In this document: one piece after another, positions 1 through 64,000 of the stretch
Layout of the letters: each line of letters begins with the position of its first letter
Numbering within the stretch: the first letter of the stretch is position 1
Translations under genes and position numbers: made by a program
The notes under the pieces: generated by a model
What the model was told of the DNA's origin: nothing
Database searches by the model: none
Seen by the model: only the letters and a program-made list of their open reading frames with translations
Assembly (NCBI RefSeq): GCF_000585335.1
Contig: NZ_KK073872.1
Span: 440,001 to 504,000, forward strand
Direction: 5' to 3'
Length of the DNA: 64,000 nt
DNA from: Cloacibacillus evryensis DSM 19522
GTDB lineage: Bacteria; Synergistota; Synergistia; Synergistales; Synergistaceae

Positions 1-1520
1 ACGACGCCGCCGACAACTCCGGCGCGTCCCGCGGCAAATACATGACCGTCAGCGAAGACAAAGACGGCAATTACAGGATAAGCACGCGCATAATGCTCTT
101 CAACTTGCCCGGCACCGTATCGGGCGACAAGACGATGGGCGCGAGCTGGATACTCCCGATATCGTCCGACAAGACCTCCGACGACTACTTCCTCGTCCAG
201 GACGGAGCAAAGGACGATACATACGCCGTTGCAATGGCCCTCGCCGTAAAGACACCCAACTACGCCACAGTCCATATAGCCACAGACACCACATCCGGCG
301 ATACGCCAGTCTCATACGACACAGCCGTAACAGGCAAAAAAGGCTACAGTGAGAAGATAACCTCGTCCGACTGGTCGAACGCCGAAATGTCCGGCGACGT
401 CTACACCGTGACGTTCGCAAAGGTCGCAGGCTACTCCATCAGCGTCAACGACGGCTCCGAAGCTTACACAGTAAGCAAAGACCTCGCGTGGGGAGCGAGC
501 TGGGACGTCAAGGCGACATACAGCAAGATATACGTCTCCGGCGTATCGCTCGACAAAACGGCGCTCGTCCTCGCCCCCGGCGGAAGCGACAAACTGACCG
601 CCACGGTCACGCCAGACGACGCCTACGCCAAAGACGTAACATGGACGACAAGCGACAAAAACATCGCCGAAATCGCGGCGGACGGCACGGTAACGGCGAA
701 AGCGGCGGGCAAAGCGACGATCACCGCGACGGCGAACGACGGCGGCGGAGCATCTGCCGCATGCGCCGTAACCGTGAGGAATAACGCCGGCGACGACCCG
801 ACGGCGCCATCGCTCACGCCCGAGCTTGTCACACACGCGATAGCCCGCCCGGCGGAGATCGAACTCGCCGACAATACCGCGTCCTACGTCACGGACGCGG
901 CAAAACAGACGACAGTCGCGACCGCAGCCGGCTTCAAAGACGAAGACACCGCGCTCACCGCGACGGGAGCCCTTGCCGCCGGCAGCACCGTCGTCAACGG
1001 AGCGGTAAACGACGTCATAGCCAAAGACCCGACCGTCAGCAAAGACATCGTCTACGCGCTGCCGATCGTCGAAAGCAAAGCCGACAAAGCCGGAATGCTC
1101 CACGCCATCAGCTTCAAAGTGAGCGGAGACATATTCGGCGAAGTGACCGGAGCGGAAATACGCGTCCTTAAAGTATTCCCGGACGGCACGGGAGAACTCT
1201 TCACGCCGATATCCGCGCCCGAAGAGATAGCCGACAAAACGGCGGCGCTCTACGACACGAACGAGGCGATGGTAACGGGCGCGATAGACAAAGAGGCGGA
1301 TTACATCCTCACGATCTTCGTCAAAGACGGAGAGTCATTCGACCTCGACGGCAACGCGGACGGCACAGTCATCGACCCGGTATCGATAATCAAAGCGGCG
1401 GCCGCGGAACCCGACCAGCCGGACAACACCCGCAGCCACAACGGAGGCTGCAACACAGGAGCGGCGCTGCCGCTGCTAGCGGCGATGGCTGCGGTACTAA
1501 TAATACGCAAGAAGCGGTAA
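1..1520 (+). CDS. Secreted Ig-like (Big2) protein with Synergist-CTERM tail, 5' end outside window
   Basis: The frame is open from base 3 with no start signal near the first ATG (42), so this is the C-terminal part of a longer surface protein. Around residues 165-245 (counting from the ATG at 42) lies a bacterial Ig-like group 2 domain, with a VSGVSLDKT opening, a TWTTSDKNIAEI core and a GKATITAT strand. Residues about 320-450 form a domain also found just before the tail in the GLUG proteins at 23672 and 28950 (shared FPDGTGELFT-like and VIDPVSIIKA-like segments). The end is NGGCNTG, a hydrophobic helix and RKKR, the Synergist-CTERM signal. It should be exported and anchored at the cell surface through the tail. 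No enzymatic motif is visible and the ligand is unknown. Confidence 0.85.
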   Translation, partial: DAADNSGASRGKYMTVSEDKDGNYRISTRIMLFNLPGTVSGDKTMGASWILPISSDKTSDDYFLVQDGAKDDTYAVAMALAVKTPNYATVHIATDTTSGDTPVSYDTAVTGKKGYSEKITSSDWSNAEMSGDVYTVTFAKVAGYSISVNDGSEAYTVSKDLAWGASWDVKATYSKIYVSGVSLDKTALVLAPGGSDKLTATVTPDDAYAKDVTWTTSDKNIAEIAADGTVTAKAAGKATITATANDGGGASAACAVTVRNNAGDDPTAPSLTPELVTHAIARPAEIELADNTASYVTDAAKQTTVATAAGFKDEDTALTATGALAAGSTVVNGAVNDVIAKDPTVSKDIVYALPIVESKADKAGMLHAISFKVSGDIFGEVTGAEIRVLKVFPDGTGELFTPISAPEEIADKTAALYDTNEAMVTGAIDKEADYILTIFVKDGESFDLDGNADGTVIDPVSIIKAAAAEPDQPDNTRSHNGGCNTGAALPLLAAMAAVLIIRKKR

Positions 1521-1704
1521 ATCGGCGTTTATAAGCACGATTTGCGTCATAACTTAGGGCTCTGGCGTCCTCGCCGTATTAATATACGGCTCCGGTTCCA
1601 GAGCCCAAAGTTATTTAGCAACTCGCACTTCTGGTGAACAAATTAAGCGATTCACACGAAACGCAAAACCGGCGTTTTGGTTCACTGCTTATAAACGCCG
1701 ATTT
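1519..1704. repeat. Long inverted repeat with inner hairpin after the first gene
   Basis: A perfect 19-base inverted repeat (AAATCGGCGTTTATAAGCA at 1519-1537 against its complement at 1686-1704) brackets the region. Inside it a second inverted repeat (1549-1565 with 1598-1614) forms a strong hairpin and probably serves as the terminator of the first gene, whose stop codon touches the outer repeat. The outer motif recurs at 12906/13031 (inverted pair) and singly near 22157 and 45896. Confidence 0.75.
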
Positions 1705-1797
1705 ACGCGATTGTAGGGAAACGATAAACTGCGATTTACGCCTTAAAAGCCTCCCTCGCCGAGGGAGGTGGGCCGGCGCACGGTTTTGCGCCGGGTC

Positions 1798-1923
1798 GGA
1801 AGGAGTGTTGACTTTGGGTTTTGTTTTGCTCTTGATCCTATCTTCTTTCGCATCTTCCGCGGCTCCCGCCGCGGGCTCCGTTCGGCGCGAAAATCGCGCG
1901 CCAAACGGAGCAACACTCCTTCC
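1798..1923. repeat. 126-bp intergenic repeat core with 13-bp inverted ends
   Basis: The ends GGAAGGAGTGTTG and CAACACTCCTTCC are perfect inverted copies. The interior holds two GC hairpins (CCGCGG-type, and one around CGCGCGAAAATCGCGCG-like bases). A second copy of exactly the same length lies inverted at 21869-21994 and a truncated copy at 12740-12846. Short hairpin modules flank the core and then GAGGGAGG-type palindromes. No ORF inside looks real. It resembles a small non-autonomous element or a compound REP/BIME sequence; no target duplication is evident. Confidence 0.6.
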
Positions 1924-1950
1924 GTCATGACGCGGAAAAACACCGCGTCA

Positions 1951-2165
1951 TGCCACCTCTGGTGTGACTACCAGCCGATTCGCACAAATCAGAAAAGCTC
2001 TGATTTGGCTCCCTGGCCGCCTCGGCGAGGGAGGCTTTAAAAGCATAAATCGCAAAAACATGCGGTTGCCACCTCTGGTGTAACTACCAGCCGATTCGCA
2101 CAAATCAGAAAAACACTGATTTGGCTCCCTGGCCGCCTCGGCGAGGGGGCCTTTAAAAGCGTAAA
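1951..2165. repeat. Tandem pair of about 100-bp intergenic repeat modules
   Basis: Two near-identical modules start at 1952 and 2068. Each runs GCCACCTCTGGTGT, ACTACCAGCCGATTCGCAC, an AAATCAG/CTGATTT hairpin, GGCTCCCTGGCCGCCTCGGC, then GAGGG and TTTAAAAGC. An inverted copy lies at 21691-21783 and diverged copies near 50089-50260. The 116-bp period and the hairpin rule out a CRISPR array. Confidence 0.7.
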
Positions 2166-2168
2166 CCG

Positions 2169-2262
2169 CAATCGCTGAATATCGACAAATAGTCTTTTGC
2201 GAGTGCCCGCTAAACCCCAGTTTACCATTCCCTCGCAATCGCGTAAACCCCGGTTTACCGTT
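2169..2262. repeat. About 90-bp repeat shared with 22049-22138
   Basis: This stretch (…TGAATATCGACAAA…TGCCCGCTAAA…CTCGCAATCGCGTAAA…) is paralleled at 22049-22138 with scattered substitutions. In both places it closes a mosaic of the other intergenic modules, so the whole 1740-2270 block and the 21650-22140 block are rearranged versions of the same set of parts. Confidence 0.55.
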
Positions 2263-2314
2263 CATTTCCAATCGTGTGAACGGCTGTCGTTGCCGTGCTT
2301 TTGCCCGGAGGCGT

Positions 2315-3508
2315 TTAATAATATTTTTTCTCCACGTGCCGGCCCAGCCTTGTCATTACTGCCGCGAGGTCGTCCATCAGGCGCGATTTGACGCGCAGTT
2401 CGGTGGGGAAGTCGGGGTTCTGGTGCGCCGGGTTCACCGCCTTGCCGATGAAGAGGTTCAGGTGGGTGCATTGCTCGATGAGGATCTTTGCGAGCTTTGC
2501 CGCGCCGTGCGGGTCGTCGAGTTCCGAGATCATGTTCGGGACGGCGGGGCGGTCGATGTATTCCCCGATCATCTCGATGGCGCGTTTGAGCGTCATTACC
2601 CCCTCCGTCACGAGGTCTATGCCCTCTATCGCCGCCGTCGGCGGGATGTCGCTGTCGGTGTAGTCGATGTTGACACGCAGCGGGCGTTTGAGCTCGCGCG
2701 CCAGTATTTCGGAGCTGGTGCCGCCGCTGACGATGTGCAGACCTCTGGTCTCGATGTAGTCTCTGACGAGCCGCGAATCGTCCTCCGGGTTTTTCGGCGG
2801 CCCGGAGAAGAGGCTGACCGGCTGTCGGGGCAGGATGTGCGCGATGGAGACGGTGGTGTCGTCGCCCGGTTTGCCGAGGTAGAGGTCTTTCGCTACGTCG
2901 AGCACGCGGTTGATGACGCGCGGCGCGGAGAGTTTTTCGCCGCAGGGGCCGCAGAGGAAGTCGGCCACTTCGTCGCAGCCCCAGCCGAAGGAGAGGGTCT
3001 CTCCCATGCCGGCCTGCGTCACGCCGTCGCTGACGATGACGAAGTAGTCGCCCTCGCGCGCGGTGAAGCGGCTTTCGCGCACGAGCTTGCCCTCGATCGT
3101 CTTTTCCTCGTATTCAAAGGGGATATGGCGGCCGTCACGGATGAGCATACAGGGTGGGTTGTCGTATTCCGCGAGGTAGCCGCTGCCGTCTTTCCGGATG
3201 CTGAGGATCATGAAGGTGGAGTAGGCGATGCCGCGCACTTTGCAGACGGGCAGCGTATGCGCGATGGTGTCCACGGTGTCTTCGATGGAGGCGCCGCGGC
3301 TGATCATCGTCGATATTATTTTTGAGGTCAGCGTCGAAAGGATGTTGGCTTTGACGCCGCTGCCGAGTCCGTCCGAGAGTACGAGCAGCATGCTCTCCGG
3401 CGAGTTTATCACCTGCACGCGGTCGCCGCAGAGCTCTTCGTTTTTCTTTATCAGGCTGTTATAGCAGGCGTCTATGCATATACTATCCATTGCCGTTGTT
3501 TCCGTCAT
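2315..3508 (-). CDS. SpoIIE-family PP2C-type protein phosphatase
   Basis: The first 230 or so residues form a PP2C/SpoIIE phosphatase domain. Metal-binding aspartates are visible in VLSDGLGSGVKA (about 43-54), FVIVSDGVTQAG (about 157-167) and GDDTTVSIAH (about 225). The remaining 170 residues are mostly helical and unassigned. The gene overlaps the 3' end of the hydrogenase gene by 26 bases (or 8 if the second Met is used; neither start has a clear ribosome site), implying translational coupling. SpoIIE phosphatases beside PAS-containing [FeFe]-hydrogenases occur in several anaerobes, suggesting that the pair relays an H2 or redox signal through serine/threonine dephosphorylation. The substrate is not encoded here. 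Confidence 0.85.
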   Translation of the reverse strand: MTETTAMDSICIDACYNSLIKKNEELCGDRVQVINSPESMLLVLSDGLGSGVKANILSTLTSKIISTMISRGASIEDTVDTIAHTLPVCKVRGIAYSTFMILSIRKDGSGYLAEYDNPPCMLIRDGRHIPFEYEEKTIEGKLVRESRFTAREGDYFVIVSDGVTQAGMGETLSFGWGCDEVADFLCGPCGEKLSAPRVINRVLDVAKDLYLGKPGDDTTVSIAHILPRQPVSLFSGPPKNPEDDSRLVRDYIETRGLHIVSGGTSSEILARELKRPLRVNIDYTDSDIPPTAAIEGIDLVTEGVMTLKRAIEMIGEYIDRPAVPNMISELDDPHGAAKLAKILIEQCTHLNLFIGKAVNPAHQNPDFPTELRVKSRLMDDLAAVMTRLGRHVEKKYY

Positions 3509-5291
3509 AGACGATCAGGTCTTTCAGTTTCGTCAGTGTTACTTTGGTCTCGGCGGTCGTTTCGCCGAGAAGGCTAGCGATCTCCTGCGCCACGGTCATC
3601 TGTTTGTCGATGACGTTCTGCGCCATTTCCATCGTCTCCAGTTTAAGTTTGTTGAGCGATTCGGTCTCCTGTTCCTGCTTCGTCACGTCGTGAAGGAAGG
3701 CGATCGCGAGCCCCTGTTCGGGGATATAGATTATGGTCTGGTTGACGGTGATGCCGCGCTCGTCATAGCTCACTTTGTGGAGCGGGATGTTTCTTTCCTC
3801 GCCTACCGCGAGGGCGAAGTCGAGGGGGTCGAGGAACTCTTCGATGCGGCGGCCCACGATCTCGTTTTTCGTGAGTTTAAGGAGGTGCTGCGCCGCTATG
3901 TTGCACTCCTTGACGCGCAGGTCGTGGTCCACGGCGATGATGTAGTCGGGGCTGACGGAGAGGGTGACGTTGGCGAGCGTCTCCGATATCTGGCTCATGT
4001 AGGGCAGGCACATGTAAAGTTCCGCCTTGTTCTGGTAGACGGCGATCGCCTTGTCGCGGCAGGTACGGTAGCCGCAGCTTCCGCAGTTGAGCTCGTGTTC
4101 CGGCTTCGTCTTGCCGATCTCCGCCAGTATCGAGCGTATCGTCTCCTCGTCGGGGATGTCCTCCCTCAAAGGTTTCGGCTCTATATGGCGGCGCAGGTCG
4201 AGCGAGGAGATGTCCGCCTCGCGGATGTTTTTCTCCGCGCGCAGGTAGCGTATCATGTCGATGCCAGTGCTGACGGGGTGATATTCCGTGTCCGGCTTTT
4301 CGGGGCCGTTGATGCAGCTGCCGTAGCAGGTGCTGGCCTCGATGAAGCAGTTGTGGATGCGCCCCTCGCTGATCTCTTCCAGCAGCTCGATGACGTCTTT
4401 CGCGCCCTGCACGCTGAGGAAGGTATACTTGTTGAAGACGTGGGAATCTTCGGGGAGGTTGGCGCGGACGTCCTTCACGATGCCCTCGAATACAGGGTAG
4501 ATCGCCGAAGAGCTGGGGTCGTTGCCAAAGTAGCCCTCGGCGCATTTTTCAAGCTCGATGTCCTCTTTTATGAACCAGCGGGCGAGCTGTTTGAAGGTGA
4601 CGACGCCGTCGATGAAGCGTTTTTCAGAGACGCGCGCCTCCTCTATCTTCGAGATGCAGGGGGCGAAAAAGACGATCAGCGCGTCGTCGCCGTACTTTTT
4701 GCGAAGGAATTCGCCGTGGGCCTCCATCGGGGATAGCACCTGCGCGAGCTGCGGCGTGAGCTGCGGGAAGTATTTCTGCACGAGGAAGACGACGGAGGGA
4801 CAGCAGGTCGTGATCATATTGTCCATAGAGTCGCTTTCGAGGATACGCGCGTATTCCTTTGTCACGGCGTGCGCGCCGACGGAGGTCTCCTCCACGGCGT
4901 CAAAGCCGAGGCGATGCAGCGCCCCCGCGAGGCGGAAACGGTTCTCCGCGCCGAAGGAGGCGATGTACGAAGGGGCCAGCGCCGCGATCGCGCGCGCCGC
5001 CCCCTGTTCGCCTTGGCGAACATTTGAAAATACCTCCGGGGGCAAGCCTGCGGACGCGTCTGCCGTGCGCGCCGCCCCCTGTTCGCCAACGGCCTGCTTG
5101 ATGGCGCTGATGTCGTTTACCAGGGACTTCGCGTGCTGGGGGCAGTTGCGTATGCAGCGCCCGCAGAGGATGCATTCGTTCTCCAGCACTTCGACGTGAT
5201 TGTTGCTGTACTTTATCGATTTTACGGGGCAGACTTTAAGGCACTTATAGCAGTTCTTGCAGTTTGCCTCCGCGACATTTATATATTTCAT
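3483..5291 (-). CDS. Sensory-type [FeFe]-hydrogenase with ferredoxin and PAS domains (HydS-like, group C)
   Basis: Domains in order: a 2x[4Fe-4S] ferredoxin (Cys 11, 14, 17, 21 and 40, 43, 46, 50); a low-complexity linker (about 66-105); and the H-cluster domain with TTCCPS (163-164), FFAPCISK (212) and EASTCYGSC (322, 326). Then comes a further Fe-S segment, NCGSCGYRTC…MC (403-428), and a PAS domain (about 446-555) with a C-terminal helix. This is the layout of group C sensory hydrogenases rather than of catabolic or bifurcating ones. It is expected to sense H2 or redox state in the cytoplasm and signal through PAS. It lies between the ferredoxin gene (TAATG overlap) and the phosphatase gene. 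The linker contains GEQGAAR twice, which looks like a small in-frame duplication. Confidence 0.88.
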   Translation of the reverse strand: MKYINVAEANCKNCYKCLKVCPVKSIKYSNNHVEVLENECILCGRCIRNCPQHAKSLVNDISAIKQAVGEQGAARTADASAGLPPEVFSNVRQGEQGAARAIAALAPSYIASFGAENRFRLAGALHRLGFDAVEETSVGAHAVTKEYARILESDSMDNMITTCCPSVVFLVQKYFPQLTPQLAQVLSPMEAHGEFLRKKYGDDALIVFFAPCISKIEEARVSEKRFIDGVVTFKQLARWFIKEDIELEKCAEGYFGNDPSSSAIYPVFEGIVKDVRANLPEDSHVFNKYTFLSVQGAKDVIELLEEISEGRIHNCFIEASTCYGSCINGPEKPDTEYHPVSTGIDMIRYLRAEKNIREADISSLDLRRHIEPKPLREDIPDEETIRSILAEIGKTKPEHELNCGSCGYRTCRDKAIAVYQNKAELYMCLPYMSQISETLANVTLSVSPDYIIAVDHDLRVKECNIAAQHLLKLTKNEIVGRRIEEFLDPLDFALAVGEERNIPLHKVSYDERGITVNQTIIYIPEQGLAIAFLHDVTKQEQETESLNKLKLETMEMAQNVIDKQMTVAQEIASLLGETTAETKVTLTKLKDLIVYDGNNGNG

Positions 5292-5557
5292 TATCCATTA
5301 CCACCTGCGATCACATCATCAAAAAACATTTCTATATGGTCCGGGTCCACAAAGTGGATCTCGCCGTTTACCTTCACCGATACTCCCGCCTCTTCGCAGC
5401 GCCCCATACAGAACGAACCGGAGAGGTTCACCTTCTCCGTGAGGCCGCGCTCCGTCACCAGTTTCGTCAGCCCCTCCACGACGCGGCGCGCGCCTTTTAG
5501 ATGGCAGGAACTGCCGACGCAAATCACAACATCTGTCAAACCGTTTCCCTCCCGCAC
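5291..5557 (-). CDS. Thioredoxin-like [2Fe-2S] ferredoxin (NuoE/HydC-type)
   Basis: An 88-residue protein with the thioredoxin-like ferredoxin pattern: CVGSSCHLKG near the N-terminus and CMGRCEEAGV near residue 50, giving the four cluster cysteines. Family members pass electrons to NADH-linked or hydrogenase partners. It is the first gene of the redox operon, and its stop codon overlaps the start codon of the hydrogenase gene, so it is likely the electron partner of that protein. The start is the Met before REGNGLTD; a purine-rich sequence precedes it. Confidence 0.85.
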   Translation of the reverse strand: MREGNGLTDVVICVGSSCHLKGARRVVEGLTKLVTERGLTEKVNLSGSFCMGRCEEAGVSVKVNGEIHFVDPDHIEMFFDDVIAGGNG

Positions 5558-5601
5558 GATAAGATATCACCACACTCTATATTGTAGCAGAAAATGCTTT
5601 A

Positions 5602-5619
5602 TTGTGATTAAATTCACAC
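5602..5619. promoter_or_regulatory. Palindromic operator candidate (Rex- or CRP/FNR-like) upstream of the hydrogenase operon
   Basis: TGTGATTAAATTCACA (5603-5618) is a near-perfect palindrome, about 45 bases upstream of the ferredoxin gene and next to a TACAAT -10-like box on the minus strand. It fits TGTGA-N6-TCACA (CRP/FNR family) and also resembles the Rex site TTGTGAA-N4-TTCACAA. A Rex site would make sense for an NADH/redox-controlled hydrogenase operon. The assignment between the two families is open. Confidence 0.5.
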
Positions 5620-5654
5620 AACAAAGATATGAGGTCTCTTCGCCGGGCCGCGCC

Positions 5655-7460
5655 TCAGGAGAGGTATCGCCGCAGATACCTGTCGATAACATAGTTCATG
5701 TAGGAGTGGAGGAAGGAGAAGGCGACGAGCGGCGCTTCGTTTTTTATGACGTAGGTGGCTCCGCCCTCTTTTGAGACGATGTCGATGTTCCTGAAGGGGA
5801 AGTCGGCGTTCGTGACGCAGCGGTAGTTTGAACGCTCCTGCGCGAGAAGGCCGACGGCCCGCATGTGTTCCCTGAATTCTTCCGGCGTGTAGCGGAGTTC
5901 TCTGTCCCCCAGCGTCCAGGGGGTGTGGATGCCGACGCGCCCGGCCTCGATATCCGCGGCGGAATATTCGGGGTAGACCTCGATGACGCTGACCTCGGAG
6001 AGCGAGCTCATGAAGGCCTTTCTTCTCGCGCGGTAGTATTTCATGAGTTCGTCCCTCTCGTCCTCACTCGCGGCGGCCCTGTCGAATATCCGCCGCGCGA
6101 GGTGCTCGGGCATCGATTCCGGAGAGAGCCTGTGCATGAACTTTACGACGTCGCCCCCCGGCGCGGAACGTTTGTCCTCGATGTCGCGGTGCAGTTCCTT
6201 CAGGTCGCCGATCCCGTATGTTTTGACAAGGGGCTTCGCGCAGGCGAGCAGGTTGCCGAACTGCTCGCTTACAAAGGCGGCTTTATCGGGGCTCTTCGAG
6301 AAAAAGGCGGTGACCTCCTCCTCTTTGCCCTTGAAGCAGGAGAAGCGCATCGAACAGAGGCCCTCCGCCGCGCCGATATATTCGCTAAAGAGAGATCTGT
6401 TGGGGCGCGTGAGGTAATAGGGCTCCACCTGCCCTGAGATATAAAGCGGGATCCACGACGACGCGGCGCAGAACATCTCGTCGGCGTCAAGGTTGAGGTC
6501 GTGGATCACCTTTATGCGGTGCCCGCGCGAGAGTATCTCCCGCATGAGGGCGGTCCAGCCGCCGCGAAAGCGCGGCGAGCGGGCGAACCAACTGAAATCG
6601 GAGGCGCAGACGCGGATGTCCGCGGGTTCTTTGGCGGCGAGGATCGTTTCCGTAAATTTAAGGAACGCGGAATAAACGCCGTCCGCTCCGCGGAAAATTT
6701 CCTCGGTGAATTTTACTCCCTCCGCCTGCGCGTCTTTCCCGTTCTTTTCGTTAGAGGAAAGGCCGCGCGGCTCCGCGGAGTCGATCCCCTGCAGCAGAAG
6801 GCGCGTCGGAGCAGCGGAGCCGGATTCGCGGAACCACTCAAACAGCTTCGCCGTTATGTATTCCTCGTCGGCAGCCTCGTCCGCCGGGACCCTGAGCTCT
6901 TCCGACAGCTCTTTGGGAATGCCGTGCGAGCGGCAAAGAAAGGCGAAATAGCGGCAGATATCGCGCAGTATCGGGTCGTCTGTTCCCATGCCGCGCCTGC
7001 CGCTGCGGTAGCGTGATATCGAAGAGCTGTCCACGTTCACGTAACGGGCCACCGCGGCGTTCGACGTCTTGAAGGCCTCCATCAGGAGGCTGAACTTCTG
7101 CGCCGTCCCCGCGCGCTGCTTTTTCTTCCTGCCGCGCAGCGAAGCCTGCGGCTCCGGGCGTTTCTTCTCCCTGAGGGACGAGTCGTCGGCGTTGAGCCAG
7201 CGCGCGACGGCGTCATGGAGCACCTCCTCCCGGTGCGCGCCGACCAGTTTTCTGAGTTCACCGACCCTGTCGCCGTTCTCCGCGAGTTTTGCCGCCCCGG
7301 CGGCTAAATAGGCCACCGTTTTGCCGTAGCGCGGCGGCTTATGCTTCGCCCCGAGGTAACGGCAGACGCATGAGGCATCAAGCCCCGAACTGCGGGCCAG
7401 CGCGGAGCTGGTAGCGGCGATGGCCTCCTTGAGCAGGGAGAGTTTTTCATGAAAGAGCAT
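5655..7460 (-). CDS. Large regulator-like protein with duplicated N-terminal HTH
   Basis: About 601 residues. I do not recognise a named family. The N-terminus contains two similar helix-turn-helix-like units: about 5-75 (KLSLLKEAIAATSSALAR, then SGLDASCVCRYLGA) and about 120-190 (KFSLLMEAFKTSNAAVAR, then VNVDSSSISRYRSG). Each has the XRE-like SxxxRYxxG recognition pattern. The remaining 400 residues show no signal peptide or membrane segment and no recognised motif, and could be a sensor domain. I moved the start to the third residue because GGAGG lies directly before the first ATG and six bases before the second. It is a single gene, divergent from the protease genes. Confidence 0.6.
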   Translation of the reverse strand: MLFHEKLSLLKEAIAATSSALARSSGLDASCVCRYLGAKHKPPRYGKTVAYLAAGAAKLAENGDRVGELRKLVGAHREEVLHDAVARWLNADDSSLREKKRPEPQASLRGRKKKQRAGTAQKFSLLMEAFKTSNAAVARYVNVDSSSISRYRSGRRGMGTDDPILRDICRYFAFLCRSHGIPKELSEELRVPADEAADEEYITAKLFEWFRESGSAAPTRLLLQGIDSAEPRGLSSNEKNGKDAQAEGVKFTEEIFRGADGVYSAFLKFTETILAAKEPADIRVCASDFSWFARSPRFRGGWTALMREILSRGHRIKVIHDLNLDADEMFCAASSWIPLYISGQVEPYYLTRPNRSLFSEYIGAAEGLCSMRFSCFKGKEEEVTAFFSKSPDKAAFVSEQFGNLLACAKPLVKTYGIGDLKELHRDIEDKRSAPGGDVVKFMHRLSPESMPEHLARRIFDRAAASEDERDELMKYYRARRKAFMSSLSEVSVIEVYPEYSAADIEAGRVGIHTPWTLGDRELRYTPEEFREHMRAVGLLAQERSNYRCVTNADFPFRNIDIVSKEGGATYVIKNEAPLVAFSFLHSYMNYVIDRYLRRYLS

Positions 7461-7742
7461 CGGCATCCTCCTTTATGGTACTGGCTGATATAATTATCGT
7501 CTATAAGAAATTATTTTACAATACCGGTTGTACTGAAAATGAAAAATCGGCATTGCCAATTTCAGTGGCGCGCAATTATTGTTTTCTTTTAGGATGGCGG
7601 TGGTTTTTTTGTTGACGGAGATATATAATATTTTCAGAAGTTTCGCGCGGAGAAAAACTCAAGGCCCGGGAAAAGCGGCGTCAAGCCGGAATCATCACGG
7701 AAAAAGAGCCGCGCCGGTTTCAAGACGGTATGTGGATGGAAG

Positions 7743-8156
7743 GTGAAATGTTCTATGAAAAGATTGTTTTTAGCGATCGTATGTCTTATGTTTACCGCCG
7801 GTTCGGCCTATTCCTGCCAGCCCGGCGCGCCGAAGGGGGCCTCTGACAAGGCGGCTCCGGATCACGTGGAAAACGAGGCGATCGCGCTGGTCAGGGTCCC
7901 GCCGGAGATGCGCGCCCAGGACGAACGCCGCCGCCTCTTCGGCGAGCTTTGCCGGAAAATAGCCGCGGGAGCGGGAGCGGAAGTGCTCTATATCTCCCCG
8001 ATATATGAAGACTCCGAAAACGGCATCGCCCACATGAGGTCCGCCGACAAATCGGCGAAGGAACTCATCGCGCTGCTCAAAAAGGACAAGAACGTCATCG
8101 GAGCCTCGCCGAACCACATCACCAGGCTGTCACCGCCCATAAAAAGCTCAAAATGA
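7743..8156 (+). CDS. Secreted propeptide-like protein (stand-alone I9-type chaperone/inhibitor?)
   Basis: A 137-residue protein with an N-terminal signal sequence (basic start, hydrophobic core, end near SAYSC, possibly a weak lipobox). The mature part (VENEAIALVRV … KSAKELIALLKKDKNVIGAS … PNHITRL) parallels the prodomain of the subtilisin encoded 25 bases downstream (AENQVIVLLRD … KTADELISALKDTPEVIGVA … KNYMRKAL). It is therefore probably a free-standing copy of the protease propeptide that folds or inhibits the enzyme. This is inference from pattern matching; no experimental homologue is known to me. It is likely cotranscribed with the protease. Confidence 0.6.
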   Translation: MKCSMKRLFLAIVCLMFTAGSAYSCQPGAPKGASDKAAPDHVENEAIALVRVPPEMRAQDERRRLFGELCRKIAAGAGAEVLYISPIYEDSENGIAHMRSADKSAKELIALLKKDKNVIGASPNHITRLSPPIKSSK

Positions 8157-8180
8157 GTGAGATGAAAGGATAGTAATCGA

Positions 8181-9737
8181 TTGATGAAAAACTACAGTAT
8201 CAGCGCCCTTATCTTATCTCTGACGATCCTCTTCTTCGGTTCGGCGGCCAGTGCCGCCGACTACGCGGAGAATCAGGTCATCGTGCTGCTGCGCGACTCC
8301 AACGCGGCAAGCTCCGTTATGAGCGCCTCGGCGAAACAAAGCTCGGCCGCGAAGGCGGCGTCGCTTGCTAAGAGTGTAGGCGCCTCCGCGCTGAAAAGCT
8401 TCCCGGAGCTCACGGCGGGCAGCGGTCGGAGCATCGCCCTCTTCTCTTCGGAGGAAAAGACGGCGGACGAGCTGATAAGCGCGCTGAAAGACACCCCCGA
8501 GGTCATAGGCGTCGCGAAGAATTATATGAGAAAGGCGCTGGCAGAGCCCAATGACCCAAGATGGGCCTCTCAGTGGGGGACGAAGAGGATAAAGGCCCCC
8601 GAGGTGTGGGAGGCGGCCACGACCGGTTCCGACGCGGTCTACGCCGCGGTGCTCGACACCGGCGTCATCTACGACCATCCCGACCTTGCCGCGAATATCA
8701 GCGGGAAACTGCCCGACGGCACCTACGGCAAGATGTTCCATGACAACGGAACGGTCACCGACGTCGTAAGGAGCGGCACGCCGTCGGGCGACGTAACGAT
8801 AACCAACGTGAACCAGGTGGATTACGCGACGGTCGGCGACGTCGGCGGCCACGGCACACATGTGGCGGGGATCATCGGTGCGGTCGGCAACAACTCCATC
8901 GGCGTCGCGGGCGTCAACTGGAAGGTGAAGATACTGCCGGTGGGCGTCTTCACCGTGGTGGAGGATAAAGAGGAAAAGAGCGGATGGGGAACGGGGGCCT
9001 ATGATATCGACATTATCGCCGCGCTGAATTACATTGTTGAGCTGAAGAAGACATACGGCCTCAACATACGCGCCGCCAACCTCTCTCTCGGTCGCTGGAC
9101 CGAACCGGTGGATCAGGATAAAGACCCTTACGCGCAGGCGGTCAAGCTGGCCGGCGACGCCGGCATCATCGTCTGCATGGCGGCGGGCAACGAGGAGCAG
9201 GACATCGACGCCCCCACCGATCCCGAATGCGTGGGCAAACTCTCATACCCGGCCTGCTTCCGTTTTGACAATACGATCTCCGTCGGCGCCTCTAACGAAA
9301 ACGACGGCCTCGGCAAAAGCTCCGGCTCAAATTACAGTACGAGCGGCAAGTGGGTGGACGTTATGGCCCCGGGCGACAATATAATGAGCACGACGCCATT
9401 TTACAGCTACGCCGGCAGCAAAGATTACCACAGAGACGGCTATGACAGCTGGAGCGGCACCTCGATGGCTACGCCGATGGTTACGGGAGCGGCGGCGCTG
9501 CTCTGCGCCGTATACCCGGACAAGACGGCGAACGAGATAAAGACGATGCTGATGAACGGCGCGGAGAACGTCTTAAAAGACGGCTATTCCAAATACGGGC
9601 TGCTCAACGTCTATAACGCCTACCTGCTGGGAAGGCAAGAGGATTCCGGCAGTTCTTCGGGCGGCTGCTCCGCGGGCTTCGCGGCCCTCGCGCTGATCGT
9701 GCTGCTGCCGCTGGCGATGCGCGGAAAGAAGAAATAA
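8181..9737 (+). CDS. Subtilisin-family (S8) serine protease with Synergist-CTERM tail
   Basis: 518 residues: signal peptide (1-26), I9-like propeptide (about 28-118) and S8 catalytic domain. The triad lies in AAVLDTG (Asp159), GGHGTHVAG (His223) and SGTSMATPM (Ser427), with the oxyanion Asn in MAAGNEE (about 336). The C-terminus has SSSGGCSAG, a hydrophobic helix and RGKKK, a Synergist-CTERM signal, so the protease should be displayed at the cell surface. It may serve extracellular protein degradation, which would suit an amino-acid fermenter. The preceding gene encodes a propeptide-like protein. Confidence 0.95.
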   Translation: MMKNYSISALILSLTILFFGSAASAADYAENQVIVLLRDSNAASSVMSASAKQSSAAKAASLAKSVGASALKSFPELTAGSGRSIALFSSEEKTADELISALKDTPEVIGVAKNYMRKALAEPNDPRWASQWGTKRIKAPEVWEAATTGSDAVYAAVLDTGVIYDHPDLAANISGKLPDGTYGKMFHDNGTVTDVVRSGTPSGDVTITNVNQVDYATVGDVGGHGTHVAGIIGAVGNNSIGVAGVNWKVKILPVGVFTVVEDKEEKSGWGTGAYDIDIIAALNYIVELKKTYGLNIRAANLSLGRWTEPVDQDKDPYAQAVKLAGDAGIIVCMAAGNEEQDIDAPTDPECVGKLSYPACFRFDNTISVGASNENDGLGKSSGSNYSTSGKWVDVMAPGDNIMSTTPFYSYAGSKDYHRDGYDSWSGTSMATPMVTGAAALLCAVYPDKTANEIKTMLMNGAENVLKDGYSKYGLLNVYNAYLLGRQEDSGSSSGGCSAGFAALALIVLLPLAMRGKKK

Positions 9738-9794
9738 CCGCGCGCGGCATGCGCTGAAGGCGGGACGAATCCGTATATTCCTATAAACGCAGAA

Positions 9795-9823
9795 GGCGGG
9801 GCCGCAAGGCCCCGCCATTTTTA
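9795..9823. terminator. Bidirectional terminator between the protease and gpmA genes
   Basis: GGCGGGGCC-GCAA-GGCCCCGCC hairpin with a GNRA-like loop followed by ATTTTTA, between convergent genes. Confidence 0.85.
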
Positions 9824-9845
9824 TACCGCGATCATCTTTGCCGGA

Positions 9846-10595
9846 TCATTTCTTCGCCGAGCCCTGTTTGGCGACCGCGGCCTGCGCGGCGGCGATCGCC
9901 TCGGCGTCGCCGAGGTAGTAATGCTTCAGCGGCCGGAGGTCTTCGTCAAGCTCGTAGACGAGCGGCACCCCAGTCGGAATGTTCAGTTCGAGGATATCCT
10001 TCTCCGATACGTCGTCAAGATACTTCACGAGCGCGCGCAGGCTGTTGCCGTGCGCGGCGATGATCAGCTTTTTGCCGGACCTGACGTCGGGGGCGACGAC
10101 CTTTTCCCAGTAGGGCACGACGCGCGCCACGGTGTCTTCTAGGCACTCGCCGAGCGGCAGCTCGTCGGGGGACAGGGAGGCGTAGCGGCTCTCATGGCCC
10201 GGCCAGCGTTCGTCCTCCTTCGTCAGCAGCGGCGGCCGCGTCGCGTAGCTGCGGCGCCAGATCTTCACCTGCTCGTCGCCGTACTGCGCCGCCGTCTCCG
10301 CCTTGTTGAGCCCCTGCAGAGCGCCGTAGTGGCGCTCATTGAGCCGCCACGACTTTTCGACCGGTATCCACATGAGATCCGTCTCCTCAAGCACGCACCA
10401 GAGCGTCTTGATCGCACGGCGCAGCACGGAGGTGTAGGCCTTGTCAAAAAGATATCCCTCTTTTTTCAGCAGCCCGCCCGCGGCCCTGGCCTCGGCCAGC
10501 CCCTTTTCCGAAAGCGGCACGTCCTGCCACCCAGTGAAGCGGTTTTCTTTATTCCACGTGCTCTCGCCATGTCTTATAAGAACGAGTTTGTACAT
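9846..10595 (-). CDS. gpmA: 2,3-bisphosphoglycerate-dependent phosphoglycerate mutase
   Basis: Interconverts 3- and 2-phosphoglycerate in glycolysis and gluconeogenesis, in the cytoplasm. The phosphohistidine motif [10 protein letters not shown] is at the N-terminus, followed by [11 protein letters not shown], the ERHYGALQG segment and the second catalytic histidine in [10 protein letters not shown]. The length (249 residues) is typical of dPGM. The start is the ATG giving [10 protein letters not shown], because GGAGG sits eight bases upstream; a longer frame begins five codons earlier inside that ribosome site. It stands alone, convergent with the protease gene. Confidence 0.95.
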
Positions 10596-10734
10596 ATAAG
10601 CAGCCTCCATAATATTGATAATGGGATTCCGTCTACATTGTCAGACAGCGGCGGAAGGTTGTCAAGTCCCGCTGTCCTTTAGTCAGGGCAAACACATCAA
10701 CAAAGGCCGGGAGAGAGGTAAATAGCGATTTACG

Positions 10735-10788
10735 CCTTTAAAGGCTCCCTCGCCGAGGGAGCTCCCCGCGAAGCGGGGTGAGGGAGAG
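10735..10788. repeat. Intergenic palindromic repeat upstream of the intron
   Basis: GCTCCCTCGCCGAGGGAGC followed by a CCCCGC-GAA-GCGGGG hairpin. The same GAGGGAG palindrome flanks the repeat cores at about 1750, 12880, 21705, 21825 and 22012. This hairpin directly abuts the 5' end of the group II intron, as expected for IIC introns, which prefer sites just after terminator-like stem-loops. Confidence 0.65.
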
Positions 10789-12739
10789 GTGCGCCCGACA
10801 TGCACATAAACTAGGCGGTGTAAGTCCGCTACAGGCATTGCAGTGTGAACTGTTAGCCAAAGGCAAGGGTGTCCATCGTGAGGTGGAATCTGAAGGAAGC
10901 CGGAGGCAAAACCTCGGTCCGACGAACAGGGACCGCATGTGAGGCATTATGGGACGGACGAGTCTACCCCCAAGACAAAGTCCTACACTGCACGAATCCC
11001 ATGGTGTAAATGCGGCGGATATATGAGGAGAAAGTTTATGTGCTTACTCGGGGAGATCTTGCGGGGGCTTAACCTGAGTGCAATCCACCCAGAGATGGAT
11101 GGATGAACCGCAAGAAGTCAGCAGAGGCCATAGTACTGGTGAAAGAAAAACAATCAGGAAGGGCCGAACGGTAACAAACTTCTCAGACGAAAGAAGGTCG
11201 GGCAATGCGAAGAAAGCAGAAAACTGCGCAAGCAGGCTGTTCATGCGAGGACAAGCTGGAAGCGGAAAGCACCATGAAAGCGCCGAGTATTGCCCACACA
11301 GAAAACGCAGGAGAAGAAAGAGCGCAAACGTTGCTCGAATGTATCCTCACCAGAGCGAACATGGCAGAGGCGTACAAACGGGTAGTCAAAAACGGAGGTG
11401 CGTCAGGCATAGACGGAATGACAGTCCAAGCGATGTATGGACACCTGAAGGAGCACTATCCCGAACTTATCCAAAGCCTCTATGATGGAAGCTACAGGCC
11501 CCAGGCAGTAAAGAGAGTCGAAATCCCCAAAGCGGACGGAGGAAAGCGCAAGCTGGGAATCCCCACGGTCATAGACCGTATGATACAGCAAGCCATCTCC
11601 CAAGTGCTGACGCCAATATTCGAGAAGCAATTCTCCGACGGCAGCTATGGATTCCGCAAAGGGAGAAGCGCCCATCAGGCAATAGAACAGGCGAGGATAT
11701 ATTACGAACAGGGATACAAAGTATCAGTGGATATCGACCTGGCCAAATACTTTGACACAGTCAACCACAACCTGCTCATAAAGATGCTTCGGGAAGAGAT
11801 AAAAGACGAGCGTGTAATAAGGCTCATCAGGAAATACCTCAAAAAGCGGAGTAATGGAAAACGGGCTCATCAGCTCGACCACAGAAGGAACTCCGCAGGG
11901 AGGCAACCTCTCACCGCTCCTCTCCAACATCTACCTTACAAAATTTGACAAACTGCTGGAAAACAGAGGACACAAATTTGTAAGATACGCCGACGACTGC
12001 AACATATATGTCAAAAGCGCAAGAGCCGCCCAAAGAGTAATGGAGAACTGCGTCAGCTATCTTGAAGGAACGCTTAAACTCAAAGTGAACCAAAAGAAAA
12101 GTTGTATCGGAAGCCCAACAAAACTCAAATTTCTTGGTTTCTCCCTCTACCCTAGCAAAGGAGAAACGAAGATAAGGGCACACGAACAAAGCCTGAAACG
12201 GTTCAAAGACAAAATCCGAAAACTTACCGCCAGGAATCAGGGACGCTCGATAGAGACCATCATGCTAAACCTCAGGAAATACACGACGGGATGGCTGGGC
12301 TACTATGCGATAGCCGAAATGAAAAGCGCGATGTTACAGCTGACTGGATGGATAAGACGCAGGATACGGCAAATCTACTGGAAACAGTGGAAAAGGATAT
12401 GGCCGAAATACAAGAACCTCAGGCAGCTGGGGATCCATCACAGGGACGCGTGGCGATGGGCAAACAGCAGGCTCGGATGCTGGCATATAGCCAGAACGTG
12501 GATACTGACCACCTCACTGACCAACAAATACCTCGCCTCGCAGGGATATGACGATATCCTGCTGCGATATGAGGCAATGCGCGCTCGTTACCAAACCGCC
12601 GTATACCGAACGGTACGTACGGTGGTGTGATAAGCAGACTGCCAGCGAACGTGACCGTAGGGAACAAGGAGCTGAGCAGGTCGCTTAGTAGTTTCACCAG
12701 AGGACGGCCTCTCAAATAATGGGAGGCCTCCTACTCGAT
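10789..12739 (+). mobile_element. Group IIC intron (retroelement)
   Basis: The 5' end GTGCGCCCGACATG and the following conserved domain I segments (GTGAACTGTTAGCC, GGAATCTGAAGGAAGC, AGTCAGCAGAGGCCATAGTA) match the group IIC intron consensus. Domain V is the highly conserved hairpin at about 12597-12630 (ACCGCCGTATACCGAACGG, then TACGTACGGTGGT). The 3' end is GCCTCCTACTCGAT, with the probable boundary at 12739. The element sits inside an intergenic repeat: stem-loops lie directly upstream and TTGACCTTGGG, the beginning of the repeat core, directly downstream. Its reverse transcriptase is frameshifted. Confidence 0.88.
11205..12630 (+). pseudogene. ltrA: Group II intron reverse transcriptase/maturase, disrupted by one frameshift
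   Basis: The N-terminal part (frame of 11205) carries RT domains 0-4 (GASGIDGMTV, IPKADGGKRKLGIP, SYGFRKGRSAHQA, VDIDLAKYFDTVNH). The C-terminal part (frame of 11854) continues with GTPQGGNLSPLLSNI, the catalytic YADD box (KFVRYADDCN) and maturase domain X (GWLGYYAIAEMKSAM). No HNH endonuclease domain is present, as usual for class C. The two frames join if one A is removed from the A5 run at 11841-11845, restoring KYLKSGVMENG. The frame is therefore broken by a single base, either a real inactivating mutation or a sequence error. The last codons run through intron domain V to a TGA at 12628. Confidence 0.88.
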
Positions 12740-12846
12740 TTGACCTTGGGTTTTGTTTTTGTTCTGGCCTTATCCTCTTCCGCGGCTTGCGCCGCGGGCA
12801 CTGTTTAGCGCGGAAAACCGCGCCAAACAGTACAACACTCCTTCCG
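12740..12846. repeat. Truncated copy of the 126-bp intergenic repeat core
   Basis: TTGACCTTGGGTTTTG through CAACACTCCTTCC matches the right-hand part of the core at 1798-1923. The left inverted end is missing, exactly where the group II intron ends. A GGCGC…GCGCC hairpin and a CCTCCCTCGGGGAGGGAGG palindrome follow to 12898. Confidence 0.6.
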
Positions 12847-12905
12847 ACCCGGCGCAAAAACCGCGCGCCGGCCCACCTCCCTCGGGGAGGGAGGCTTAAA
12901 AATAT

Positions 12906-13031
12906 AAATCGGCGTTTAGACGTGCGAATAACGAAATAACCGAGGGCCTGCCAAGCGGAGGCGCACTAGTGTGCGGCGAGCATTGGCAGGCCCTCGGTTA
13001 TGAAGTTAGTCGTGCGTATAAACGCCGATTT
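12906..13031. repeat. Long nested inverted repeat
   Basis: The outer arms AAATCGGCGTTTA… (from 12906) and …TAAACGCCGATTT (to 13031) resemble the perfect arms at 1519/1704. The inner 18-base perfect arms ATAACCGAGGGCCTGCCA lie at 12936-12953 and 12984-13001. A strong cruciform or hairpin would form; there is no gene inside. Confidence 0.65.
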
Positions 13032-13229
13032 ACGCCGATTTATCATTCTCTGGCGGTTTGTTGATGCGTCTGCCTTGATTTTTTTAGATAATGATATATC
13101 GATAAAAGTATAGCGATATTCCTTTTCCGTATCTTCAAATATTGGCGGCGTCAGGTACAATACCAAATGTAAAGCGATTAACAAAGCAGTACAAAAAATA
13201 AAAACTTAAACGTATCGGAGGAATATATC

Positions 13230-14444
13230 ATGGCAAGATTTACATTACCGCGCGATCTCTATCACGGAAAGGGTTCGCTGGAAGCGCTTAAAACACTCAA
13301 GGGCACAAAGGCCATCGTCGTTGTCGGCGGCGGCAGCATGAAACGCTTTGGATTCCTCGACAGAGTCGAACAGTATCTTAAAGAGGCCGGCATGGAGGTG
13401 CGCCTTTTTGAAGGCGTCGAACCGGATCCCTCAGTCGAGACGGTCATGAGGGGCGCGGCTGTGATGCGCGAGTTCCAGCCCGACTGGATCGTCTCCATCG
13501 GCGGCGGTTCGCCGATCGACGCGGCGAAGGCGATGTGGGCCTTCTATGAATACCCCGACACGACCTTCGAGGCCCTCTGCATCCCCTTCAATTTCCCGAC
13601 GTTGCGCCAGAAGGCGAAGTTCTGCGCCATCCCCTCGACGTCTGGAACGGCGACGGAGGTTACGGCCTTCTCCGTCATCACCGACTACGCGAAGGGCATC
13701 AAGTACCCGCTGGCGGATTTCAACATCACGCCCGACGTGGCGATAGTAGACCCCGAACTTGCCGAGACGATGCCGAAGAAGCTGACGGCGCACACCGGCA
13801 TGGACGCGATGACCCACGCGATCGAGGCTTATGTCTCGACGCTGAACTGCGACTACACCGACCCTCTCGCGCTGCACGCGATCGAGATGGTCAGCGAGAA
13901 CCTTGTCAAGTCTTACAACGGCGATATGGCGGCGCGCGACAGGATGCACGACGCGCAGTGCCTCGCGGGCATGGCCTTCTCGAACGCGCTGCTCGGCATC
14001 GTCCACTCGATGGCGCATAAAACCGGCGCGGCCTACAGCGGCGGCCACATCGTCCACGGCTGCGCGAACGCCATGTACCTGCCGAAGGTGATCCGCTTCA
14101 ACGCGGCGGAGCCCGCGGCGGCCGAGCGTTACGCGAAGATCGCGAAGTACCTGCACCTTGAGGGCAAGACGACCGCGGAGCTCGTAGAGGCGCTCGTGGA
14201 CCATATCAACGGCCTCAACGCCCAGCTCGACATCCCCACGCGCATCAAGGACTACGAGGGCGGGATCATCGACGAGAAGGAGTTCATGGAGAAGCTGCCG
14301 AAGGTAGCGGAGCTTGCGGTGGGCGACGCCTGCACCGGCTCGAACCCGAGGGCGATCACGCCCAAGCAGATGGAAGAGCTGCTCAAGAGCTGCTATTTCG
14401 ACAAGGAAGCCGTAAAGGCCGCGAAGTCGACGCAGGCCGCATAG
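13230..14444 (+). CDS. Iron-containing (group III) alcohol dehydrogenase
   Basis: A 404-residue NAD(P)-dependent Fe-ADH that interconverts alcohols and aldehydes. N-terminal nucleotide-binding domain: GTKAIVVVGGGSMKR and WIVSIGGGSPIDAAKAM. The metal-binding domain follows, with its Asp/His ligands in the usual places (AHTGMDAMTHAIEAY, GIVHSMAHKTGAAY, GGHIVHGCANA). Closest in pattern to butanol- or 1,3-propanediol-dehydrogenase-like enzymes; the true substrate cannot be fixed from sequence. The ribosome site CGGAGG lies nine bases before the ATG. It is a single gene with its own terminator, probably involved in fermentative redox balance. Confidence 0.92.
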   Translation: MARFTLPRDLYHGKGSLEALKTLKGTKAIVVVGGGSMKRFGFLDRVEQYLKEAGMEVRLFEGVEPDPSVETVMRGAAVMREFQPDWIVSIGGGSPIDAAKAMWAFYEYPDTTFEALCIPFNFPTLRQKAKFCAIPSTSGTATEVTAFSVITDYAKGIKYPLADFNITPDVAIVDPELAETMPKKLTAHTGMDAMTHAIEAYVSTLNCDYTDPLALHAIEMVSENLVKSYNGDMAARDRMHDAQCLAGMAFSNALLGIVHSMAHKTGAAYSGGHIVHGCANAMYLPKVIRFNAAEPAAAERYAKIAKYLHLEGKTTAELVEALVDHINGLNAQLDIPTRIKDYEGGIIDEKEFMEKLPKVAELAVGDACTGSNPRAITPKQMEELLKSCYFDKEAVKAAKSTQAA

Positions 14445-14500
14445 TTAAGGAAAAAATTCCTCCCCCAACAGGAATTTTATAGAAAGACCCAATACACGCA

Positions 14501-14551
14501 AACAGATACAGGGGACCGGGACTGCACCTTCCGGTCCTCTGTATCTGTTTG
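14501..14551 (+). terminator. Rho-independent terminator after the alcohol dehydrogenase gene
   Basis: Long near-perfect hairpin (AACAGATACAGGGGACCGG paired with CCGGTCCTCTGTATCTGTT) followed by a short T-rich stretch. Confidence 0.8.
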
Positions 14552-14606
14552 CCGGGCAATAAAATTCCCGCCCGCCTGTTGCAAGATCGATGTTTTAGTA
14601 TTATAC

Positions 14607-14640
14607 TGACCGTTAGTCATTTTAATGACCGATGGTCATT
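14607..14640. promoter_or_regulatory. Two tandem palindromes, likely operators of the adjacent TetR regulator
   Basis: TGACCGTTAGTCA (14607-14619) and AATGACCGATGGTCATT (14624-14640) share the TGACCGnTnGTCA half-site pattern typical of TetR/AcrR operators. They lie 60-90 bases before the regulator gene that heads the efflux operon. Confidence 0.65.
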
Positions 14641-14698
14641 TTTTATTTTGACACTCTGATAACGGCGACGGCCGCATAAATGGCGGGGAGGAATTTTT

Positions 14699-15334
14699 AT
14701 GCCAAAGGTAAACGACGTGAGGCGCGAAATAATGGATAAGGCGATAAGGGAGCGGGTCTTCAGCGAGAGCTGCCGCATTTTGAAGGACGACGGCTGGGGC
14801 GGCTTCACGATGGAGAAGCTCGCCGCGGCGGTAGGCGTCGCCAAAGGGACGCTCTACAACTATTTTAAGGACAAGCTCGACGTCATCGTCTTCGTCAACG
14901 AGCAGCTTTTTGATGAGGTGGCGCACGATGTTGAGGCGCTGTTCACGGCGGAGGGCGACTGTCGTGATATTTTGCGCGCGAGCATGAGCCGGGGGCTGGA
15001 AAAGATGACTGATTTTCGTTTCCTGCGTATGGTGATGATAGAGATGCACATGAAATCGGCCTCTAAAGAGGAAAAAAAGATGTTTGTCAGGGACCCTGCC
15101 GACCGTGTCCGCAGCGCGATGGTGAGGTTTTTCAAACGCGGCGTCGACGAGGGCGCTTTCAAGCCGCTGCCGCCGGAGACGCTGGAGATCTTTTTCACCG
15201 CGGCGTTCGACGGGCTTGAGGTACGCTCGAATTTCGACCAGAATTTTACCCCCGCCGTGGGCGGGATGTTCGACGATCTGATGGATATGATCATCGACGG
15301 CGTCTCGATTCACGAAAAGCGGGACGAAAAATAG
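14699..15334 (+). CDS. TetR/AcrR-family transcriptional regulator
   Basis: A 211-residue protein with an N-terminal TetR HTH at about 20-65 (GGFTMEKLAAAVGVAKGT, then LYNYFKDK) and a helical ligand-binding C-terminal domain. It heads the efflux operon; its stop codon abuts the start of the RND gene, so it is cotranscribed. Paired palindromes upstream suggest autorepression relieved by pump substrates. The ribosome site GGGGAGG is well placed before the ATG. Confidence 0.93.
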   Translation: MPKVNDVRREIMDKAIRERVFSESCRILKDDGWGGFTMEKLAAAVGVAKGTLYNYFKDKLDVIVFVNEQLFDEVAHDVEALFTAEGDCRDILRASMSRGLEKMTDFRFLRMVMIEMHMKSASKEEKKMFVRDPADRVRSAMVRFFKRGVDEGAFKPLPPETLEIFFTAAFDGLEVRSNFDQNFTPAVGGMFDDLMDMIIDGVSIHEKRDEK

Positions 15335-18300
15335 ATGAACGTTATAGATACATCGCTGCGCCGCCCCGTGACGGTGATCATCAGCACGATCGCCGTCGTC
15401 GTCTTCGGCCTCATGTCCTACGGCGGCATGGGGATGCAGGATACGCCAGATATCGACCTTCCCGTCGTCTCCGTTTCGACGACGATGACGGGAGCGACGG
15501 CGGCGGTCATGGACAACGACGTTACTGACGTCCTTGAGGAGCAGCTCAACAGCATTTCCGGCATCAGCTCGCTGAGCTCCGCCAGCTATCAGGGGCAGGC
15601 GGTGACGACGATCGAGTTCGACATCGACCGCGACATCGACGACGCGGCGGCCGACGTGCGCGACAAGGTCAATCTCGCTCTGGCGGATCTTCCCGATGAG
15701 GCTGAGACGCCGACCGTCTCCAAGCTTGACGTCGGCGACTCTTCGCTCGTTCAGATCGCGGTCACCGGCGACGCTTCCTATAAGGAGAAGGTCCACTACG
15801 TCGACAAGATATTGAAGACCAAGCTCCAGGCGATAAACGGCGTCGGCGAGGTCGTGACACCCGGTATGCGCGAGCGCGAGATCAGGATCTGGGTCGACCC
15901 GGAGCGGCTGCGGTCGCGCGGCCTCGTCACCTCGGATATCACCGACGCGGTCAATAAAAAGCATGTCGAGCTGCCGGCCGGCAGCGTGATCCTCGGCCGC
16001 TCCGACGTCGATGTGCGCGTGATGGGCGAATACGCCTCGGTCGAGGAGCTGAAAAACCTCGCCGTCGCCGTGCGCGGCGGCACGGTGATCCGCCTCGCAG
16101 ACGTCGCGGATGTGGCGGACGGTTTTGAAAACCGGGAGAACGTCGCGCAGTTCAACGACGACGACACGATCCTCGTCGGCGTGAAGAAGCAGCGCGGCGT
16201 CAACGAGGTGCAGCTCTGCGACGACGTCGTCTCCTACCTGCATGACGCGGAAAAAAGCCTGCCCTCAGGCATCGGCCTCAAGATCATCTATAATCAGTCG
16301 GACTTTATCCGGCGGTCGCTTTCCGGCGTCACCTCCGACGTTTTCAGCGCCGTGCTGCTCTGCGCGCTGCTGATGCTCTTTTTCATGCAGACGCTGCGCG
16401 CCACCTTCGTCACGGTGATAACGATCCCCGTCTGCCTCATCGGCAGTTTTATACTCATGAGATACATGGGCATTACGCTCAACAACTTATCGATGATGGG
16501 GATATCGCTCGCCGTCGGCATGGTGGTGGACGCGACGACCGTCGTCATGGAAAATGTCGACCGCCGCATGAAGGGCGGGCTGCTGCGCTACGAAGCGGCG
16601 CGCGAGGGGGCCAACGAGGTCTCCTTCTCCGTCATCGGCGGCGCGCTGACCACGATAGCGGTCTTTTCTCCCGTCGCCTTCATGAGCGGGGTGATCGGCA
16701 AGCTCTTCTTTGCCTTCGGCGTCACGGTGATATTGACGATTTCGCTCTCGCTCGTGCTTTCGATGACGCTCACGCCCTTCCTCTGCTCGCGCATCCTGGA
16801 TAAGGGCAAGCCGGGGCGCGCGGCGCGCATCTGCGGCATGCTGCTCTCTAAGCTCGAGCGCGGCTACCGGCTGCTGCTCAAACGTGCCGTGGCGCACCGG
16901 GCGGCGACGATGGCCGTCGCCGCGGGGATGTTCGTCATCGGGATGGTATTGGTCATGAACACGGGGACGCAGTTCATGGCCGACGACGATGAGAGCTCCT
17001 TCATGATCAAGTGCGAGCTGCCGTCGGGGACGGAGATCGAGGAATCAGGGCGGGTATTCCGCGAACTTGGGCGCGCCGTGCGGCGGCACAAGGCCGTCGA
17101 GTATACCTACGCGAATATCGGCACAGACTCGGGAAACCAGAGCAACAACGGAACACTCTATGTACAGCTATACCCGAAGAAGCAGCGCGGCGACATAAAT
17201 AAGGTGATGGACGAGGTCCGCGCGCTGACCGCGCCGTTCCGCGACGTCACCGCGACCTTCACCACCTTTGCCGGCAAGGATGTCGAAATGGTGCTCGTCG
17301 GCGGGAACACCGCGACGCTGCTTGATATATCGAAGAAGATAATCGCCGAAGCCGAAGCGGGCGGCAACGTCCGCGACGTCGAGACCGACGTGCGCATCGA
17401 CAAGCCGCAGCTGGAGGTGGAGATCGACCGCGGCCTCGCCGACACGATGGATATTGACGTGCGCTCCATGTCGAACGAGCTGCAGGCCTACCTCGGCGGT
17501 ACGAAGGCCGGCGTCTACAAGGAGGACGGCTACCGCTATGACATCCGCGTCATGGCCGAACGCGCGAAGCGCTCGGATGCGGCGGATATCGGCAAAATAT
17601 ATTTCAAGACGGGGGCGGGCGACATCATTCAGGCCCCCGGCGTCCTCAGCGTCAGGAAAACTTTGGCGCCGAACGTCGTCAAGCGCTACAGCCGTCAGCG
17701 CTCCCTCTCGATATCGGCGAACGTCACGCGGAATTTTTCGACCGGAGAGGCGGCGGCGCTGCTCACGAAGCTGGCCGGCAAATATATCCCCCGGGACTCC
17801 GGCGTCAGCCTGGTCGCCTCCGGCCAGACCAAGACACAGCAGGAGGAGTTCGCGCGCCTCTTTACCGCGCTCGTCGTCGCGATCATCCTCGTCTACGTGA
17901 TCATGGCGATCCAGTTCGAGTCGTTCATCCACCCCTTCGCCATCATGTTCACGCTACCGCTTTTGACGCCGGGGGCCTTCGGACTGCTCTGGCTCTCCGG
18001 CTGCAAGCTCAACATGATGAGCTATATGGGGCTCATCCTGCTGGTCGGCATCGTCGTCAACAACGGGATCATCCTCATAGATTTCATCAAGCAGGAGCGC
18101 GAACGCTGCTGCGACAAGGTCCAGGCGGTGGTCAGGGCCGCGCCGATGCGGTTGCGCGCGATCCTTATAACGGCTCTCTCGACGCTGATCGGGGCGATAC
18201 CGGCGGCGCTGAAGCTCAGCGAGGGCTCGGAATCGCGCCAGCCGATGTCGGTCGCCATCTTCGGGGGCCTCTTCACTTCGACGCTGCTGACCCTTTTCGT

Positions 18301-18409
18301 CGTCCCCGTCGTCTATCTGATACTTGACGACGTAAAGGAGAGGGCCTGCGCCTGGGCGCGGAGGAGACTGAAAAGCAATGTCGGAAGAACGGAGGAGGCA
18401 AGATCATGA
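15335..18409 (+). CDS. RND-family multidrug efflux permease
   Basis: A 1024-residue inner-membrane transporter of the HAE/AcrB type. It begins with the conserved SLRRPVTVIISTIAVVVFG first helix, followed by a large periplasmic loop (about 30-330), six helices, a second loop (about 550-860) and a further helix bundle (VAIILVYVIMAIQFESF and onward). In the fourth helix the proton-relay segment reads GMVVDATTVVMEN: only the first aspartate of the AcrB pair is kept, so coupling may differ from AcrB. It works with the downstream TolC-like protein and the periplasmic adaptor; its 3' end overlaps the next gene by ATGA. Substrate unknown. Confidence 0.93.
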   Translation: MNVIDTSLRRPVTVIISTIAVVVFGLMSYGGMGMQDTPDIDLPVVSVSTTMTGATAAVMDNDVTDVLEEQLNSISGISSLSSASYQGQAVTTIEFDIDRDIDDAAADVRDKVNLALADLPDEAETPTVSKLDVGDSSLVQIAVTGDASYKEKVHYVDKILKTKLQAINGVGEVVTPGMREREIRIWVDPERLRSRGLVTSDITDAVNKKHVELPAGSVILGRSDVDVRVMGEYASVEELKNLAVAVRGGTVIRLADVADVADGFENRENVAQFNDDDTILVGVKKQRGVNEVQLCDDVVSYLHDAEKSLPSGIGLKIIYNQSDFIRRSLSGVTSDVFSAVLLCALLMLFFMQTLRATFVTVITIPVCLIGSFILMRYMGITLNNLSMMGISLAVGMVVDATTVVMENVDRRMKGGLLRYEAAREGANEVSFSVIGGALTTIAVFSPVAFMSGVIGKLFFAFGVTVILTISLSLVLSMTLTPFLCSRILDKGKPGRAARICGMLLSKLERGYRLLLKRAVAHRAATMAVAAGMFVIGMVLVMNTGTQFMADDDESSFMIKCELPSGTEIEESGRVFRELGRAVRRHKAVEYTYANIGTDSGNQSNNGTLYVQLYPKKQRGDINKVMDEVRALTAPFRDVTATFTTFAGKDVEMVLVGGNTATLLDISKKIIAEAEAGGNVRDVETDVRIDKPQLEVEIDRGLADTMDIDVRSMSNELQAYLGGTKAGVYKEDGYRYDIRVMAERAKRSDAADIGKIYFKTGAGDIIQAPGVLSVRKTLAPNVVKRYSRQRSLSISANVTRNFSTGEAAALLTKLAGKYIPRDSGVSLVASGQTKTQQEEFARLFTALVVAIILVYVIMAIQFESFIHPFAIMFTLPLLTPGAFGLLWLSGCKLNMMSYMGLILLVGIVVNNGIILIDFIKQERERCCDKVQAVVRAAPMRLRAILITALSTLIGAIPAALKLSEGSESRQPMSVAIFGGLFTSTLLTLFVVPVVYLILDDVKERACAWARRRLKSNVGRTEEARS

Positions 18410-19764
18410 AAAGGTTTTTCTTATTTATCGCGCTGGCCGCGGCACTCGCGCTGTTCGTGATCGCCGCGGGGACGGCCTCCGCCGCCTCCGTTAAGACGGA
18501 AACGGGCGGGGCGGCGCTGAAGCTCTCGATGAAAGAGGCGCTTTCGCTGGCTCTGGCGCAGAACGTCAGCGTCGTCAACGCAAGCGAAGACGTGCGGCGC
18601 GCCGCCGGCGAGAGCCAGTCTCAGTCCTCGGCTCTGCTGCCGAAGATCGACCTCGCCGGCTCCGCCGCCGGCACGAGCGACAATTCCGCCGGCACACAAA
18701 ACACCGACGAGCGGACGCTGGGCGCTCAGCTCTCCTACACGCTCTATAACGGCGGCAAAAACAGGGCGCTCTCGGAGCAGGGAAAGCTCGGCGTCGCGCA
18801 GGCGGGAGACTATCTCTACGATACGCGGGAGTCGATCGTGCTCGACGTCTGGAAGGCCTACTGCGAAACGCTCTATCGCGCTTCCGTCGTCACGGCGGTC
18901 AAGAGCGCGCTCGATTACTATGAGCGCGCCGTCGAAGAAGAGACGAAGCGCGTGGAGGTCGGCGTCGCGACGAACCTCGACCTGTCGCGCATGAGACAGC
19001 AGCGCGCCGGCTCGCAGGCGGAATACATCTCCGCGAAAAACGACCTCGACTCCGCGCGCATCGCGCTCTGCCGTCTGCTCCAACTGGCTCCGGAGACGAG
19101 ATTGGAGCTCACGGACGGCCTGCATGACGATCTGTCTTTGGCGGGAACGCCTCTGCCGGAGAGCATATCCGTTCGTGAATACCACGCGCGGGCGCTCGAA
19201 AGGCGCGGCGATTACAAAAAACTCGCGGCGCAGCGCAAGATCGACGAAAAAGAGATCGTCGTCGCGGCGAGCGCCCTCAAGCCCTCCGTTTCGTTCTCCG
19301 GCGGCTACGGCTACGATTATAAAGATACGAGCGACAAGATCCTTGAAAGCAAAGACGAATGGTCGGCGAAGCTGTCGCTCTCCGTGCCGCTCTTCGACGG
19401 CGGCAAGGGCGCGGGCGACGTTACGGCCGCCAGGTCGAAGCTGACGCAGTCGGTAAACTCGCTGTGCGATAAGGAGGAGGCGATCCTGGCGGAAATCACC
19501 GACTGCCGCCTGTCGCTGGCAAGCGCCGCCGAAAGCGCGGCGGCCGCCGTAACTGAGGTTTCGTTTGCCAAAGAAAGCCTCGGCTACGCGGAGGTCGGCT
19601 ATAAAGAGGGCGTCAATTCGCAGCTCGACGTGATCCAGGCGCGGAGCGACCTTACCGACGCCGACAAAAAACTCGCGGGATATCTCAAAGAATACCGCTC
19701 GGCTCTGGCCTCATTATGGCGCGCCGGCGGGGAGCTCATAGAAAAGACGATCGGCGTCAACTGA
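18406..19764 (+). CDS. TolC-family outer-membrane efflux protein
   Basis: 452 residues with a signal peptide (cut near ASAASV) and the duplicated alpha-barrel layout of TolC-type factors: long helical stretches and barrel strands such as LGAQLSYTLYNGGKN and LSLSVPLFDGGKG in each half. The start codon overlaps the RND stop codon. It is predicted to form the outer-membrane channel of the tripartite pump, direct evidence for a diderm envelope. Confidence 0.92.
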   Translation: MKRFFLFIALAAALALFVIAAGTASAASVKTETGGAALKLSMKEALSLALAQNVSVVNASEDVRRAAGESQSQSSALLPKIDLAGSAAGTSDNSAGTQNTDERTLGAQLSYTLYNGGKNRALSEQGKLGVAQAGDYLYDTRESIVLDVWKAYCETLYRASVVTAVKSALDYYERAVEEETKRVEVGVATNLDLSRMRQQRAGSQAEYISAKNDLDSARIALCRLLQLAPETRLELTDGLHDDLSLAGTPLPESISVREYHARALERRGDYKKLAAQRKIDEKEIVVAASALKPSVSFSGGYGYDYKDTSDKILESKDEWSAKLSLSVPLFDGGKGAGDVTAARSKLTQSVNSLCDKEEAILAEITDCRLSLASAAESAAAAVTEVSFAKESLGYAEVGYKEGVNSQLDVIQARSDLTDADKKLAGYLKEYRSALASLWRAGGELIEKTIGVN

Positions 19765-19776
19765 CGGAGGTAACGC

Positions 19777-20919
19777 ATGATGAACAGAAAAAAGACAATA
19801 ATTATCGCGGCCCTGCTGCTGCTCGCGGCGGCCTGCGGCGCGTTGCGCCTGACTGCGGGCGGGGAGAATGGGGACGAAGCCGGGGCGGAAAGCGGCCCCG
19901 CGCGCGTCGAGGCAGCCAAAGCCGAATACGGCGCGCGCATAGAAGAGGGATTCACCACCACTTCGACGCTGAAGGCGCTTGAAGAGGTGGAGATAAACGC
20001 CAAGGTGACGGCGCGCGTAAAATCCATCCGCGTAAAGCGCGGCGACAGTGTGAAGGCCGGTCAGCTCCTGATCGAACTGGACAGCGGCGAACCCGCGGCA
20101 GAATACGATTCGCAGAAGGCGCAGCTCGCCGTTTCAAAGGCCGAGGCCGAACAGTCGAAGGCGGAGCTCGAAGACGCCAATCGCGAGTACAAGCGCTACG
20201 GCCGCCTGCGCAAACAGGGCTACGCGACGCAGCAGGAATATGACAGCCGCGCCACGACCCTCGCCACGGCGAAGGCGGATTACGAACGCGCGCGGGCCTC
20301 CGTCTCGCAGGCCCGCGCCCAATTGGCGGCAAAAGGCGTCAACCTCGCCGAATACCGGCTCTGCGCGCCGATAACGGGCGTCGTGATGGAGGACTACGAC
20401 CTCACGCCGGGCACGCTCGTCACCTCCGGCACGAACGCGGTGCGCGTCGCGCGCGTCGACACGCTGCGCGCCGTCGTCGAGATACCGGAAAAGGATATAA
20501 ACGGCATCGGCAAAGGGATGACGGCCTCCGTAAGCTGTGAGAGCGCCGGCGGCAAAAGCTTCACCGGACGCGTCTCCGTGATAAATCCCTACGTCGACGA
20601 ATCGACGCGCACCGTGACCGCGGAGATATTGGTGGACAACGCCGCCGCGGGTTATATCCTTAAACCGGGCATGTTCGCGAACGTCCGTTTCGTACAAAAA
20701 GCCGAAGAACGCCCGCTGCTCATCCCCACGGAGGCGATCGCCGACGACGGCACCGTCATGACGGTGGAGGATGGAAAGATTAAGACGGTCAAAATCGAAA
20801 AGGGCGCCTCGCAGAACGGCAAGACCTCGGTGAAATCTGGGCTTGCGGAGGGAACCCTCGTCGTCCTCTCGGGAGGGCGGAACCTCAAAGACTCCGACCC
20901 CGTGGAGACGGCGAATTAG
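19777..20919 (+). CDS. RND efflux periplasmic adaptor (membrane fusion protein)
   Basis: 380 residues: N-terminal membrane anchor or signal, barrel-sandwich (lipoyl-like) halves (ARVKSIRVKRGDSVKAGQL and APITGVVMEDYDLTPGTLV), an intervening coiled-coil hairpin (about 110-185, rich in Ala/Glu/Arg) and beta-barrel and membrane-proximal domains to the end. GGAGG lies six bases before the ATG. It is the last gene of the operon, so the order is regulator-permease-channel-adaptor instead of the more common adaptor-first order. Confidence 0.92.
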   Translation: MMNRKKTIIIAALLLLAAACGALRLTAGGENGDEAGAESGPARVEAAKAEYGARIEEGFTTTSTLKALEEVEINAKVTARVKSIRVKRGDSVKAGQLLIELDSGEPAAEYDSQKAQLAVSKAEAEQSKAELEDANREYKRYGRLRKQGYATQQEYDSRATTLATAKADYERARASVSQARAQLAAKGVNLAEYRLCAPITGVVMEDYDLTPGTLVTSGTNAVRVARVDTLRAVVEIPEKDINGIGKGMTASVSCESAGGKSFTGRVSVINPYVDESTRTVTAEILVDNAAAGYILKPGMFANVRFVQKAEERPLLIPTEAIADDGTVMTVEDGKIKTVKIEKGASQNGKTSVKSGLAEGTLVVLSGGRNLKDSDPVETAN

Positions 20920-20939
20920 GAAACGATAGACAGCAACGC

Positions 20940-20970
20940 GCGCGGCCCCGCCCTCACCCCGGGGCCGCGC
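20940..20970. terminator. Terminator between convergent efflux and DUF2284 genes
   Basis: GCGCGGCCCC paired with GGGGCCGCGC around a short loop; serves both strands, though T-runs are weak. Confidence 0.7.
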
Positions 20971-20971
20971 T

Positions 20972-21517
20972 TCAGCGCGGCAGCAGCAGCGCGGCCACCA
21001 GCGTGAGATACTCGGGCAGCCTGTCGTCCTTTATCCAGAGGATGTCGAGGCCGAGATACCTCTTCATCGCGAGGCTTACGTTCGCGCCGAGCGACTCTAT
21101 CGAATGGCGCGCCATCGCGGGGCGGCGGCAGGGTTCGTTCGTCACCTTCGCGCACACGGGGCAGAGCTCGCAGGAGCCGGCGAAAAAGCTGAGGCTGCCG
21201 GGGATTTTCTTCTCCTCTTCCAGAAGCTCGCCGATCAGCCGGCGCTTCTCCTTTGAAATTATCTCTTTGGCGCGCTCCGCCGCGCTCTTTCCCTCCCCGC
21301 CTTCGCGCGCGGGAGTCATCCGCAGGCCGAAGAGTTTTATCTTTTCGTAGGAGCGCCAGATGTCGAGCGGGTCAAAATCAAAGGGCGGGCACATCCAGTT
21401 ATTGCCGTAATTATGACATTCGCGGCAAAAGCCGAGGAATTTCGGAACATCCACGCACGAGGCGACAAAATCTTCCACGTCGCAGACCGTACTGTAAGCT
21501 ATAACGGAATAATTCAT
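20972..21517 (-). CDS. DUF2284 predicted metal-binding protein
   Basis: A 181-residue cysteine-rich protein matching the DUF2284 pattern: CRECHNYGNNWMCPPF in the N-terminal third and CELCPVCAKVTNEPCRRP in the middle. These cysteines could bind an iron-sulfur cluster or zinc. No function is established. The start chosen is the ATG after TTG, with GGAGG ten bases upstream. It is a single gene, convergent with the efflux operon. Confidence 0.85.
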   Translation of the reverse strand: MNYSVIAYSTVCDVEDFVASCVDVPKFLGFCRECHNYGNNWMCPPFDFDPLDIWRSYEKIKLFGLRMTPAREGGEGKSAAERAKEIISKEKRRLIGELLEEEKKIPGSLSFFAGSCELCPVCAKVTNEPCRRPAMARHSIESLGANVSLAMKRYLGLDILWIKDDRLPEYLTLVAALLLPR

Positions 21518-21690
21518 CAAAGACCAAGCCTCCCTCCGGCGGCGGCCGGCAGCATATTTATGAGAATATCCCTTCGCTTCATTTTGTCAACCGGCGGGGC
21601 GGCATTGTCCGGGACAAACGCATCGATAGGCCGACAGCGGAGAAACGCCGGGTTACGCGATCGCGAAGGAAAGATAAATTGCGATTTAGC

Positions 21691-21783
21691 GCCTTTAAAG
21701 CCTCCCTCGCCGAGGCGGCCAGGGAGCCAAATCAGAGTTTTTCTGATTTGTGCGATTCGGCTGGTAGGCACACCAGAGGTGGC
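21691..21783. repeat. Inverted copy of the 100-bp intergenic module
   Basis: GCCTTTAAAGCCTCCCTCGC … AAATCAGAGTTTTTCTGATTT … GGCTGGTAGGCACACC is the reverse complement of the modules at 1952 and 2068. Confidence 0.7.
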
Positions 21784-21868
21784 AGCCGCACGTTTTTTAC
21801 GATTTATGCTTTTAAAGCCTCCCTCGCCGAGGGAGGTGGCATGACGCGGTGTTTTTCCGCGTCATGAC

Positions 21869-21994
21869 GGAAGGAGTGTTGCTCCGTTTGGCGCGCGGTT
21901 TTCGCGCCGAACGGAGCCCGCGGCGACAGCCGCGGAAGAAGCGGAAGATGATAAGATCAAGAGCAAAGCACAACCCAAGGTCAAAACTCCTTCC
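21869..21994. repeat. Inverted full-length copy of the 126-bp repeat core
   Basis: Starts GGAAGGAGTGTTG and ends AACTCCTTCC; exactly the length of the copy at 1798-1923 and in reverse orientation. It is flanked by a CATGACGCGG…CCGCGTCATG hairpin on one side and GGCCCTTCGGGCC on the other, then GAGGGAGG palindromes at about 21825 and 22012. The flanking hairpins are swapped relative to the first copy, so modules recombine or are exchanged. Confidence 0.6.
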
Positions 21995-22048
21995 GGCCCT
22001 TCGGGCCACCTCCCTCGGCGAGGGAGGCAAGGGCAAAATCTAAACCAA

Positions 22049-22138
22049 AATCGTTGAATATCGACAAACGGCTTTTTGTGGATGCCCGCTAAATCGCTAT
22101 TTATCTTTCCTCGCAATCGCGTAAATCGCAGTTTATCG
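22049..22138. repeat. Copy of the 90-bp repeat at 2169-2262
   Basis: Shares TGAATATCGACAAA, TGCCCGCTAAA and CTCGCAATCGCGTAAA in the same order and spacing as the first copy. Confidence 0.55.
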
Positions 22139-22281
22139 TTTTCCCCTCCCGAAGGAAATCGGCGTTTAGACGTGCCGATGACGCCTCGAAGATGCCTGGC
22201 GCGGGGCGGGAACGCCTGCCGTTATACAGTCTCGGTATTATGCGTCCCCGTCTCGCGGCATTTCATGCTGTTCGATACTCT

Positions 22282-23598
22282 CTAGTTTTTCTTTCTTCTC
22301 AGCGCCGCCGGGACAATGGCGAGAAGCGCGAGCAGCCCATATCCGGCGCTGCATCCGCCGCTGCCGCCGCCGTCTCCGGAGGGCGTGTCGGGATCTTCAG
22401 GCGTGATCGTCCCGATCGGATTTACGGCGGTGTAAGCGGAAATGTTGCCGCTCAGCGCGTTGCTGCCAAATTCCGTCCAGGAGGAGCCGTCATAGCGCCA
22501 GAGACTGTAGCCGACGCCGGCCCAGAGGTAACCGGTCTTCTCGTCATATACCAGTCCGAGGCGATAACCGTAGTCTCCGTTGAAATCCTTCAGCAGCGTG
22601 CCGAGATCGCCCTTTTGCAGCTTTTCAAGCGTCGTCTCGTAGACCCTGATGCTGTAGCCCGAAGAATAGTCCTCGCCGGCGGTCCATTTGGCGGCCTGTA
22701 CATAGACCTTGTCGCCGGCAAAGGCAACGGCGTCGAACATGTGCTTGAAGGTCGGGTCCTTCGCGTTCATTTCTTCCGCGGTGATGAGGCTCTTGACCTC
22801 CATCGTCGCCAGATTAGCGGCCTCTATGCAGGAGCCGGTGTTCCACTTATCTCCGAACAGCTGAACACCGCCGAGCGTCGCGACATAAAGCATGCCGTCC
22901 TTCTGTGAGTATGCGCCCGGTGTGAAGCCGTCAAGATTCCTGCCCTTCATATCGACGCTCGTAACTTCGTTGAGATCCGCGTCGAGCTTGACGAGACAGT
23001 TTGCCCTGTACGAGCCGTGCTCCGTGTCCCATGGGTCGTTCGCGCCGGTAAAGATGGCGTAGAGACTGCCGTTATAGGCGCACAGGCCCTCGCCGTGTCC
23101 GTCATATTTAGAGTCGTTGTGATAATACTCGTACTTCTTATCCTGTTTGTAGACGTCGCCCGCCGTGGTGACGCGGCTGACGATAGGGATGTCGTAAGCC
23201 GTGGCGTAAAGATTGCCGTTCAGCTCCACCATGGTCCTCGTGTTGTGCAGCGTCGTCGTCGCCTCACGCAGCGGCGCCTTCCACGCCGAGGGCTGCGTCC
23301 ACTGCGACTGCTCGCCGGGGTTATAGATCGAGATGACGTCCGTGCCGTTTGACGTATAGAGTGTCACGGCGACGCGGAAATACCCGTCCGCGTTCTTAAA
23401 CGGATAGATACCCTGCCCGGCGTTTCCTCCCATGTTGCTGACGAGCGGAGAGACGGGGACTCCCGAGCCTTGAATGATGCCTAAGGCGGTGTTGGCATAA
23501 CTGTTGTCCTGTCTTGTGAAGAGCAAGTCGGCCCGGGCCGGCAATGATATCGCCAGCAGGCAGAGGGCCAGCAGCAGTGCGGTAAACTTTTTGTGCAT
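22282..23598 (-). CDS. Beta-propeller-like surface protein with Synergist-CTERM tail (B12-regulated unit C)
   Basis: 438 residues: signal peptide (cut near ARADLL), then blade-like repeats of the type NGNLYATAYD, NGSLYAIFTG, DGMLYVATLGG, GDKVYVQAAKW and TGYLWAGVGYSLWRYDG. It ends with GGGSGGCSAG, a hydrophobic helix and RRKKN. It is clearly paralogous to the protein at 35750 (both begin the mature part with LFTRQ, then NTALG, GSG, PVSPL, N-M-GG and G-GQGI). It is the last gene of a unit that starts behind the cobalamin riboswitch at 28390. By analogy with the B12-binding beta-propeller BtuG of Bacteroides it could bind cobalamin at the surface; this is inference. Confidence 0.75.
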   Translation of the reverse strand: MHKKFTALLLALCLLAISLPARADLLFTRQDNSYANTALGIIQGSGVPVSPLVSNMGGNAGQGIYPFKNADGYFRVAVTLYTSNGTDVISIYNPGEQSQWTQPSAWKAPLREATTTLHNTRTMVELNGNLYATAYDIPIVSRVTTAGDVYKQDKKYEYYHNDSKYDGHGEGLCAYNGSLYAIFTGANDPWDTEHGSYRANCLVKLDADLNEVTSVDMKGRNLDGFTPGAYSQKDGMLYVATLGGVQLFGDKWNTGSCIEAANLATMEVKSLITAEEMNAKDPTFKHMFDAVAFAGDKVYVQAAKWTAGEDYSSGYSIRVYETTLEKLQKGDLGTLLKDFNGDYGYRLGLVYDEKTGYLWAGVGYSLWRYDGSSWTEFGSNALSGNISAYTAVNPIGTITPEDPDTPSGDGGGSGGCSAGYGLLALLAIVPAALRRKKN

Positions 23599-23629
23599 AT
23601 TAGTTCCTCCTCATTTTTATTGGTGACTT

Positions 23630-23662
23630 GGCAAAGCCCGCCTGAAGCCGGCAGGCTTTGCC
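23630..23662 (-). promoter_or_regulatory. Intergenic hairpin before the beta-propeller gene
   Basis: GGCAAAGCC-TGCC…GGCGGGCTTTGCC stem between the GLUG gene and the propeller gene, without a T-run. It may stabilise or attenuate the polycistronic mRNA. Confidence 0.5.
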
Positions 23663-23671
23663 GAATTGCCT

Positions 23672-26095
23672 TTACGACTTCTTCTTTGCGGCGCGCGTAA
23701 GCAGGGGGATCACCGCCAGCAGCATTATGCCGGCGACGCCCGCGTTGCATCCGCCCGACGAACTGCCGGAGGGGGCCGGCGTCTCTTCCGCGAGCTTGAC
23801 TATGGCGACCGGGTCGATAATGGAGCAGTCCGCCGGATCGATGTCAAAACCGCCGTTGTCCTGGATGTAAAGCACCAGCTTGTATGTTTGCGCCGGATCG
23901 ATCTTATCCGTCGGCGCCATTGTCTTATCGTCCATCGTCTGCAGCGTAAAGCGCTTGTTGCCGATGGCGTCCTGATCCTCCGCGTAGGTGAAGAACTCGC
24001 CTGTCCCGTCGGGGCGTGTCTTGACAAGCGCCACCTTCTGCGGCGTCTCTGCCATGAGGCGGTCTCCGCTGATAATCATGCCGGCGGCCGCGATCTTGCC
24101 CGCGGCGCTTACCTTCACTGAGAAGAGCGGCAGAGGAATTATCGCCGTCACTTTAAGATTGTCCCTATCCTCCGCGTCTTTGACAGCCGCGTTCACCGTT
24201 TCGCTGTTAAGGTAAAGGACTCCGTTCAAACCGACTCTGAAGACGGAGACGTCGACGCCGACCGCGGCGGCGATATCTTCTATGACCGCGCTCGTCGCTC
24301 CCACTGGCTTCACCGCGTCGATATAATTAGGAACGGCGTCGCCGGTCGGGATGAATCCGGAGATTTCAACATCTGTCACCGGGTCTCCGACTACCGTTAT
24401 CGAGTCTGAGAATTTACCGTCCGCGGTCGCCGCCGTAAATGTGTAGGCGTAATCCTTTTCATGGCCGGAACGGAGGAGTATCGAAAGATTCCCGTTTCCG
24501 GCATCTTCCATGATGACATCTTCCGACGACGCGGCGCCGCTTACAGCGGAGAGCGTCCAGACGACATCGCGGGCATCGGCGTCCGAAGGTCTTACAGAGG
24601 CTCCCAGCACCCGGGTCTCGCCCTCTTTCCACGCGGTGTTTGAACCGTAGGCCGTAATTCCCTCGACGGGGATCGCGCCTTGCGTGATTTTAAGGACGCC
24701 CTGGACGGAGGCCGTCGTCTCAAAGTTGGAGATATAAACGACAGATCCTCCCGACTGTGACTCGGTATGTCCAAGCAAACCATAGACGTCGGCGGAGATG
24801 ACGGCGAAGAGATCTTCCGTCCCCGCGCCGTCCTTTGCCTTCACGGTGAGCGTCGGCGTTCCCGCTCCCTTTATCACCTCAAGCTTTGACTTGTCCACGC
24901 TCCACGTGTATTTAAGAGAGGAGGCGTCGGCCGTAAGCGGGTATGCGGTGATATGGATATCGCGCGTTTCGCCGCTTTTGATGGTCTTAAGATTATCGGT
25001 ATCCATCGCGACCGCCGTTACCGGAAGCTTTGCGGGGTCGGTGATGCCGCCGACTGGCTGATCGCGGTTTACGGAAAGCCAATAGCAGTTCTGGTAGCCC
25101 CAACCGAAAGCGCCTACGACGCCTCCGACATATCCGGGAGCGCCGGCGAGCTTTTGCGCGGCGGAGACGTTGTCGGCGGTCACAAAACTGTTGAAGCCTC
25201 CGAAGATACCGCCCGCGTCCATCCCTGAGACTATGGAGGGGCTCAGCGCGACGTTATTCAGCACCTCTCCCTTATACCAGTGGGAGAATCCCACGATGCC
25301 GCCCGCGTACGCGAAGGAGGCCGGCGTGGAAAAGACGCTTCCCAGAACGACGTTGTTGCGGATAATGGCATAGGGGTTTCCACTCGTCATATCGTCGCCC
25401 TGCGGCCCGCCGTTGAGCCCCGCGATGCCGCCCGCGTAGCCCCTTTTGGAACTTGTGGCCCGCACTTCGACGTCGGTGACGCAGTTCTCGATGAGGCCGT
25501 CCGCCCAGCCGGCGATACCGCCGACGCCTTCGCATTCGGAGGCGTTGACCTTTCCTTTTACAACAAGGTTTCTCACCTTACCGTCGATGGAAATATAGCC
25601 GAAAAGGCCCGCCGCCTCGGTCTGTTTCGAGCTGTACAGCGGAACGTTTTCGCATGTCTCTATCTTCAGTCCGGAGATCGTATGGCCGCCGCCGTTGAAG
25701 TTGCCGTCGAAGCCCGCATATTCTTTGGTAACAGACCCCCATGATGATTTCTCCGTATAACTAAGATACCATCCGATGGGCGCCCATTCCTTGTCTTCGA
25801 GGTTGATGTCGCGCGTCAGGAGGATGTGCTTGTCCTTGAGGCTCACCTTTGTGACCCCCCATTGGCCGAAGGCGACATTGGTTATCTTCGCGAGGCCGGC
25901 CAGCTCTTCGGGGGAGGAGATCAGAAATGGATTTTCCGCGCTCCCGCGCTCATTCTTGTAATTGTCGTACCATGACGTATCGGGCGTCCACGAATCCGAC
26001 GCGCCTATCATCGAACCGGCAAAGAGAATTACGACGAATATGGCCGCCGCCGCAAGCGCGAGGTTCCGTCCGAGTTTCTTAAAGCTCTTATTCAT
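23672..26095 (-). CDS. GLUG-repeat and Ig-like surface protein with Synergist-CTERM tail (unit C, second gene)
   Basis: 807 residues: N-terminal signal anchor; conserved opening TSWYDNYKN…NPFLISSPEELAGLAKI; GLUG-type repeats (about 140-330: AAGLFGYISI, GVGGIAGWADGLIENCVTD, YAGGIAGLNGG, YAGGIVGFSHW, DAGGIFGGF). Two Ig-like segments (about 370-580) and the pre-tail domain (FKVSAAGKIAAAG … GFDIDPADCSIIDPVAI) follow. It ends with SSSGGCNAG, a hydrophobic stretch and AAKKKS. Its start overlaps the preceding gene by 8 bases. Closely paralogous to the protein at 28950. The ligand is unknown; regulation by cobalamin suggests a role in corrinoid capture. Confidence 0.82.
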   Translation of the reverse strand: MNKSFKKLGRNLALAAAAIFVVILFAGSMIGASDSWTPDTSWYDNYKNERGSAENPFLISSPEELAGLAKITNVAFGQWGVTKVSLKDKHILLTRDINLEDKEWAPIGWYLSYTEKSSWGSVTKEYAGFDGNFNGGGHTISGLKIETCENVPLYSSKQTEAAGLFGYISIDGKVRNLVVKGKVNASECEGVGGIAGWADGLIENCVTDVEVRATSSKRGYAGGIAGLNGGPQGDDMTSGNPYAIIRNNVVLGSVFSTPASFAYAGGIVGFSHWYKGEVLNNVALSPSIVSGMDAGGIFGGFNSFVTADNVSAAQKLAGAPGYVGGVVGAFGWGYQNCYWLSVNRDQPVGGITDPAKLPVTAVAMDTDNLKTIKSGETRDIHITAYPLTADASSLKYTWSVDKSKLEVIKGAGTPTLTVKAKDGAGTEDLFAVISADVYGLLGHTESQSGGSVVYISNFETTASVQGVLKITQGAIPVEGITAYGSNTAWKEGETRVLGASVRPSDADARDVVWTLSAVSGAASSEDVIMEDAGNGNLSILLRSGHEKDYAYTFTAATADGKFSDSITVVGDPVTDVEISGFIPTGDAVPNYIDAVKPVGATSAVIEDIAAAVGVDVSVFRVGLNGVLYLNSETVNAAVKDAEDRDNLKVTAIIPLPLFSVKVSAAGKIAAAGMIISGDRLMAETPQKVALVKTRPDGTGEFFTYAEDQDAIGNKRFTLQTMDDKTMAPTDKIDPAQTYKLVLYIQDNGGFDIDPADCSIIDPVAIVKLAEETPAPSGSSSGGCNAGVAGIMLLAVIPLLTRAAKKKS

Positions 26096-28097
26096 GATTC
26101 TTACCTCCGTTTATGGCGCTCCGTTTTTTTAAAACCGAAGCGGCAAACGGAAGGACCATAAAGAGCGAAAGCCAGCCGTAACCGCCTCCATTGCAGCCGC
26201 CTGAACTGTGCGAACCGCCGTCGGGGGCTTTTTCCTCCGCCGTGTTGACGACGACGTCGGCTGAAAGCTCCGACCCGTCCACCGTATAGGCAGAAAGCAG
26301 ATACTGGGCCCCCGGCACGTATTTGAGCAGGGTCGCCTTCAACTGTCTCGAACTGCCGACGTGCGTCAACTCTATGTCGTCGACCGCCGCCGCGTCGCCC
26401 GAGGTCACCTTAAGGTCCCAGCGTAAAACGGGATACGACACCTCTTCCGCCGGCAGCAGAGAGGCGGTTATGATCTTTGAATCGCCGGCGCCCGTCAGCG
26501 TGACAGACTCCGCGTCAAGCGCGAGAGAGGTGAGCATCACCTTGGTGACGGCGGCGTAGGTCTTTGCCGTCCATGAATTTTCACCGAGGAAGCCGTTTGT
26601 CGAGGCCAGTATATATGTCGCGCCCGCTTTGACGCCCCTGACCAGCGCGCTTTCTCTGACAGAGGAGACTATCGAGGCGACGGTGCTGTCGGCCGTCCCC
26701 CATGACCAGGCGAGACCGTCCGTTTTTCCCGCGGCGGAGGGGAAGGAGATCGCCTTCTGCGTATAGCTTTGGTTCTCCAGTATCCGCACCGTCGGCGCGG
26801 AAATGAGCGCGACGGGCGTCAGCTCGGCGGCGTCGGTCACCTTCGTAACGCTGAGTTTGAGCCTATTTTCGGGAATGTCGACGTCGGCCGCGTAACAGTC
26901 TGAGGGGAACCCCTCTCCCGCCAGCCACTCGCATTGATACATTTTAATATTAGTGGGTTCCGGAATGAATCCTACTAAACTTCCCGCGTGGCCGGAGGAG
27001 TCGGTCTTCATTACGGACGAACAGTGTTCAAAGTCAAGGTCCTGGCTGTTGTCTTTGACACCGGCAATGCCGCCGGCGTTCACAAAGGCGTCTCCCGCCG
27101 CCGCCGACCTGATCTTTATGCTTCCCTGCGCCGAACATCCCACTATTGCCTGCCATTGAACGACTCCTGCTATCCCGCCGGCGTTATTCATATATCCGGC
27201 GCGGTTGATGTTAACCGTGGGATGCTGTCCGCCGATGACGTCAATGTCGCATGAGACGGCGCAATTCGTGAGAGCGGCCCCCGTGCCGGTGGTGCCGGCA
27301 ATGCCCCCCGCGCTGACTGGGCCCACGGCCTCGGCGTTCTTTATCGAACCGCTGAAAAAGCAGTTTTCTATCGGCTGGTTGGCATTTCCACAGAGGCCGC
27401 CCAAGCAGGTAACGGTAGTGTTTTTGTCGTTTCCCGAGTTATCGGTGGTTATATACGCCTCGGCGCTGCAGTTGCGAAGCACCATGGCGCCATATCCGGC
27501 TATCGCTCCGACATATCCGTCGCCGTACCCCTTTACGCTGCCTTTAAAGGAACAGTTTTCTATCGAGCTGGTCGCGGCTGCTCCCTGCGCCCAGCCGGCG
27601 ATGCCGCCGACGCGGTAACCCAGATAGTCTCTTCCCGCGATGGTTTCCGGAGCGACGGAGACATTTCCCGTGACGTTGAGGTTCCTGATATTTAAGGTGA
27701 GACCACCGTTGAGTATGCCGAAGAATCCGATATACTCTCCGCCCGGCGCTCCGCACTTGATAGCGCCGAGGCCGCCTACGGTGTATCCCTGGCCGTCAAA
27801 CAATCCTTTGAATGTTTTCCCCGTTATCCCGATACCCGTCCACACCTTGCCGCCCAGGTCGATATCTTTTCCGAGCTTTACCGTCTTGTTGAGAAAAGTT
27901 TGCGTCCCGTCGTTGACGAGCTTCGCGAGTCCCGCGAGCTCCTCCGGCGTGTTGATCGTAAAGGTGACGTCGGCGGAGTTCGCCTCGTACCAACTGACGT
28001 CGGCGGACTCAATCCAGTCCGCCGCCCGCGCGCTGCCGGCCGGCAATAGAAACGCCGCCATAAGCGCGATAAACATAAATAATATTTTTCTTGACAT
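26088..28097 (-). CDS. GLUG-repeat surface protein with Synergist-CTERM tail (unit C, first gene)
   Basis: 669 residues: signal peptide (cut after ARA), opening SWYEANSADVTFTINTPEEL, then at least five GLUG-like repeats (about 120-380), each of the form GGIAG…NCs (YVGAIAGYG…LRNCSAE, CLGGLCG…IENCFFSG, AGGIAGTTG…LTNCAVS, NAGGIAGVVQ…IVGCSAQG). Ig-like domains follow to about 620. The tail is HSSGGCNGG, a hydrophobic helix, then KKRS with an unusual extra nine or so residues. It is the first gene behind the cobalamin riboswitch at 28390 and is paralogous to the protein at 31272. Confidence 0.82.
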   Translation of the reverse strand: MSRKILFMFIALMAAFLLPAGSARAADWIESADVSWYEANSADVTFTINTPEELAGLAKLVNDGTQTFLNKTVKLGKDIDLGGKVWTGIGITGKTFKGLFDGQGYTVGGLGAIKCGAPGGEYIGFFGILNGGLTLNIRNLNVTGNVSVAPETIAGRDYLGYRVGGIAGWAQGAAATSSIENCSFKGSVKGYGDGYVGAIAGYGAMVLRNCSAEAYITTDNSGNDKNTTVTCLGGLCGNANQPIENCFFSGSIKNAEAVGPVSAGGIAGTTGTGAALTNCAVSCDIDVIGGQHPTVNINRAGYMNNAGGIAGVVQWQAIVGCSAQGSIKIRSAAAGDAFVNAGGIAGVKDNSQDLDFEHCSSVMKTDSSGHAGSLVGFIPEPTNIKMYQCEWLAGEGFPSDCYAADVDIPENRLKLSVTKVTDAAELTPVALISAPTVRILENQSYTQKAISFPSAAGKTDGLAWSWGTADSTVASIVSSVRESALVRGVKAGATYILASTNGFLGENSWTAKTYAAVTKVMLTSLALDAESVTLTGAGDSKIITASLLPAEEVSYPVLRWDLKVTSGDAAAVDDIELTHVGSSRQLKATLLKYVPGAQYLLSAYTVDGSELSADVVVNTAEEKAPDGGSHSSGGCNGGGYGWLSLFMVLPFAASVLKKRSAINGGKNHE

Positions 28098-28261
28098 CGT
28101 TATTTTTCCTCCTTGAAATCACTGCACTTTCTTTGACCCTGTCCTGAAACGCCAAGTCTCTAAAGGTATCAAGTAAAGCCGGGAAAAATAACGCCGCGCT
28201 TCTTTTCGTGAAACAAAAACAGCAACATTCTGGCTCCTTTCTCCGGAGCCGGAAAACCTTA

Positions 28262-28308
28262 CAAAAAGAGGGAGAGAGCGTTCGGCGATGCAAAACGACT
28301 CTCTCCCT
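28262..28308 (-). terminator. Terminator-like expression platform of the unit C riboswitch
   Basis: On the minus strand AGGGAGAGAG pairs with CTCTCTCCCT across a 20-base loop and is followed by CTTTTTG. It lies between the aptamer and the first GLUG gene, as expected for transcriptional control. Confidence 0.75.
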
Positions 28309-28389
28309 TAAAAATATATACGACATCTGTACGCATATAAAATACATGCGGAAGATCGCCGTTCTGCGCCCACTGCGCGTCGCTAACTC

Positions 28390-28600
28390 CGAATCCCCGG
28401 TAGGTCTTCTGGCTTTCGTTCATCCTACTTTACGAAGGCGTTGATGTCCGCTTTCGCATAAACGGCTTGAACTCATAGTCAATGGTTCCGCCGTTTTCCG
28501 CGTCTTCTCACCTTGCGGCAATGACATAATGCGGTTTCGTCCCGATTACAGCAGCAGGGGCTGCCCCGGCATATACCGGATTCCCTGACTCCGCAGATCC
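28390..28600 (-). promoter_or_regulatory. Cobalamin riboswitch (unit C)
   Basis: Read on the minus strand, GGGAATCCGGT…GCCGGGGC, the CTGCTGTAATCGGGACG core and GTAGGATGAACGAAAGCCAG followed by AAGACCTACC are the conserved elements of the adenosylcobalamin aptamer. A terminator-like hairpin lies about 90 bases downstream. It controls the GLUG-GLUG-propeller unit at 28097-22282. Confidence 0.92.
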
Positions 28601-28865
28601 TGAAATTTCATTATACAGTCTAACATGTGAATTATTTCTGTCAAGAACAGGTTCTTGTCAGGATAAACGCCTGTTCATGCAATTGCGTTGGAATGATAAA
28701 CTGCGATTTTGTGCTATGCTCTTTCATTGCTCTGGCCTCCGAGCCGGAGTCTGGTGTCGTTGGTTTTGCTTTACAAGCGGTGGCGGAGCAAACCTGAAGC
28801 CTCTGGATGCTGGGTCAAGCCCGGCATGACAAGATAAATCGCGATGTTTATTATGAGATACTATA

Positions 28866-28895
28866 AGAGCGGGCCGGGAAATTCCGGCCCGCTCT
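28866..28895. terminator. Terminator at the end of unit B
   Basis: AGAGCGGGCCGG-GAAATT-CCGGCCCGCTCT perfect hairpin, downstream of the GLUG gene that ends at 28950. A similar hairpin and flank occur at 39551-39620. Confidence 0.8.
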
Positions 28896-28949
28896 TTGCG
28901 GAGGAGAATTTTCACCGCTGCGGGGACAGCGGGAAAATTGTGAGGTAGG

Positions 28950-31253
28950 CTATTTTTTGCCGCGCCTTCTCAGAAGCGGCAGCGCCGCGAGCAGTGCTAA
29001 CACGGCGAAACCGCCGTTGCAGCCGCCGCTGCTGGAGGACTGTTTCTGCGAGGTCTTTATCAGCGCGAGCGGGTCGACGATGGAGCATTCCGTCGGGTCG
29101 ATGTCGTAAGCGCCGCCGTCCTTCACATATACCACGAGCTTGTAGCTCTTGGACGCCTCAATGGCTCCGTCAGCCGCCAGGACGGAGTCGTCCATGTTCT
29201 GGATCGTGAAGTGGCCGTCCGTATAGTCGGCCGCCGCCGCGGCGTATGTGAGGAAGGTTCCCGTTCCGTCCGGCCGCGTCTTTACGAGCTTGACCTCCTG
29301 CGGCGTGTCCGCCATGAGCTTATCGCCGCTGATGATGAAGGCCGTCACCGCCGTGGCGCCGGCAGCCGAGACCTGGGTTTTGAAGAGCGGAAGCAAAACA
29401 GCCTTTTCAAGGACGACCTTGTCGTCGGAGATCGCGTTTACGATCGCCTTCTGCGCGACGGAGTCCTCGAGATAGACGACGCCGTTCCCGTTGACTTTGA
29501 ACGAGCTCATCGAAGCGCCGAGCGTCTTCACGAGCGTGGCGAGCTGCGACGAGTTGATCCCGTTCGCCTTGACCGCCTCCGTTTCGGCGGTCACGACCCC
29601 GCCGACCGGCAGGATGCTCGATATCTCTTCGCCCTCAATGACAGAGGTCGTTATTGTGACAGAGGCCGAAGCGCCGCCGTCTTCCGCCGTCGCCGTCAGG
29701 GTGTATCCGGCGGCTGTCGTTCCGGCCCGGCGCAGTGTGACGGTCGCGCTGCCGTCGGCGTTTTCAACAAGGGCGATGTCGGAGTCCTGGGCGCCGCCGC
29801 TCGCGGCGCTTATCGTCCACTTGACCCTCTGGTTTTCCGCGTCGGAGGGTTTGCAGGCGGCGGTGAACAGGCGGCTCTCGCCCTCCGTCAGCGCCTCGGC
29901 GTTCCCGCTGATGTTTATTTCGGAGACGGTGATCGTCTTTGACGTCACTTTGAGGAGGCCTCCCGGCGTCACGGCGATGTCCGTGCTGGCCGCGTCCACG
30001 CCGAGGATTCCGGTGACGGAGGCGCTGACGGGGTAGAAGCCCTCTTTATCGGCCCTGACGGTTATCTTTGAGGTTCCCGCGCCCGATACGATCGTGAGGC
30101 CGTCGGCGACGGTCCAGTTGTATTTCAGCGCGGAGGCGTCGCCGGTCGGGGGGTAGGCGGCCGCTTCGATGACGCGCGTCTCGCCTGTTTTCAGCGTTTT
30201 GAAGCTGTCGGGCGTCAGCACGACCGAGGCGATCGGCAGCAGCGCGGGATCGGTGACGCGTCCCTCGGTCTTACTGCCGCCCCAGCCAAATTCAGGCTGC
30301 CCCTCTTTCGCGTAGAGCCAGTAACATTCCGTGTATCCGTAACCGTAGGCGCCGACGATGCCGCCAGTGTAGTTAGGCTGTCCGCCCATGACGTAGTCCG
30401 AGGTGGAGACGCAGTATTTCGTCGTCGAGTTGAAGCCGCCCCAGATCCCGCCGGCGTCTGCCATGCTCACGATCGAAGAGCACATCGCGACGCAGTTTTC
30501 CGTCGCGCCCCTGTACCAGTAGCCGAAGCCCGCAATGCCGCCGGAGTAGGCCGCGCCTACCGAGGACTTAATGCTGCCATAGGTGACACAGTTGCGCACC
30601 TTGCCGCCGCCGATCAGCGAGGCGACGACGCCGGCGTAAGCGTTGCCTTGGCCGGAGGCGTCGAGGTCACAGCTGACGATACAGTTGTAGACGTAGCCGT
30701 CCGTCCAGCCGACGAGGCCCGCCGCGCCGGAGCTCACCTTGTTGGTGACGGAGCCCTCAACATAGACGTTCTGTATCGTGCCGGTCGCCGCGAGGTAGCC
30801 GAAGAGCCCTGTGGTGTTGCTGATCGTGCCGTTTTTGTCGATCTTGCTTCCGGTCCCCTTGGGCATGTATTCGCCCGTCGAGATGAGCATCCCCGTTATT
30901 TTATGGCCGCCGCCGTCAAAGTGTCCGGCGAAACCGCGGAGGTTGCCATAGGCGACCATCCAGCCGATGGGTATCCACTCTTTTTTCGCGAGGTCGACGT
31001 CGAGCGTGAGCGTCACATATTTGTCCTTGAAGTCGTCGGAGCCGGCGTTGACGAGGGCGGCAAAGCCCGCGAGCCCCTCCGCGTCCGCGATCCGGTACGG
31101 ATCGTCGACCGTGCCTTTGGCGGCCGCGGGGCCGTCGTACCAGCTCGTGTCCGTCTTCCAGAACTCCGCCGCCGCCGCGGGGCTGAGCGCGGAGAATGCT
31201 AGGAGCAGTGCGAGCGCCAGCAGGTAAAGTTTGTTTGAGTAAGATTTTTTCAT
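28950..31253 (-). CDS. GLUG-repeat and Ig-like surface protein with Synergist-CTERM tail (unit B, second gene)
   Basis: 767 residues: signal peptide (cut near AAAAEF), opening TDTSWYDGPAA…DPYRIADAEGLAGFAAL, GLUG-like repeats about 150-300 (TTGLFGYLAATG, AAGLVGWTDGYVYNCIVS, YSGGIAGFGYWYRGATENC, DAGGIWGGF). Ig-like segments and the pre-tail domain follow (MADTPQEVKLVKTRPDGTG, YDIDPTECSIVDPLALIK). The end is SSSGGCNGG, a helix and RRRGKK. It matches the protein at 23672 almost domain for domain. It follows the gene at 31272 after 18 bases and shares its riboswitch. Confidence 0.83.
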   Translation of the reverse strand: MKKSYSNKLYLLALALLLAFSALSPAAAAEFWKTDTSWYDGPAAAKGTVDDPYRIADAEGLAGFAALVNAGSDDFKDKYVTLTLDVDLAKKEWIPIGWMVAYGNLRGFAGHFDGGGHKITGMLISTGEYMPKGTGSKIDKNGTISNTTGLFGYLAATGTIQNVYVEGSVTNKVSSGAAGLVGWTDGYVYNCIVSCDLDASGQGNAYAGVVASLIGGGKVRNCVTYGSIKSSVGAAYSGGIAGFGYWYRGATENCVAMCSSIVSMADAGGIWGGFNSTTKYCVSTSDYVMGGQPNYTGGIVGAYGYGYTECYWLYAKEGQPEFGWGGSKTEGRVTDPALLPIASVVLTPDSFKTLKTGETRVIEAAAYPPTGDASALKYNWTVADGLTIVSGAGTSKITVRADKEGFYPVSASVTGILGVDAASTDIAVTPGGLLKVTSKTITVSEINISGNAEALTEGESRLFTAACKPSDAENQRVKWTISAASGGAQDSDIALVENADGSATVTLRRAGTTAAGYTLTATAEDGGASASVTITTSVIEGEEISSILPVGGVVTAETEAVKANGINSSQLATLVKTLGASMSSFKVNGNGVVYLEDSVAQKAIVNAISDDKVVLEKAVLLPLFKTQVSAAGATAVTAFIISGDKLMADTPQEVKLVKTRPDGTGTFLTYAAAAADYTDGHFTIQNMDDSVLAADGAIEASKSYKLVVYVKDGGAYDIDPTECSIVDPLALIKTSQKQSSSSGGCNGGFAVLALLAALPLLRRRGKK

Positions 31254-31271
31254 GGCTTTATCCCTTCCCCT

Positions 31272-33299
31272 CTATCCTTTTTTCCGGAAAAGAAGCGCGC
31301 AGGGCAAAAACAGCGCGAGCGCCGCGAATCCCGCGAATCCCGCGTTGCAGCCGCCGGAGGAGCCGCCGCCCGACGGCTGCGCGGCCGTGGCGGTCAGCAG
31401 TATCGAGTCGGTCAGCGACGAATCGTCGACGCCCCCCGCCGTAATGCGGTAGACGGCGCCCTCGACGTGGTTTTTCAGCGTCACCTTCGCCTTGAGGCTG
31501 CTGTCGCCGAAGGATAGGAGAATATCGTCCGCAGAGGCGTTATCTCCGGATACCACCTCGTATGTCCACTTAAGGACCGGGTAGGAGGGGGTGTCGGAGT
31601 CGGGCAGGATCGTCGCCGTGATATCGGCGCTCGCTCCCGCCGCGTCAAGCGATATCGCCCGCGGCGAGAGTTCGAGCCCCTCCATCTTCACGCGGTAGAC
31701 CGCCGTGCCCGTCACCGGAGTGTAGGTGTTTTCGCCGCCAAGCAGATTACCGCAGGAGAGGTTTATCTTGGTGAAGCCGGCAGCCAGCCCCCTGACGAGC
31801 GCCGATGCGCCGTCGGCCGTGAGGGATGCCACGGATGGGTCTGAGACGTTCCATGAGATCATTACGTCGCTTTTGTTGTAGGCAGCGGTGGGATATACTG
31901 TCGCCGCAAGTGTGAATGATTTGTTTTCAACGAGCCTGATCAGCGGCGTTGTGAGCACGGCCGAGGCCGGCAGATTTGATTCGGATTCCACCGCGTCGTT
32001 GCTGACGATCGCCTTATCTATCCCTATATCTCCGCTGATCTCATTCCAGTTTCCCGCAAGCGGCGCAGGAACGCCTTCGCCCTTAACCCAACGGTTGTTT
32101 ATTATTTTGCATTTGTCCTCTACTTCCCACTCGTTTGTCCAGCGATAAACATATCCCACCAGCGCACCGGCGCAGGCTTTTTCGGGTAGCAGGCTGGAGG
32201 CCGATACTTTGCAGCTGACGGAGCTGTTGTGCGCGTAAGTGTTTCCGCCTGTGCCTGTGACGCCGGCTATTCCGCCGGCCGCTACCCAGTTTTTGCCGTC
32301 TTCGGCATGGAGCTTAACGGTTCCCGCTACGGCGACGTTATTGATGGGACCATCGTTATACCCGGCGACGCCGCCCGCGCAGTTGTAGTCCGAATAGCTG
32401 TCAGTACCAAGACCGCCGCTGACGTCAATGTCGGCGGAAACTACGCAGTTCTGAATGATACAGTTGTTCGAAGAGTTTTCACCGATGATACCGCCGACAC
32501 GCATCCTTGAGAGGTTATCATCGTATTTGATAGAGCCGGTGAAGGCCGAGTTCTCAATCGTGGATTTGGAAAAATTTTTGCCCAAAATGCCGCCGATTAT
32601 CATATAAGCGCCCGCTTTTGCGTTCGCGGCGTCGGCTGTAATGTCGGCGCTCGCGGAGCAGTTGCGGATAGTGCCCGCTTCGTTGTAGCCGATTATACCG
32701 CCGTTAACTTTCCCGGTCATGCCTCTGAGGCGGCCTGTAAAGCTGCAGTTTTCGACGGGTTCGGAATAATAGAGGCGTCCCGCCACGGTGCCGATATAGT
32801 TGTATTTGTCGCCCGAAGCAACGACGTCGCCTTTGAGGATGAAATTCTTGACCGAAGAGTATTGTCCAAGGCAGCCGAAGAGGCCATAATCGCCGTATTT
32901 GTCGGAGGGAAGCGGCGTTATTGTGCCGAGTCCGCTTATCGTATGTCCCCTGCCGTCAAAAGCGCCGGCGAACTTGGCGTTATAATTTCCCACCGGCGAC
33001 CAGACTTTGCCGGAAAGATCTATATCCTTCGCGAGGATTATCATCCGTCCCTTGAAGTCGTTCTTTTTCCCCTCCGCGTCGCCGCTGCCGACGATGACGG
33101 CAAGGCCGGCGAGCTCTTCGGGTGTGCTTATCGTATACGACGAGGCCTCTTTGTCGCTCTCATACCACGCGGTGTCCGCGCTCTCGACCCACGAGCCGTC
33201 CTGCGAGGCGCAGGCCGCCATGACGAGGAGCGTCAGCATCGCAAGCAGCGCAAAGCAGGCGCAGCGCTTTCTTTTGAATGCCGCCAACAAATCAAACAT
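31272..33299 (-). CDS. GLUG-repeat surface protein with Synergist-CTERM tail (unit B, first gene)
   Basis: About 675 residues. I start at the ATG giving MFDLLAAFKRK because AAAGGGG lies upstream; a longer frame begins 11 codons earlier. The signal segment ends LLVMAACAS, so a lipobox-like cysteine may also be present. Opening TAWYESDKEASSYTISTPEEL, GLUG-like repeats about 120-370 (GLFGCLGQ, GTVAGRLYYSEPVENCSF, GGIIGYNEAGTIRNCSAS, GGIIGENSSNNCIIQNCVVS, AAGGIAGVTG), Ig-like segments, then SGGCNAG, a helix and FRKKG. It is paralogous to the protein at 26088 and lies behind the cobalamin riboswitch at 33510. Confidence 0.83.
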   Translation of the reverse strand: MFDLLAAFKRKRCACFALLAMLTLLVMAACASQDGSWVESADTAWYESDKEASSYTISTPEELAGLAVIVGSGDAEGKKNDFKGRMIILAKDIDLSGKVWSPVGNYNAKFAGAFDGRGHTISGLGTITPLPSDKYGDYGLFGCLGQYSSVKNFILKGDVVASGDKYNYIGTVAGRLYYSEPVENCSFTGRLRGMTGKVNGGIIGYNEAGTIRNCSASADITADAANAKAGAYMIIGGILGKNFSKSTIENSAFTGSIKYDDNLSRMRVGGIIGENSSNNCIIQNCVVSADIDVSGGLGTDSYSDYNCAGGVAGYNDGPINNVAVAGTVKLHAEDGKNWVAAGGIAGVTGTGGNTYAHNSSVSCKVSASSLLPEKACAGALVGYVYRWTNEWEVEDKCKIINNRWVKGEGVPAPLAGNWNEISGDIGIDKAIVSNDAVESESNLPASAVLTTPLIRLVENKSFTLAATVYPTAAYNKSDVMISWNVSDPSVASLTADGASALVRGLAAGFTKINLSCGNLLGGENTYTPVTGTAVYRVKMEGLELSPRAISLDAAGASADITATILPDSDTPSYPVLKWTYEVVSGDNASADDILLSFGDSSLKAKVTLKNHVEGAVYRITAGGVDDSSLTDSILLTATAAQPSGGGSSGGCNAGFAGFAALALFLPCALLFRKKG

Positions 33300-33403
33300 A
33301 ATAATGATCCCCTTTCTTACGTTCAGGTTCAAGCAAAAAACATTCTCCCGATGTCCTCAACCGCTGTTTTCCCCGGCGATCACCCCTTTTCAGAGAATTT
33401 TCA

Positions 33404-33443
33404 TAAAAAAGCGGAGAGCCATCAACGACGACAGCTCTCCGCT
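33404..33443 (-). terminator. Terminator-like expression platform of the unit B riboswitch
   Basis: AGCGGAGAGC pairs with GCTCTCCGCT on the minus strand, followed directly by TTTTTT; located between aptamer and gene. Confidence 0.82.
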
Positions 33444-33504
33444 ACGGACACATGTGACAATAGTCCAAATGTTAGGGCCGGCGCTCCATCTGAGCTGCCT
33501 AGGC

Positions 33505-33655
33505 AGTTTCCTCTCCGCGCCAGGTTTCCCGGCTCCCGTTCATCCTCGGCCGCGCCTTCTCATCCTTTCGGACAATGGCTTACGCGGCTTCGTCGCGGTT
33601 ACGGTGACAGTGGTCGCTCCGGCATCACACCGGATTCCCATACTTCGCGAAAAGG
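33505..33655 (-). promoter_or_regulatory. Cobalamin riboswitch (unit B)
   Basis: Minus-strand elements GGGAATCCGGTGTGATGCCGG, GACCACTGTCACCGTAACC and GAGGATGAACGGGAGCCGGG followed by AAACCTGGCG fit the cobalamin aptamer. It directly follows the end of the TonB receptor gene and leads into the GLUG pair of unit B. Confidence 0.9.
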
Positions 33656-33691
33656 CCGATATTCAATTATCCCGCCGTGCTCAGCGGCTCC

Positions 33692-35668
33692 TTAGAACGT
33701 CCACATCAGGGTCGCATAGAATGCCCTGCCTTGTATCGGATACCAGAGCGTGCGCTCCGGTCCGTTGCCGGTGGCGAAGAGCAGCACGTCGGGGCCGGCG
33801 TTGAAGATGTCGTCTACGCCCACCACGAGTTTCAGGTTTTCCCTTATCAGATAGCGCACGCCGAAGCCCACGGTCGTGAGGTTGTCCCAGCCGACCTCGC
33901 CCTGCATGTCATAGTAGTTTTTGCCGATGTGGTGCAGCTCGGCAAAGAGCGTCGCGCGGTCGTCCTTCAATATTTTCCTGCTCACGCGCAGCAGCCCCTC
34001 CCATTCGGGCCGGTTGGGCAGCGGCGTATCGTACATATAGCCGGGGGTCTTGTTCGTGGCGTCCATCCATGTAGCCGAGAGATAAACGTCCCATTTGTCG
34101 CGTTTGACGGTGGCCTCCAGTTCGATGCCGGAGACCTCGGCATCGCCGATGTTCACGTACTGCGCGTAGCGCGGGTTGACCATCAGGTAGTCGATGAGGT
34201 TGTTGGATTTACGGTAGAAGTAGGTCAGCTCGGCCTTGACCTGCGCTTTGGACAGTTCTCCCTCCCAGGAGATACCGGCGTCATACTGTGTGCCGTCCTC
34301 CCATTCGAGCCCCGTGTTGGGGATGATGAAGGCGCCGTCGCCGTAAAGCTCGTAGAGGTTCGGCGCGCGGTTATAGGTGCCGCCCGTCACCTTCGCCGTC
34401 CAGCCTTTGCCGAACTTTTTTGTGAGCGCCGCGCCCCAGGAAAATTCCGTGACGCCCTCCGCCGAGTTCCACCTGACGATGGGGGTGAGCCAGAAGTCTC
34501 CCGCCTTGTTGAGGCTGATAGTGTCCTGTATCTGGCCGTTCCACGAGTTGCGCGTATGGTTCTCGCGGCCGCTGAATTTCTGCACGATGTCGCCGGTGGT
34601 GTGCAGTTCTTCGTTGTAGTAATTCCAGAGGAACTCTACGAGATGGCGGTCGCCGACCGGCAGAGAGCCGTCAACGGCGGTGCCGAAGCGCTTTGTCTCA
34701 TATTTATTATGCTGTTCGCCCCAGCCGCCGATGACGTCGCTCGGGTCGTCGTAGTCCTTGGTCTGGTTGAGGTATTCAAGGCGCAGGCCGAGGTCGAGGT
34801 CGCCGAGCTTCTGGCGGCGGCTCACGATCATGTTCCACTGGTCCGTCACCTGCGTGGCGCCCGCAACGCTGTCCGCTTTGTCGGCGCCGGGGGCCGAGTA
34901 GGGCAGCTCACGGTCGTTGCGTTTCCAGCCTCCCTCGATCTTCCAGTTGTCGTTATTCCATTTAAGCAGGACGTTGGAGTTCTTATAGCCGTTGTTCTGG
35001 CGGTTGGCGTTGTAGTCGTCGCCGGGAGTGTAGGGGGTGTTGTTGTCGTTCAAGTATTCAAAATCGCCGTCGGTGCGGTCGAAGTTGACGGAGGCCATGA
35101 AGGCGCCGCCGCCCAGGGGGCTGTTGTAGGTCGCGCCGCCGGTGAACCTTCCGAATGAGCCGACGCCCATGGTAACGGAGCCGCCGGCCTTTTCGGGTTT
35201 TTTGGTGATGATGTTGATGACGCCGCCCATCGAGGCGCCGCCGAAGCGCGCCGGGATATAGCCGCGGTAGACCTCTATGCGCTCGACGTTTTCCACGGGG
35301 ATCGTCGTGAGGTCGACGGCCGGTTCGCTGCCGAGGTTCATCAGCACACCGTCTACATAGACGGAGACCTGCGAGGCGGAGCTGCCGCGCACGGAGGCGG
35401 TGGTGTAGGCGCCGCGCCCCTTGGTCTCGATGATGTGCAGCCCCGGGACCTGTTTAAGGAGTTCGGGAAGGTTTTTCTGCTCTCCCTTCATCTCCTGCGG
35501 TTTGATGACGGTGACGGTGCCGGGCGACAGCAGCAGCTTGTCCTCTTCCCCCGCGTCGGCGGTGATCTTTTCCGCGGGCAGTTCCGCCGGCCGTTCGGCG
35601 GCCCCGGCGCCGCCCGGCGTCAGGCACAGTAACGATAATAACGCAATGGCAATAAAACTTTTTCTCAC
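33692..35668 (-). CDS. btuB: TonB-dependent outer-membrane receptor, BtuB-like (unit A, second gene)
   Basis: 658 residues: signal peptide (cut after GAGAAE), plug domain (about 50-165: VTVIKPQEMKG, NLPELLKQVPGLHI, ASVRGSSASQVSVYVDGV, VENVERIEVYRGYIPARFG, GGVINIITKKP) and a beta-barrel ending in the aromatic residue of YATLMWTF. The start is a GTG with GAGGGG upstream. It lies behind a cobalamin riboswitch together with a beta-propeller surface protein, so the most likely substrate is cobalamin or another corrinoid, imported with TonB energy. TonB/ExbBD and BtuCDF are not in this window. The name is by context; sequence alone says TonB receptor. Confidence 0.87.
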   Translation of the reverse strand: MRKSFIAIALLSLLCLTPGGAGAAERPAELPAEKITADAGEEDKLLLSPGTVTVIKPQEMKGEQKNLPELLKQVPGLHIIETKGRGAYTTASVRGSSASQVSVYVDGVLMNLGSEPAVDLTTIPVENVERIEVYRGYIPARFGGASMGGVINIITKKPEKAGGSVTMGVGSFGRFTGGATYNSPLGGGAFMASVNFDRTDGDFEYLNDNNTPYTPGDDYNANRQNNGYKNSNVLLKWNNDNWKIEGGWKRNDRELPYSAPGADKADSVAGATQVTDQWNMIVSRRQKLGDLDLGLRLEYLNQTKDYDDPSDVIGGWGEQHNKYETKRFGTAVDGSLPVGDRHLVEFLWNYYNEELHTTGDIVQKFSGRENHTRNSWNGQIQDTISLNKAGDFWLTPIVRWNSAEGVTEFSWGAALTKKFGKGWTAKVTGGTYNRAPNLYELYGDGAFIIPNTGLEWEDGTQYDAGISWEGELSKAQVKAELTYFYRKSNNLIDYLMVNPRYAQYVNIGDAEVSGIELEATVKRDKWDVYLSATWMDATNKTPGYMYDTPLPNRPEWEGLLRVSRKILKDDRATLFAELHHIGKNYYDMQGEVGWDNLTTVGFGVRYLIRENLKLVVGVDDIFNAGPDVLLFATGNGPERTLWYPIQGRAFYATLMWTF

Positions 35669-35692
35669 TTTGGCAGCCCCTCGCTTATATTT

Positions 35693-35734
35693 GCAAAGGC
35701 AGAGCCGGAGTGTGTGCCGGCCCTGCCGCTTTGC
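35693..35734 (-). promoter_or_regulatory. Intergenic hairpin between propeller and receptor genes
   Basis: GCAAAGGCAGAGCCGG paired with CCGGCCCTGCCGCTTTGC, no T-run. It is similar in position to the hairpin at 23630, next to the paralogous propeller gene; possibly an mRNA-stability or attenuation element. Confidence 0.5.
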
Positions 35735-35749
35735 GTATCCGTCCGTTAT

Positions 35750-37033
35750 TTATTGCTTTGCGCTCCTTTTCCCGCGGATGAGAAGCGGGATGAGGGCGAT
35801 CGCCATCAGAGCGGTCGGAATGCCGGCGTTGCAGCCGCCGCTCGAGCCGGAATCCGGCGTCGGTGCTGACGGGACGTTGGCGACAGCGAACTGCGCGAGG
35901 TCGCCCTGCAGCGCGTCCTTGTCATAGGTCGTCCACGCCGCGCCGTCATAGCGGTTGAGGGACGTTCCGGCGGCAACCCAGAGGTAACCGGTCTTTGAAT
36001 CGTAGCTCATGCCCGCGGCCCAGCCGGTGCCGGTGAAGTCCTTGATCATCGTCCCTATATCGCCGGCGGCGAGCTTCTCCGCCGTGGTCTCGTAGACTCT
36101 CATGCTGTAGCCGGAGAAGTCGGCCTTCCATTCGACCGCCTTGATGTAGATCTTATCGCCGGCGACGACGACCGCCTTGAAGAAGTGGTTGAAGGTGTTG
36201 TCTTTCTTATATACGTCGGCGGCGGTGACGAGCGTCTTAGTCGTCATCGCGTCAAGGTCAGCCGCCTCGATGGAGCTGGCCTCGTTGAGCGTGCCGTAGG
36301 GCTGGCTGCCGCCGACCGAGGTCACGTAAAGCGTCGAGCCGGAGAGCGCGTAGGCCCCCTGCCCGCCGCCGTCAAAGTTGAGGCCGGCGAGCGGCAATGT
36401 CGCCGTTTCGTTGAGGTCCGCGTCAAGCTTGACCAGCGTGTTGGGAAGGTAGCTGTAGTTGCCGTAAGTGCCCTTTGAAGCCGAGAAGATCGCGTAGACG
36501 GAGCCGTTGTACGTTACCAACCCCTCTCCGTGCCCGCTGTAGCCCTCCTGCGGTTCGAATTCGAGCGTCGCCAGCTCCTTATAATCGTCGCTCGACGTCG
36601 ATATCTTGCTCACGACCGCATTCGCGTATGAGATGCCGTAGAGATAGCCGTTCATCGCCTTCATGGCGCGCGTGTTGAAGAGTGAGGTCGTGATCTCCGC
36701 CGCCGGTTTGGCCCAGACGTCCGCCTTGCTCCAGTCCTCCTCCGCGCCCGGCGAGTAGACGTTGATCGTATCTACAGCCGCGCCTGATCCATAGAGCGAG
36801 ATCGCCACACGGTAACCGCCTTCGGCGTTCGTGAAGCCGAAGATGCCCTGCCCGGAGTCCCCGCCCATGTTGCCGATGAGCGGCGATACGGGAGCGCCGC
36901 TTCCGTTGATGACGCCGAGCGCGGTGTTCGAATAGTTCGTCTGCCTCGTGAAGAGCACGTCGGCTGACGCCGGAAGGACAGTGAATAACGCCAGCGCGAT
37001 GATAAGAAGTAACGATAATGTTTTTTTGCGCAT
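35750..37033 (-). CDS. Beta-propeller-like surface protein with Synergist-CTERM tail (unit A, first gene)
   Basis: 427 residues from the ATG preceded by GGAGGAG nine bases upstream (the frame is open two codons further, from a TTG). The signal peptide ends PASADV; blade-like repeats follow (NGYLYGISYA, NGSVYAIFSAS, GSTLYVTSVGG, GDKIYIKAVEW, TGYLWVAAGTSLNRYDG), and the end is SGGCNAG, a helix and RGKRSAKQ. It is paralogous to the 438-residue protein at 22282. It lies between a cobalamin riboswitch and a BtuB-like receptor, the same arrangement as the B12-binding propeller BtuG beside BtuB in Bacteroides, but with a different anchor. Cobalamin binding is inferred. Confidence 0.77.
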   Translation of the reverse strand: MRKKTLSLLLIIALALFTVLPASADVLFTRQTNYSNTALGVINGSGAPVSPLIGNMGGDSGQGIFGFTNAEGGYRVAISLYGSGAAVDTINVYSPGAEEDWSKADVWAKPAAEITTSLFNTRAMKAMNGYLYGISYANAVVSKISTSSDDYKELATLEFEPQEGYSGHGEGLVTYNGSVYAIFSASKGTYGNYSYLPNTLVKLDADLNETATLPLAGLNFDGGGQGAYALSGSTLYVTSVGGSQPYGTLNEASSIEAADLDAMTTKTLVTAADVYKKDNTFNHFFKAVVVAGDKIYIKAVEWKADFSGYSMRVYETTAEKLAAGDIGTMIKDFTGTGWAAGMSYDSKTGYLWVAAGTSLNRYDGAAWTTYDKDALQGDLAQFAVANVPSAPTPDSGSSGGCNAGIPTALMAIALIPLLIRGKRSAKQ

Positions 37034-37129
37034 TTTCAAATTCTCCTCCTGATGATCGATTTTTTATTAAGATTCTGCCGCAAACAGAACTTAAACAAAC
37101 TATGGAACGCCAAACTCCGCCTATATACA

Positions 37130-37171
37130 CGAACACACGCGGGAGAGCGATGACACCGTCTCCCGCGTGTG
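37130..37171 (-). promoter_or_regulatory. Hairpin downstream of the unit A riboswitch
   Basis: Perfect 13-base arms CACACGCGGGAGA and TCTCCCGCGTGTG. The following sequence on the minus strand is TTCGTGTATATA, so the U-run is poor; it may act as terminator or as a structure regulating translation. Confidence 0.55.
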
Positions 37172-37224
37172 ATATATACGTCGGTCAGCCGCTGCCATGC
37201 GCCCGCTGCGCATTTAAAGCCATT

Positions 37225-37372
37225 CTATCTCCGCGGCAGGTTTCCCGACTCTCGATCATCCTGGGCTGCGCCTTCCCATCTTTTGACAGTGGCATAATGC
37301 AGCTTCGTCCCGATTACGGTGGCAGGGGCCGTTCCGGCATTTGACCGGATTCCCATACTCCGAAGAAAATAT
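37225..37372 (-). promoter_or_regulatory. Cobalamin riboswitch (unit A)
   Basis: Minus-strand GGGAATCCGGTCAAATGCCGG, AACGGCCCCTGCCACCGTAA, GGGACGAAGC, GCCACTGTC (B12 box) and CAGGATGATCGAGAGTCGGG followed by AAACCTGCCG. It controls the propeller-BtuB pair. Confidence 0.92.
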
Positions 37373-37549
37373 TTTATTATGGTCAAAACAAGATCCAAAA
37401 CCTTATACGTAAACTATCACGGCTTTGCCTCATTGTCAATTATGAACATACATTATAAATTGCCCAAATAATCAATCAAAGAACCTGTTTGTAAAACTCC
37501 GCCCCGCGACACACTATTATAGTTATCAAACACGAAAGGAGGAAATCAA

Positions 37550-37768
37550 ATGGCAAGCATCAAACACCTGACATCAGCTCTGCGCCTTACGCTCTCCCTC
37601 GGCACCGTCGACGGCAAGAGCGTTACCAAGACGGTCTCCGTCTCGAAGATCGGCGCGGCGGCCGGAGCGGAGACGCTTAACGCGCTCGTGGGCGCGCTCG
37701 GCGGCCTGCTCGAGCACCCCGTAGCCTCGGTGAAGAAATACGACACCGGGCTCCTCGAGGTCGAGTAA
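37550..37768 (+). CDS. DUF1659-family small protein
   Basis: A 72-residue protein with the DUF1659 pattern (LRLTLSLGTVDGKSVTKTVS, then VSKIG, ending HPVASVKKYDTGLLEVE). The family occurs in Firmicutes and Synergistota almost always just before a DUF2922 gene; no function is known. GGAGG lies ahead of the ATG. First gene of a compact cluster that continues to 39383. Confidence 0.85.
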   Translation: MASIKHLTSALRLTLSLGTVDGKSVTKTVSVSKIGAAAGAETLNALVGALGGLLEHPVASVKKYDTGLLEVE

Positions 37769-37811
37769 CGAAGAGAACAGACAGGACGACGGAAGGAGGT
37801 GAAACAAGACA

Positions 37812-38030
37812 ATGAAAACGATCCGTATGAAATTCATCACCGAGGCCGGCAAGAACTTTTTCGTCAGCATGGACTACGCGGCCCCCGAGCTCTCCGGGAC
37901 CGAGGGCGCGGCGAAGGTCCAGGCGGCGGCAGAGCTCATCCTTGAGCAGCAGCCCTTCGCCGTGACCCTCGTATCCTGCGAGGCGGCGGAGCTCATCGAG
38001 CGCACCTCGACGGAGATCGCTCTCGCATAG
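37812..38030 (+). CDS. DUF2922-family small protein
   Basis: A 72-residue protein matching DUF2922 (TIRMKFITEAGKNFFVSMDYA … EQQPFAVTLVSCEAAELIER). It is 43 bases after the DUF1659 gene with its own GGAGG. The conserved pairing of these two families suggests a joint, still unknown role. Confidence 0.85.
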   Translation: MKTIRMKFITEAGKNFFVSMDYAAPELSGTEGAAKVQAAAELILEQQPFAVTLVSCEAAELIERTSTEIALA

Positions 38031-38050
38031 GCCGGAGCGTAAAGAAAACG

Positions 38051-38080
38051 GGAGGGGAGCGCGCCTTTCTCCCCTCCTTA
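38051..38080 (+). terminator. Terminator-like hairpin after the DUF2922 gene
   Basis: GGAGGGGAG paired with CTCCCCTCC followed by TT. Confidence 0.6.
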
Positions 38081-38270
38081 AACCCAAAGCAAAATGCCAA
38101 CTCAAAGTATGTATTAGTGGTTGCGTAAATACATAATATTTGATATCATACAGTAAAGCAGGTGAATAAAAACAAACCCCCGTAAAACAAAATGGCGCAT
38201 AATACTTGAGATCGCCGGGCGTCTCATCGCCCGCGCGCTTGACCGCGCAAAAGAGAGGAGGCGGTAAAAA

Positions 38271-38426
38271 ATGGACGAACTGACGGGCAGCATGATCCAG
38301 AACGGATTCTCCATCGCGGTGGCCTCATTCCTGCTCATCAGGATGGACAAACGTCTTGAAGAGCTGACCAAAGCGGTGATAAACCTTGGCTCCGTAATGG
38401 AAAAGGCCGCGCGCCCGGAGAACTGA
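38271..38426 (+). CDS. YvrJ-family small membrane protein
   Basis: A 51-residue protein (MDELTGSMIQNGFSIAV…, with FLLIRMDKRLEELTKAV): a short hydrophobic segment followed by an amphipathic charged helix, as in the YvrJ family of Firmicutes. GAGGAGG is placed seven to eleven bases before the ATG. It sits between the DUF1659/DUF2922 pair and the M15 peptidase gene; holin-like function is possible but unproven. Confidence 0.75.
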   Translation: MDELTGSMIQNGFSIAVASFLLIRMDKRLEELTKAVINLGSVMEKAARPEN

Positions 38427-38451
38427 ACCACCGCCGCACGAAAATAAATAC

Positions 38452-38479
38452 AGACCGCCGCTCTTCGCGGCGGCGGTCT
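38452..38479 (+). terminator. Terminator after the YvrJ gene
   Basis: GACCGCCGC-TCTTC-GCGGCGGCGGTC hairpin followed by TTCCC. Confidence 0.7.
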
Positions 38480-38550
38480 TCCCTGAAAAAAATCATCCCC
38501 CATAAAACAAAACACATACCGAATACAGACAAAGGAGGGTATCTTCACCC

Positions 38551-38895
38551 ATGCGCCTCAACGACTTCCAGATCTCCCCGAACTTCAACCTTAGGGAATT
38601 CCAATGTCCCTGCTGTCACGCCGTCATTGTCCACCGCAAACTCGTCTCCCTGCTGCAGAGGCTGCGCGAGAGGCAGGGCGGCCCGCTCGTTGTCACCAGC
38701 GGTTACCGCTGCGCGCCGCACAACGCCGCCGTAGGCGGTGTTGCGAACAGCCTGCACCGCCGGGGCCTCGCCGCCGACGTCGCCGTCGCTCCGGCCGCAC
38801 AGCGTACCTTCTGCGAAATGGCGAAAGAGGCCGGCTTTGCCAAAGCTCTCGCCTACCCGGAGCGCTCCTTCGTCCACCTGGAGGTCCTTCAATGA
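38551..38895 (+). CDS. M15-family D-Ala-D-Ala carboxypeptidase-like peptidase
   Basis: A 114-residue Peptidase_M15_3-type domain. Zinc ligands are visible in SLHRRGLAADV (His and Asp) and SFVHLEV (second His), with the preceding TSGYRCAPHNAAVGG segment. A CPCC pair near residue 20 could bind a further metal. Proteins of this size are common as phage or cell-wall peptidases. There is no signal peptide, so export would need a holin-like partner such as the small membrane protein encoded just upstream. The stop codon overlaps the sigma factor start (ATGA). Confidence 0.88.
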   Translation: MRLNDFQISPNFNLREFQCPCCHAVIVHRKLVSLLQRLRERQGGPLVVTSGYRCAPHNAAVGGVANSLHRRGLAADVAVAPAAQRTFCEMAKEAGFAKALAYPERSFVHLEVLQ

Positions 38896-39383
38896 ACGGC
38901 GAGGCGCAGGTGCGGGAGATAGTGGACAGCTACACGCCGCTGGTCAGGGCCACGGCCCGCCGTTACGAGGGGCGCGGCGCCGACTATGAAGACCTCGTGC
39001 AGGAGGGATACCTCGCGCTGCTCATCCTCATCCCCAAATGCCCCGACATGAAATGGCTCGCCCATTTTCTCAAAAACAACCTGCCCGGCCTCGTCCGCGA
39101 CGCCGCGGCGCGTATGCGCAGAGGGCGCGCGCAGGGGGACGAGGTGCTGCTGGAAGAGATCGAGGAGACGGTGGGCGCGGAAGAGGAAGGATACCGCGAG
39201 GCCGAACTGCGCGCAATACTCTTCCGCGTCCTGACGCCGGAGGAGCTGGACCTCACCCAGGCGCTGCTGGAGGGCTTCAAGCAGCGGGAGATCGCGGAAA
39301 ACCTCGGCGTCAGCCAGCAGGCCGTCGCGGCGCGGCTGCGAAAGATAAAGGATAAACTTAAAGGCATCATAGCGTCAATGTAG
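38892..39383 (+). CDS. Sigma-70-family RNA polymerase sigma factor (small, YvrI/phage-like)
   Basis: A 163-residue protein. I start at the ATG overlapping the preceding stop codon; the same frame extends upstream only as a shadow of the peptidase gene. It has region 2 (ADYEDLVQEGYLALLILIP) and region 4 with a HTH (EGFKQREIAENLGVSQQAV, then AARLRKIKDKLK). No anti-sigma partner is visible. It may direct transcription of this small-gene cluster or of a remote regulon. Confidence 0.85.
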   Translation: MNGEAQVREIVDSYTPLVRATARRYEGRGADYEDLVQEGYLALLILIPKCPDMKWLAHFLKNNLPGLVRDAAARMRRGRAQGDEVLLEEIEETVGAEEEGYREAELRAILFRVLTPEELDLTQALLEGFKQREIAENLGVSQQAVAARLRKIKDKLKGIIASM

Positions 39384-39880
39384 GAAAAAAAACACGCCCC
39401 GTCCCAGTCGCTCCGGGCTCGCCCCGGAGCCTGGCGGCTTCAGGTTTGCTGTTTTGTCATTCCGGCTCGGAGGCTGGAGCGACGGAAGGGCGGAGCGGTA
39501 AATCGGCGCGGCGTTTGCATGAATGTGACGTTTCTTTCGGGTAATAGGTGATCAGAGGCCGGGGAAATCCGGCCTCTGATTTGCGGAGGAGAAGATTCCC
39601 CGCCGCGGGGGCGGCGGGAAACTATGAGATTGCCGTTTGCTGACGCGCGTTTGCCCGCCGTTTGCCGGGAAACGCGCCGTTCGTTTCTCTTTTATAAGAC
39701 GGCCTCCGGCTGACGAGGCCGGAGACCGCTGTTGGAGAGATGACTCTATCCGAAAAGATGAGATACTGCGCATATCCCATCAAGATAGCCTGGTTGGGTG
39801 GTCGCCGCGCCGGGCGGAGTGTGCGGCTCCGTGCCGGCACGGCGGGGTGTGCTTTTGTGTGTGTGGTTTTTTTGTGTGTC
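39384..39880. other. Gene-free stretch with hairpins and repeat fragments
   Basis: I see no credible gene. It contains a GCTCCGGG…CCCCGGAGC hairpin near 39410, a perfect terminator-like hairpin ATCAGAGGCCGG/CCGGCCTCTGAT (39551-39580), and a GGCCTCCGGC…GAGGCCGGAG hairpin near 39700. The sequence 39551-39625 resembles 28866-28930 (GCCGGG-AAA-TCCGG, TTTGCGGAGGAGAA, GCGGGAAA), so this is a second intergenic repeat family. Confidence 0.5.
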
Positions 39881-41020
39881 TTATGTTTCGTCCGTTGCCG
39901 TAAAAAGCAGTCTCTCCATGGAGCCGATCACCGCCTTGGCAGCTACTGTCGGGGTAATTGCTCCGGCTATCACCTTCCTTTCGATGTCTTCCCTGCATTT
40001 CGTGAGTTCCGCGTTCTGCGAGATCCTGTTTTGCAGGTATTCCGCGGTCATCGCGCGGACCCATTCGATGGTCTGTTCTTTACGCCGTTTTGAAAAGATT
40101 CCCGAAGCCGTTACGTTTTCCCGGAAATCTTTTATGACGCTCCACATTTCGGGTATACCCTCTCCCGTTATCGAAGAGCAGGTATAGGCCCTCGTCTTCC
40201 AGCCTTCGGTGGCGGGACGCAGGTAGTGCAGTATCTGGTCGTAGTCCGCCCGCGCCATCATAGCTTTCATTTTGTTGTCGCCGTCCGCCTTGTTGACGAG
40301 GATGCTGTCGGCGAGCTCTATTATTCCCTTTTTTATGCCCTGCAGGTCGTCTCCCGCGCCGGTTATTACGACGACGAGGAAGTAGTCGACCATCGAGCGT
40401 ACCATTGTCTCACTTTGCCCCACGCCGACGGTCTCGACGAGGACCGCGTCGTATCCGGCAGCTTCGCAGAGCAACATCGTTTCGCGGCTTTTTCTGGTGA
40501 CGCCGCCCAGCGATCCGCCGGAGGGGGAGGGGCGAATAAAGGCGTTTTTCTCACGCGCGAGGTTTTCCATGCGCGTTTTGTCTCCGAGGATACTGCCCTT
40601 TGAGAGCGAGCTGGAGGGGTCCACGGCGAGAACGGCGACTTTGCAGCCCTCGCCGCAGAGGTAGGTGCCGAATGCCTCGATGAAAGTGCTCTTTCCCGCG
40701 CCCGGCACGCCCGTTATCCCTATCCGCATCGCTTTGCCGCTGTGCGGCAGTATCTTCTGTATTATCTCCTGACCGAGTTCAAAATGCTTCGGCGCGTTGC
40801 TCTCGATGACGGTGATGGCCCGCGAGAGCATGACGCGGTCGCCCGCCAGTATGCCCCGCGCATAGTCGTCCGCCGTCAGTACGGCTTTCGCCTTTGCCGG
40901 AGGCGCGGCCCGCGCCTCCGCGTTGCAGTCGCTCGCGAGCGGCACGCCCGGCATTACGGAGCAGGCAAATTCCGCGCCCGCGTTTTCCGGCTGCCAGTCA
41001 GGCCGAAAGTTTTTTCGCAT
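39881..41020 (-). CDS. meaB: Methylmalonyl-CoA mutase-associated GTPase MeaB
   Basis: A 379-residue G3E-family P-loop GTPase that loads and protects adenosylcobalamin in methylmalonyl-CoA mutase. Walker A GVPGAGKST (after RIGITG), AVDPSSSLSKG (switch region), ETVGVGQSE and the NKADGDNK guanine-binding motif are all visible. Last gene of the mutA-mutB-meaB operon, three bases after mutB. The 60 residues before the GTPase core are longer than in many homologues. Confidence 0.93.
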   Translation of the reverse strand: MRKNFRPDWQPENAGAEFACSVMPGVPLASDCNAEARAAPPAKAKAVLTADDYARGILAGDRVMLSRAITVIESNAPKHFELGQEIIQKILPHSGKAMRIGITGVPGAGKSTFIEAFGTYLCGEGCKVAVLAVDPSSSLSKGSILGDKTRMENLAREKNAFIRPSPSGGSLGGVTRKSRETMLLCEAAGYDAVLVETVGVGQSETMVRSMVDYFLVVVITGAGDDLQGIKKGIIELADSILVNKADGDNKMKAMMARADYDQILHYLRPATEGWKTRAYTCSSITGEGIPEMWSVIKDFRENVTASGIFSKRRKEQTIEWVRAMTAEYLQNRISQNAELTKCREDIERKVIAGAITPTVAAKAVIGSMERLLFTATDET

Positions 41021-41023
41021 AGC

Positions 41024-43219
41024 CTAGACGTGAGCTGCCGCGAGACGCTTGTTGAGTATGACCAGCATCTCTTTGGCCGCCGCCGGTATCACCGTTCCGG
41101 GGCCGAAGATGGCGGCCGCTCCGTGGTCGCGCAGGAACTGGTAGTCCTGCGCGGGGATGACGCCGCCCGCCACGACCATGATGTCTCCGCGCCCGCGTTT
41201 TTCAAGTTCCTCAACGAGCTGCGGCAGCAATGTCTTGTGTCCCGCCGCCAGCGAGCTCATGCCTACGATGTGGACGTCGTTGTCGATCGCGTCCTGCGCG
41301 GTCTCTTCCGGCGTCTGGAAGAGCGGTCCGATGTCCACGTCGAAGCCCATGTCGGCGTAGGCGGTGGCGACCACCTTCGCGCCGCGGTCATGCCCGTCCT
41401 GTCCCATTTTCGCGACCATGATGCGCGGACGGCGGCCTTCGCGTTCTTCAAATTCGTCGGTCATTTTACGGACTTCTTCGATGATCTCTTCTTCGGCGAA
41501 TTCGCTGCTGTAGATGCCGGAGATCGAGCGGATGACCGCTTTGTGTCTTCCCGCCGCTTTTTCGACGGCGTCGGAGATCTCACCGAGGCTCGCTCTGGCG
41601 CGCGCCGCTTCGACGGCGAGCTCGAGCAGGTTGCCCTCGCCGGTCTCTACGGAGTTGGTGATCGCCGTGAGCCATTTTTTCACGTCTTCCTGGTTTCTGT
41701 TGGCGCGCAGCTTCGCCAGACGGGCTATCTGCGCGTCGCGGACGGCGCTGTTGTCGACTTCGAGGATGTCGATCGGGTCTTCCTGTTCAAGCTGCAGGGC
41801 GTTGACGCCGATGATCTTTTCGCTGCCGGAGTCGATGCGGGCCTGACGGCGCGCGGCCGCCTCTTCTATGCGCATTTTCGGCAGCCCGGTCTCGATGGCC
41901 TTCGACATACCGCCGAGGGATTCGACCTCTTGTATATGGGCCCAGGCGCGGCGGATGAGTTCGTCGGTGAGCGCCTCCACGTAGTAGGAGCCGCCCCACG
42001 GGTCGATGACTTTGCAGACGCTGGTCTCGTCCTGGATGTAGAGCTGGGTGTTGCGCGCGATGCGGGCCGAGAAGTCGGTCGGCAGCGCGATGGCCTCGTC
42101 AAGGGCGTTGGTGTGGAGCGACTGGGTGTGTCCGAGGGCCGCGGCCATCGCCTCGACGCAGGTGCGCGCGACGTTGTTGAAGGGGTCCTGGGCCGTGAGG
42201 CTCCAGCCGGAGGTCTGCGAGTGGGTGCGCAGCGCCATCGATTTGGCCTTTTTGGGGCCGAACTGTTTGACGATCTTGGCCCAGAGCATACGGCCGGCGC
42301 GCATTTTCGCCACTTCCATGAAGTAGTTTTTGCCGATCGCCCAGAAGAAGGAGAGGCGCGGCGCAAAGTCGTCTACGCCCAGTCCCGCCGCCTGTCCGGT
42401 GCGGATGTATTCGAGGCCGTCGGCCAGCGTGTAGCCGAGTTCGATGTCGGCCGTCGCTCCCGCCTCCTGCATGTGGTAGCCGGAGATGCTGATGCTGTTG
42501 AATTTCGGCATGTTGTGCGATGTGTAGGCGAAGATGTCGCCGATGATCCTCATCGACGGCGCCGGCGGGTAGATGTAGGTGTTGCGGACCATGAATTCTT
42601 TTAAGATGTCGTTCTGGATGGTGCCGGAGAGCACGGATTTGTCGACGCCCTGTTCCTCGGCCGCGACGATGTAGAAGGCGAGGACGGGAAGGACCGCGCC
42701 GTTCATCGTCATGGAGACGGACATCTGCCCCAGCGGGATGCCGGAGAAGAGTATTTCCATGTCGAGGATGGAGTCGACGGCGACGCCCGCTTTGCCGACG
42801 TCTCCGACGACGCGCGGGTGGTCTGAGTCGTAACCGCGGTGCGTCGCGAGGTCGAAGGCGATCGAGAGCCCCTTCTGCCCCGCCGCGAGGTTGCGGCGGT
42901 AGAAGGCGTTGCTTTCTTCGGCGGTGGAGAAGCCCGCGTACTGGCGCACGGTCCAGGGGCGCGTGACGTACATGGTGGGGTACGGCCCGCGCAGGAAGGG
43001 CGGCAGCCCCGCGGCGTAGTTCAGATGGCTCATGCCCTCGTAGTCGGCCTTGGTGTATAGCGGGGCGACTTCGATCTGCTCCATCGTGCGGTGCATCAGG
43101 CTTTCAAACGGTTTGCCGGTCTCTTTTTCGATCTTTTTCTTCCATTCCTCATAGCTCACGGCCCTTTTGGGTTCCATGTTCAGAGGGATCTTTGTGAAAT
43201 CGGGGTTTGAAGATGACAT
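41024..43219 (-). CDS. mutB: Methylmalonyl-CoA mutase, large (catalytic) subunit
   Basis: A 731-residue adenosylcobalamin-dependent mutase interconverting (R)-methylmalonyl-CoA and succinyl-CoA. It has the N-terminal TIM barrel ([21 protein letters not shown], where the Tyr and Arg contact substrate) and C-terminal cobalamin-binding domain with the base-off DxHxxG motif in [11 protein letters not shown] (about residue 610). It forms a heterodimer with the preceding gene product. The start codon is directly adjacent to the mutA stop codon. The epimerase gene is not nearby. The pathway may make propionate or use propionyl-CoA from amino-acid breakdown. Confidence 0.96.
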
Positions 43220-45436
43220 TTAGAGTCCCTCCCCTTTGCGAGGATTTTTCTCCGCCGTCCGGCAGCCGGAGGCGTTTATCGCTTTTTCCTGTATCGTCTT
43301 GAGTATTTCATAGCAGTTCGCCTTGACGTGGATGAAGTCGTCCACGCCGGCTTCGACGTATGTATCTTTGTATTCCGCGGCAGGCGCTCCCGCGAGCAGC
43401 ACGCGCATCTCCGGCGCGGCGGCTTTGATGCCGCGCGCCACGGGCGGCACGAGTTCCGGGTAGGTGTCGTCGGCGGAACAGATGACGGCGACTTCCGCGC
43501 CAGACTCGACGGCGGCCCGGACTGCCTCTTCCGGCGTGGGGAAGCCGTTGTTTCTCAGCACTTCAAAGTGCGCGACTTCCATGAAGCCGGCGCTGAAGTC
43601 GGCCCGCGCCTTGTGCTGCGGGATCGGCCCCATGTTGGCGAGGAATACGCGGATGTTTTTGCCGGTACGTTCGGCGAACTCTTCGGTCGTTTTCCTCAGC
43701 GCCTCTATCTGTTCGGTCCAGCGGTGGGTGCCGACGGCCTTCACGCTTTCTTCACCTTCAAAGCCGTCGTTGAGCGCATTTCTCACTTCGCCGACGGTCG
43801 CGCCCGCGAGGAAGGCCTCGATGACGGCGTCGACGAATTTCGCGTCGCCCTCGTGGACGTTCTCCATGATCTTATCGAGGCATTCGGCGGCGTGCTGCCT
43901 GTCCGTGAGTTCGAGGAACTTGTCCACGGAGGCTTTTCTCGCACGGTAGAGCTTTTCCCCGCCGGGGAACATGTTTTTGAGCGGTTTTTCAAGCGTGTTC
44001 GGGTACATGTTGGTGCCGACCGCCCTGTCCCTGCGGAAGGCGAGGTTCTTGAGGCGGTTCTTGAATACTTTTTCTATTTCGCCCTGGACGGCGCCCTTTT
44101 TCAGCGCGGAGTACATCCCGCCCTCGCCGTCGACGTCCTGAAGGAGCGCCCAGACGGCCGCGGCGCACTGTGTCGTGAGGCGCTCGACATACCACGAGCC
44201 GCCCGCCGGGTCGACGGGCTGGAGCATGTCGAACTCGGTCTGGAGCATTATCTGAATGTTGCGCGCGATGCGTTTCGCGATCTCGCCGCTTGGACGGATG
44301 GCGTCGTCGAAGCAGCTGACCTGCATCGAGTCGACACCGCCGACCGCGCCCGAGAATGCCTGGGTCGTCGCCCTCAGTATATTGACATAGGGGTCGTAGA
44401 CGGTGGAGGTGAAGTGCGAGGTGCGCGCGAAGATGTCTATTTTGCCCCGTCCGTCGGCATCGACGCCGAAGGCTTCGGCGATCTGCGCCCAGACGGTGCG
44501 CGCCGCCCTGATGCGGGCGATCTCCATGAAGAAGTTGGTGCCGATGGAAAAGCTGAATTTTATGTGCGGCATGACCGTCTCCGGCTCAAGGCCGCGGTGG
44601 CGCATCGCCCTGATGTAGGCGATCGCCGCGCTCATAGCGTAGGCGGTCTCCTGGGTGGCGCTCGCGCCGCCGTTGTGGTAGACGTCGCCGCGCACCAATA
44701 TCGTCTTGAGCTTGGGGGCGTTTTCCTCCGCCCATTTTATGGCGAGAGCCATCTCATCATAGAATTCGTCGATCGGCAGCGGGAGGTTTCCGCGCTCGGC
44801 AAGCTCTCCCAGGGGGTCGGCTCCGACGCAGCCTTTGGCCTCTTTGAGGCTCTCTTTGACGCCGGCGGCCCTGGCCTGAGCCGCGACGAGGGCCAACACG
44901 GGAACGGCGGAGGCTCCCGCGTAGATGTGGAGCGGCACCTTCGTAAAATCAAGATCTTTGAGCATCTCGTCCGCGTCGCGGAGCGTCGTCAGCGAAAGTC
45001 CCCGGTAGTCGTCTTTAAAGAGCGCCGGGTCGGGATCGCGCCCAAGCTTCGTGCAGTCGTCGAGCTCGAAGTTCAGGATGGTGGCGCCTTTGCGGAGCTC
45101 GTTTTTCACGGCCTCGTTCGCCTCTTCAGGCAGCACGTCCGAGGAACTCTGGGCGATCTTCCACGGCTCGGCGATGTAGCCGGAGCTCTTTGTTCCGCGC
45201 AGGAACGGAGGTTCTCCGGGCATGCCGCCGATGTTGAGCAGCTCTTCGTTGTCGGCAAGCGTATAGACCGGTTCAAGGGTGATGCCTTCGTAGGTCGGCG
45301 TGAACATCCGTTTGTCGAACGGAGCTCCCTTGAGGGCCGCCACCGCTTCGTCGTACCACTGTTCGCGTGTGGGAACGGCAAACTCTTCAAAGGAGACAGG
45401 CGGAAATTCGCTCATTTTCACCTCTGTTTCGTTCAT
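43220..45436 (-). CDS. mutA: Methylmalonyl-CoA mutase, small subunit
   Basis: About 738 residues, homologous to MutB over its length but non-catalytic: in the C-terminal domain the DxHxxG motif is replaced (VFLANMGPIPQHKARADF). I start at MNETEVK, preceded by GGAAGGG, rather than the upstream in-frame codon at 45478 that lies inside the riboswitch terminator. First gene of the operon, preceded by a cobalamin riboswitch. Confidence 0.93.
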   Translation of the reverse strand: MNETEVKMSEFPPVSFEEFAVPTREQWYDEAVAALKGAPFDKRMFTPTYEGITLEPVYTLADNEELLNIGGMPGEPPFLRGTKSSGYIAEPWKIAQSSSDVLPEEANEAVKNELRKGATILNFELDDCTKLGRDPDPALFKDDYRGLSLTTLRDADEMLKDLDFTKVPLHIYAGASAVPVLALVAAQARAAGVKESLKEAKGCVGADPLGELAERGNLPLPIDEFYDEMALAIKWAEENAPKLKTILVRGDVYHNGGASATQETAYAMSAAIAYIRAMRHRGLEPETVMPHIKFSFSIGTNFFMEIARIRAARTVWAQIAEAFGVDADGRGKIDIFARTSHFTSTVYDPYVNILRATTQAFSGAVGGVDSMQVSCFDDAIRPSGEIAKRIARNIQIMLQTEFDMLQPVDPAGGSWYVERLTTQCAAAVWALLQDVDGEGGMYSALKKGAVQGEIEKVFKNRLKNLAFRRDRAVGTNMYPNTLEKPLKNMFPGGEKLYRARKASVDKFLELTDRQHAAECLDKIMENVHEGDAKFVDAVIEAFLAGATVGEVRNALNDGFEGEESVKAVGTHRWTEQIEALRKTTEEFAERTGKNIRVFLANMGPIPQHKARADFSAGFMEVAHFEVLRNNGFPTPEEAVRAAVESGAEVAVICSADDTYPELVPPVARGIKAAAPEMRVLLAGAPAAEYKDTYVEAGVDDFIHVKANCYEILKTIQEKAINASGCRTAEKNPRKGEGL

Positions 45437-45473
45437 ATTACAGCTTCCCTTCCAGATAAAGTTTAAGCGGGCA

Positions 45474-45503
45474 AACAAAAAAGACCGCCTGCGGGCGGTC
45501 TTG
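45474..45503 (-). terminator. Intrinsic terminator of the mutA riboswitch
   Basis: On the minus strand AAGACCGCCCGCAGGCGGTC followed by TTTTTTGTTT forms a strong hairpin and U-run just before mutA. Its 5' arm (CCGCCCGC, from 45491-45498) is exactly complementary to GCGGGCGG read from 45556-45563, which lies between aptamer and terminator, giving a clear antiterminator alternative. Confidence 0.88.
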
Positions 45504-45583
45504 CAAAAGTTGTCGGCGAGTAGATAAAGGTGTTTCTAAACGCACTCGACGACCCCCGCCCGCGCAGGGATTGCCGCAACCTC

Positions 45584-45722
45584 TATGCAGACCGGTCTCC
45601 TGGCTTCCGTTCATCCTACTTTCCGCGCCTTCCTGAGTCGCCTCAGTGGCATCGCGGTTTCGTCACGGTTACAGTGGCGGGGCCGTTCAGGATTTACACC
45701 TGATTCCCGAGCATCTGCATCA
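45584..45722 (-). promoter_or_regulatory. Cobalamin riboswitch of the mutA-mutB-meaB operon
   Basis: Minus-strand P1 arm ATGCAGATGCTC, GGGAATCAGGTGTAAATCCTG, the GCCCCGCCACTGTAACC core with B12 box and GTAGGATGAACGGAAGCCAG followed by GAGACCGGTC, closing with GCATAG. All conserved blocks of the adenosylcobalamin aptamer are present. Whether ligand turns the operon on or off cannot be read directly. Confidence 0.93.
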
Positions 45723-46022
45723 ATACTACATTCTGCGTTTATGATACGCTTAAAGGGTCTGTTTCGTCAATCTTTTTCTTTTGTCTGACGTTTGTGAATA
45801 TTTCCGCGTCAATTGCGGGGCGGTTTGCGCGGACCGAGAAAGTTTTGATCCGGCTCTCCGGCCGCCTCATCAAGAAAGCTGAAGTTCTTTGAAAAATCGG
45901 CGTTTATACTCGCGGGGATTGCTTAGTTATAATTTATTTTTGTCCGCCATTTTTTTTATATTTACTGTGAGAATATTGTAGAATAGATAGTGCTTAACAG
46001 TTGGTGAAAGGATGATAGATAA

Positions 46023-47849
46023 ATGTGCGGAATCATGGGCTATATAGGGGACAGGGATACCACGAAGGTAATACTCGAGGGTCTCGCAAAGCATGAATAC
46101 CGCGGTTATGACTCGGCGGGCATAGCCGTTATCAAGGATAATAAAATATCGGAGCTCCGCACCATCGGCAGGGTCTCGCAGCTTGCCGAGAGGGTCGCTA
46201 AGGAGCATTTCACCGGCGATTTCGGCATCGGCCATACGCGCTGGGCGACGCATGGCGGCGTGACGGAGAACAACGCCCATCCCCACGTTTCGAGCGACCA
46301 TCGTGTTGTGCTCGTACATAACGGCATCATCGAGAACGCGCGCGAGATACGCGCCGACCTTGAGGCGCACGGGATAAAGTTCCACACCGAGACGGACACC
46401 GAGTCGGCGGTGCAGTATCTCGGCTACGTCTACGACGGAGACCCGAAGGCGGCGATCGTGAAGCTGACGAAGCGTATCCGCGGCGCTTTCGCGCTCGTCA
46501 TCATGTTTTATGACAAGCCGAACGAGATATGGGTGGCCCGCAAAGGCTCCCCTCTCGTCGTCGGCCGCGCGGAGAATGAGGGGTTCTGCGCCTCCGATCC
46601 GACCGCGCTGCTGGAATATACGCGCGACGTCTGGTTCATGGACGACGACGAGATGGCGCAGATAACGAAAGAGGGCTGCAAGTTTTTTGACTTTAGCGGC
46701 GCCGAGCACGATAAGGCGTCGATGCACCTGGACTGGGACGCGGCGATGACCAACCGCGGCGCTTATCCGCACTTCATGCTCAAGGAGATACACGAGCAGC
46801 CCGAAGTGGTGGCGCACACGCTCCTGGGGCGCGTGGCGGGAGAGAGCGTCGACCTCAGCAAGGAGCTTGGCTGGACGGCGGAAGAGGCCGCGAAATGGAA
46901 GAAGATACACTTTATCGCCTGCGGCACCTCGCACTACGCGACGGTCGTCGCGGCGCGTATCATGGAGACTCTCGGCCGGTTTGAGATACGCACCGAGGTA
47001 GCCTCCGAGTACCGCTACCGGAATATCCCGATAGACGACGAGACGCTCGCCGTATTCGTCTCCCAGTCGGGAGAGACGGCGGACACGCTGCACGCGGCGC
47101 GCCTCGCGAAGGAGCACGGCGCGAAGTGCCTTGTGATCACCAATGTGCGCGGCTCGACGATACACCGCGAGGTGGGGGAGGCGCTCGTCACTCCCGCCGG
47201 CCCGGAGATCGGCGTCGCGGCGACTAAGACCTTTATGGCGCAGATGACGGTGCTGACGCTGCTTGGCCTCTATCTCGCGAAGCTCCGCGGCGATTTGAAG
47301 CCCGAAACGGAGAAACGCCTCACCTCGGCGCTGATGGATATCCCCGGCAAGCTCGCCACCGTGCTTTCGCACGAGAAGGATATCGAGGCGCTGGCGCGTG
47401 ATTTCGCCGACGCGCGCGGTTTCTTCTTCATCGGCCGCGGCCTTGCCTACCCGCCAGCACTTGAGGGGGCGCTCAAGCTGAAGGAGATATCGTACCTCCA
47501 CGCGGAGGCGTATCCCGCCGGCGAGATGAAGCACGGACCGATCGCGCTCCTGGACAAGGAACTGCCGGTCGTCGCGCTCGTTCCGAAGAACGATTTGTGG
47601 GAGAAGACTATCTCCAATATCGAGGAGTCGATGGCGCGCAAATCCCCGATCATCGCGATCGCCACGGAGGGCGACGGCGAGATCGGCCACTATACGAAGC
47701 ACGTCATCTTTACGCCGGAGACGGAGCCGGAGCTCTTCCCCTTTGTCGCGATAATCCCGCTCCAGCTCTTCGCCTACTATATCGCGCGGCAGCGCGGCTG
47801 CGACATCGATATGCCGCGAAACCTCGCCAAGAGCGTCACAGTCGAGTAA
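46023..47849 (+). CDS. glmS: Glutamine--fructose-6-phosphate aminotransferase (isomerizing)
   Basis: Makes glucosamine-6-phosphate for peptidoglycan and lipopolysaccharide. The N-terminal glutaminase domain starts with the catalytic cysteine after Met removal (MCGIMGYIG) and has RGYDSAGIAV, HTRWATHGGVT and VHNGIIEN. Two SIS sugar-isomerase domains follow (CGTSHYATV, SQSGETADT, GRGLAYPPALEGALKLKE), then the typical end PRNLAKSVTVE. 608 residues, full length. A GAAAGGATG ribosome region precedes the start; no glmS ribozyme is evident upstream. Confidence 0.97.
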   Translation: MCGIMGYIGDRDTTKVILEGLAKHEYRGYDSAGIAVIKDNKISELRTIGRVSQLAERVAKEHFTGDFGIGHTRWATHGGVTENNAHPHVSSDHRVVLVHNGIIENAREIRADLEAHGIKFHTETDTESAVQYLGYVYDGDPKAAIVKLTKRIRGAFALVIMFYDKPNEIWVARKGSPLVVGRAENEGFCASDPTALLEYTRDVWFMDDDEMAQITKEGCKFFDFSGAEHDKASMHLDWDAAMTNRGAYPHFMLKEIHEQPEVVAHTLLGRVAGESVDLSKELGWTAEEAAKWKKIHFIACGTSHYATVVAARIMETLGRFEIRTEVASEYRYRNIPIDDETLAVFVSQSGETADTLHAARLAKEHGAKCLVITNVRGSTIHREVGEALVTPAGPEIGVAATKTFMAQMTVLTLLGLYLAKLRGDLKPETEKRLTSALMDIPGKLATVLSHEKDIEALARDFADARGFFFIGRGLAYPPALEGALKLKEISYLHAEAYPAGEMKHGPIALLDKELPVVALVPKNDLWEKTISNIEESMARKSPIIAIATEGDGEIGHYTKHVIFTPETEPELFPFVAIIPLQLFAYYIARQRGCDIDMPRNLAKSVTVE

Positions 47850-47871
47850 TTTTAAGAAGTTTGAAGGAAGG

Positions 47872-47901
47872 CAGGCGGAGCTCTTCCGCCTGTTATTTTT
47901 T
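47872..47901 (+). terminator. Terminator after glmS
   Basis: CAGGCGGAG-CT-CTTCCGCCTG hairpin followed by TTATTTTTTA. Confidence 0.85.
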
Positions 47902-47918
47902 AGGCAGGCTGATAATCA

Positions 47919-48245
47919 ATGATAAATAAAAAAATAGTGATCCTCATGATCCTTGCCGCGGTGCTTTTTGCCGGCATCCCCTTTATCGTGGGGGCCTTGT
48001 CCGGCGGGAGGGAGGTCCCTCTGCTTGAGCAGGCGCGGGAGTATATTTCCGCGGGAAGCAGCGCCGAGTTCATCGCGCATTTTTCCGCCTTCACCGGCCT
48101 CGCCTACTGGCTTTTCTCCGGCAGTTGGGATTTCTTCTGGGAGTTTGACGATGAGGGCTTGTGGGATTTCCTCTTCGACCTCTTCCATCACGGGCCGGAG
48201 AAGTATAAGTTTGAAAGAGACGCCCCCGGCACCTTCTCGATATGA
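47919..48245 (+). CDS. Small membrane protein of unknown function
   Basis: A 108-residue protein with one N-terminal membrane segment (about 5-27, [20 protein letters not shown]), a second weakly hydrophobic stretch (about 58-75) and an aromatic acidic tail ([20 protein letters not shown]). I do not recognise the family. The stop codon overlaps the start codon of the GIY-YIG gene (ATGA), so the two are cotranslated. Confidence 0.6.
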
Positions 48246-48532
48246 GCGCCTACACCTACATCCTGCGCTGCGCCGACGGCACCCTCTACACCGGCTGGAC
48301 GAACGACCTGGAAAGGCGGCTGCGGGCCCACAACGCCGGCAGAGGGGCCCGCTACACGCGGCCCCGCCTTCCTGTGGAGCTGTTTTATTATGAGAGTTAT
48401 GAGACGAAAGAGGAGGCGATGTCGCGCGAGGCCTTTATAAAAAAGATGCCGCGGCGCGCCAAGCTGCTCTTAAAGATACGTAAAATTTCCGACAAAACTA
48501 CTTGCGAATCTCAACTACAGGGGATACAATAG
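48242..48532 (+). CDS. GIY-YIG nuclease-domain protein (UPF0213/YhbQ-like)
   Basis: A 96-residue single GIY-YIG domain: [20 protein letters not shown], where the Y-I-L and Y-T-G form the motif, the catalytic Arg in LERRLRAHN, and a conserved Glu in SREAFIKKM. Members are putative structure-specific endonucleases related to UvrC and SLX1. It is coupled to the preceding small membrane protein gene. Confidence 0.9.
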
Positions 48533-48596
48533 CAAAGTTTCGGAAAGAAATGTCAAGGAATAAAACTTTTGGCAATCTGTTAAAGAGGTGTTTTCA

Positions 48597-49883
48597 ATGA
48601 AAGGTCGCACAGATATCGTTCTGGGAGTACAGTGGGGAGACGAGGGCAAGGGGCGCGTCGTCGACGTGCTGGCCGCGCGGGCCGGCGTCGTCGTCCGCTA
48701 TCAGGGCGGAGCCAACGCGGGACATACCGTTATCGTGGGTAATGAGAAATATGTCTTCCATCTGCTGCCCTCCGGCATCCTCTATCCCGGCAAGACCTGT
48801 GTGATAGGAAACGGCGTGGTGCTGGACCCCGAGACGCTCTTTGAAGAGCTCGACGATCTCGCGTCGCGCGGCAAGAGGCTTGCGCGCCTTGTCGTGAGCC
48901 ACGGCACGCACATCGTCATGCCGTACCACAAGATGATCGACAGGCTGGCCGAGGGAGCGCGGTGCGAAGGGACGAAGATCGGCACCACGGGACGCGGCAT
49001 CGGTCCATGCTACGCCGATAAGTACGAACGCATCGGCATCCGCGCCGAAGATCTTGTCAACCCGGAGATACTTAAAGACAAGCTGGAGCGCACGCTCAAG
49101 ATAAAGAACGACATCCTGACTAAGATATACGGAGCCGAGCCGCTCGACTTTGAAGAGATATATGACAGAGCCCTCAAGTGGGGCGAACGGCTCTCGCCGA
49201 TGCTCGGGGAATCCTTCCTTGAAATATACGACGCCGTCCGCGCGGGCGAGAACGTCCTTTTTGAGGGAGCGCAGGCTACGCTGCTTGACGTGGACTACGG
49301 GACATATCCCTTTGTCACAAGTTCGAGCCCCTGCGCGGGCGGAGCCTGTACGGGAGCGGGGATCGGGCCGTCGCGCATCGACCGCGCGATCGGCGTCGCC
49401 AAAGCCTACTGCACCCGTGTAGGCGAGGGCCCCTTTCCGACGGAGGAGCTTGGAGAGACCGGAGAGCTGCTCCGCTCAAAGGGCGGAGAGTTCGGGGCGA
49501 CCACGGGACGTCCGCGCCGCTGCGGTTGGTGCGACCTCGTCGCCGTGGATTACGCGGTGAAGGTCAACGGCCTTGACGGTATCGCCCTCACCAAGCTCGA
49601 CGTCCTTGACGGCTTTGACGAGATAAAGATATGCACGGCCTACGAAATAGAGGGCGAGGCGCGGAAGCATTTCCCGAGCAGCTGCGCCGAGCTTGCAAAG
49701 GCGAAACCCATATACGAGACGCTGCCGGGCTGGAAGAGCGACATCTCGCGGTGCCGCCGTTTTGAGGAGCTGCCGAAGGAGGCGCAGGATTATGTGCGCT
49801 TCATTGAGGAGCGCGTGAAAGCTCCGATACTCCTCATCGGCGTAGGAGCCGGACGCGAGGACACGATCGAGCGCGGGATATAG
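48597..49883 (+). CDS. purA: Adenylosuccinate synthase
   Basis: GTP-dependent condensation of IMP and aspartate, the first step from IMP to AMP. GVQWGDEGKGRVVD (P-loop with catalytic Asp), the GGANAGHTV segment with the catalytic His, GTTGRGIGPCYADK, FEGAQATLLDVDYGTYPFV and the C-terminal TTGRPRRCGW (conserved Arg, aspartate-binding) are present. 428 residues from the ATG placed six bases after AGAGGTG; the GTG three codons earlier overlaps that ribosome site. Confidence 0.97.
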   Translation: MKGRTDIVLGVQWGDEGKGRVVDVLAARAGVVVRYQGGANAGHTVIVGNEKYVFHLLPSGILYPGKTCVIGNGVVLDPETLFEELDDLASRGKRLARLVVSHGTHIVMPYHKMIDRLAEGARCEGTKIGTTGRGIGPCYADKYERIGIRAEDLVNPEILKDKLERTLKIKNDILTKIYGAEPLDFEEIYDRALKWGERLSPMLGESFLEIYDAVRAGENVLFEGAQATLLDVDYGTYPFVTSSSPCAGGACTGAGIGPSRIDRAIGVAKAYCTRVGEGPFPTEELGETGELLRSKGGEFGATTGRPRRCGWCDLVAVDYAVKVNGLDGIALTKLDVLDGFDEIKICTAYEIEGEARKHFPSSCAELAKAKPIYETLPGWKSDISRCRRFEELPKEAQDYVRFIEERVKAPILLIGVGAGREDTIERGI

Positions 49884-49915
49884 AGCTCCGCTCAAACAGG
49901 CTGATACCAGGACAT

Positions 49916-49960
49916 AAGACGGCGCGGCTATTCATAAGGGATAGTCCGCGCCGTCTTTTA
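49916..49960 (+). terminator. Terminator after purA
   Basis: AAGACGGCGCGG…CCGCGCCGTCTT stem followed by TTAG. Confidence 0.85.
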
Positions 49961-50088
49961 GGGAGCCGCTGATTATATGCACCATCTGATGTGACTACTA
50001 GCTTCAATGACGGGAATCACAGATTCCCTATTTCAGCTACGCGTCACAGGCAGCCCCCGACCGTGGCTCCAACGTATGCAAATACGCC

Positions 50089-50260
50089 TGATGGGACTAC
50101 CAGCCGATTCGCACAAATCAGAGAGTCACTGATTTGGCTCTCTGGCCGTCCGCCCCGCTCGGGGACTGCCTGTTTAGCGGCTGGCACATCTGATGGACAA
50201 GCCGGCCGATTCGCACGAAATCAAAGATTTCGGCTCTCTGGCCGTAATCAGCGGACGATA
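50089..50260. repeat. Two diverged copies of the 100-bp intergenic module
   Basis: GGGACTACCAGCCGATTCGC, AAATCAGAGAGTCACTGATTT and GGCTCTCTGGCCG (50092-50150), then a more degraded copy GCCGGCCGATTCGCACGAAA … GGCTCTCTGGCCG (50210-50245). The same family as at 1952, 2068 and 21691. No gene lies between 49884 and 50302. Confidence 0.6.
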
Positions 50261-50302
50261 TGTCAGGTTTTATGTAACAAAGTGAATTAATCAGATACAG
50301 TC

Positions 50303-50446
50303 CTATTTATGCGCGGCCGGTTCCGCCGCGATCTTTTTTGCCGCTCCGGCCTTCTTGCGTTTCTCCGCCTTATGTATCCTGAAGAGCGCCCAGCCGAAAA
50401 AGCCGAATATCGTTCCCAGCCAAAGCGCCATGTTAATGTACCACAT
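50303..50446 (-). CDS. 47-residue single-span membrane protein
   Basis: Starts MWYINMALWLGTIFGFFGWA, one membrane helix, followed by a strongly basic cytoplasmic tail (FRIHKAEKRKKAGAAKK…) and a stop TAG. AGGAGAGGTG precedes the ATG at good spacing. No recognised family; such proteins can be regulators or accessory subunits of transporters or dehydrogenases. It lies downstream of the dehydrogenase operon but beyond that operon's terminator. Confidence 0.6.
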   Translation of the reverse strand: MWYINMALWLGTIFGFFGWALFRIHKAEKRKKAGAAKKIAAEPAAHK

Positions 50447-50548
50447 TCCCGCACCTCTCCTTTGTATCTTTACCGATCAAAATGTAGCTCTTACGGCAGA
50501 AGAATATATCATAAAAATACCGAAGGCGGCGTAGTGGTTTATAACAAA

Positions 50549-50574
50549 AAAACGGCCGCTCAGGCGGCCGTTTC
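50549..50574 (-). terminator. Terminator of the FAD/Fe-S dehydrogenase operon
   Basis: AAACGGCCGCCTGAGCGGCC followed by GTTTTTTTG on the minus strand. Confidence 0.85.
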
Positions 50575-50612
50575 GTATATGGGAACTGGGAACGGGGAGA
50601 TAGAGGCTGTTG

Positions 50613-51767
50613 TTAAACGACGTTCGGTTCGACGATCATTTCGCCGCGTTCGAAGCGCTTGTAGTCCATGATCGTCGGGTCGAAGGGCGGTTTCTCGCCG
50701 TTGAGCAGCGCGGTCATGATCTGTCCTGCTACCGGGCCGAGCATGAAGCCGTGGCCTGAGAAGCCGGTCGCGAGCCAGAAGCCGGGGATCTCGGTCTTGC
50801 CGAGGACCGGCGCCGCGTCGGGGGTCATCTCATAGCGTCCGGCCCACTGACGGACCACGCGGATGTTCTTCGCGCGCGGCAGGAGCTTGAGAATGGTCTT
50901 CGCGATCGAGGCGGGCGACGTCACGGTAGAGGTGTAGTCGATGCCGGGCTGGTCATGGACGGGGCTTTCTCCGGCGATGATCGATCCGTGCGGACGCTGC
51001 TGGATATAGTAGTTGCCGCTGAAGCTCATGAGCATCGGCGGGCAGACGCCCGGGTCCACCGGCTCGGTGATGATGATCTCGTGGCGCTCGGGGCGCACCG
51101 GGATATTGAGTCCGACCATGTTGCCGATCTCGGCGGCCCATGATCCGGCGCAGTTGACGACGCATTCGGTCTCGATCGTGCCGCGGTTCGTCTTGACGCC
51201 GGTGATTTTGCCGTCTTTCATGTCGATGCCGGTGACTTCGGTGAACTTATGGAACTTCGCGCCGCAGCGTTTGGCCGCTTCCTGGAAGGCGAAAGTTGTA
51301 AGGAAGGGGTCGGCGTGGCCGTCGCGCTGGTAGAAGGTGAAGCCGAGCGCGTCGTCGACCGCGACGCCGGGGCAGATTTCCTGCGCGCGTTTCTTGTCCT
51401 CAAATATTTCGGAGTTGATGCCGAGCTTGTGCTGGAGCACGACATTCTTTTTGAATTGCTCCCACTCGTGTTCCTGATAGGCGACCAGCAGATATCCGCC
51501 CTGGTTCAGCCCCGTGGGCAGGCCGAGCTCTTCGTCAAGCTGTTCAAATGTCTCGAGGCAGCGCAGCGCCATCAGGCAGTTCAGCTCCAGCCCCCACTGG
51601 GCGCGGATGCCGGCGCCGCAGCGACCGGTCGAGCCGGAGCAGATGGTGTTCTTTTCTACAAGGTGGACGTTCTTCCGTCCGGATTTAGCTAGATAATAGG
51701 CGGTGGCAGTTCCAACGACTCCGCCTCCGATGACTACGACATCGGCTGTTTTCGGAAAATCACTCAT
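50613..51767 (-). CDS. FAD-dependent amino/imino acid oxidoreductase (DAO family), catalytic subunit
   Basis: About 384 residues of the D-amino-acid oxidase/glycine oxidase/sarcosine oxidase-beta fold: TADVVVIGGGVVGTATAYYL (FAD GxGxxG), the STGRCGAGIRAQWG segment, NCAGSWAAEIGNMVG, and the C-terminal TGFSGHGFMLGPVAG motif. The start is the ATG eight bases after GGAGG; a GTG three codons earlier overlaps it. With the three preceding genes it matches multi-subunit proline, hydroxyproline (LhpBEF-like) or HcnABC-type dehydrogenases. This subunit should oxidise the C-N bond and pass electrons to the Fe-S subunits. Substrate not determinable from sequence. Confidence 0.88.
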   Translation of the reverse strand: MSDFPKTADVVVIGGGVVGTATAYYLAKSGRKNVHLVEKNTICSGSTGRCGAGIRAQWGLELNCLMALRCLETFEQLDEELGLPTGLNQGGYLLVAYQEHEWEQFKKNVVLQHKLGINSEIFEDKKRAQEICPGVAVDDALGFTFYQRDGHADPFLTTFAFQEAAKRCGAKFHKFTEVTGIDMKDGKITGVKTNRGTIETECVVNCAGSWAAEIGNMVGLNIPVRPERHEIIITEPVDPGVCPPMLMSFSGNYYIQQRPHGSIIAGESPVHDQPGIDYTSTVTSPASIAKTILKLLPRAKNIRVVRQWAGRYEMTPDAAPVLGKTEIPGFWLATGFSGHGFMLGPVAGQIMTALLNGEKPPFDPTIMDYKRFERGEMIVEPNVV

Positions 51768-51779
51768 ACTCCGCACCTC

Positions 51780-52565
51780 CTATTTGGGATTGTCTTCAAA
51801 GTCTTTGGCGAGAAGACTGAGCTTGATAGGTTTCACGGGCGGCCTCATGGTGCCGGGGCCGATCTCCTCGAAGGTCTTGCCGGTCGCTTTCGCGATCTCC
51901 CTCATTATGATGTCGCGGCAGCCGCGTCCCTGGCAGGGGCCCATGCCGACGCGCAGTTCGCGCTTGAGTTCGTCGAAGGTATCATAGCCGCGCGCGATCC
52001 ACTCGCGGATGGTCTCTATCTCGACCTCTTCGCAGCGGCAGATGACGTGGCATTCCGGCGTTTCGGGGACCTTGATCGCGCGGATGTCGTCCGCAAGTTC
52101 TGCGGGGATCACTACCGAGACGACATATGTCTTGTCTTTCGACGGCTCCGTCACCGCGAGCACCTCTCCCTCGGCCACCGCTTCGCCGGTCCTGTCAAGG
52201 CAGGCGACCCGCTGGCCCTTTTCGGGAATGGGAAGGAGTTCGTAGGGGAGTTTTATCACGGCTTTGCCGGGCGCGTAGGTGAGGTCTATCACGAAGCAGG
52301 CAAGTCCGGGGCAGCGCGACACGCAGATGCCGCAGCCGGTGCATTTGTCATAGTTGATCTTCGGGGTGTCGTTGATGTCTTCAAAGGGAAGCACCGCGCC
52401 GGTCGGGCAGCTTGTCGCGCAGGGATTGCAGGGAATGCGTTTCGGGCATTCTATCACGACGAAACCGCCTTTTTTCCCCTCCCATTTATCTTTAGGGGGG
52501 AGCAGGGCTCCTTCGCGGTGGTCGGTGAGGACTCCGCTGTTGAAGAGTTTTTCTTTATCAGCCAT
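51780..52565 (-). CDS. Fe-S subunit with 2x[4Fe-4S] and BFD-like [2Fe-2S] domains
   Basis: 261 residues. The N-terminal half has two 4Fe-4S motifs (CPKRIPCNPCATSCPTGAV and CTGCGICVSRCPG). The C-terminal half is a bacterioferredoxin-associated-ferredoxin-like domain with CRCEEVEIETIREWI and GPCQGRGCRD. In clustered amine dehydrogenases this subunit relays electrons between the two flavin subunits. Three to four bases separate it from each neighbour; GGAGG lies eight bases before the ATG. Confidence 0.88.
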   Translation of the reverse strand: MADKEKLFNSGVLTDHREGALLPPKDKWEGKKGGFVVIECPKRIPCNPCATSCPTGAVLPFEDINDTPKINYDKCTGCGICVSRCPGLACFVIDLTYAPGKAVIKLPYELLPIPEKGQRVACLDRTGEAVAEGEVLAVTEPSKDKTYVVSVVIPAELADDIRAIKVPETPECHVICRCEEVEIETIREWIARGYDTFDELKRELRVGMGPCQGRGCRDIIMREIAKATGKTFEEIGPGTMRPPVKPIKLSLLAKDFEDNPK

Positions 52566-52568
52566 TGT

Positions 52569-53669
52569 TTACGCCTCCCATTTGTCGACGAGTACCTGGT
52601 TGACGCCCGCCGTTATTTTCTGCCCCACTTCTCCGGCGCGGAGGTGGTGGAGCCTTTCCCAGTATTCGCCGAATCTCTTATCGTCCACGGGGAGCCCGAG
52701 GGCTTTCGCCGCCGAGTGGCCCGCTATTCTTCCTTCGACCATGGCGGCGGAGGCCTCTTCTATGCCGGAGGCGTCTCCCGCGACCCAGATGTCGGGGTTG
52801 CTGGTACGCATGGTTTTATCTCTGAAGGGCACGTAGCCGCAGAGCTGGGGGACGAACTGCATTTTGCAGCCCGCCTGCCAGAAGAGTTCCGTCGTAGGCG
52901 TGAGGCCGACTGCCATGCAGATGATGTCGCAGTCGATTTTCTTCGGTTCGCCGATGAGCTGGAATTTGTCGTCAAGCTCCTGGATCACCGCGCCCTCGAG
53001 AACTTTGTCGCCGACCGCTTTGGTGACGGTGTGTCTGAGGAGGATGGGGATGCCGAGGCGTCTTATCTTTGCCGCGTGGACCCAGTAACCGCCGATCTGC
53101 GGCATGGCTTCCACCACAGCCACGACGTCGACTCCGGCCTGCCTGAGCTGGTAGCTGACGATAAGGCCGATGTTGCCCGCCCCCACCATGACGACTTTTT
53201 TGCCCGGTACGACGCCGTAGACGTTCATAAGGGTCTGGACGGCTCCCGCGCCGTAGACTCCGGGAAGGTCGTTGTTGGTGAAGGGGATCATTCTTTCCTG
53301 GGCGCCGGTCGCTATCACCGTCTTTTTGGCCTTGACGCGGTAATAGTCATCCTCGCCCTCCATGACGGTGAAAAGTCCGTCCTCGGGGTAGTAGCCGGTG
53401 ACTGTTGAGTTGCAGCTGATATTCACTTTGTCGCCGAGCGCCTCGATCTCACCGAGAAGGATGTCGGCTATCTTGTAGCCGCGCGTGCCGGCGTATTCGT
53501 CTTTGGAACCGAAGAACTTGTGCGTCTGCTTTACAAGCTGGCCGCCGGGATGGAGGTCGCTCTCTATCACCGTGACTTTAGCTCCCGCCGCCGCGGCTTC
53601 CGCCGCAGCGCAGAGGCCCGCCGCTCCGCCGCCGATCACGAGGAGGTCTGTCTCATATGCGTTCTTCAT
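52569..53669 (-). CDS. NAD(P)/FAD-dependent oxidoreductase subunit (HcnB/LhpE-like)
   Basis: 366 residues with an N-terminal FAD fold (DLLVIGGGAAGLCAAAEAAA), a central NAD(P) fold (KKVVMVGAGNIGLIVSYQLR) and the C-terminal flavin contact WVAGDASGIEEAS. It is the pyridine-nucleotide-disulfide-oxidoreductase-like subunit of heteromeric amino-acid dehydrogenases. It probably links the substrate-oxidising flavin subunit to NAD(P) or another acceptor. Located 12 bases after the [2Fe-2S] subunit gene. Confidence 0.87.
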   Translation of the reverse strand: MKNAYETDLLVIGGGAAGLCAAAEAAAAGAKVTVIESDLHPGGQLVKQTHKFFGSKDEYAGTRGYKIADILLGEIEALGDKVNISCNSTVTGYYPEDGLFTVMEGEDDYYRVKAKKTVIATGAQERMIPFTNNDLPGVYGAGAVQTLMNVYGVVPGKKVVMVGAGNIGLIVSYQLRQAGVDVVAVVEAMPQIGGYWVHAAKIRRLGIPILLRHTVTKAVGDKVLEGAVIQELDDKFQLIGEPKKIDCDIICMAVGLTPTTELFWQAGCKMQFVPQLCGYVPFRDKTMRTSNPDIWVAGDASGIEEASAAMVEGRIAGHSAAKALGLPVDDKRFGEYWERLHHLRAGEVGQKITAGVNQVLVDKWEA

Positions 53670-53681
53670 CTCATCAGCCTC

Positions 53682-54002
53682 CTATTCGGCTTCCATGGGG
53701 ACGCGGCCCTTGTCCCTCTGCGTCTCGACTTTCATCCCCGCCGAAAGCGGAGTGACGCAGGTACGGACGTTGGGGACTCCGTCTACCACCATGAAGCATG
53801 AGCTGCATTTGCCGATCGCGCAGAAGAAGCCGCGCGTCCTTTTCATCTCCGGCGTGACACGGTAGATGAGAACCCCGTTGGCGTGCAGCGCCATCGCTAT
53901 CGGCTCTCCCTCGTACCCCTTGAGCTCCCGTCCGTCGAAGGTGAATGTCACTTCCCGACCGTGTTTGTAGTCCAGTATCGGGTGTTTTTGTATCAGTTCC
54001 AT
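53682..54002 (-). CDS. (2Fe-2S)-binding subunit (HcnA/LhpF-like)
   Basis: A 106-residue plant-ferredoxin-like domain with FCAIGKCSSCFMVVDGV and a later RTC completing the four cysteine ligands; GYEGEPIAMALHANGV is the conserved N-terminal segment of this subunit family. First gene of the operon; a GGAGGGAGAGAGGG ribosome site precedes the ATG. The 260-base upstream region is very AT-rich and contains a TTTTTTGATGC inverted repeat near 54100. Confidence 0.87.
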   Translation of the reverse strand: MELIQKHPILDYKHGREVTFTFDGRELKGYEGEPIAMALHANGVLIYRVTPEMKRTRGFFCAIGKCSSCFMVVDGVPNVRTCVTPLSAGMKVETQRDKGRVPMEAE

Positions 54003-54091
54003 GCCCTCTCTCCCTCCTTGGTCTTACGCCGGCCATACGGCGCGGCGAATTAAATGCGCAGAACATAAAGATAAAATCGGTGAGTAGATTA

Positions 54092-54129
54092 TAGCATCAA
54101 AAAATTGTTTTGCATCAATTTTTTGATGC
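54092..54129. promoter_or_regulatory. AT-rich inverted repeat upstream of the dehydrogenase operon
   Basis: AGCATCAAAAAATTG and CAATTTTTTGATGCT face each other around 54092-54132 and form a near-perfect palindrome with a TTTTG-type loop. The position about 90 bases before the first gene suits an operator for the adjacent regulator. Confidence 0.55.
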
Positions 54130-54264
54130 TAACATAGAATATTGTTATTCAATATTGAAGTTTTGTCAAGATAAAATAAATATTTACACGCAGAAACATA
54201 ACTTTGTAAGCAATGGTAGTATTATCGAAAAAATACTAAGCCATTTTGCCGTAAAGGCTATGAT

Positions 54265-54987
54265 TCATTGTTTTTTTTGTATATCTCTTATATATGCGTA
54301 AATGGTGAATTTCGTATTGCCCATCTCGGCTGCCAATGTGTCAACAGCGCCCTTGAGAAGGAAGAAGCCTTTGTCGTGAAGCTCTTTGATGACCTGCTTT
54401 TTTTCAGGCTTGGTGAGGTATTGCAGCGGTTTGCCGATCCGCCTCTTTGCCTGTGCCAGCGAATCGTCCATCACCTCTTCCAGATCCTGGGCGAAGGACT
54501 CGCGCACCGGCTCGGGAAATTTTCCGTGCGGCTCGGAGGGCGGATCGAAGCTTTCAGGGTACTGCTCGATCTTCCCCATATCCACCTTCACGAGGCTTTC
54601 GATGAGCTCCTGCGCGGCGACGGCCTTCTTGAGGTCGTAGTTGATGCAGAGGAAGGCGATGATCTTTTCGTTTTCGTCCCTGATGAAGATGCAGCTGCAT
54701 TTGATAAGTTCGCCGCGGTTGTTCTTCGCGAGATAGTTGTAGATGCCGTCTTTGCTCTGATACTCCTCCGACTGGAGCATAAAGAGGCCGAAGTCGGTCA
54801 TGGGGCCCCCTTCGCGGCGTCCCGTCACATAGCCGTTTTCGCAGAGGACGAGAGAGTGTTCCGGCATCGAGACGTCGTGGAGGTTGACCTCGTAGTCTTT
54901 GCCGAGGATCTTTGCCAGGCCGCGCACGACCGGAATGAGGATCTTTAATCTAGGGTTCATTTTTTGCGAAGCCGTCACAATGATCAT
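54265..54987 (-). CDS. YheO/DauR-like transcriptional regulator (PAS-like plus HTH)
   Basis: 240 residues: an N-terminal YheO-type PAS-like domain (about 10-130, LAKILGKDYEVNLHDVSMPE, SCIFIRDENEKIIAFLCINYD) and a C-terminal HTH (about 190-240, VDTLAAEMGNTKFTIYAYIR). DauR in Pseudomonas, of this family, regulates D-arginine catabolism through a DAO-family dehydrogenase; this one sits beside such a dehydrogenase operon. The start is uncertain: a GTG three codons downstream is better spaced from AAGGGG. Confidence 0.82.
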   Translation of the reverse strand: MIIVTASQKMNPRLKILIPVVRGLAKILGKDYEVNLHDVSMPEHSLVLCENGYVTGRREGGPMTDFGLFMLQSEEYQSKDGIYNYLAKNNRGELIKCSCIFIRDENEKIIAFLCINYDLKKAVAAQELIESLVKVDMGKIEQYPESFDPPSEPHGKFPEPVRESFAQDLEEVMDDSLAQAKRRIGKPLQYLTKPEKKQVIKELHDKGFFLLKGAVDTLAAEMGNTKFTIYAYIRDIQKKQ

Positions 54988-55060
54988 CCCCTTAGTGCAG
55001 AATATTGTACACTAATTTGCGCGGCAAATAAACAAAAAATTGATATGTTGGCAAAAAAAG

Positions 55061-55090
55061 GGCCGGAAGAGCGATCCGCCCTTCCGGTTC
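55061..55090 (-). terminator. Terminator after the aminotransferase gene
   Basis: On the minus strand CCGGAAGGGCGGATCGCTC, TTCCGG then CCCTTTTTTTGCC: hairpin with U-run. Confidence 0.8.
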
Positions 55091-55180
55091 CCGTTATCGG
55101 ATATCGACCGCATCCCGCTAAAGGACCACGGATCAACTCACTCTGTCATATAAAACCTGCCGCATATCATCAGCGGCTCA

Positions 55181-56344
55181 TCAAAGGACCTCCGCCAAAC
55201 GCCGGATCCCCTCGCGGATGATCTCGGGCGTCGAGTTCGTGTAGTTGAGCCTGAAGGTGTTGACGTTTGTCTTGCCGGCGTAAAAGGGATCTCCGGGGAC
55301 GAAAGCGACCTTCTTTTCCATCGCCTTGCGGAAGAGGTCGAGCGCGGACTGTCCCTCGGGGAGGGTCACCCAGATGAACATGCCGCCCTCCGGTTCCGTG
55401 TATTTCACGTGGGCGGGGAAGTATTCCCTCATCGCGGAGAGCATCGCCTCGGCCTGCGTCCTGTAGAGGGCCGTGATCTTGTCGACATGCTGCTGGTATT
55501 CGTTGTGAGCGAGATAGTCGGCGATCATGTACTGCGAGAATATATTTGTATGGAGGTCGCTCGACTGTTTCGCCGTCACGAGATGGTGCATGAGTTCCCG
55601 GTCCTGCGTAATGACGAAACCGAGGCGCATACCCGGTGTGACCGTCTTCGAGAATGTTCCGAGCAGCACGCTGTGAGCGAGTTTGCCCGCTCCGATGTAG
55701 GGCAGCTTCTCTCCCTTGAAGCGCAGCTCTCCATAGGGGTCGTCCTCGACAAGCACGGTGTCGTATTTGTCGAAGAGCGCGCATACGGCCTCGCGGCGTT
55801 CCTTCGTGTAGGTGAGCCCAGTGGGGTTCTGGAAGTTGGGGACCACGTAGGCGAACTTCACGCGCTCCTGTTTGAGGGCCTCTTCGAGTTTTTCGAGGTT
55901 CAGGCCGTCGTCCTCAAGCGTTACCGGCATAAATTCCGGTTCGAACATGCAGAAGGCCTGAATCGCCCCAAGGTATCCGGGCTCTTCGATGATGACGCGG
56001 TCGCCCTTGTTGAGCAGCACCTTTGCGATAAGGTCGAGCGCCTGCTGCGAACCGGTCGTGATGAGTATATCCTCCGGCGTGATATTCAGACCGAAATTCC
56101 TGTTGTACTTGTCCGCCACAAACCGGCGCAGCGGCAGGTGTCCCTCCGTCGTCGAATATTGAAAAACTTTCCCGCCCTCGTTGTCGATGATGCGGCAGGC
56201 GGATTCCTTCAACGCCTCTTGCGGGAAGGATATCGGGTTCGGCAGGCCGCCCGCGAAAGAGGTTACCGACGGGTCCTGCGTCACTTTCAGGATGTCCCGT
56301 ATGAACGAGGAAGGCGTGGATAAAATTCTGTCTGAATAGCGCAT
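55181..56344 (-). CDS. PLP-dependent aminotransferase, 2-aminoadipate aminotransferase (LysN/AadAT)-like
   Basis: 387 residues, fold type I class I/II. TSFAGGLPNPISFP at the N-terminus is typical for the LysN/MocR-type branch. ITTGSQQALDLIAK, VVPNFQNPTGLTYT (Asn and Pro contacts), VEDDPYGELRF (Asp to the pyridine nitrogen) and LLGTFSKTVTPGMRLGF (PLP lysine) are all present. These enzymes often have broad specificity for aromatic, branched or aminoadipate substrates. It lies downstream of a second aminotransferase gene, separated by a strong hairpin. Confidence 0.9.
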   Translation of the reverse strand: MRYSDRILSTPSSFIRDILKVTQDPSVTSFAGGLPNPISFPQEALKESACRIIDNEGGKVFQYSTTEGHLPLRRFVADKYNRNFGLNITPEDILITTGSQQALDLIAKVLLNKGDRVIIEEPGYLGAIQAFCMFEPEFMPVTLEDDGLNLEKLEEALKQERVKFAYVVPNFQNPTGLTYTKERREAVCALFDKYDTVLVEDDPYGELRFKGEKLPYIGAGKLAHSVLLGTFSKTVTPGMRLGFVITQDRELMHHLVTAKQSSDLHTNIFSQYMIADYLAHNEYQQHVDKITALYRTQAEAMLSAMREYFPAHVKYTEPEGGMFIWVTLPEGQSALDLFRKAMEKKVAFVPGDPFYAGKTNVNTFRLNYTNSTPEIIREGIRRLAEVL

Positions 56345-56395
56345 GGTGCGATCACTCCTTGGTAAAGATCATTTCCTGATTGATTTTTGCGTAAA

Positions 56396-56432
56396 CCGCC
56401 TGACGCGGACGGATAACGTCCGTGCCAGGCGG
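56396..56432 (-). terminator. Hairpin between the two aminotransferase genes
   Basis: CCGCCTGGCACGGACG…CGTCCGCGTCAGGCGG nested stem followed by TTTACG on the minus strand. Probably a partial terminator of the upstream gene. Confidence 0.6.
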
Positions 56433-56465
56433 GATATAGCCAGATATTAAAGTCTTAAAAGATTT

Positions 56466-57605
56466 TTAGTTGGCGGTCTCCGCCCGATTCACCTGTATCT
56501 CGTCGGCGATCTCAGCGAATACGGCGAGCGCCTTGCTGAAATCGAGGCGGCCGAGCCCGACGCGGAAGTGGTTCGTGTCAAGGCCGAAGGCGCGTTCTCC
56601 GATGATGAGCAGCTTTTTCTCGGTCATGGCGCGTTCGCACATCTCCGTCACGTCATAGGGCGGCAGCAGGCGCGGGAAGGCCGTCGAGCCTCCGTTGGGC
56701 TGGATCCACTGGAAGAGGTCGCGGTGTTTCTTGAAGAAGGCCTCGGCGATGCCGAGGTTCTCGAGGACTATCTTGTGGTTGCGCTGCAGGAGGTCGAGGG
56801 CGTTTCTCATCGCGATCGTCGCGAGTATTTCGCCGGGGGCGTTGTTGCAGTATGTCGTATAATCTTTATATCCGGCGCATTCCTCGATGATCTGGCGGTT
56901 CTTGGAGACGAGCCAGCCCATGCGCGTGCCGGGGAGCCCGTACTTGTTGAGGCCGCCGATGACCGTCGCGCGCGGATAGATGTCGGCGAGTGAGGGGAGC
57001 GCCGCCGCGGGGTCGTGTTCCATGCCGCGGTAGGTCTCTTCGTTGAATACCCAGGTGCCCATGCGGTCGGCGAGGTTGAGTATCCTGTCCATCTCCGTGC
57101 GCACGGGGATATATCCCGTCGGGTTGTTGGGGACGTTCATTATGAGCAGCTTCGTCTTCGGCGAGATGTTTTCCGCAAGGAAGTTCACGTCGAGGCGCCA
57201 GCCCCAGCTGGTGACTTCAAGCGGCCACTTTATCACCTTGCATCCGAGCGTGCGCGGCAGCTCGTAGAGCGACGGGAGCGTCGGGTGCATGACGATCACT
57301 TCGTCGCCCGGCTCCAGCATATTGTTCATGAAGATAAAGATGCCCTCTTCCGGGGTGAGCTCGAGGATGTCGGAGGGACGGATCGAGGTGTAACGCTGGG
57401 ATATCGCCTCGCGCAGGGGAGCGAAGCCCGCCGGCCTTGTGTAACCCAGGCTCAGGTTTTCCCAGAGCTTCTTGCATTCCGGGTCGGCCATATCCAGGAT
57501 CTCTTTCATCGAGCAGCTTTCGCAGGAGGATTGGCTCAGCATATATTTAGCCTGTTCCGCATACCTGGCAAATAGTCTTTCGAGCTTGAACGCTTTAATT
57601 CTCAT
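56466..57605 (-). CDS. PLP-dependent aminotransferase (class I/II)
   Basis: 379 residues from the ATG spaced eight bases after AAAGGGG; the frame is open six codons further. Conserved parts: LSLGYTRPAGFAPLREAI, IMNVPNNPTGYIP, WVFNEETYRGMEH (where the usual pyridine-nitrogen Asp position reads NEE) and GGLNKYGLPGTRMGW with the likely PLP lysine. The NEET arrangement resembles the branch that includes capreomycidine synthase-like enzymes rather than canonical AspC. N-terminally it has SSCESCSMKEILD with clustered cysteines. Substrate unknown. Confidence 0.85.
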   Translation of the reverse strand: MRIKAFKLERLFARYAEQAKYMLSQSSCESCSMKEILDMADPECKKLWENLSLGYTRPAGFAPLREAISQRYTSIRPSDILELTPEEGIFIFMNNMLEPGDEVIVMHPTLPSLYELPRTLGCKVIKWPLEVTSWGWRLDVNFLAENISPKTKLLIMNVPNNPTGYIPVRTEMDRILNLADRMGTWVFNEETYRGMEHDPAAALPSLADIYPRATVIGGLNKYGLPGTRMGWLVSKNRQIIEECAGYKDYTTYCNNAPGEILATIAMRNALDLLQRNHKIVLENLGIAEAFFKKHRDLFQWIQPNGGSTAFPRLLPPYDVTEMCERAMTEKKLLIIGERAFGLDTNHFRVGLGRLDFSKALAVFAEIADEIQVNRAETAN

Positions 57606-57960
57606 TAAAGTTTCCCCTTTCATCTATAAAGTTTTCTGTGACGTTTAATAATCGTGCTATACGCATCGTTATTCATACAGTATAACCTTTTTTTCAAAAG
57701 CTGTAATCCCTCCTGTCAATTATTATTCAGCAAATCTTATCTTGATTTATAATATAATAATGTAGTTCCATAGCTGCCTGAAAAATTGGAGAGAAATTGT
57801 TTGAAAAATATCACGGAAAATTCGAGAAGGCATAAATAAAATCCTTGCTATAGCGAGGTTGCCTAAATATTACAAGAAGAAGGTTTAAAATATATTTAAA
57901 AGTATATTGTAATCTGATATATCTGTGATACAATTAGCCTTAGGGGAGGAGAATATCCTA
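57606..57960. other. AT-rich divergent promoter region
   Basis: No gene. It separates the aminotransferase (minus) and the GntR gene (plus) and is far more AT-rich than its surroundings. It contains TATAAT-like boxes and, at 57908-57935, TTGTAATCTGATATATCTG, TGATACAA, an imperfect palindrome with TTGTA/TACAA ends that could be the operator of the adjacent GntR regulator. Confidence 0.45.
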
Positions 57961-58677
57961 ATGACGTGCGAATCGCAATTCACACTAAAGTCGCTCAGAG
58001 AACAGGTTTACGATTATCTCCGCATTCAAATGAATGAGGGAAGGATTCGTGCGGGTTCATTCCTGAATCTCAACGACATAAGCAGAGAGCTGGGCATGAG
58101 CAGGACGCCGCTGCGCGACGCGCTCTTTCAGCTTGAATCCGAGGGATTCATCACCATTTTCCCGAGGCGCGGAGTCGTCGTCAACGCGCTGACCCTTGAA
58201 AAGATACGCAACATCTATGAGATGCTGGGCGCTCTGGAGTCCGCGGTGCTTGTCCTCGTCGCCGTCCGGTTTCGCGAAAGCGACGCCGAACTGATGGAAC
58301 GATACAACCAGCAGATGAGCAAGGCGCTGGACCAGAACAATTTTTCCGTCTTTTACGACGCAAACCTGAAGTTCCACAACGTGTACCTTGAAATGTCGGA
58401 TAACGCCGAGATGCTCCATTCAATAAAGATACACAAGGAGCGCCTCTATGATTTTCCGAGAAACAAGACCTTTGTCAAAGAGTGGGAGCTTCACTCTCTT
58501 GAAGAACATAAAACAATGATCGAGATGCTGCGGAACCATGACTTCAACAGCGCCGCGGACTATATCAGGGACGTGCATTGGTCATTTTCCGTACAGGAAC
58601 GCTTTATCCGTAAATATTATTTTGCCAAGCACCTAGACCTTGACCTATCTGAGGAGGGAATCGGCGCAGTTGAGTAA
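57961..58677 (+). CDS. GntR-family regulator (FadR/FCD-type C-terminal domain)
   Basis: 238 residues from the ATG nine bases after GGGAGGAG; the frame is open upstream from a GTG with no ribosome site. N-terminal winged helix (LREQVYDYLRIQMNEGRIRA, ISRELGMSRTPLRDALFQLE) and an all-helical FCD ligand-binding domain (about 85-220). It is directly followed, with an 8-base overlap, by the glycyl-radical activase gene, so it probably controls the glycyl radical enzyme genes in response to the substrate. Confidence 0.92.
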   Translation: MTCESQFTLKSLREQVYDYLRIQMNEGRIRAGSFLNLNDISRELGMSRTPLRDALFQLESEGFITIFPRRGVVVNALTLEKIRNIYEMLGALESAVLVLVAVRFRESDAELMERYNQQMSKALDQNNFSVFYDANLKFHNVYLEMSDNAEMLHSIKIHKERLYDFPRNKTFVKEWELHSLEEHKTMIEMLRNHDFNSAADYIRDVHWSFSVQERFIRKYYFAKHLDLDLSEEGIGAVE

Positions 58678-59575
58678 GACGGGAATCATCTTCGACATAA
58701 AAAAATATTCGATACACGACGGCCCCGGCACGCGCACCACGGTGCATCTCAAAGGATGCCCGCTCGCCTGCTGGTGGTGCCATAATCCCGAGAGCCAATC
58801 GGTGATGCCGACGGTGCTCTTCCGCGGCGAAAAGTGCATCGGCTGCGGCTCCTGCGTCAGGAGCTGTCCTCACGGAGCGATCTCCGCACGCGGCGGCACG
58901 CTCGTTACGGACGACGGCCTCTGCGACGGCTGCGGCAAATGCTGCGACGTCTGCCCTCCCGAGGCGCGCGAACTTTGCGGCCGGCGTTACACCGTCGAAG
59001 AGCTGATGACGCAGCTCCACAAGGACGAGATATTCTTCCGCGACGGCGGCGGCGTCACCTTCTCCGGCGGCGAGCCCTTCATGCAGCCGGAATTTCTCCT
59101 CGAGGCGCTGGACGCCTGCGGGAGGGCCGGTTATCACCGGGCGCTCGACACCTGCGGCTTCGTGAGCAGGAGCGTCATCGTCGACTCTGTGAAACGCGCG
59201 GATCTCTACCTCTACGACGTAAAGCACATGGACCCCGAGAGGCATAAGGAATACACCGGCGTGGACAATGTCGTCATCCTTGAAAACCTGAGGGCGATAT
59301 CGGACGCCGGCGCGAAGATCAACATCCGCGTCCCCTTCATGCCGGGGCTGAACAGCGGCGACGAGAACATGCACGCGCTCGGCAGGTTCGTCCGCCCCCT
59401 CAAAGGGATCACGGGCGTGAACATCCTGCCGTACCACACGGTGGCGAAGGGCAAGCACGACCGCTGGCACATGGAATACAAGCTCGGCGACCTGCTCCCC
59501 CCGACGGAGAATCAGACGCGCCACGCGGCGGCCATCCTTGAAAGCTACGGCCTCAAGGTACATATCGGCGGTTGA
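58670..59575 (+). CDS. Glycyl-radical enzyme activating protein (radical SAM), HypE-like
   Basis: 301 residues from a TTG start overlapping the GntR stop codon; GGAGGG lies eleven bases upstream. The radical-SAM cluster is CPLACWWC (Cys 30, 34, 37 from this start), preceded by YSIHDGPGTRTTVHLKG. A ferredoxin-like insert with two 4Fe-4S motifs (CIGCGSCVRSCPHGA and CDGCGKCCDVCPPEA) follows, then the GGVTFSGGEPFMQ SAM-binding segment. It generates the glycyl radical on the enzyme encoded 96 bases downstream using SAM and a low-potential electron donor. Confidence 0.92.
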   Translation: MSKTGIIFDIKKYSIHDGPGTRTTVHLKGCPLACWWCHNPESQSVMPTVLFRGEKCIGCGSCVRSCPHGAISARGGTLVTDDGLCDGCGKCCDVCPPEARELCGRRYTVEELMTQLHKDEIFFRDGGGVTFSGGEPFMQPEFLLEALDACGRAGYHRALDTCGFVSRSVIVDSVKRADLYLYDVKHMDPERHKEYTGVDNVVILENLRAISDAGAKINIRVPFMPGLNSGDENMHALGRFVRPLKGITGVNILPYHTVAKGKHDRWHMEYKLGDLLPPTENQTRHAAAILESYGLKVHIGG

Positions 59576-59671
59576 CGGCCGGCGGCGGGATGACGATAAA
59601 ACGCCGGCAAAGATTTCACTGTTTTTTAAATAAATAAACTTATTTCACATCAAGAACGGGAGGCAATAATT

Positions 59672-62032
59672 ATGAACGAAAGAATCCGGCGTCTGCGTGA
59701 CGAAAGCTTTGACACACACCCTTCGATCGACATCGAAAGGGCGTTGCTTGAGACCGAGTTCTATCGCGAGAACGAGGGCAAGCTTCCCATGCCCGTGCTC
59801 CGCGCGGCGAATTTCAAGCACATCTGCGAGAACAAGACGATATACATAGGCCCCGAAGAACTGATCGTCGGCGAGCGCGGCCCCAAGCCGAAGGCCGTCT
59901 CGACCTTCCCCGAACTCACCTGCCACTCAAGGCACGACTTCGAGATCCTCACGACGCGCGCCCAGCAGAACTACACCGTCGCGCCCGAGGATATGGAAAC
60001 CTACGAAAAGGTGGTCGAGCCATATTGGCGCGGACGCTGCATGAGAGACCGCCTCTTCGAGCGTATGCCCGAAGACTGGACGCTCCTTTATGAAGCCGGC
60101 ACCTTCACGGAATTCGGCGAGCAGCGCGCTCTCGGACACACCGCGCTCGACGGGCTCATCTATCAGAAGGGCGCTCTCGACCTCAAAAAGGATATTGAAG
60201 AGGCCCGCGCGAAGCTCGACTTCATCAACGACCCCGACGCCACGGCGAAGGACGAACAGCTTCAGGGCATGTCCATATCCTGCGACGCGGTGATCATCTT
60301 CGCCGAGCGCCACGCGGAGCTTGCCGAAAAGATGGCCGCCGAAGAGAAGGACGAAAGACGCAAAGCCGAACTGCTTAAAATAGCCGAAGTCTGCCGCCGC
60401 GTCCCCGCGCACGCGCCGAGCAACTTCTGGGAAGCGGTGCAGATGTACTGGTTCGTGCACCTTGGAACGATCACCGAGCTCAACGGCTGGGACGCCATGA
60501 GCCCCGGACACCTTGACCAGCACCTCGCCCCCTTCTACGCGAAGGGCATCGCAGGCGGCACGCTCACCCGCGACGAAGCGAAGGAGCTCCTCTCCTGCCT
60601 CTGGATCAAGGTCAACAACACCCCCGCGCCGCCGAAGGTCGGCGTCACGGCGAAAGAGAGCGGCACCTACAACGACTTTACGAACATCAACCTCGCGGGA
60701 CTTAAAAGAGACGGCACCGACGGCTCCAGCGAAGTCACCTACATCTGCCTGGAAATATTCGACGAACTGCGCCTCCTTCAGCCGCAGGGCAACATCCAGG
60801 TCAGCGAACGCACGCCGGACAACGTGCTCCGCGCCGCGGCGCGCGTATTCCGCAACGGCATGGGCTACCCCTCGATGTTCAACGCCGACATGGTCATCCA
60901 GGAACAGATGCGCGTCGGCAAGACCCTTGAGGATGCCCGCGAAGGCGGCACCAGCGGCTGTATCGAGACGGGCTGCGCGGGCAAGGAGGCCTATCTGCTC
61001 CACGGCTACCTCAACGTGCCGAAGCTTCTCGAATACGCCCTTTCGAACGGCGTAGACCTCCTCACCGGCAAACAGGTCAGCATCAAGACCGGCGAACTAT
61101 CGGAGTTCAAGACGTTTGACGACCTCTACGCGGCCTTTGAGAAACAGATGGCCCATGCGATAGAGACCAAGATCGGCGTCGACAACTACCTCCGCTACCA
61201 ATACGCGACCAACATGGCGGCCACCTACCTCTCGTGCGTCATCCGCGACTGCATCCAGAAGGGCAAGGATTACTACAACGGCGGCCCGCGCTACAACAGC
61301 GACTACATCCAGTGCTGCGGCATCGGCACCATCACCGACAGCCTCTCCGCGATCAAGAAGCACGTCTACGACGAGGGCGCCTATACGCTGCAGCAGGTGG
61401 TCGAGGCGATGAAGGCCAATTGGGAGGGCCATGAGGAGATGCGCCTCACGCTCTGGAACAAAACGCCCTTCTTCGGCAACGACGACGACTATGCCGACGA
61501 CCTGATGAAGAGAGTCTACAACAGCCTCTTTAACAACATCGACGGCAAGCGCAGCATCCTGGGCCCCACCTACCACCTCAACATGCTTTCGACGACCTGC
61601 CATAACTACTTCGGACAGAAGCTCGCGGCGACCCCGAACGGGCGCTTCAGCGGCATGCCAGAGTCAGACGGCACTTCGCCGAGCCACGGCGCCGACAGAA
61701 ACGGCCCGACGGCGGTCGCGAAGTCCCTCGCGAAGATGGATCAGGTCAAGTCGGGCGGTACGCTGCTCAATCAGCGCTTCCTGCCCTCCGTGCTCGCGGG
61801 CGAAGAGGGGATCGAGGGCGTCAAGAACCTCATCCGCTCCTACTTCAAGCTCGGCGGCCACCACATCCAGTTCAACGTCGTCGACGAGGAGACCCTCCGC
61901 GACGCGCAGGCAAACCCCGACAACTATCGCGGCCTCCTGGTCCGCGTCGCCGGCTACAGCGACTACTTCGTGGACCTCGATAACTATCAGCAGGAAGAGA
62001 TCATAGCGAGGAACGCGCAGGAGGGCTTCTAA
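59672..62032 (+). CDS. Glycyl radical enzyme, trans-4-hydroxy-L-proline dehydratase (HypD)-like
   Basis: 786 residues, the length of HypD. The thiyl loop is GGTSGCIETGCAGKEAY (Cys430, Glu432) and the radical glycine is Gly761 in VRVAGYSDYF. Other segments follow the HypD pattern as I recall it: EAGTFTEFGEQRALGHT, ITELNGWDAMSPGHLDQHL, APPKVGVTAKESGTYNDF, KMDQVKSGGTLLNQRF and HHIQFNVVDEETL. HypD turns trans-4-hydroxyproline into pyrroline-5-carboxylate in gut anaerobes. No proC gene, the usual HypD partner, lies in the window, so a related GRE dehydratase or lyase specificity remains possible. The activase gene precedes it; a terminator and a second GntR gene follow. Confidence 0.85.
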   Translation: MNERIRRLRDESFDTHPSIDIERALLETEFYRENEGKLPMPVLRAANFKHICENKTIYIGPEELIVGERGPKPKAVSTFPELTCHSRHDFEILTTRAQQNYTVAPEDMETYEKVVEPYWRGRCMRDRLFERMPEDWTLLYEAGTFTEFGEQRALGHTALDGLIYQKGALDLKKDIEEARAKLDFINDPDATAKDEQLQGMSISCDAVIIFAERHAELAEKMAAEEKDERRKAELLKIAEVCRRVPAHAPSNFWEAVQMYWFVHLGTITELNGWDAMSPGHLDQHLAPFYAKGIAGGTLTRDEAKELLSCLWIKVNNTPAPPKVGVTAKESGTYNDFTNINLAGLKRDGTDGSSEVTYICLEIFDELRLLQPQGNIQVSERTPDNVLRAAARVFRNGMGYPSMFNADMVIQEQMRVGKTLEDAREGGTSGCIETGCAGKEAYLLHGYLNVPKLLEYALSNGVDLLTGKQVSIKTGELSEFKTFDDLYAAFEKQMAHAIETKIGVDNYLRYQYATNMAATYLSCVIRDCIQKGKDYYNGGPRYNSDYIQCCGIGTITDSLSAIKKHVYDEGAYTLQQVVEAMKANWEGHEEMRLTLWNKTPFFGNDDDYADDLMKRVYNSLFNNIDGKRSILGPTYHLNMLSTTCHNYFGQKLAATPNGRFSGMPESDGTSPSHGADRNGPTAVAKSLAKMDQVKSGGTLLNQRFLPSVLAGEEGIEGVKNLIRSYFKLGGHHIQFNVVDEETLRDAQANPDNYRGLLVRVAGYSDYFVDLDNYQQEEIIARNAQEGF

Positions 62033-62083
62033 GCTCCGGCGTTTGCGATCCGCTGAAGAAAAAAACTACTGAACAAGAAGCCG

Positions 62084-62120
62084 TCGGTCCCGTGAATGTT
62101 GTAATTCACGGGACCGATGT
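62084..62120 (+). terminator. Terminator after the glycyl radical enzyme gene
   Basis: TCGGTCCCGTGAAT and ATTCACGGGACCGA are perfect 14-base arms, followed by TGTTTA. Confidence 0.85.
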
Positions 62121-62193
62121 TTATGAGGGGCGGCAAATGGGGTATAATTAATCAGACAAAAACTTGTCCGGCCCCGGGGAGAGTGCGCGCTGC

Positions 62194-62916
62194 TTGAATA
62201 TTTACGCTGACGATAAAAATAACAAGCCTTTGGCTGAAAAGACGGTCGAAGGGCTGATAGGGATCATCAAGGGCAACGGCCTGAAACCTGGCGACCGCCT
62301 GCCCAATGAATTCGACCTCGCGAAGATGCTCAACGTGGGGCGCAGCACGCTGCGCGAAGCGGTGAAGAGCCTCGTTTCACGGAATATCCTCGTGACGCAG
62401 CGCGGCGCGGGGACCTTTGTCTCTTCTCTCAACGGAATCCCCACAGACCCGCTGGGACTCACCTTTATCGAGCGCAGCGACGACGAGATCGCGCTTGCAT
62501 TCAACGAGGTGCGCCAGGTGTTGGAGCCTGAGATCGCGGGGCTTGCCGCGCTCAATGCCACCAATAAGCAGAAAGAAGAGATCATGCGCCAGTGCGAGCT
62601 GGTCGAGGGACTGATCAAGCGCCGGGCTCCCTATTATTCCGAAGACATGGAATTTCACCGCCTGCTCGCCCAGGCGAGCGGAAATGTCGTTATGATGCAG
62701 CTTGTGCCGATACTTCACCACGCGATAGGCAAGAATATTGACCGCACGAACAATGAGCTTGCGGGAGAAACCGTGATATGGCATAAAAATATCGCCGTCG
62801 CCGTGCAGAGGAGCGACGCCGTCGGCGCGCGCAACGCGATGTTCATCCATATAGAACTGAACCGCAGGATGATCTACGAGAAGATCGTCGCCGGCAAGAA
62901 CGCCGCGGCGCGCTGA
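62194..62916 (+). CDS. GntR-family regulator (FadR/FCD-type)
   Basis: About 240 residues from the TTG that follows GGGGAGAG; another in-frame TTG ten codons upstream (62164) is possible. Winged helix at the N-terminus (TVEGLIGIIKGNGLKPGDRL, FDLAKMLNVGRSTLREAVKS) and FCD domain with metal or ligand residues (RQVLEPEIAGLAA, DMEFHRLLAQASGN, HKNIAVAV). Its arrangement between the GRE gene and the uronate-type gene fits a regulator of either; FadR-type GntR proteins often control sugar-acid catabolism (UxuR/ExuR-like). It has its own terminator. Confidence 0.9.
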   Translation: MNIYADDKNNKPLAEKTVEGLIGIIKGNGLKPGDRLPNEFDLAKMLNVGRSTLREAVKSLVSRNILVTQRGAGTFVSSLNGIPTDPLGLTFIERSDDEIALAFNEVRQVLEPEIAGLAALNATNKQKEEIMRQCELVEGLIKRRAPYYSEDMEFHRLLAQASGNVVMMQLVPILHHAIGKNIDRTNNELAGETVIWHKNIAVAVQRSDAVGARNAMFIHIELNRRMIYEKIVAGKNAAAR

Positions 62917-62942
62917 AGAGCGAACTCTTTAAGAGAGCGAAA

Positions 62943-62984
62943 ACGGACGGAACGAGGCCATATAAAAAGCCTCGTTCCGTCCGT
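62943..62984. terminator. Bidirectional terminator between convergent genes
   Basis: ACGGACGGAACGAGGC and GCCTCGTTCCGTCCGT, perfect 16-base arms around ATATAAAAA. Confidence 0.88.
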
Positions 62985-63008
62985 CGTTTGTCTCTCAAGT
63001 AGTCAGAC

Positions 63009-64000
63009 TTATTCCGGCCAGCCGTCCATGCCGCCGTAAAGCAGTTCCAGGTGACGCCCGACATGTTTTTCAATGTCTTCCGTGTAAAATTCCCGCTCTT
63101 TGCGCCACAGAGTGTAAAGCCTCTCGCGGAAGCACGTCGAGCCGTCAGCGTTTTTCGCCGTAAGGATGGGGCCGTATGTGATGTGTATGAGCTGCCGCGC
63201 GTCGTTCTGCGTAAAGAGCTCCGGCAGTTCGTCGTCCGTAAGTCCGTCTATGTCGGGGACCTTGGAGAGATCCGTCGTGACGTGGTAATATTTCTTCGCC
63301 CCTTCAAACACTTCAAGCGCGAACTTGTGTATCTCGCGGTAAAGCGCCGGATCCTTTATCGCGGCGGCCTTCATCGCCTCTAGCCAGTTTGTCCCGCAGA
63401 TCTTGACGTGGAAATTGCCGCGCGTCTCGCGGCCGTACATAGTGAACACGGAGAATTTATCCGAGCCGGAATGGAGGCTCAGCTTATATCCGAAGTGCCG
63501 CGCTATCACTGCGTGAACATGCATCTGCTTTTGCAGCTCGTCAAGGTTTCCGATATAATCGACGCCCTTTTGGAACTCGCCGACGAAGCGCGGGGCCAGC
63601 GTCGCGAAGCGCACGCCGCGGCGGCACAGCTCGTTCGCAACGAAGAAGTGCTCCAGCGGCGACGTCGGAGTCGTCGTTTCGTCTATCGATATTTCAAAAT
63701 CTGCGTCGTATTTTCCGGGAGCGAAGAGCTCGAAATAAATCTTTGCCGCATAGTCTATCACGTCTCCGTATACGAGGCTCATGCGCTTGAGCGACGGCGC
63801 GTCGAAAGTAAGTGTCACGCCCTCTCCGATGTCAAAGTTCCTGCCGAGGTATTTTTCTTCGATCTCCGCATTGGGCGCGTAACGCGCGTCGACCTCGGCC
63901 TCCGTCATGGATTCCGCATCGTTGTGCATCTGGTTGCAGCAGTCGAGCGTTATCATCGAATAGCCGAGAGAAAGCGCGCCGCGGATCTCGTCCGCCGTTT
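63009..64000 (-). CDS. uxaE: Tagaturonate epimerase-like protein (UxaE family), N-terminus outside window
   Basis: The frame stays open to the window edge (…TADEIRGALSLGYSM), so only about the C-terminal 330 residues are seen. ITLDCCNQMHND, SIDETTTPTSPLEHFFVANE, KLSLHSGSDKFSV and FHVKICGTNWLEA match the UxaE family, metal-dependent epimerases that interconvert tagaturonate and fructuronate in galacturonate/glucuronate catabolism. His and Asp/Glu residues in LSLHSGSDK and SIDET are likely metal ligands. The adjacent GntR regulator would fit control of a uronate pathway beginning here. Confidence 0.85.
   Translation of the reverse strand, partial: TADEIRGALSLGYSMITLDCCNQMHNDAESMTEAEVDARYAPNAEIEEKYLGRNFDIGEGVTLTFDAPSLKRMSLVYGDVIDYAAKIYFELFAPGKYDADFEISIDETTTPTSPLEHFFVANELCRRGVRFATLAPRFVGEFQKGVDYIGNLDELQKQMHVHAVIARHFGYKLSLHSGSDKFSVFTMYGRETRGNFHVKICGTNWLEAMKAAAIKDPALYREIHKFALEVFEGAKKYYHVTTDLSKVPDIDGLTDDELPELFTQNDARQLIHITYGPILTAKNADGSTCFRERLYTLWRKEREFYTEDIEKHVGRHLELLYGGMDGWPE

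Follow-up and report, generated by a model that had tools for sequence, protein, structure and literature searches.

What do three cobalamin riboswitches control when they stand in a row on one strand, ahead of genes for surface proteins with no obvious link to vitamin B12? This question is raised by a locus of Cloacibacillus evryensis DSM 19522, in a stretch of 64,000 nucleotides (contig NZ_KK073872.1, positions 440,001 to 504,000; the window in what follows). Cobalamin riboswitches mostly govern the transport or synthesis of B12, and BtuB-type receptors are typical targets. Here, a TonB-dependent receptor is only one of seven proteins encoded behind the three riboswitches, the others being two propellers and four proteins of the GLUG kind. 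The first-pass annotation proposed that GLUG proteins and propellers together capture corrinoid outside the cell. A riboswitch-controlled surface system for B12 is well supported, but the element that recurs across the phylum and resembles a known B12 catcher, BtuG, is the propeller and not GLUG. We consider it probable that the locus is a corrinoid capture and import system of the BtuG/BtuB type, anchored at the C-terminus and fitted with lineage-specific GLUG accessories, in which the binding of corrinoid is deduced from homology and context.

Riboswitches and gene order

Searched with the covariance model RF00174 (gathering threshold 31.5 bits), the window gives four matches, all on the minus strand, with scores of 65–98 bits and covering model positions 1–189 (Table 1). 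Three of them, at 65–82 bits, are the riboswitches that had been read by eye at 37225, 33505 and 28390, positions which correspond to the 3' end of each. A hairpin lies behind every one of the three, as had also been noticed, with z-scores of -3.4 to -4.5 and a fold that beats all shuffles; the hairpins behind RS2 and RS3 have a U run at their end and resemble intrinsic terminators. RF00174 has 8 sites in the entire genome (a single contig of 3.49 Mb), so that a group of three on the same strand within 9 kb cannot be put down to chance.

The seven genes, also all on the minus strand, form three units as first described: prop2 with the TonB receptor, glugD with glugC, and glugB with glugA and prop1. 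They include paralogous sets that align over nearly their full length, with identities of 49% (prop1/prop2), 38% (glugA/glugC) and 35% (glugB/glugD). The description of four GLUG-repeat proteins holds for two of them by Pfam: glugB and glugD alone reach the cut-off of the GLUG model (PF07581), glugA stays under it and glugC has no match at all. Despite these unequal scores, glugC is a full-length paralogue of glugA, and glugB of glugD; we call the two pairs the AC and BD types. In a genome of the same genus (G137), a glugA orthologue with 87% identity lies in a riboswitch operon, and there the genes follow each other on one strand as BD-AC-BD-AC-receptor-propeller behind a single riboswitch (L073). 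What is conserved is thus the gene set; three riboswitches in a row are one way of arranging it and do not define it.

Table 1. Features of the riboswitch-controlled locus and its neighbourhood (window positions).
Feature	Position	Strand	Evidence	Remark
RS1, cobalamin riboswitch	37218..37420	-	RF00174 82.3 bits	heads prop2-TonB receptor
RS2, cobalamin riboswitch	33502..33664	-	RF00174 70.4 bits	heads glugD-glugC
RS3, cobalamin riboswitch	28382..28610	-	RF00174 65.4 bits	heads glugB-glugA-prop1
Fourth cobalamin riboswitch	45573..45733	-	RF00174 97.9 bits	heads mutA-mutB-meaB
GC-rich hairpin after RS1	37134..37171 (about)	-	fold of 37080-37217, z -3.4	clean U run absent
Terminator-like hairpin after RS2	33410..33443	-	15-bp stem + TTTTTT	
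Terminator-like hairpin after RS3	28268..28309 (about)	-	fold of 28240-28381, z -4.5	followed by TCTTTTT
prop2, secreted beta-propeller, BtuG-like	35750..37039	-	AF2 model; BtuG3 fold match; TIGR04564 33.9 bits	Synerg-CTERM
BtuB-like TonB-dependent receptor	33692..35668	-	Pfam Plug PF07715 and beta-barrel PF00593	
glugD, BD type	31272..33332	-	Pfam GLUG 63.5 bits; TIGR04564	signal peptide; Synerg-CTERM
glugC, AC type	28950..31253	-	PKD; TIGR04564 36.4 bits	PKD domain; Synerg-CTERM
glugB, BD type	26088..28097	-	Pfam GLUG 33.1 bits; AF2 model; fold search	Synerg-CTERM
glugA, AC type	23672..26095	-	sub-threshold GLUG; TIGR04564	Synerg-CTERM
prop1, second BtuG-like propeller	22282..23598	-	49% to prop2; TIGR04564 35.5 bits	Synerg-CTERM
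mutA-mutB-meaB, B12-dependent enzyme operon	39881-45478	-	Pfam MM_CoA_mutase, MeaB	

Elsewhere in this genome, with downstream genes read by eye, one riboswitch stands ahead of another TonB receptor gene (L028), one ahead of an operon for cobalamin synthesis (L029) and one ahead of a separate btuF-D-C-exbD-tonB-like operon (L031). An unusual target is an operon of aconitase-like, isocitrate dehydrogenase-like and citrate-lyase-like genes, also read by eye, behind the riboswitch near 3382–3539 of L030 (genome 725382–725539, plus strand). The fourth riboswitch of the window heads genes of a B12-dependent enzyme; a repressing logic would be odd at this place, and an activating switch is therefore possible. 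A riboswitch with mutA-mutB-meaB seemingly also lies beside the riboswitch-receptor-propeller genes in G137, G166 and G170 (L074, L083 and L077). Elsewhere in the window there is a group II intron RNA at 10872–11164, followed by open reading frames at 11205–12630 (plus strand) that are seemingly broken frames of a reverse transcriptase.

The propeller and its receptor

BtuG is a seven-bladed propeller with femtomolar affinity for corrinoids that caps BtuB like a lid (PMC6143338, PMC10404256), and on the basis of BLASTP it has been reported to be restricted to the Bacteroidetes (PMC6143338). The propellers of the window do not reveal such a relationship easily. No Pfam model describes the family; annotation through Pfam, NCBIfam and single-sequence searches of the PDB yielded just weak matches to kelch and designed propellers, and a single-sequence phmmer search of the PDB did not find BtuG. 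Modelled with AF2, the prop2 ectodomain (mean pLDDT 93.5, pTM 0.92) has the beta-propeller fold that had been suspected for both proteins; prop1 is assigned by its identity to prop2. When this model was compared with 350,542 PDB chains in Foldseek, three chains of 8OKV, which is BtuG3 with bound cyanocobalamin (PMC10404256), ranked first (E 1.1e-9 to 5e-9), and the next protein was NirF (E 3e-7). The TM-scores against BtuG3 are moderate (0.59/0.68), at 12% identity. Many other propellers also score significantly and the structures of BtuG1 and BtuG2 are absent among the best 50 matches, so the fold match taken alone is suggestive.

A second line of evidence comes from profiles. A profile of 25 family members, run against the sequences of the PDB, finds BtuG1 (8blw_B) together with 8ptd and 8ptf at E about 1e-3; the latter two are near-identical matches to 8blw_B and align at equivalent positions. 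With the profile widened to 37 members by held-out sequences, BtuG1 is found at whole-sequence E-values of 6e-9 to 3e-8, its best stretch (E 1.6e-5) covering about 65 residues, or one blade. BtuG1 leads the natural sequences of the PDB in this search, all others having E > 0.02; designed kelch repeat proteins reach similar scores, which presumably reflects the summing of their repeats. The propellers and BtuG1 share the motif GKN...LYVxxxGG, and its Asn is the sole residue that is invariant in 37/37 members. Judged by profile and fold, we take the propeller to be a remote homologue of BtuG that would work like it, and do not file it as BtuG.

The receptor had been called BtuB-like, and it is recognised by its plug and barrel domains, by its match to Escherichia coli BtuB in the PDB (E 2e-21) and by TIGR01779 (vitamin B12 receptor) as its best NCBIfam model. 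Its score of 168 bits lies far below the equivalog cut-off of that model (599.7), which is why we keep the name BtuB-like. Nine receptors paired with a propeller, each from a different genome, likewise have TIGR01779 as best model without exception, below the cut-off, with siderophore and haem receptor models ranking next. For the second receptor of the genome (L028), which has no propeller beside it, a haem receptor model comes first by a small margin.

One may ask if the ligand is another one (a siderophore, haem or a cobalt complex, for example), whose uptake supports cobalt or corrinoid metabolism and is for that reason under riboswitch control. The moderate likeness of the receptor to BtuB and the runner-up models leave room for this, as does the presence of the ferrichrome-binding propeller lipoprotein XusB at rank 9 in the fold search with prop2. 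Nevertheless, the B12 receptor model is the best one for every partner tested, BtuG is both the best fold match and the best natural sequence match, and the system is under cobalamin riboswitches in at least five families. Moreover, in L095 and L096 genes like btuF, btuD and btuC lie between riboswitch and propeller in the same operon. Together, these observations make a different ligand unlikely.

Conservation across the Synergistota

The propeller was sought in 188 Synergistota genomes from 63 genera. A single-sequence search found it in 31 genomes, and the profile in 67, which belong to 35 of the genera. Some of the weakest profile matches cover the CTERM tail alone; these were left out of the linkage counts, which are based on 73 propellers of at least 150 bits and count RF00174 matches upstream on the same strand. 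Such a riboswitch lies within 3 kb of 41/73 propellers and within 12 kb of 56/73. For propellers held out from profile building, the numbers are 18/31 and 22/31. A genome of about 2.5 Mb has 4.7 riboswitches on average, so that chance would place one within 3 kb for about 0.3% of propellers, and the enrichment is about 200-fold.

For 17 of the 73 propellers no RF00174 match was found within 12 kb. Several of these are at contig ends and some belong to a long cluster in G039; the unexplained ones include those of G160, G155 and three of G157. A permissive re-search at L088, L089, L097, L105 and L108 brought nothing new: at L088 an AdoCbl match below threshold coincides with a weak match known before, and the match at L089 was known. 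For L105 and L108 the whole-genome search places riboswitches 6–8 kb upstream, beyond the stretches examined there. A search of genome contigs for related loci gave just two, both from Synergistaceae-type MAGs.

The receptor is a regular companion of the propeller. A BtuB-like gene lies on the same strand at a distance of at most 2.5 kb for 31/41 propellers of the first set, and in 20 held-out loci it is found within 200 bp in 17, with the propeller ending in a Cys-containing CTERM-like tail in all 20. The conserved core of the system is the pair of propeller and BtuB-like receptor, and GLUG proteins are not part of it. A simple coincidence, in which the riboswitches govern their immediate neighbours alone and generic Synerg-CTERM proteins happen to lie nearby with no joint role, could draw on the 19 Synerg-CTERM genes of this genome and on the generic GLUG proteins found elsewhere in it. 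Given conservation over 35 genera, the riboswitch enrichment and its recurrence in the held-out set, and the gene fusions described below, such an explanation is hardly credible.

In a riboswitch-receptor-propeller cluster of G170, there is also a CTERM protein with a flavin-reductase-like domain (Pfam PF01613; L076 11311–12153, plus strand), which might reduce corrinoid at the surface.

The GLUG proteins

It had been proposed to check whether GLUG/CTERM genes elsewhere in the Synergistota are associated with cobalamin riboswitches. This is the case for the AC type, where about 14/17 relatives with E <= 1e-15 are in clusters headed by a cobalamin riboswitch (the exceptions being G036, on a short contig with no riboswitch, and the weak matches G095 and G144). 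Every BD-type match above 100 bits belongs to these clusters as well, and once more the G036 contig is the one that lacks a visible riboswitch. The two subfamilies occur essentially only in such riboswitch loci. It is not the case for generic GLUG proteins: RF00174 was not found at the weaker, generic GLUG loci of Synergistota, which are often CTERM-tailed, and the idea that any GLUG-CTERM gene is riboswitch-linked was dropped. Two fusions are worth noting. G128 has an 836-residue protein that joins the propeller, an AC-type GLUG part and the CTERM, behind riboswitch and receptor, and G170 has a 1444-residue BD-AC fusion directly behind the riboswitch.

In the AF2 model of glugB (pLDDT 85.7), a beta-solenoid leads into a pair of Ig-like domains. 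A B12-binding fold for glugB was considered and rejected; no B12 binder is among the 50 PDB fold matches listed, and the best come from Ig-like modules found in titin, in S-layer proteins and in adhesins. For the solenoid part, no informative match is among those listed. At L072 (9010–12585) and L094 (4734–8069), CTERM solenoid proteins of the right-handed beta-helix kind follow the receptor, as if solenoid accessories were interchangeable among loci.

The functional association of the GLUG proteins with the B12 system is strong, while corrinoid binding by them is hypothetical, and their role is the weakest part of our reading. Co-regulation and fusion are directly observed; the biochemical role we infer. 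One tentative idea is that the AC and BD proteins form a new class that handles corrinoid at the surface; they would bind B12, or B12 held by other carriers, and deliver it to propeller and receptor. To a similar degree it is conceivable that propeller and receptor are the B12 importer and that the GLUG proteins never contact corrinoid, serving just adhesion or envelope stability; made in B12 shortage, they would attach the cell to corrinoid-producing partners or host surfaces. The elongated model with its adhesin-like modules agrees with such a role, as do the other solenoid CTERM proteins (right-handed beta-helix, LRR) put in the same place by other lineages and the fact that most genomes with the propeller have neither GLUG type at its loci. 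A pure adhesin explains less well why two ordered types are retained and duplicated together, almost exclusively in these loci, and why one is fused to the propeller.

Surface anchoring

Six of the seven proteins had been credited with Synergist-CTERM tails, and six score 23.4–36.4 bits with TIGR04564 (Synergist_CTERM; curated cut-off 22.5 bits), the TonB receptor being the exception. By inspection, the signal peptides of the propellers have no lipobox Cys, and the C-terminal Synerg-CTERM takes its place. The start of glugD (33180–33332, minus strand) has the lipobox-like LLVMAAC-ASQDG, and lipidation at its N-end is possible.

In the similar MYXO-CTERM system, a CPBP-family intramembrane protease (myxosortase) is required, surface anchoring has been shown and attachment of lipid to the Cys has been proposed (PMC11980579). 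Synerg-CTERM has the same tripartite plan with an invariant Cys, and the single CPBP-family protein and the two secretins of this genome could fill the same roles. This is compatible with a similar route, with the difference that processing of the tag is known for MYXO-CTERM and predicted for Synerg-CTERM; protease and tag are not linked here.

A model, and how it compares with known systems

The architecture of propeller and receptor is evident from gene order, fold and profile similarity, and the following steps would turn it into an uptake system. At high cellular B12 the riboswitches would halt transcription through the terminators after RS2 and RS3, and when B12 is scarce the units would be expressed; we infer repression because terminators are present and because this is the usual action of the riboswitch class. 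Propellers and GLUG proteins would cross the inner membrane by means of their signal peptides. The Synerg-CTERM (Cys, transmembrane helix and basic end) would, by analogy with MYXO-CTERM, be processed such that the proteins are held on the cell surface. Corrinoid would be bound by the propeller and passed on to the BtuB-like receptor beside it, on which the propeller would probably sit as a lid, as BtuG does on BtuB in Bacteroides. Import would be powered by TonB, and BtuFCD would carry the corrinoid into the cytoplasm. The GLUG proteins, with their long beta-solenoids and Ig-like domains, would be lineage-specific accessories that may extend the capture complex, scaffold it or add binding sites.

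The BtuB-BtuFCD system of E. coli likewise has a TonB-dependent receptor under a cobalamin riboswitch, and this genome has, separately, the btuF-D-C-exbD-tonB-like operon behind its own riboswitch (L031). The systems differ in that E. coli is not known to have a surface capture protein or any CTERM proteins. Closer in layout are BtuB1G1, B2G2 and B3G3 of Bacteroides thetaiotaomicron (PMC6143338, PMC10404256), where a gene for a surface propeller also lies beside that of a TonB-dependent transporter in cobalamin riboswitch loci. In both cases there are several loci per genome, btuF/C/D-like genes are sometimes present, and domains can be fused to the propeller (BtuH in BtuG1 there, GLUG in G128 here). 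Here, however, the phylum is Synergistota and the sequence similarity is remote, a C-terminal Synerg-CTERM stands in for the N-terminal lipobox with export signal, GLUG proteins replace the accessories BtuH and BtuJ, and corrinoid binding is predicted. BtuH and BtuJ (DUF4465) are accessory surface proteins beside btuB in riboswitch loci as well (PMC8941943, PMC13398666), but with jelly roll and other folds instead of a GLUG solenoid, and their binding of B12 is proven whereas that of GLUG proteins is hypothetical.

In a literature search by titles, abstracts and counts of openly accessible papers, no work joins Synergistetes with cobalamin riboswitches, or BtuG with Synergistota, or GLUG proteins with a B12 uptake system, the last in line with the first-pass remark that no B12 system built from GLUG proteins was known.

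Implications

If a remote BtuG homologue in the same gene context across 35 Synergistota genera holds, propeller-assisted uptake of B12 would be older or more widely shared than thought, and the surface anchoring of B12 propellers would have been solved in two different ways. Should the GLUG proteins prove to be binders, the system would differ from all described B12 systems in having a beta-solenoid as binder and Synerg-CTERM as anchor. A protein family outside Pfam, two GLUG subfamilies and some of the Synerg-CTERM proteins gain a testable function. The organisms concerned are little-studied anaerobic bacteria, and the system points to competition for B12 by Synergistota within their communities.
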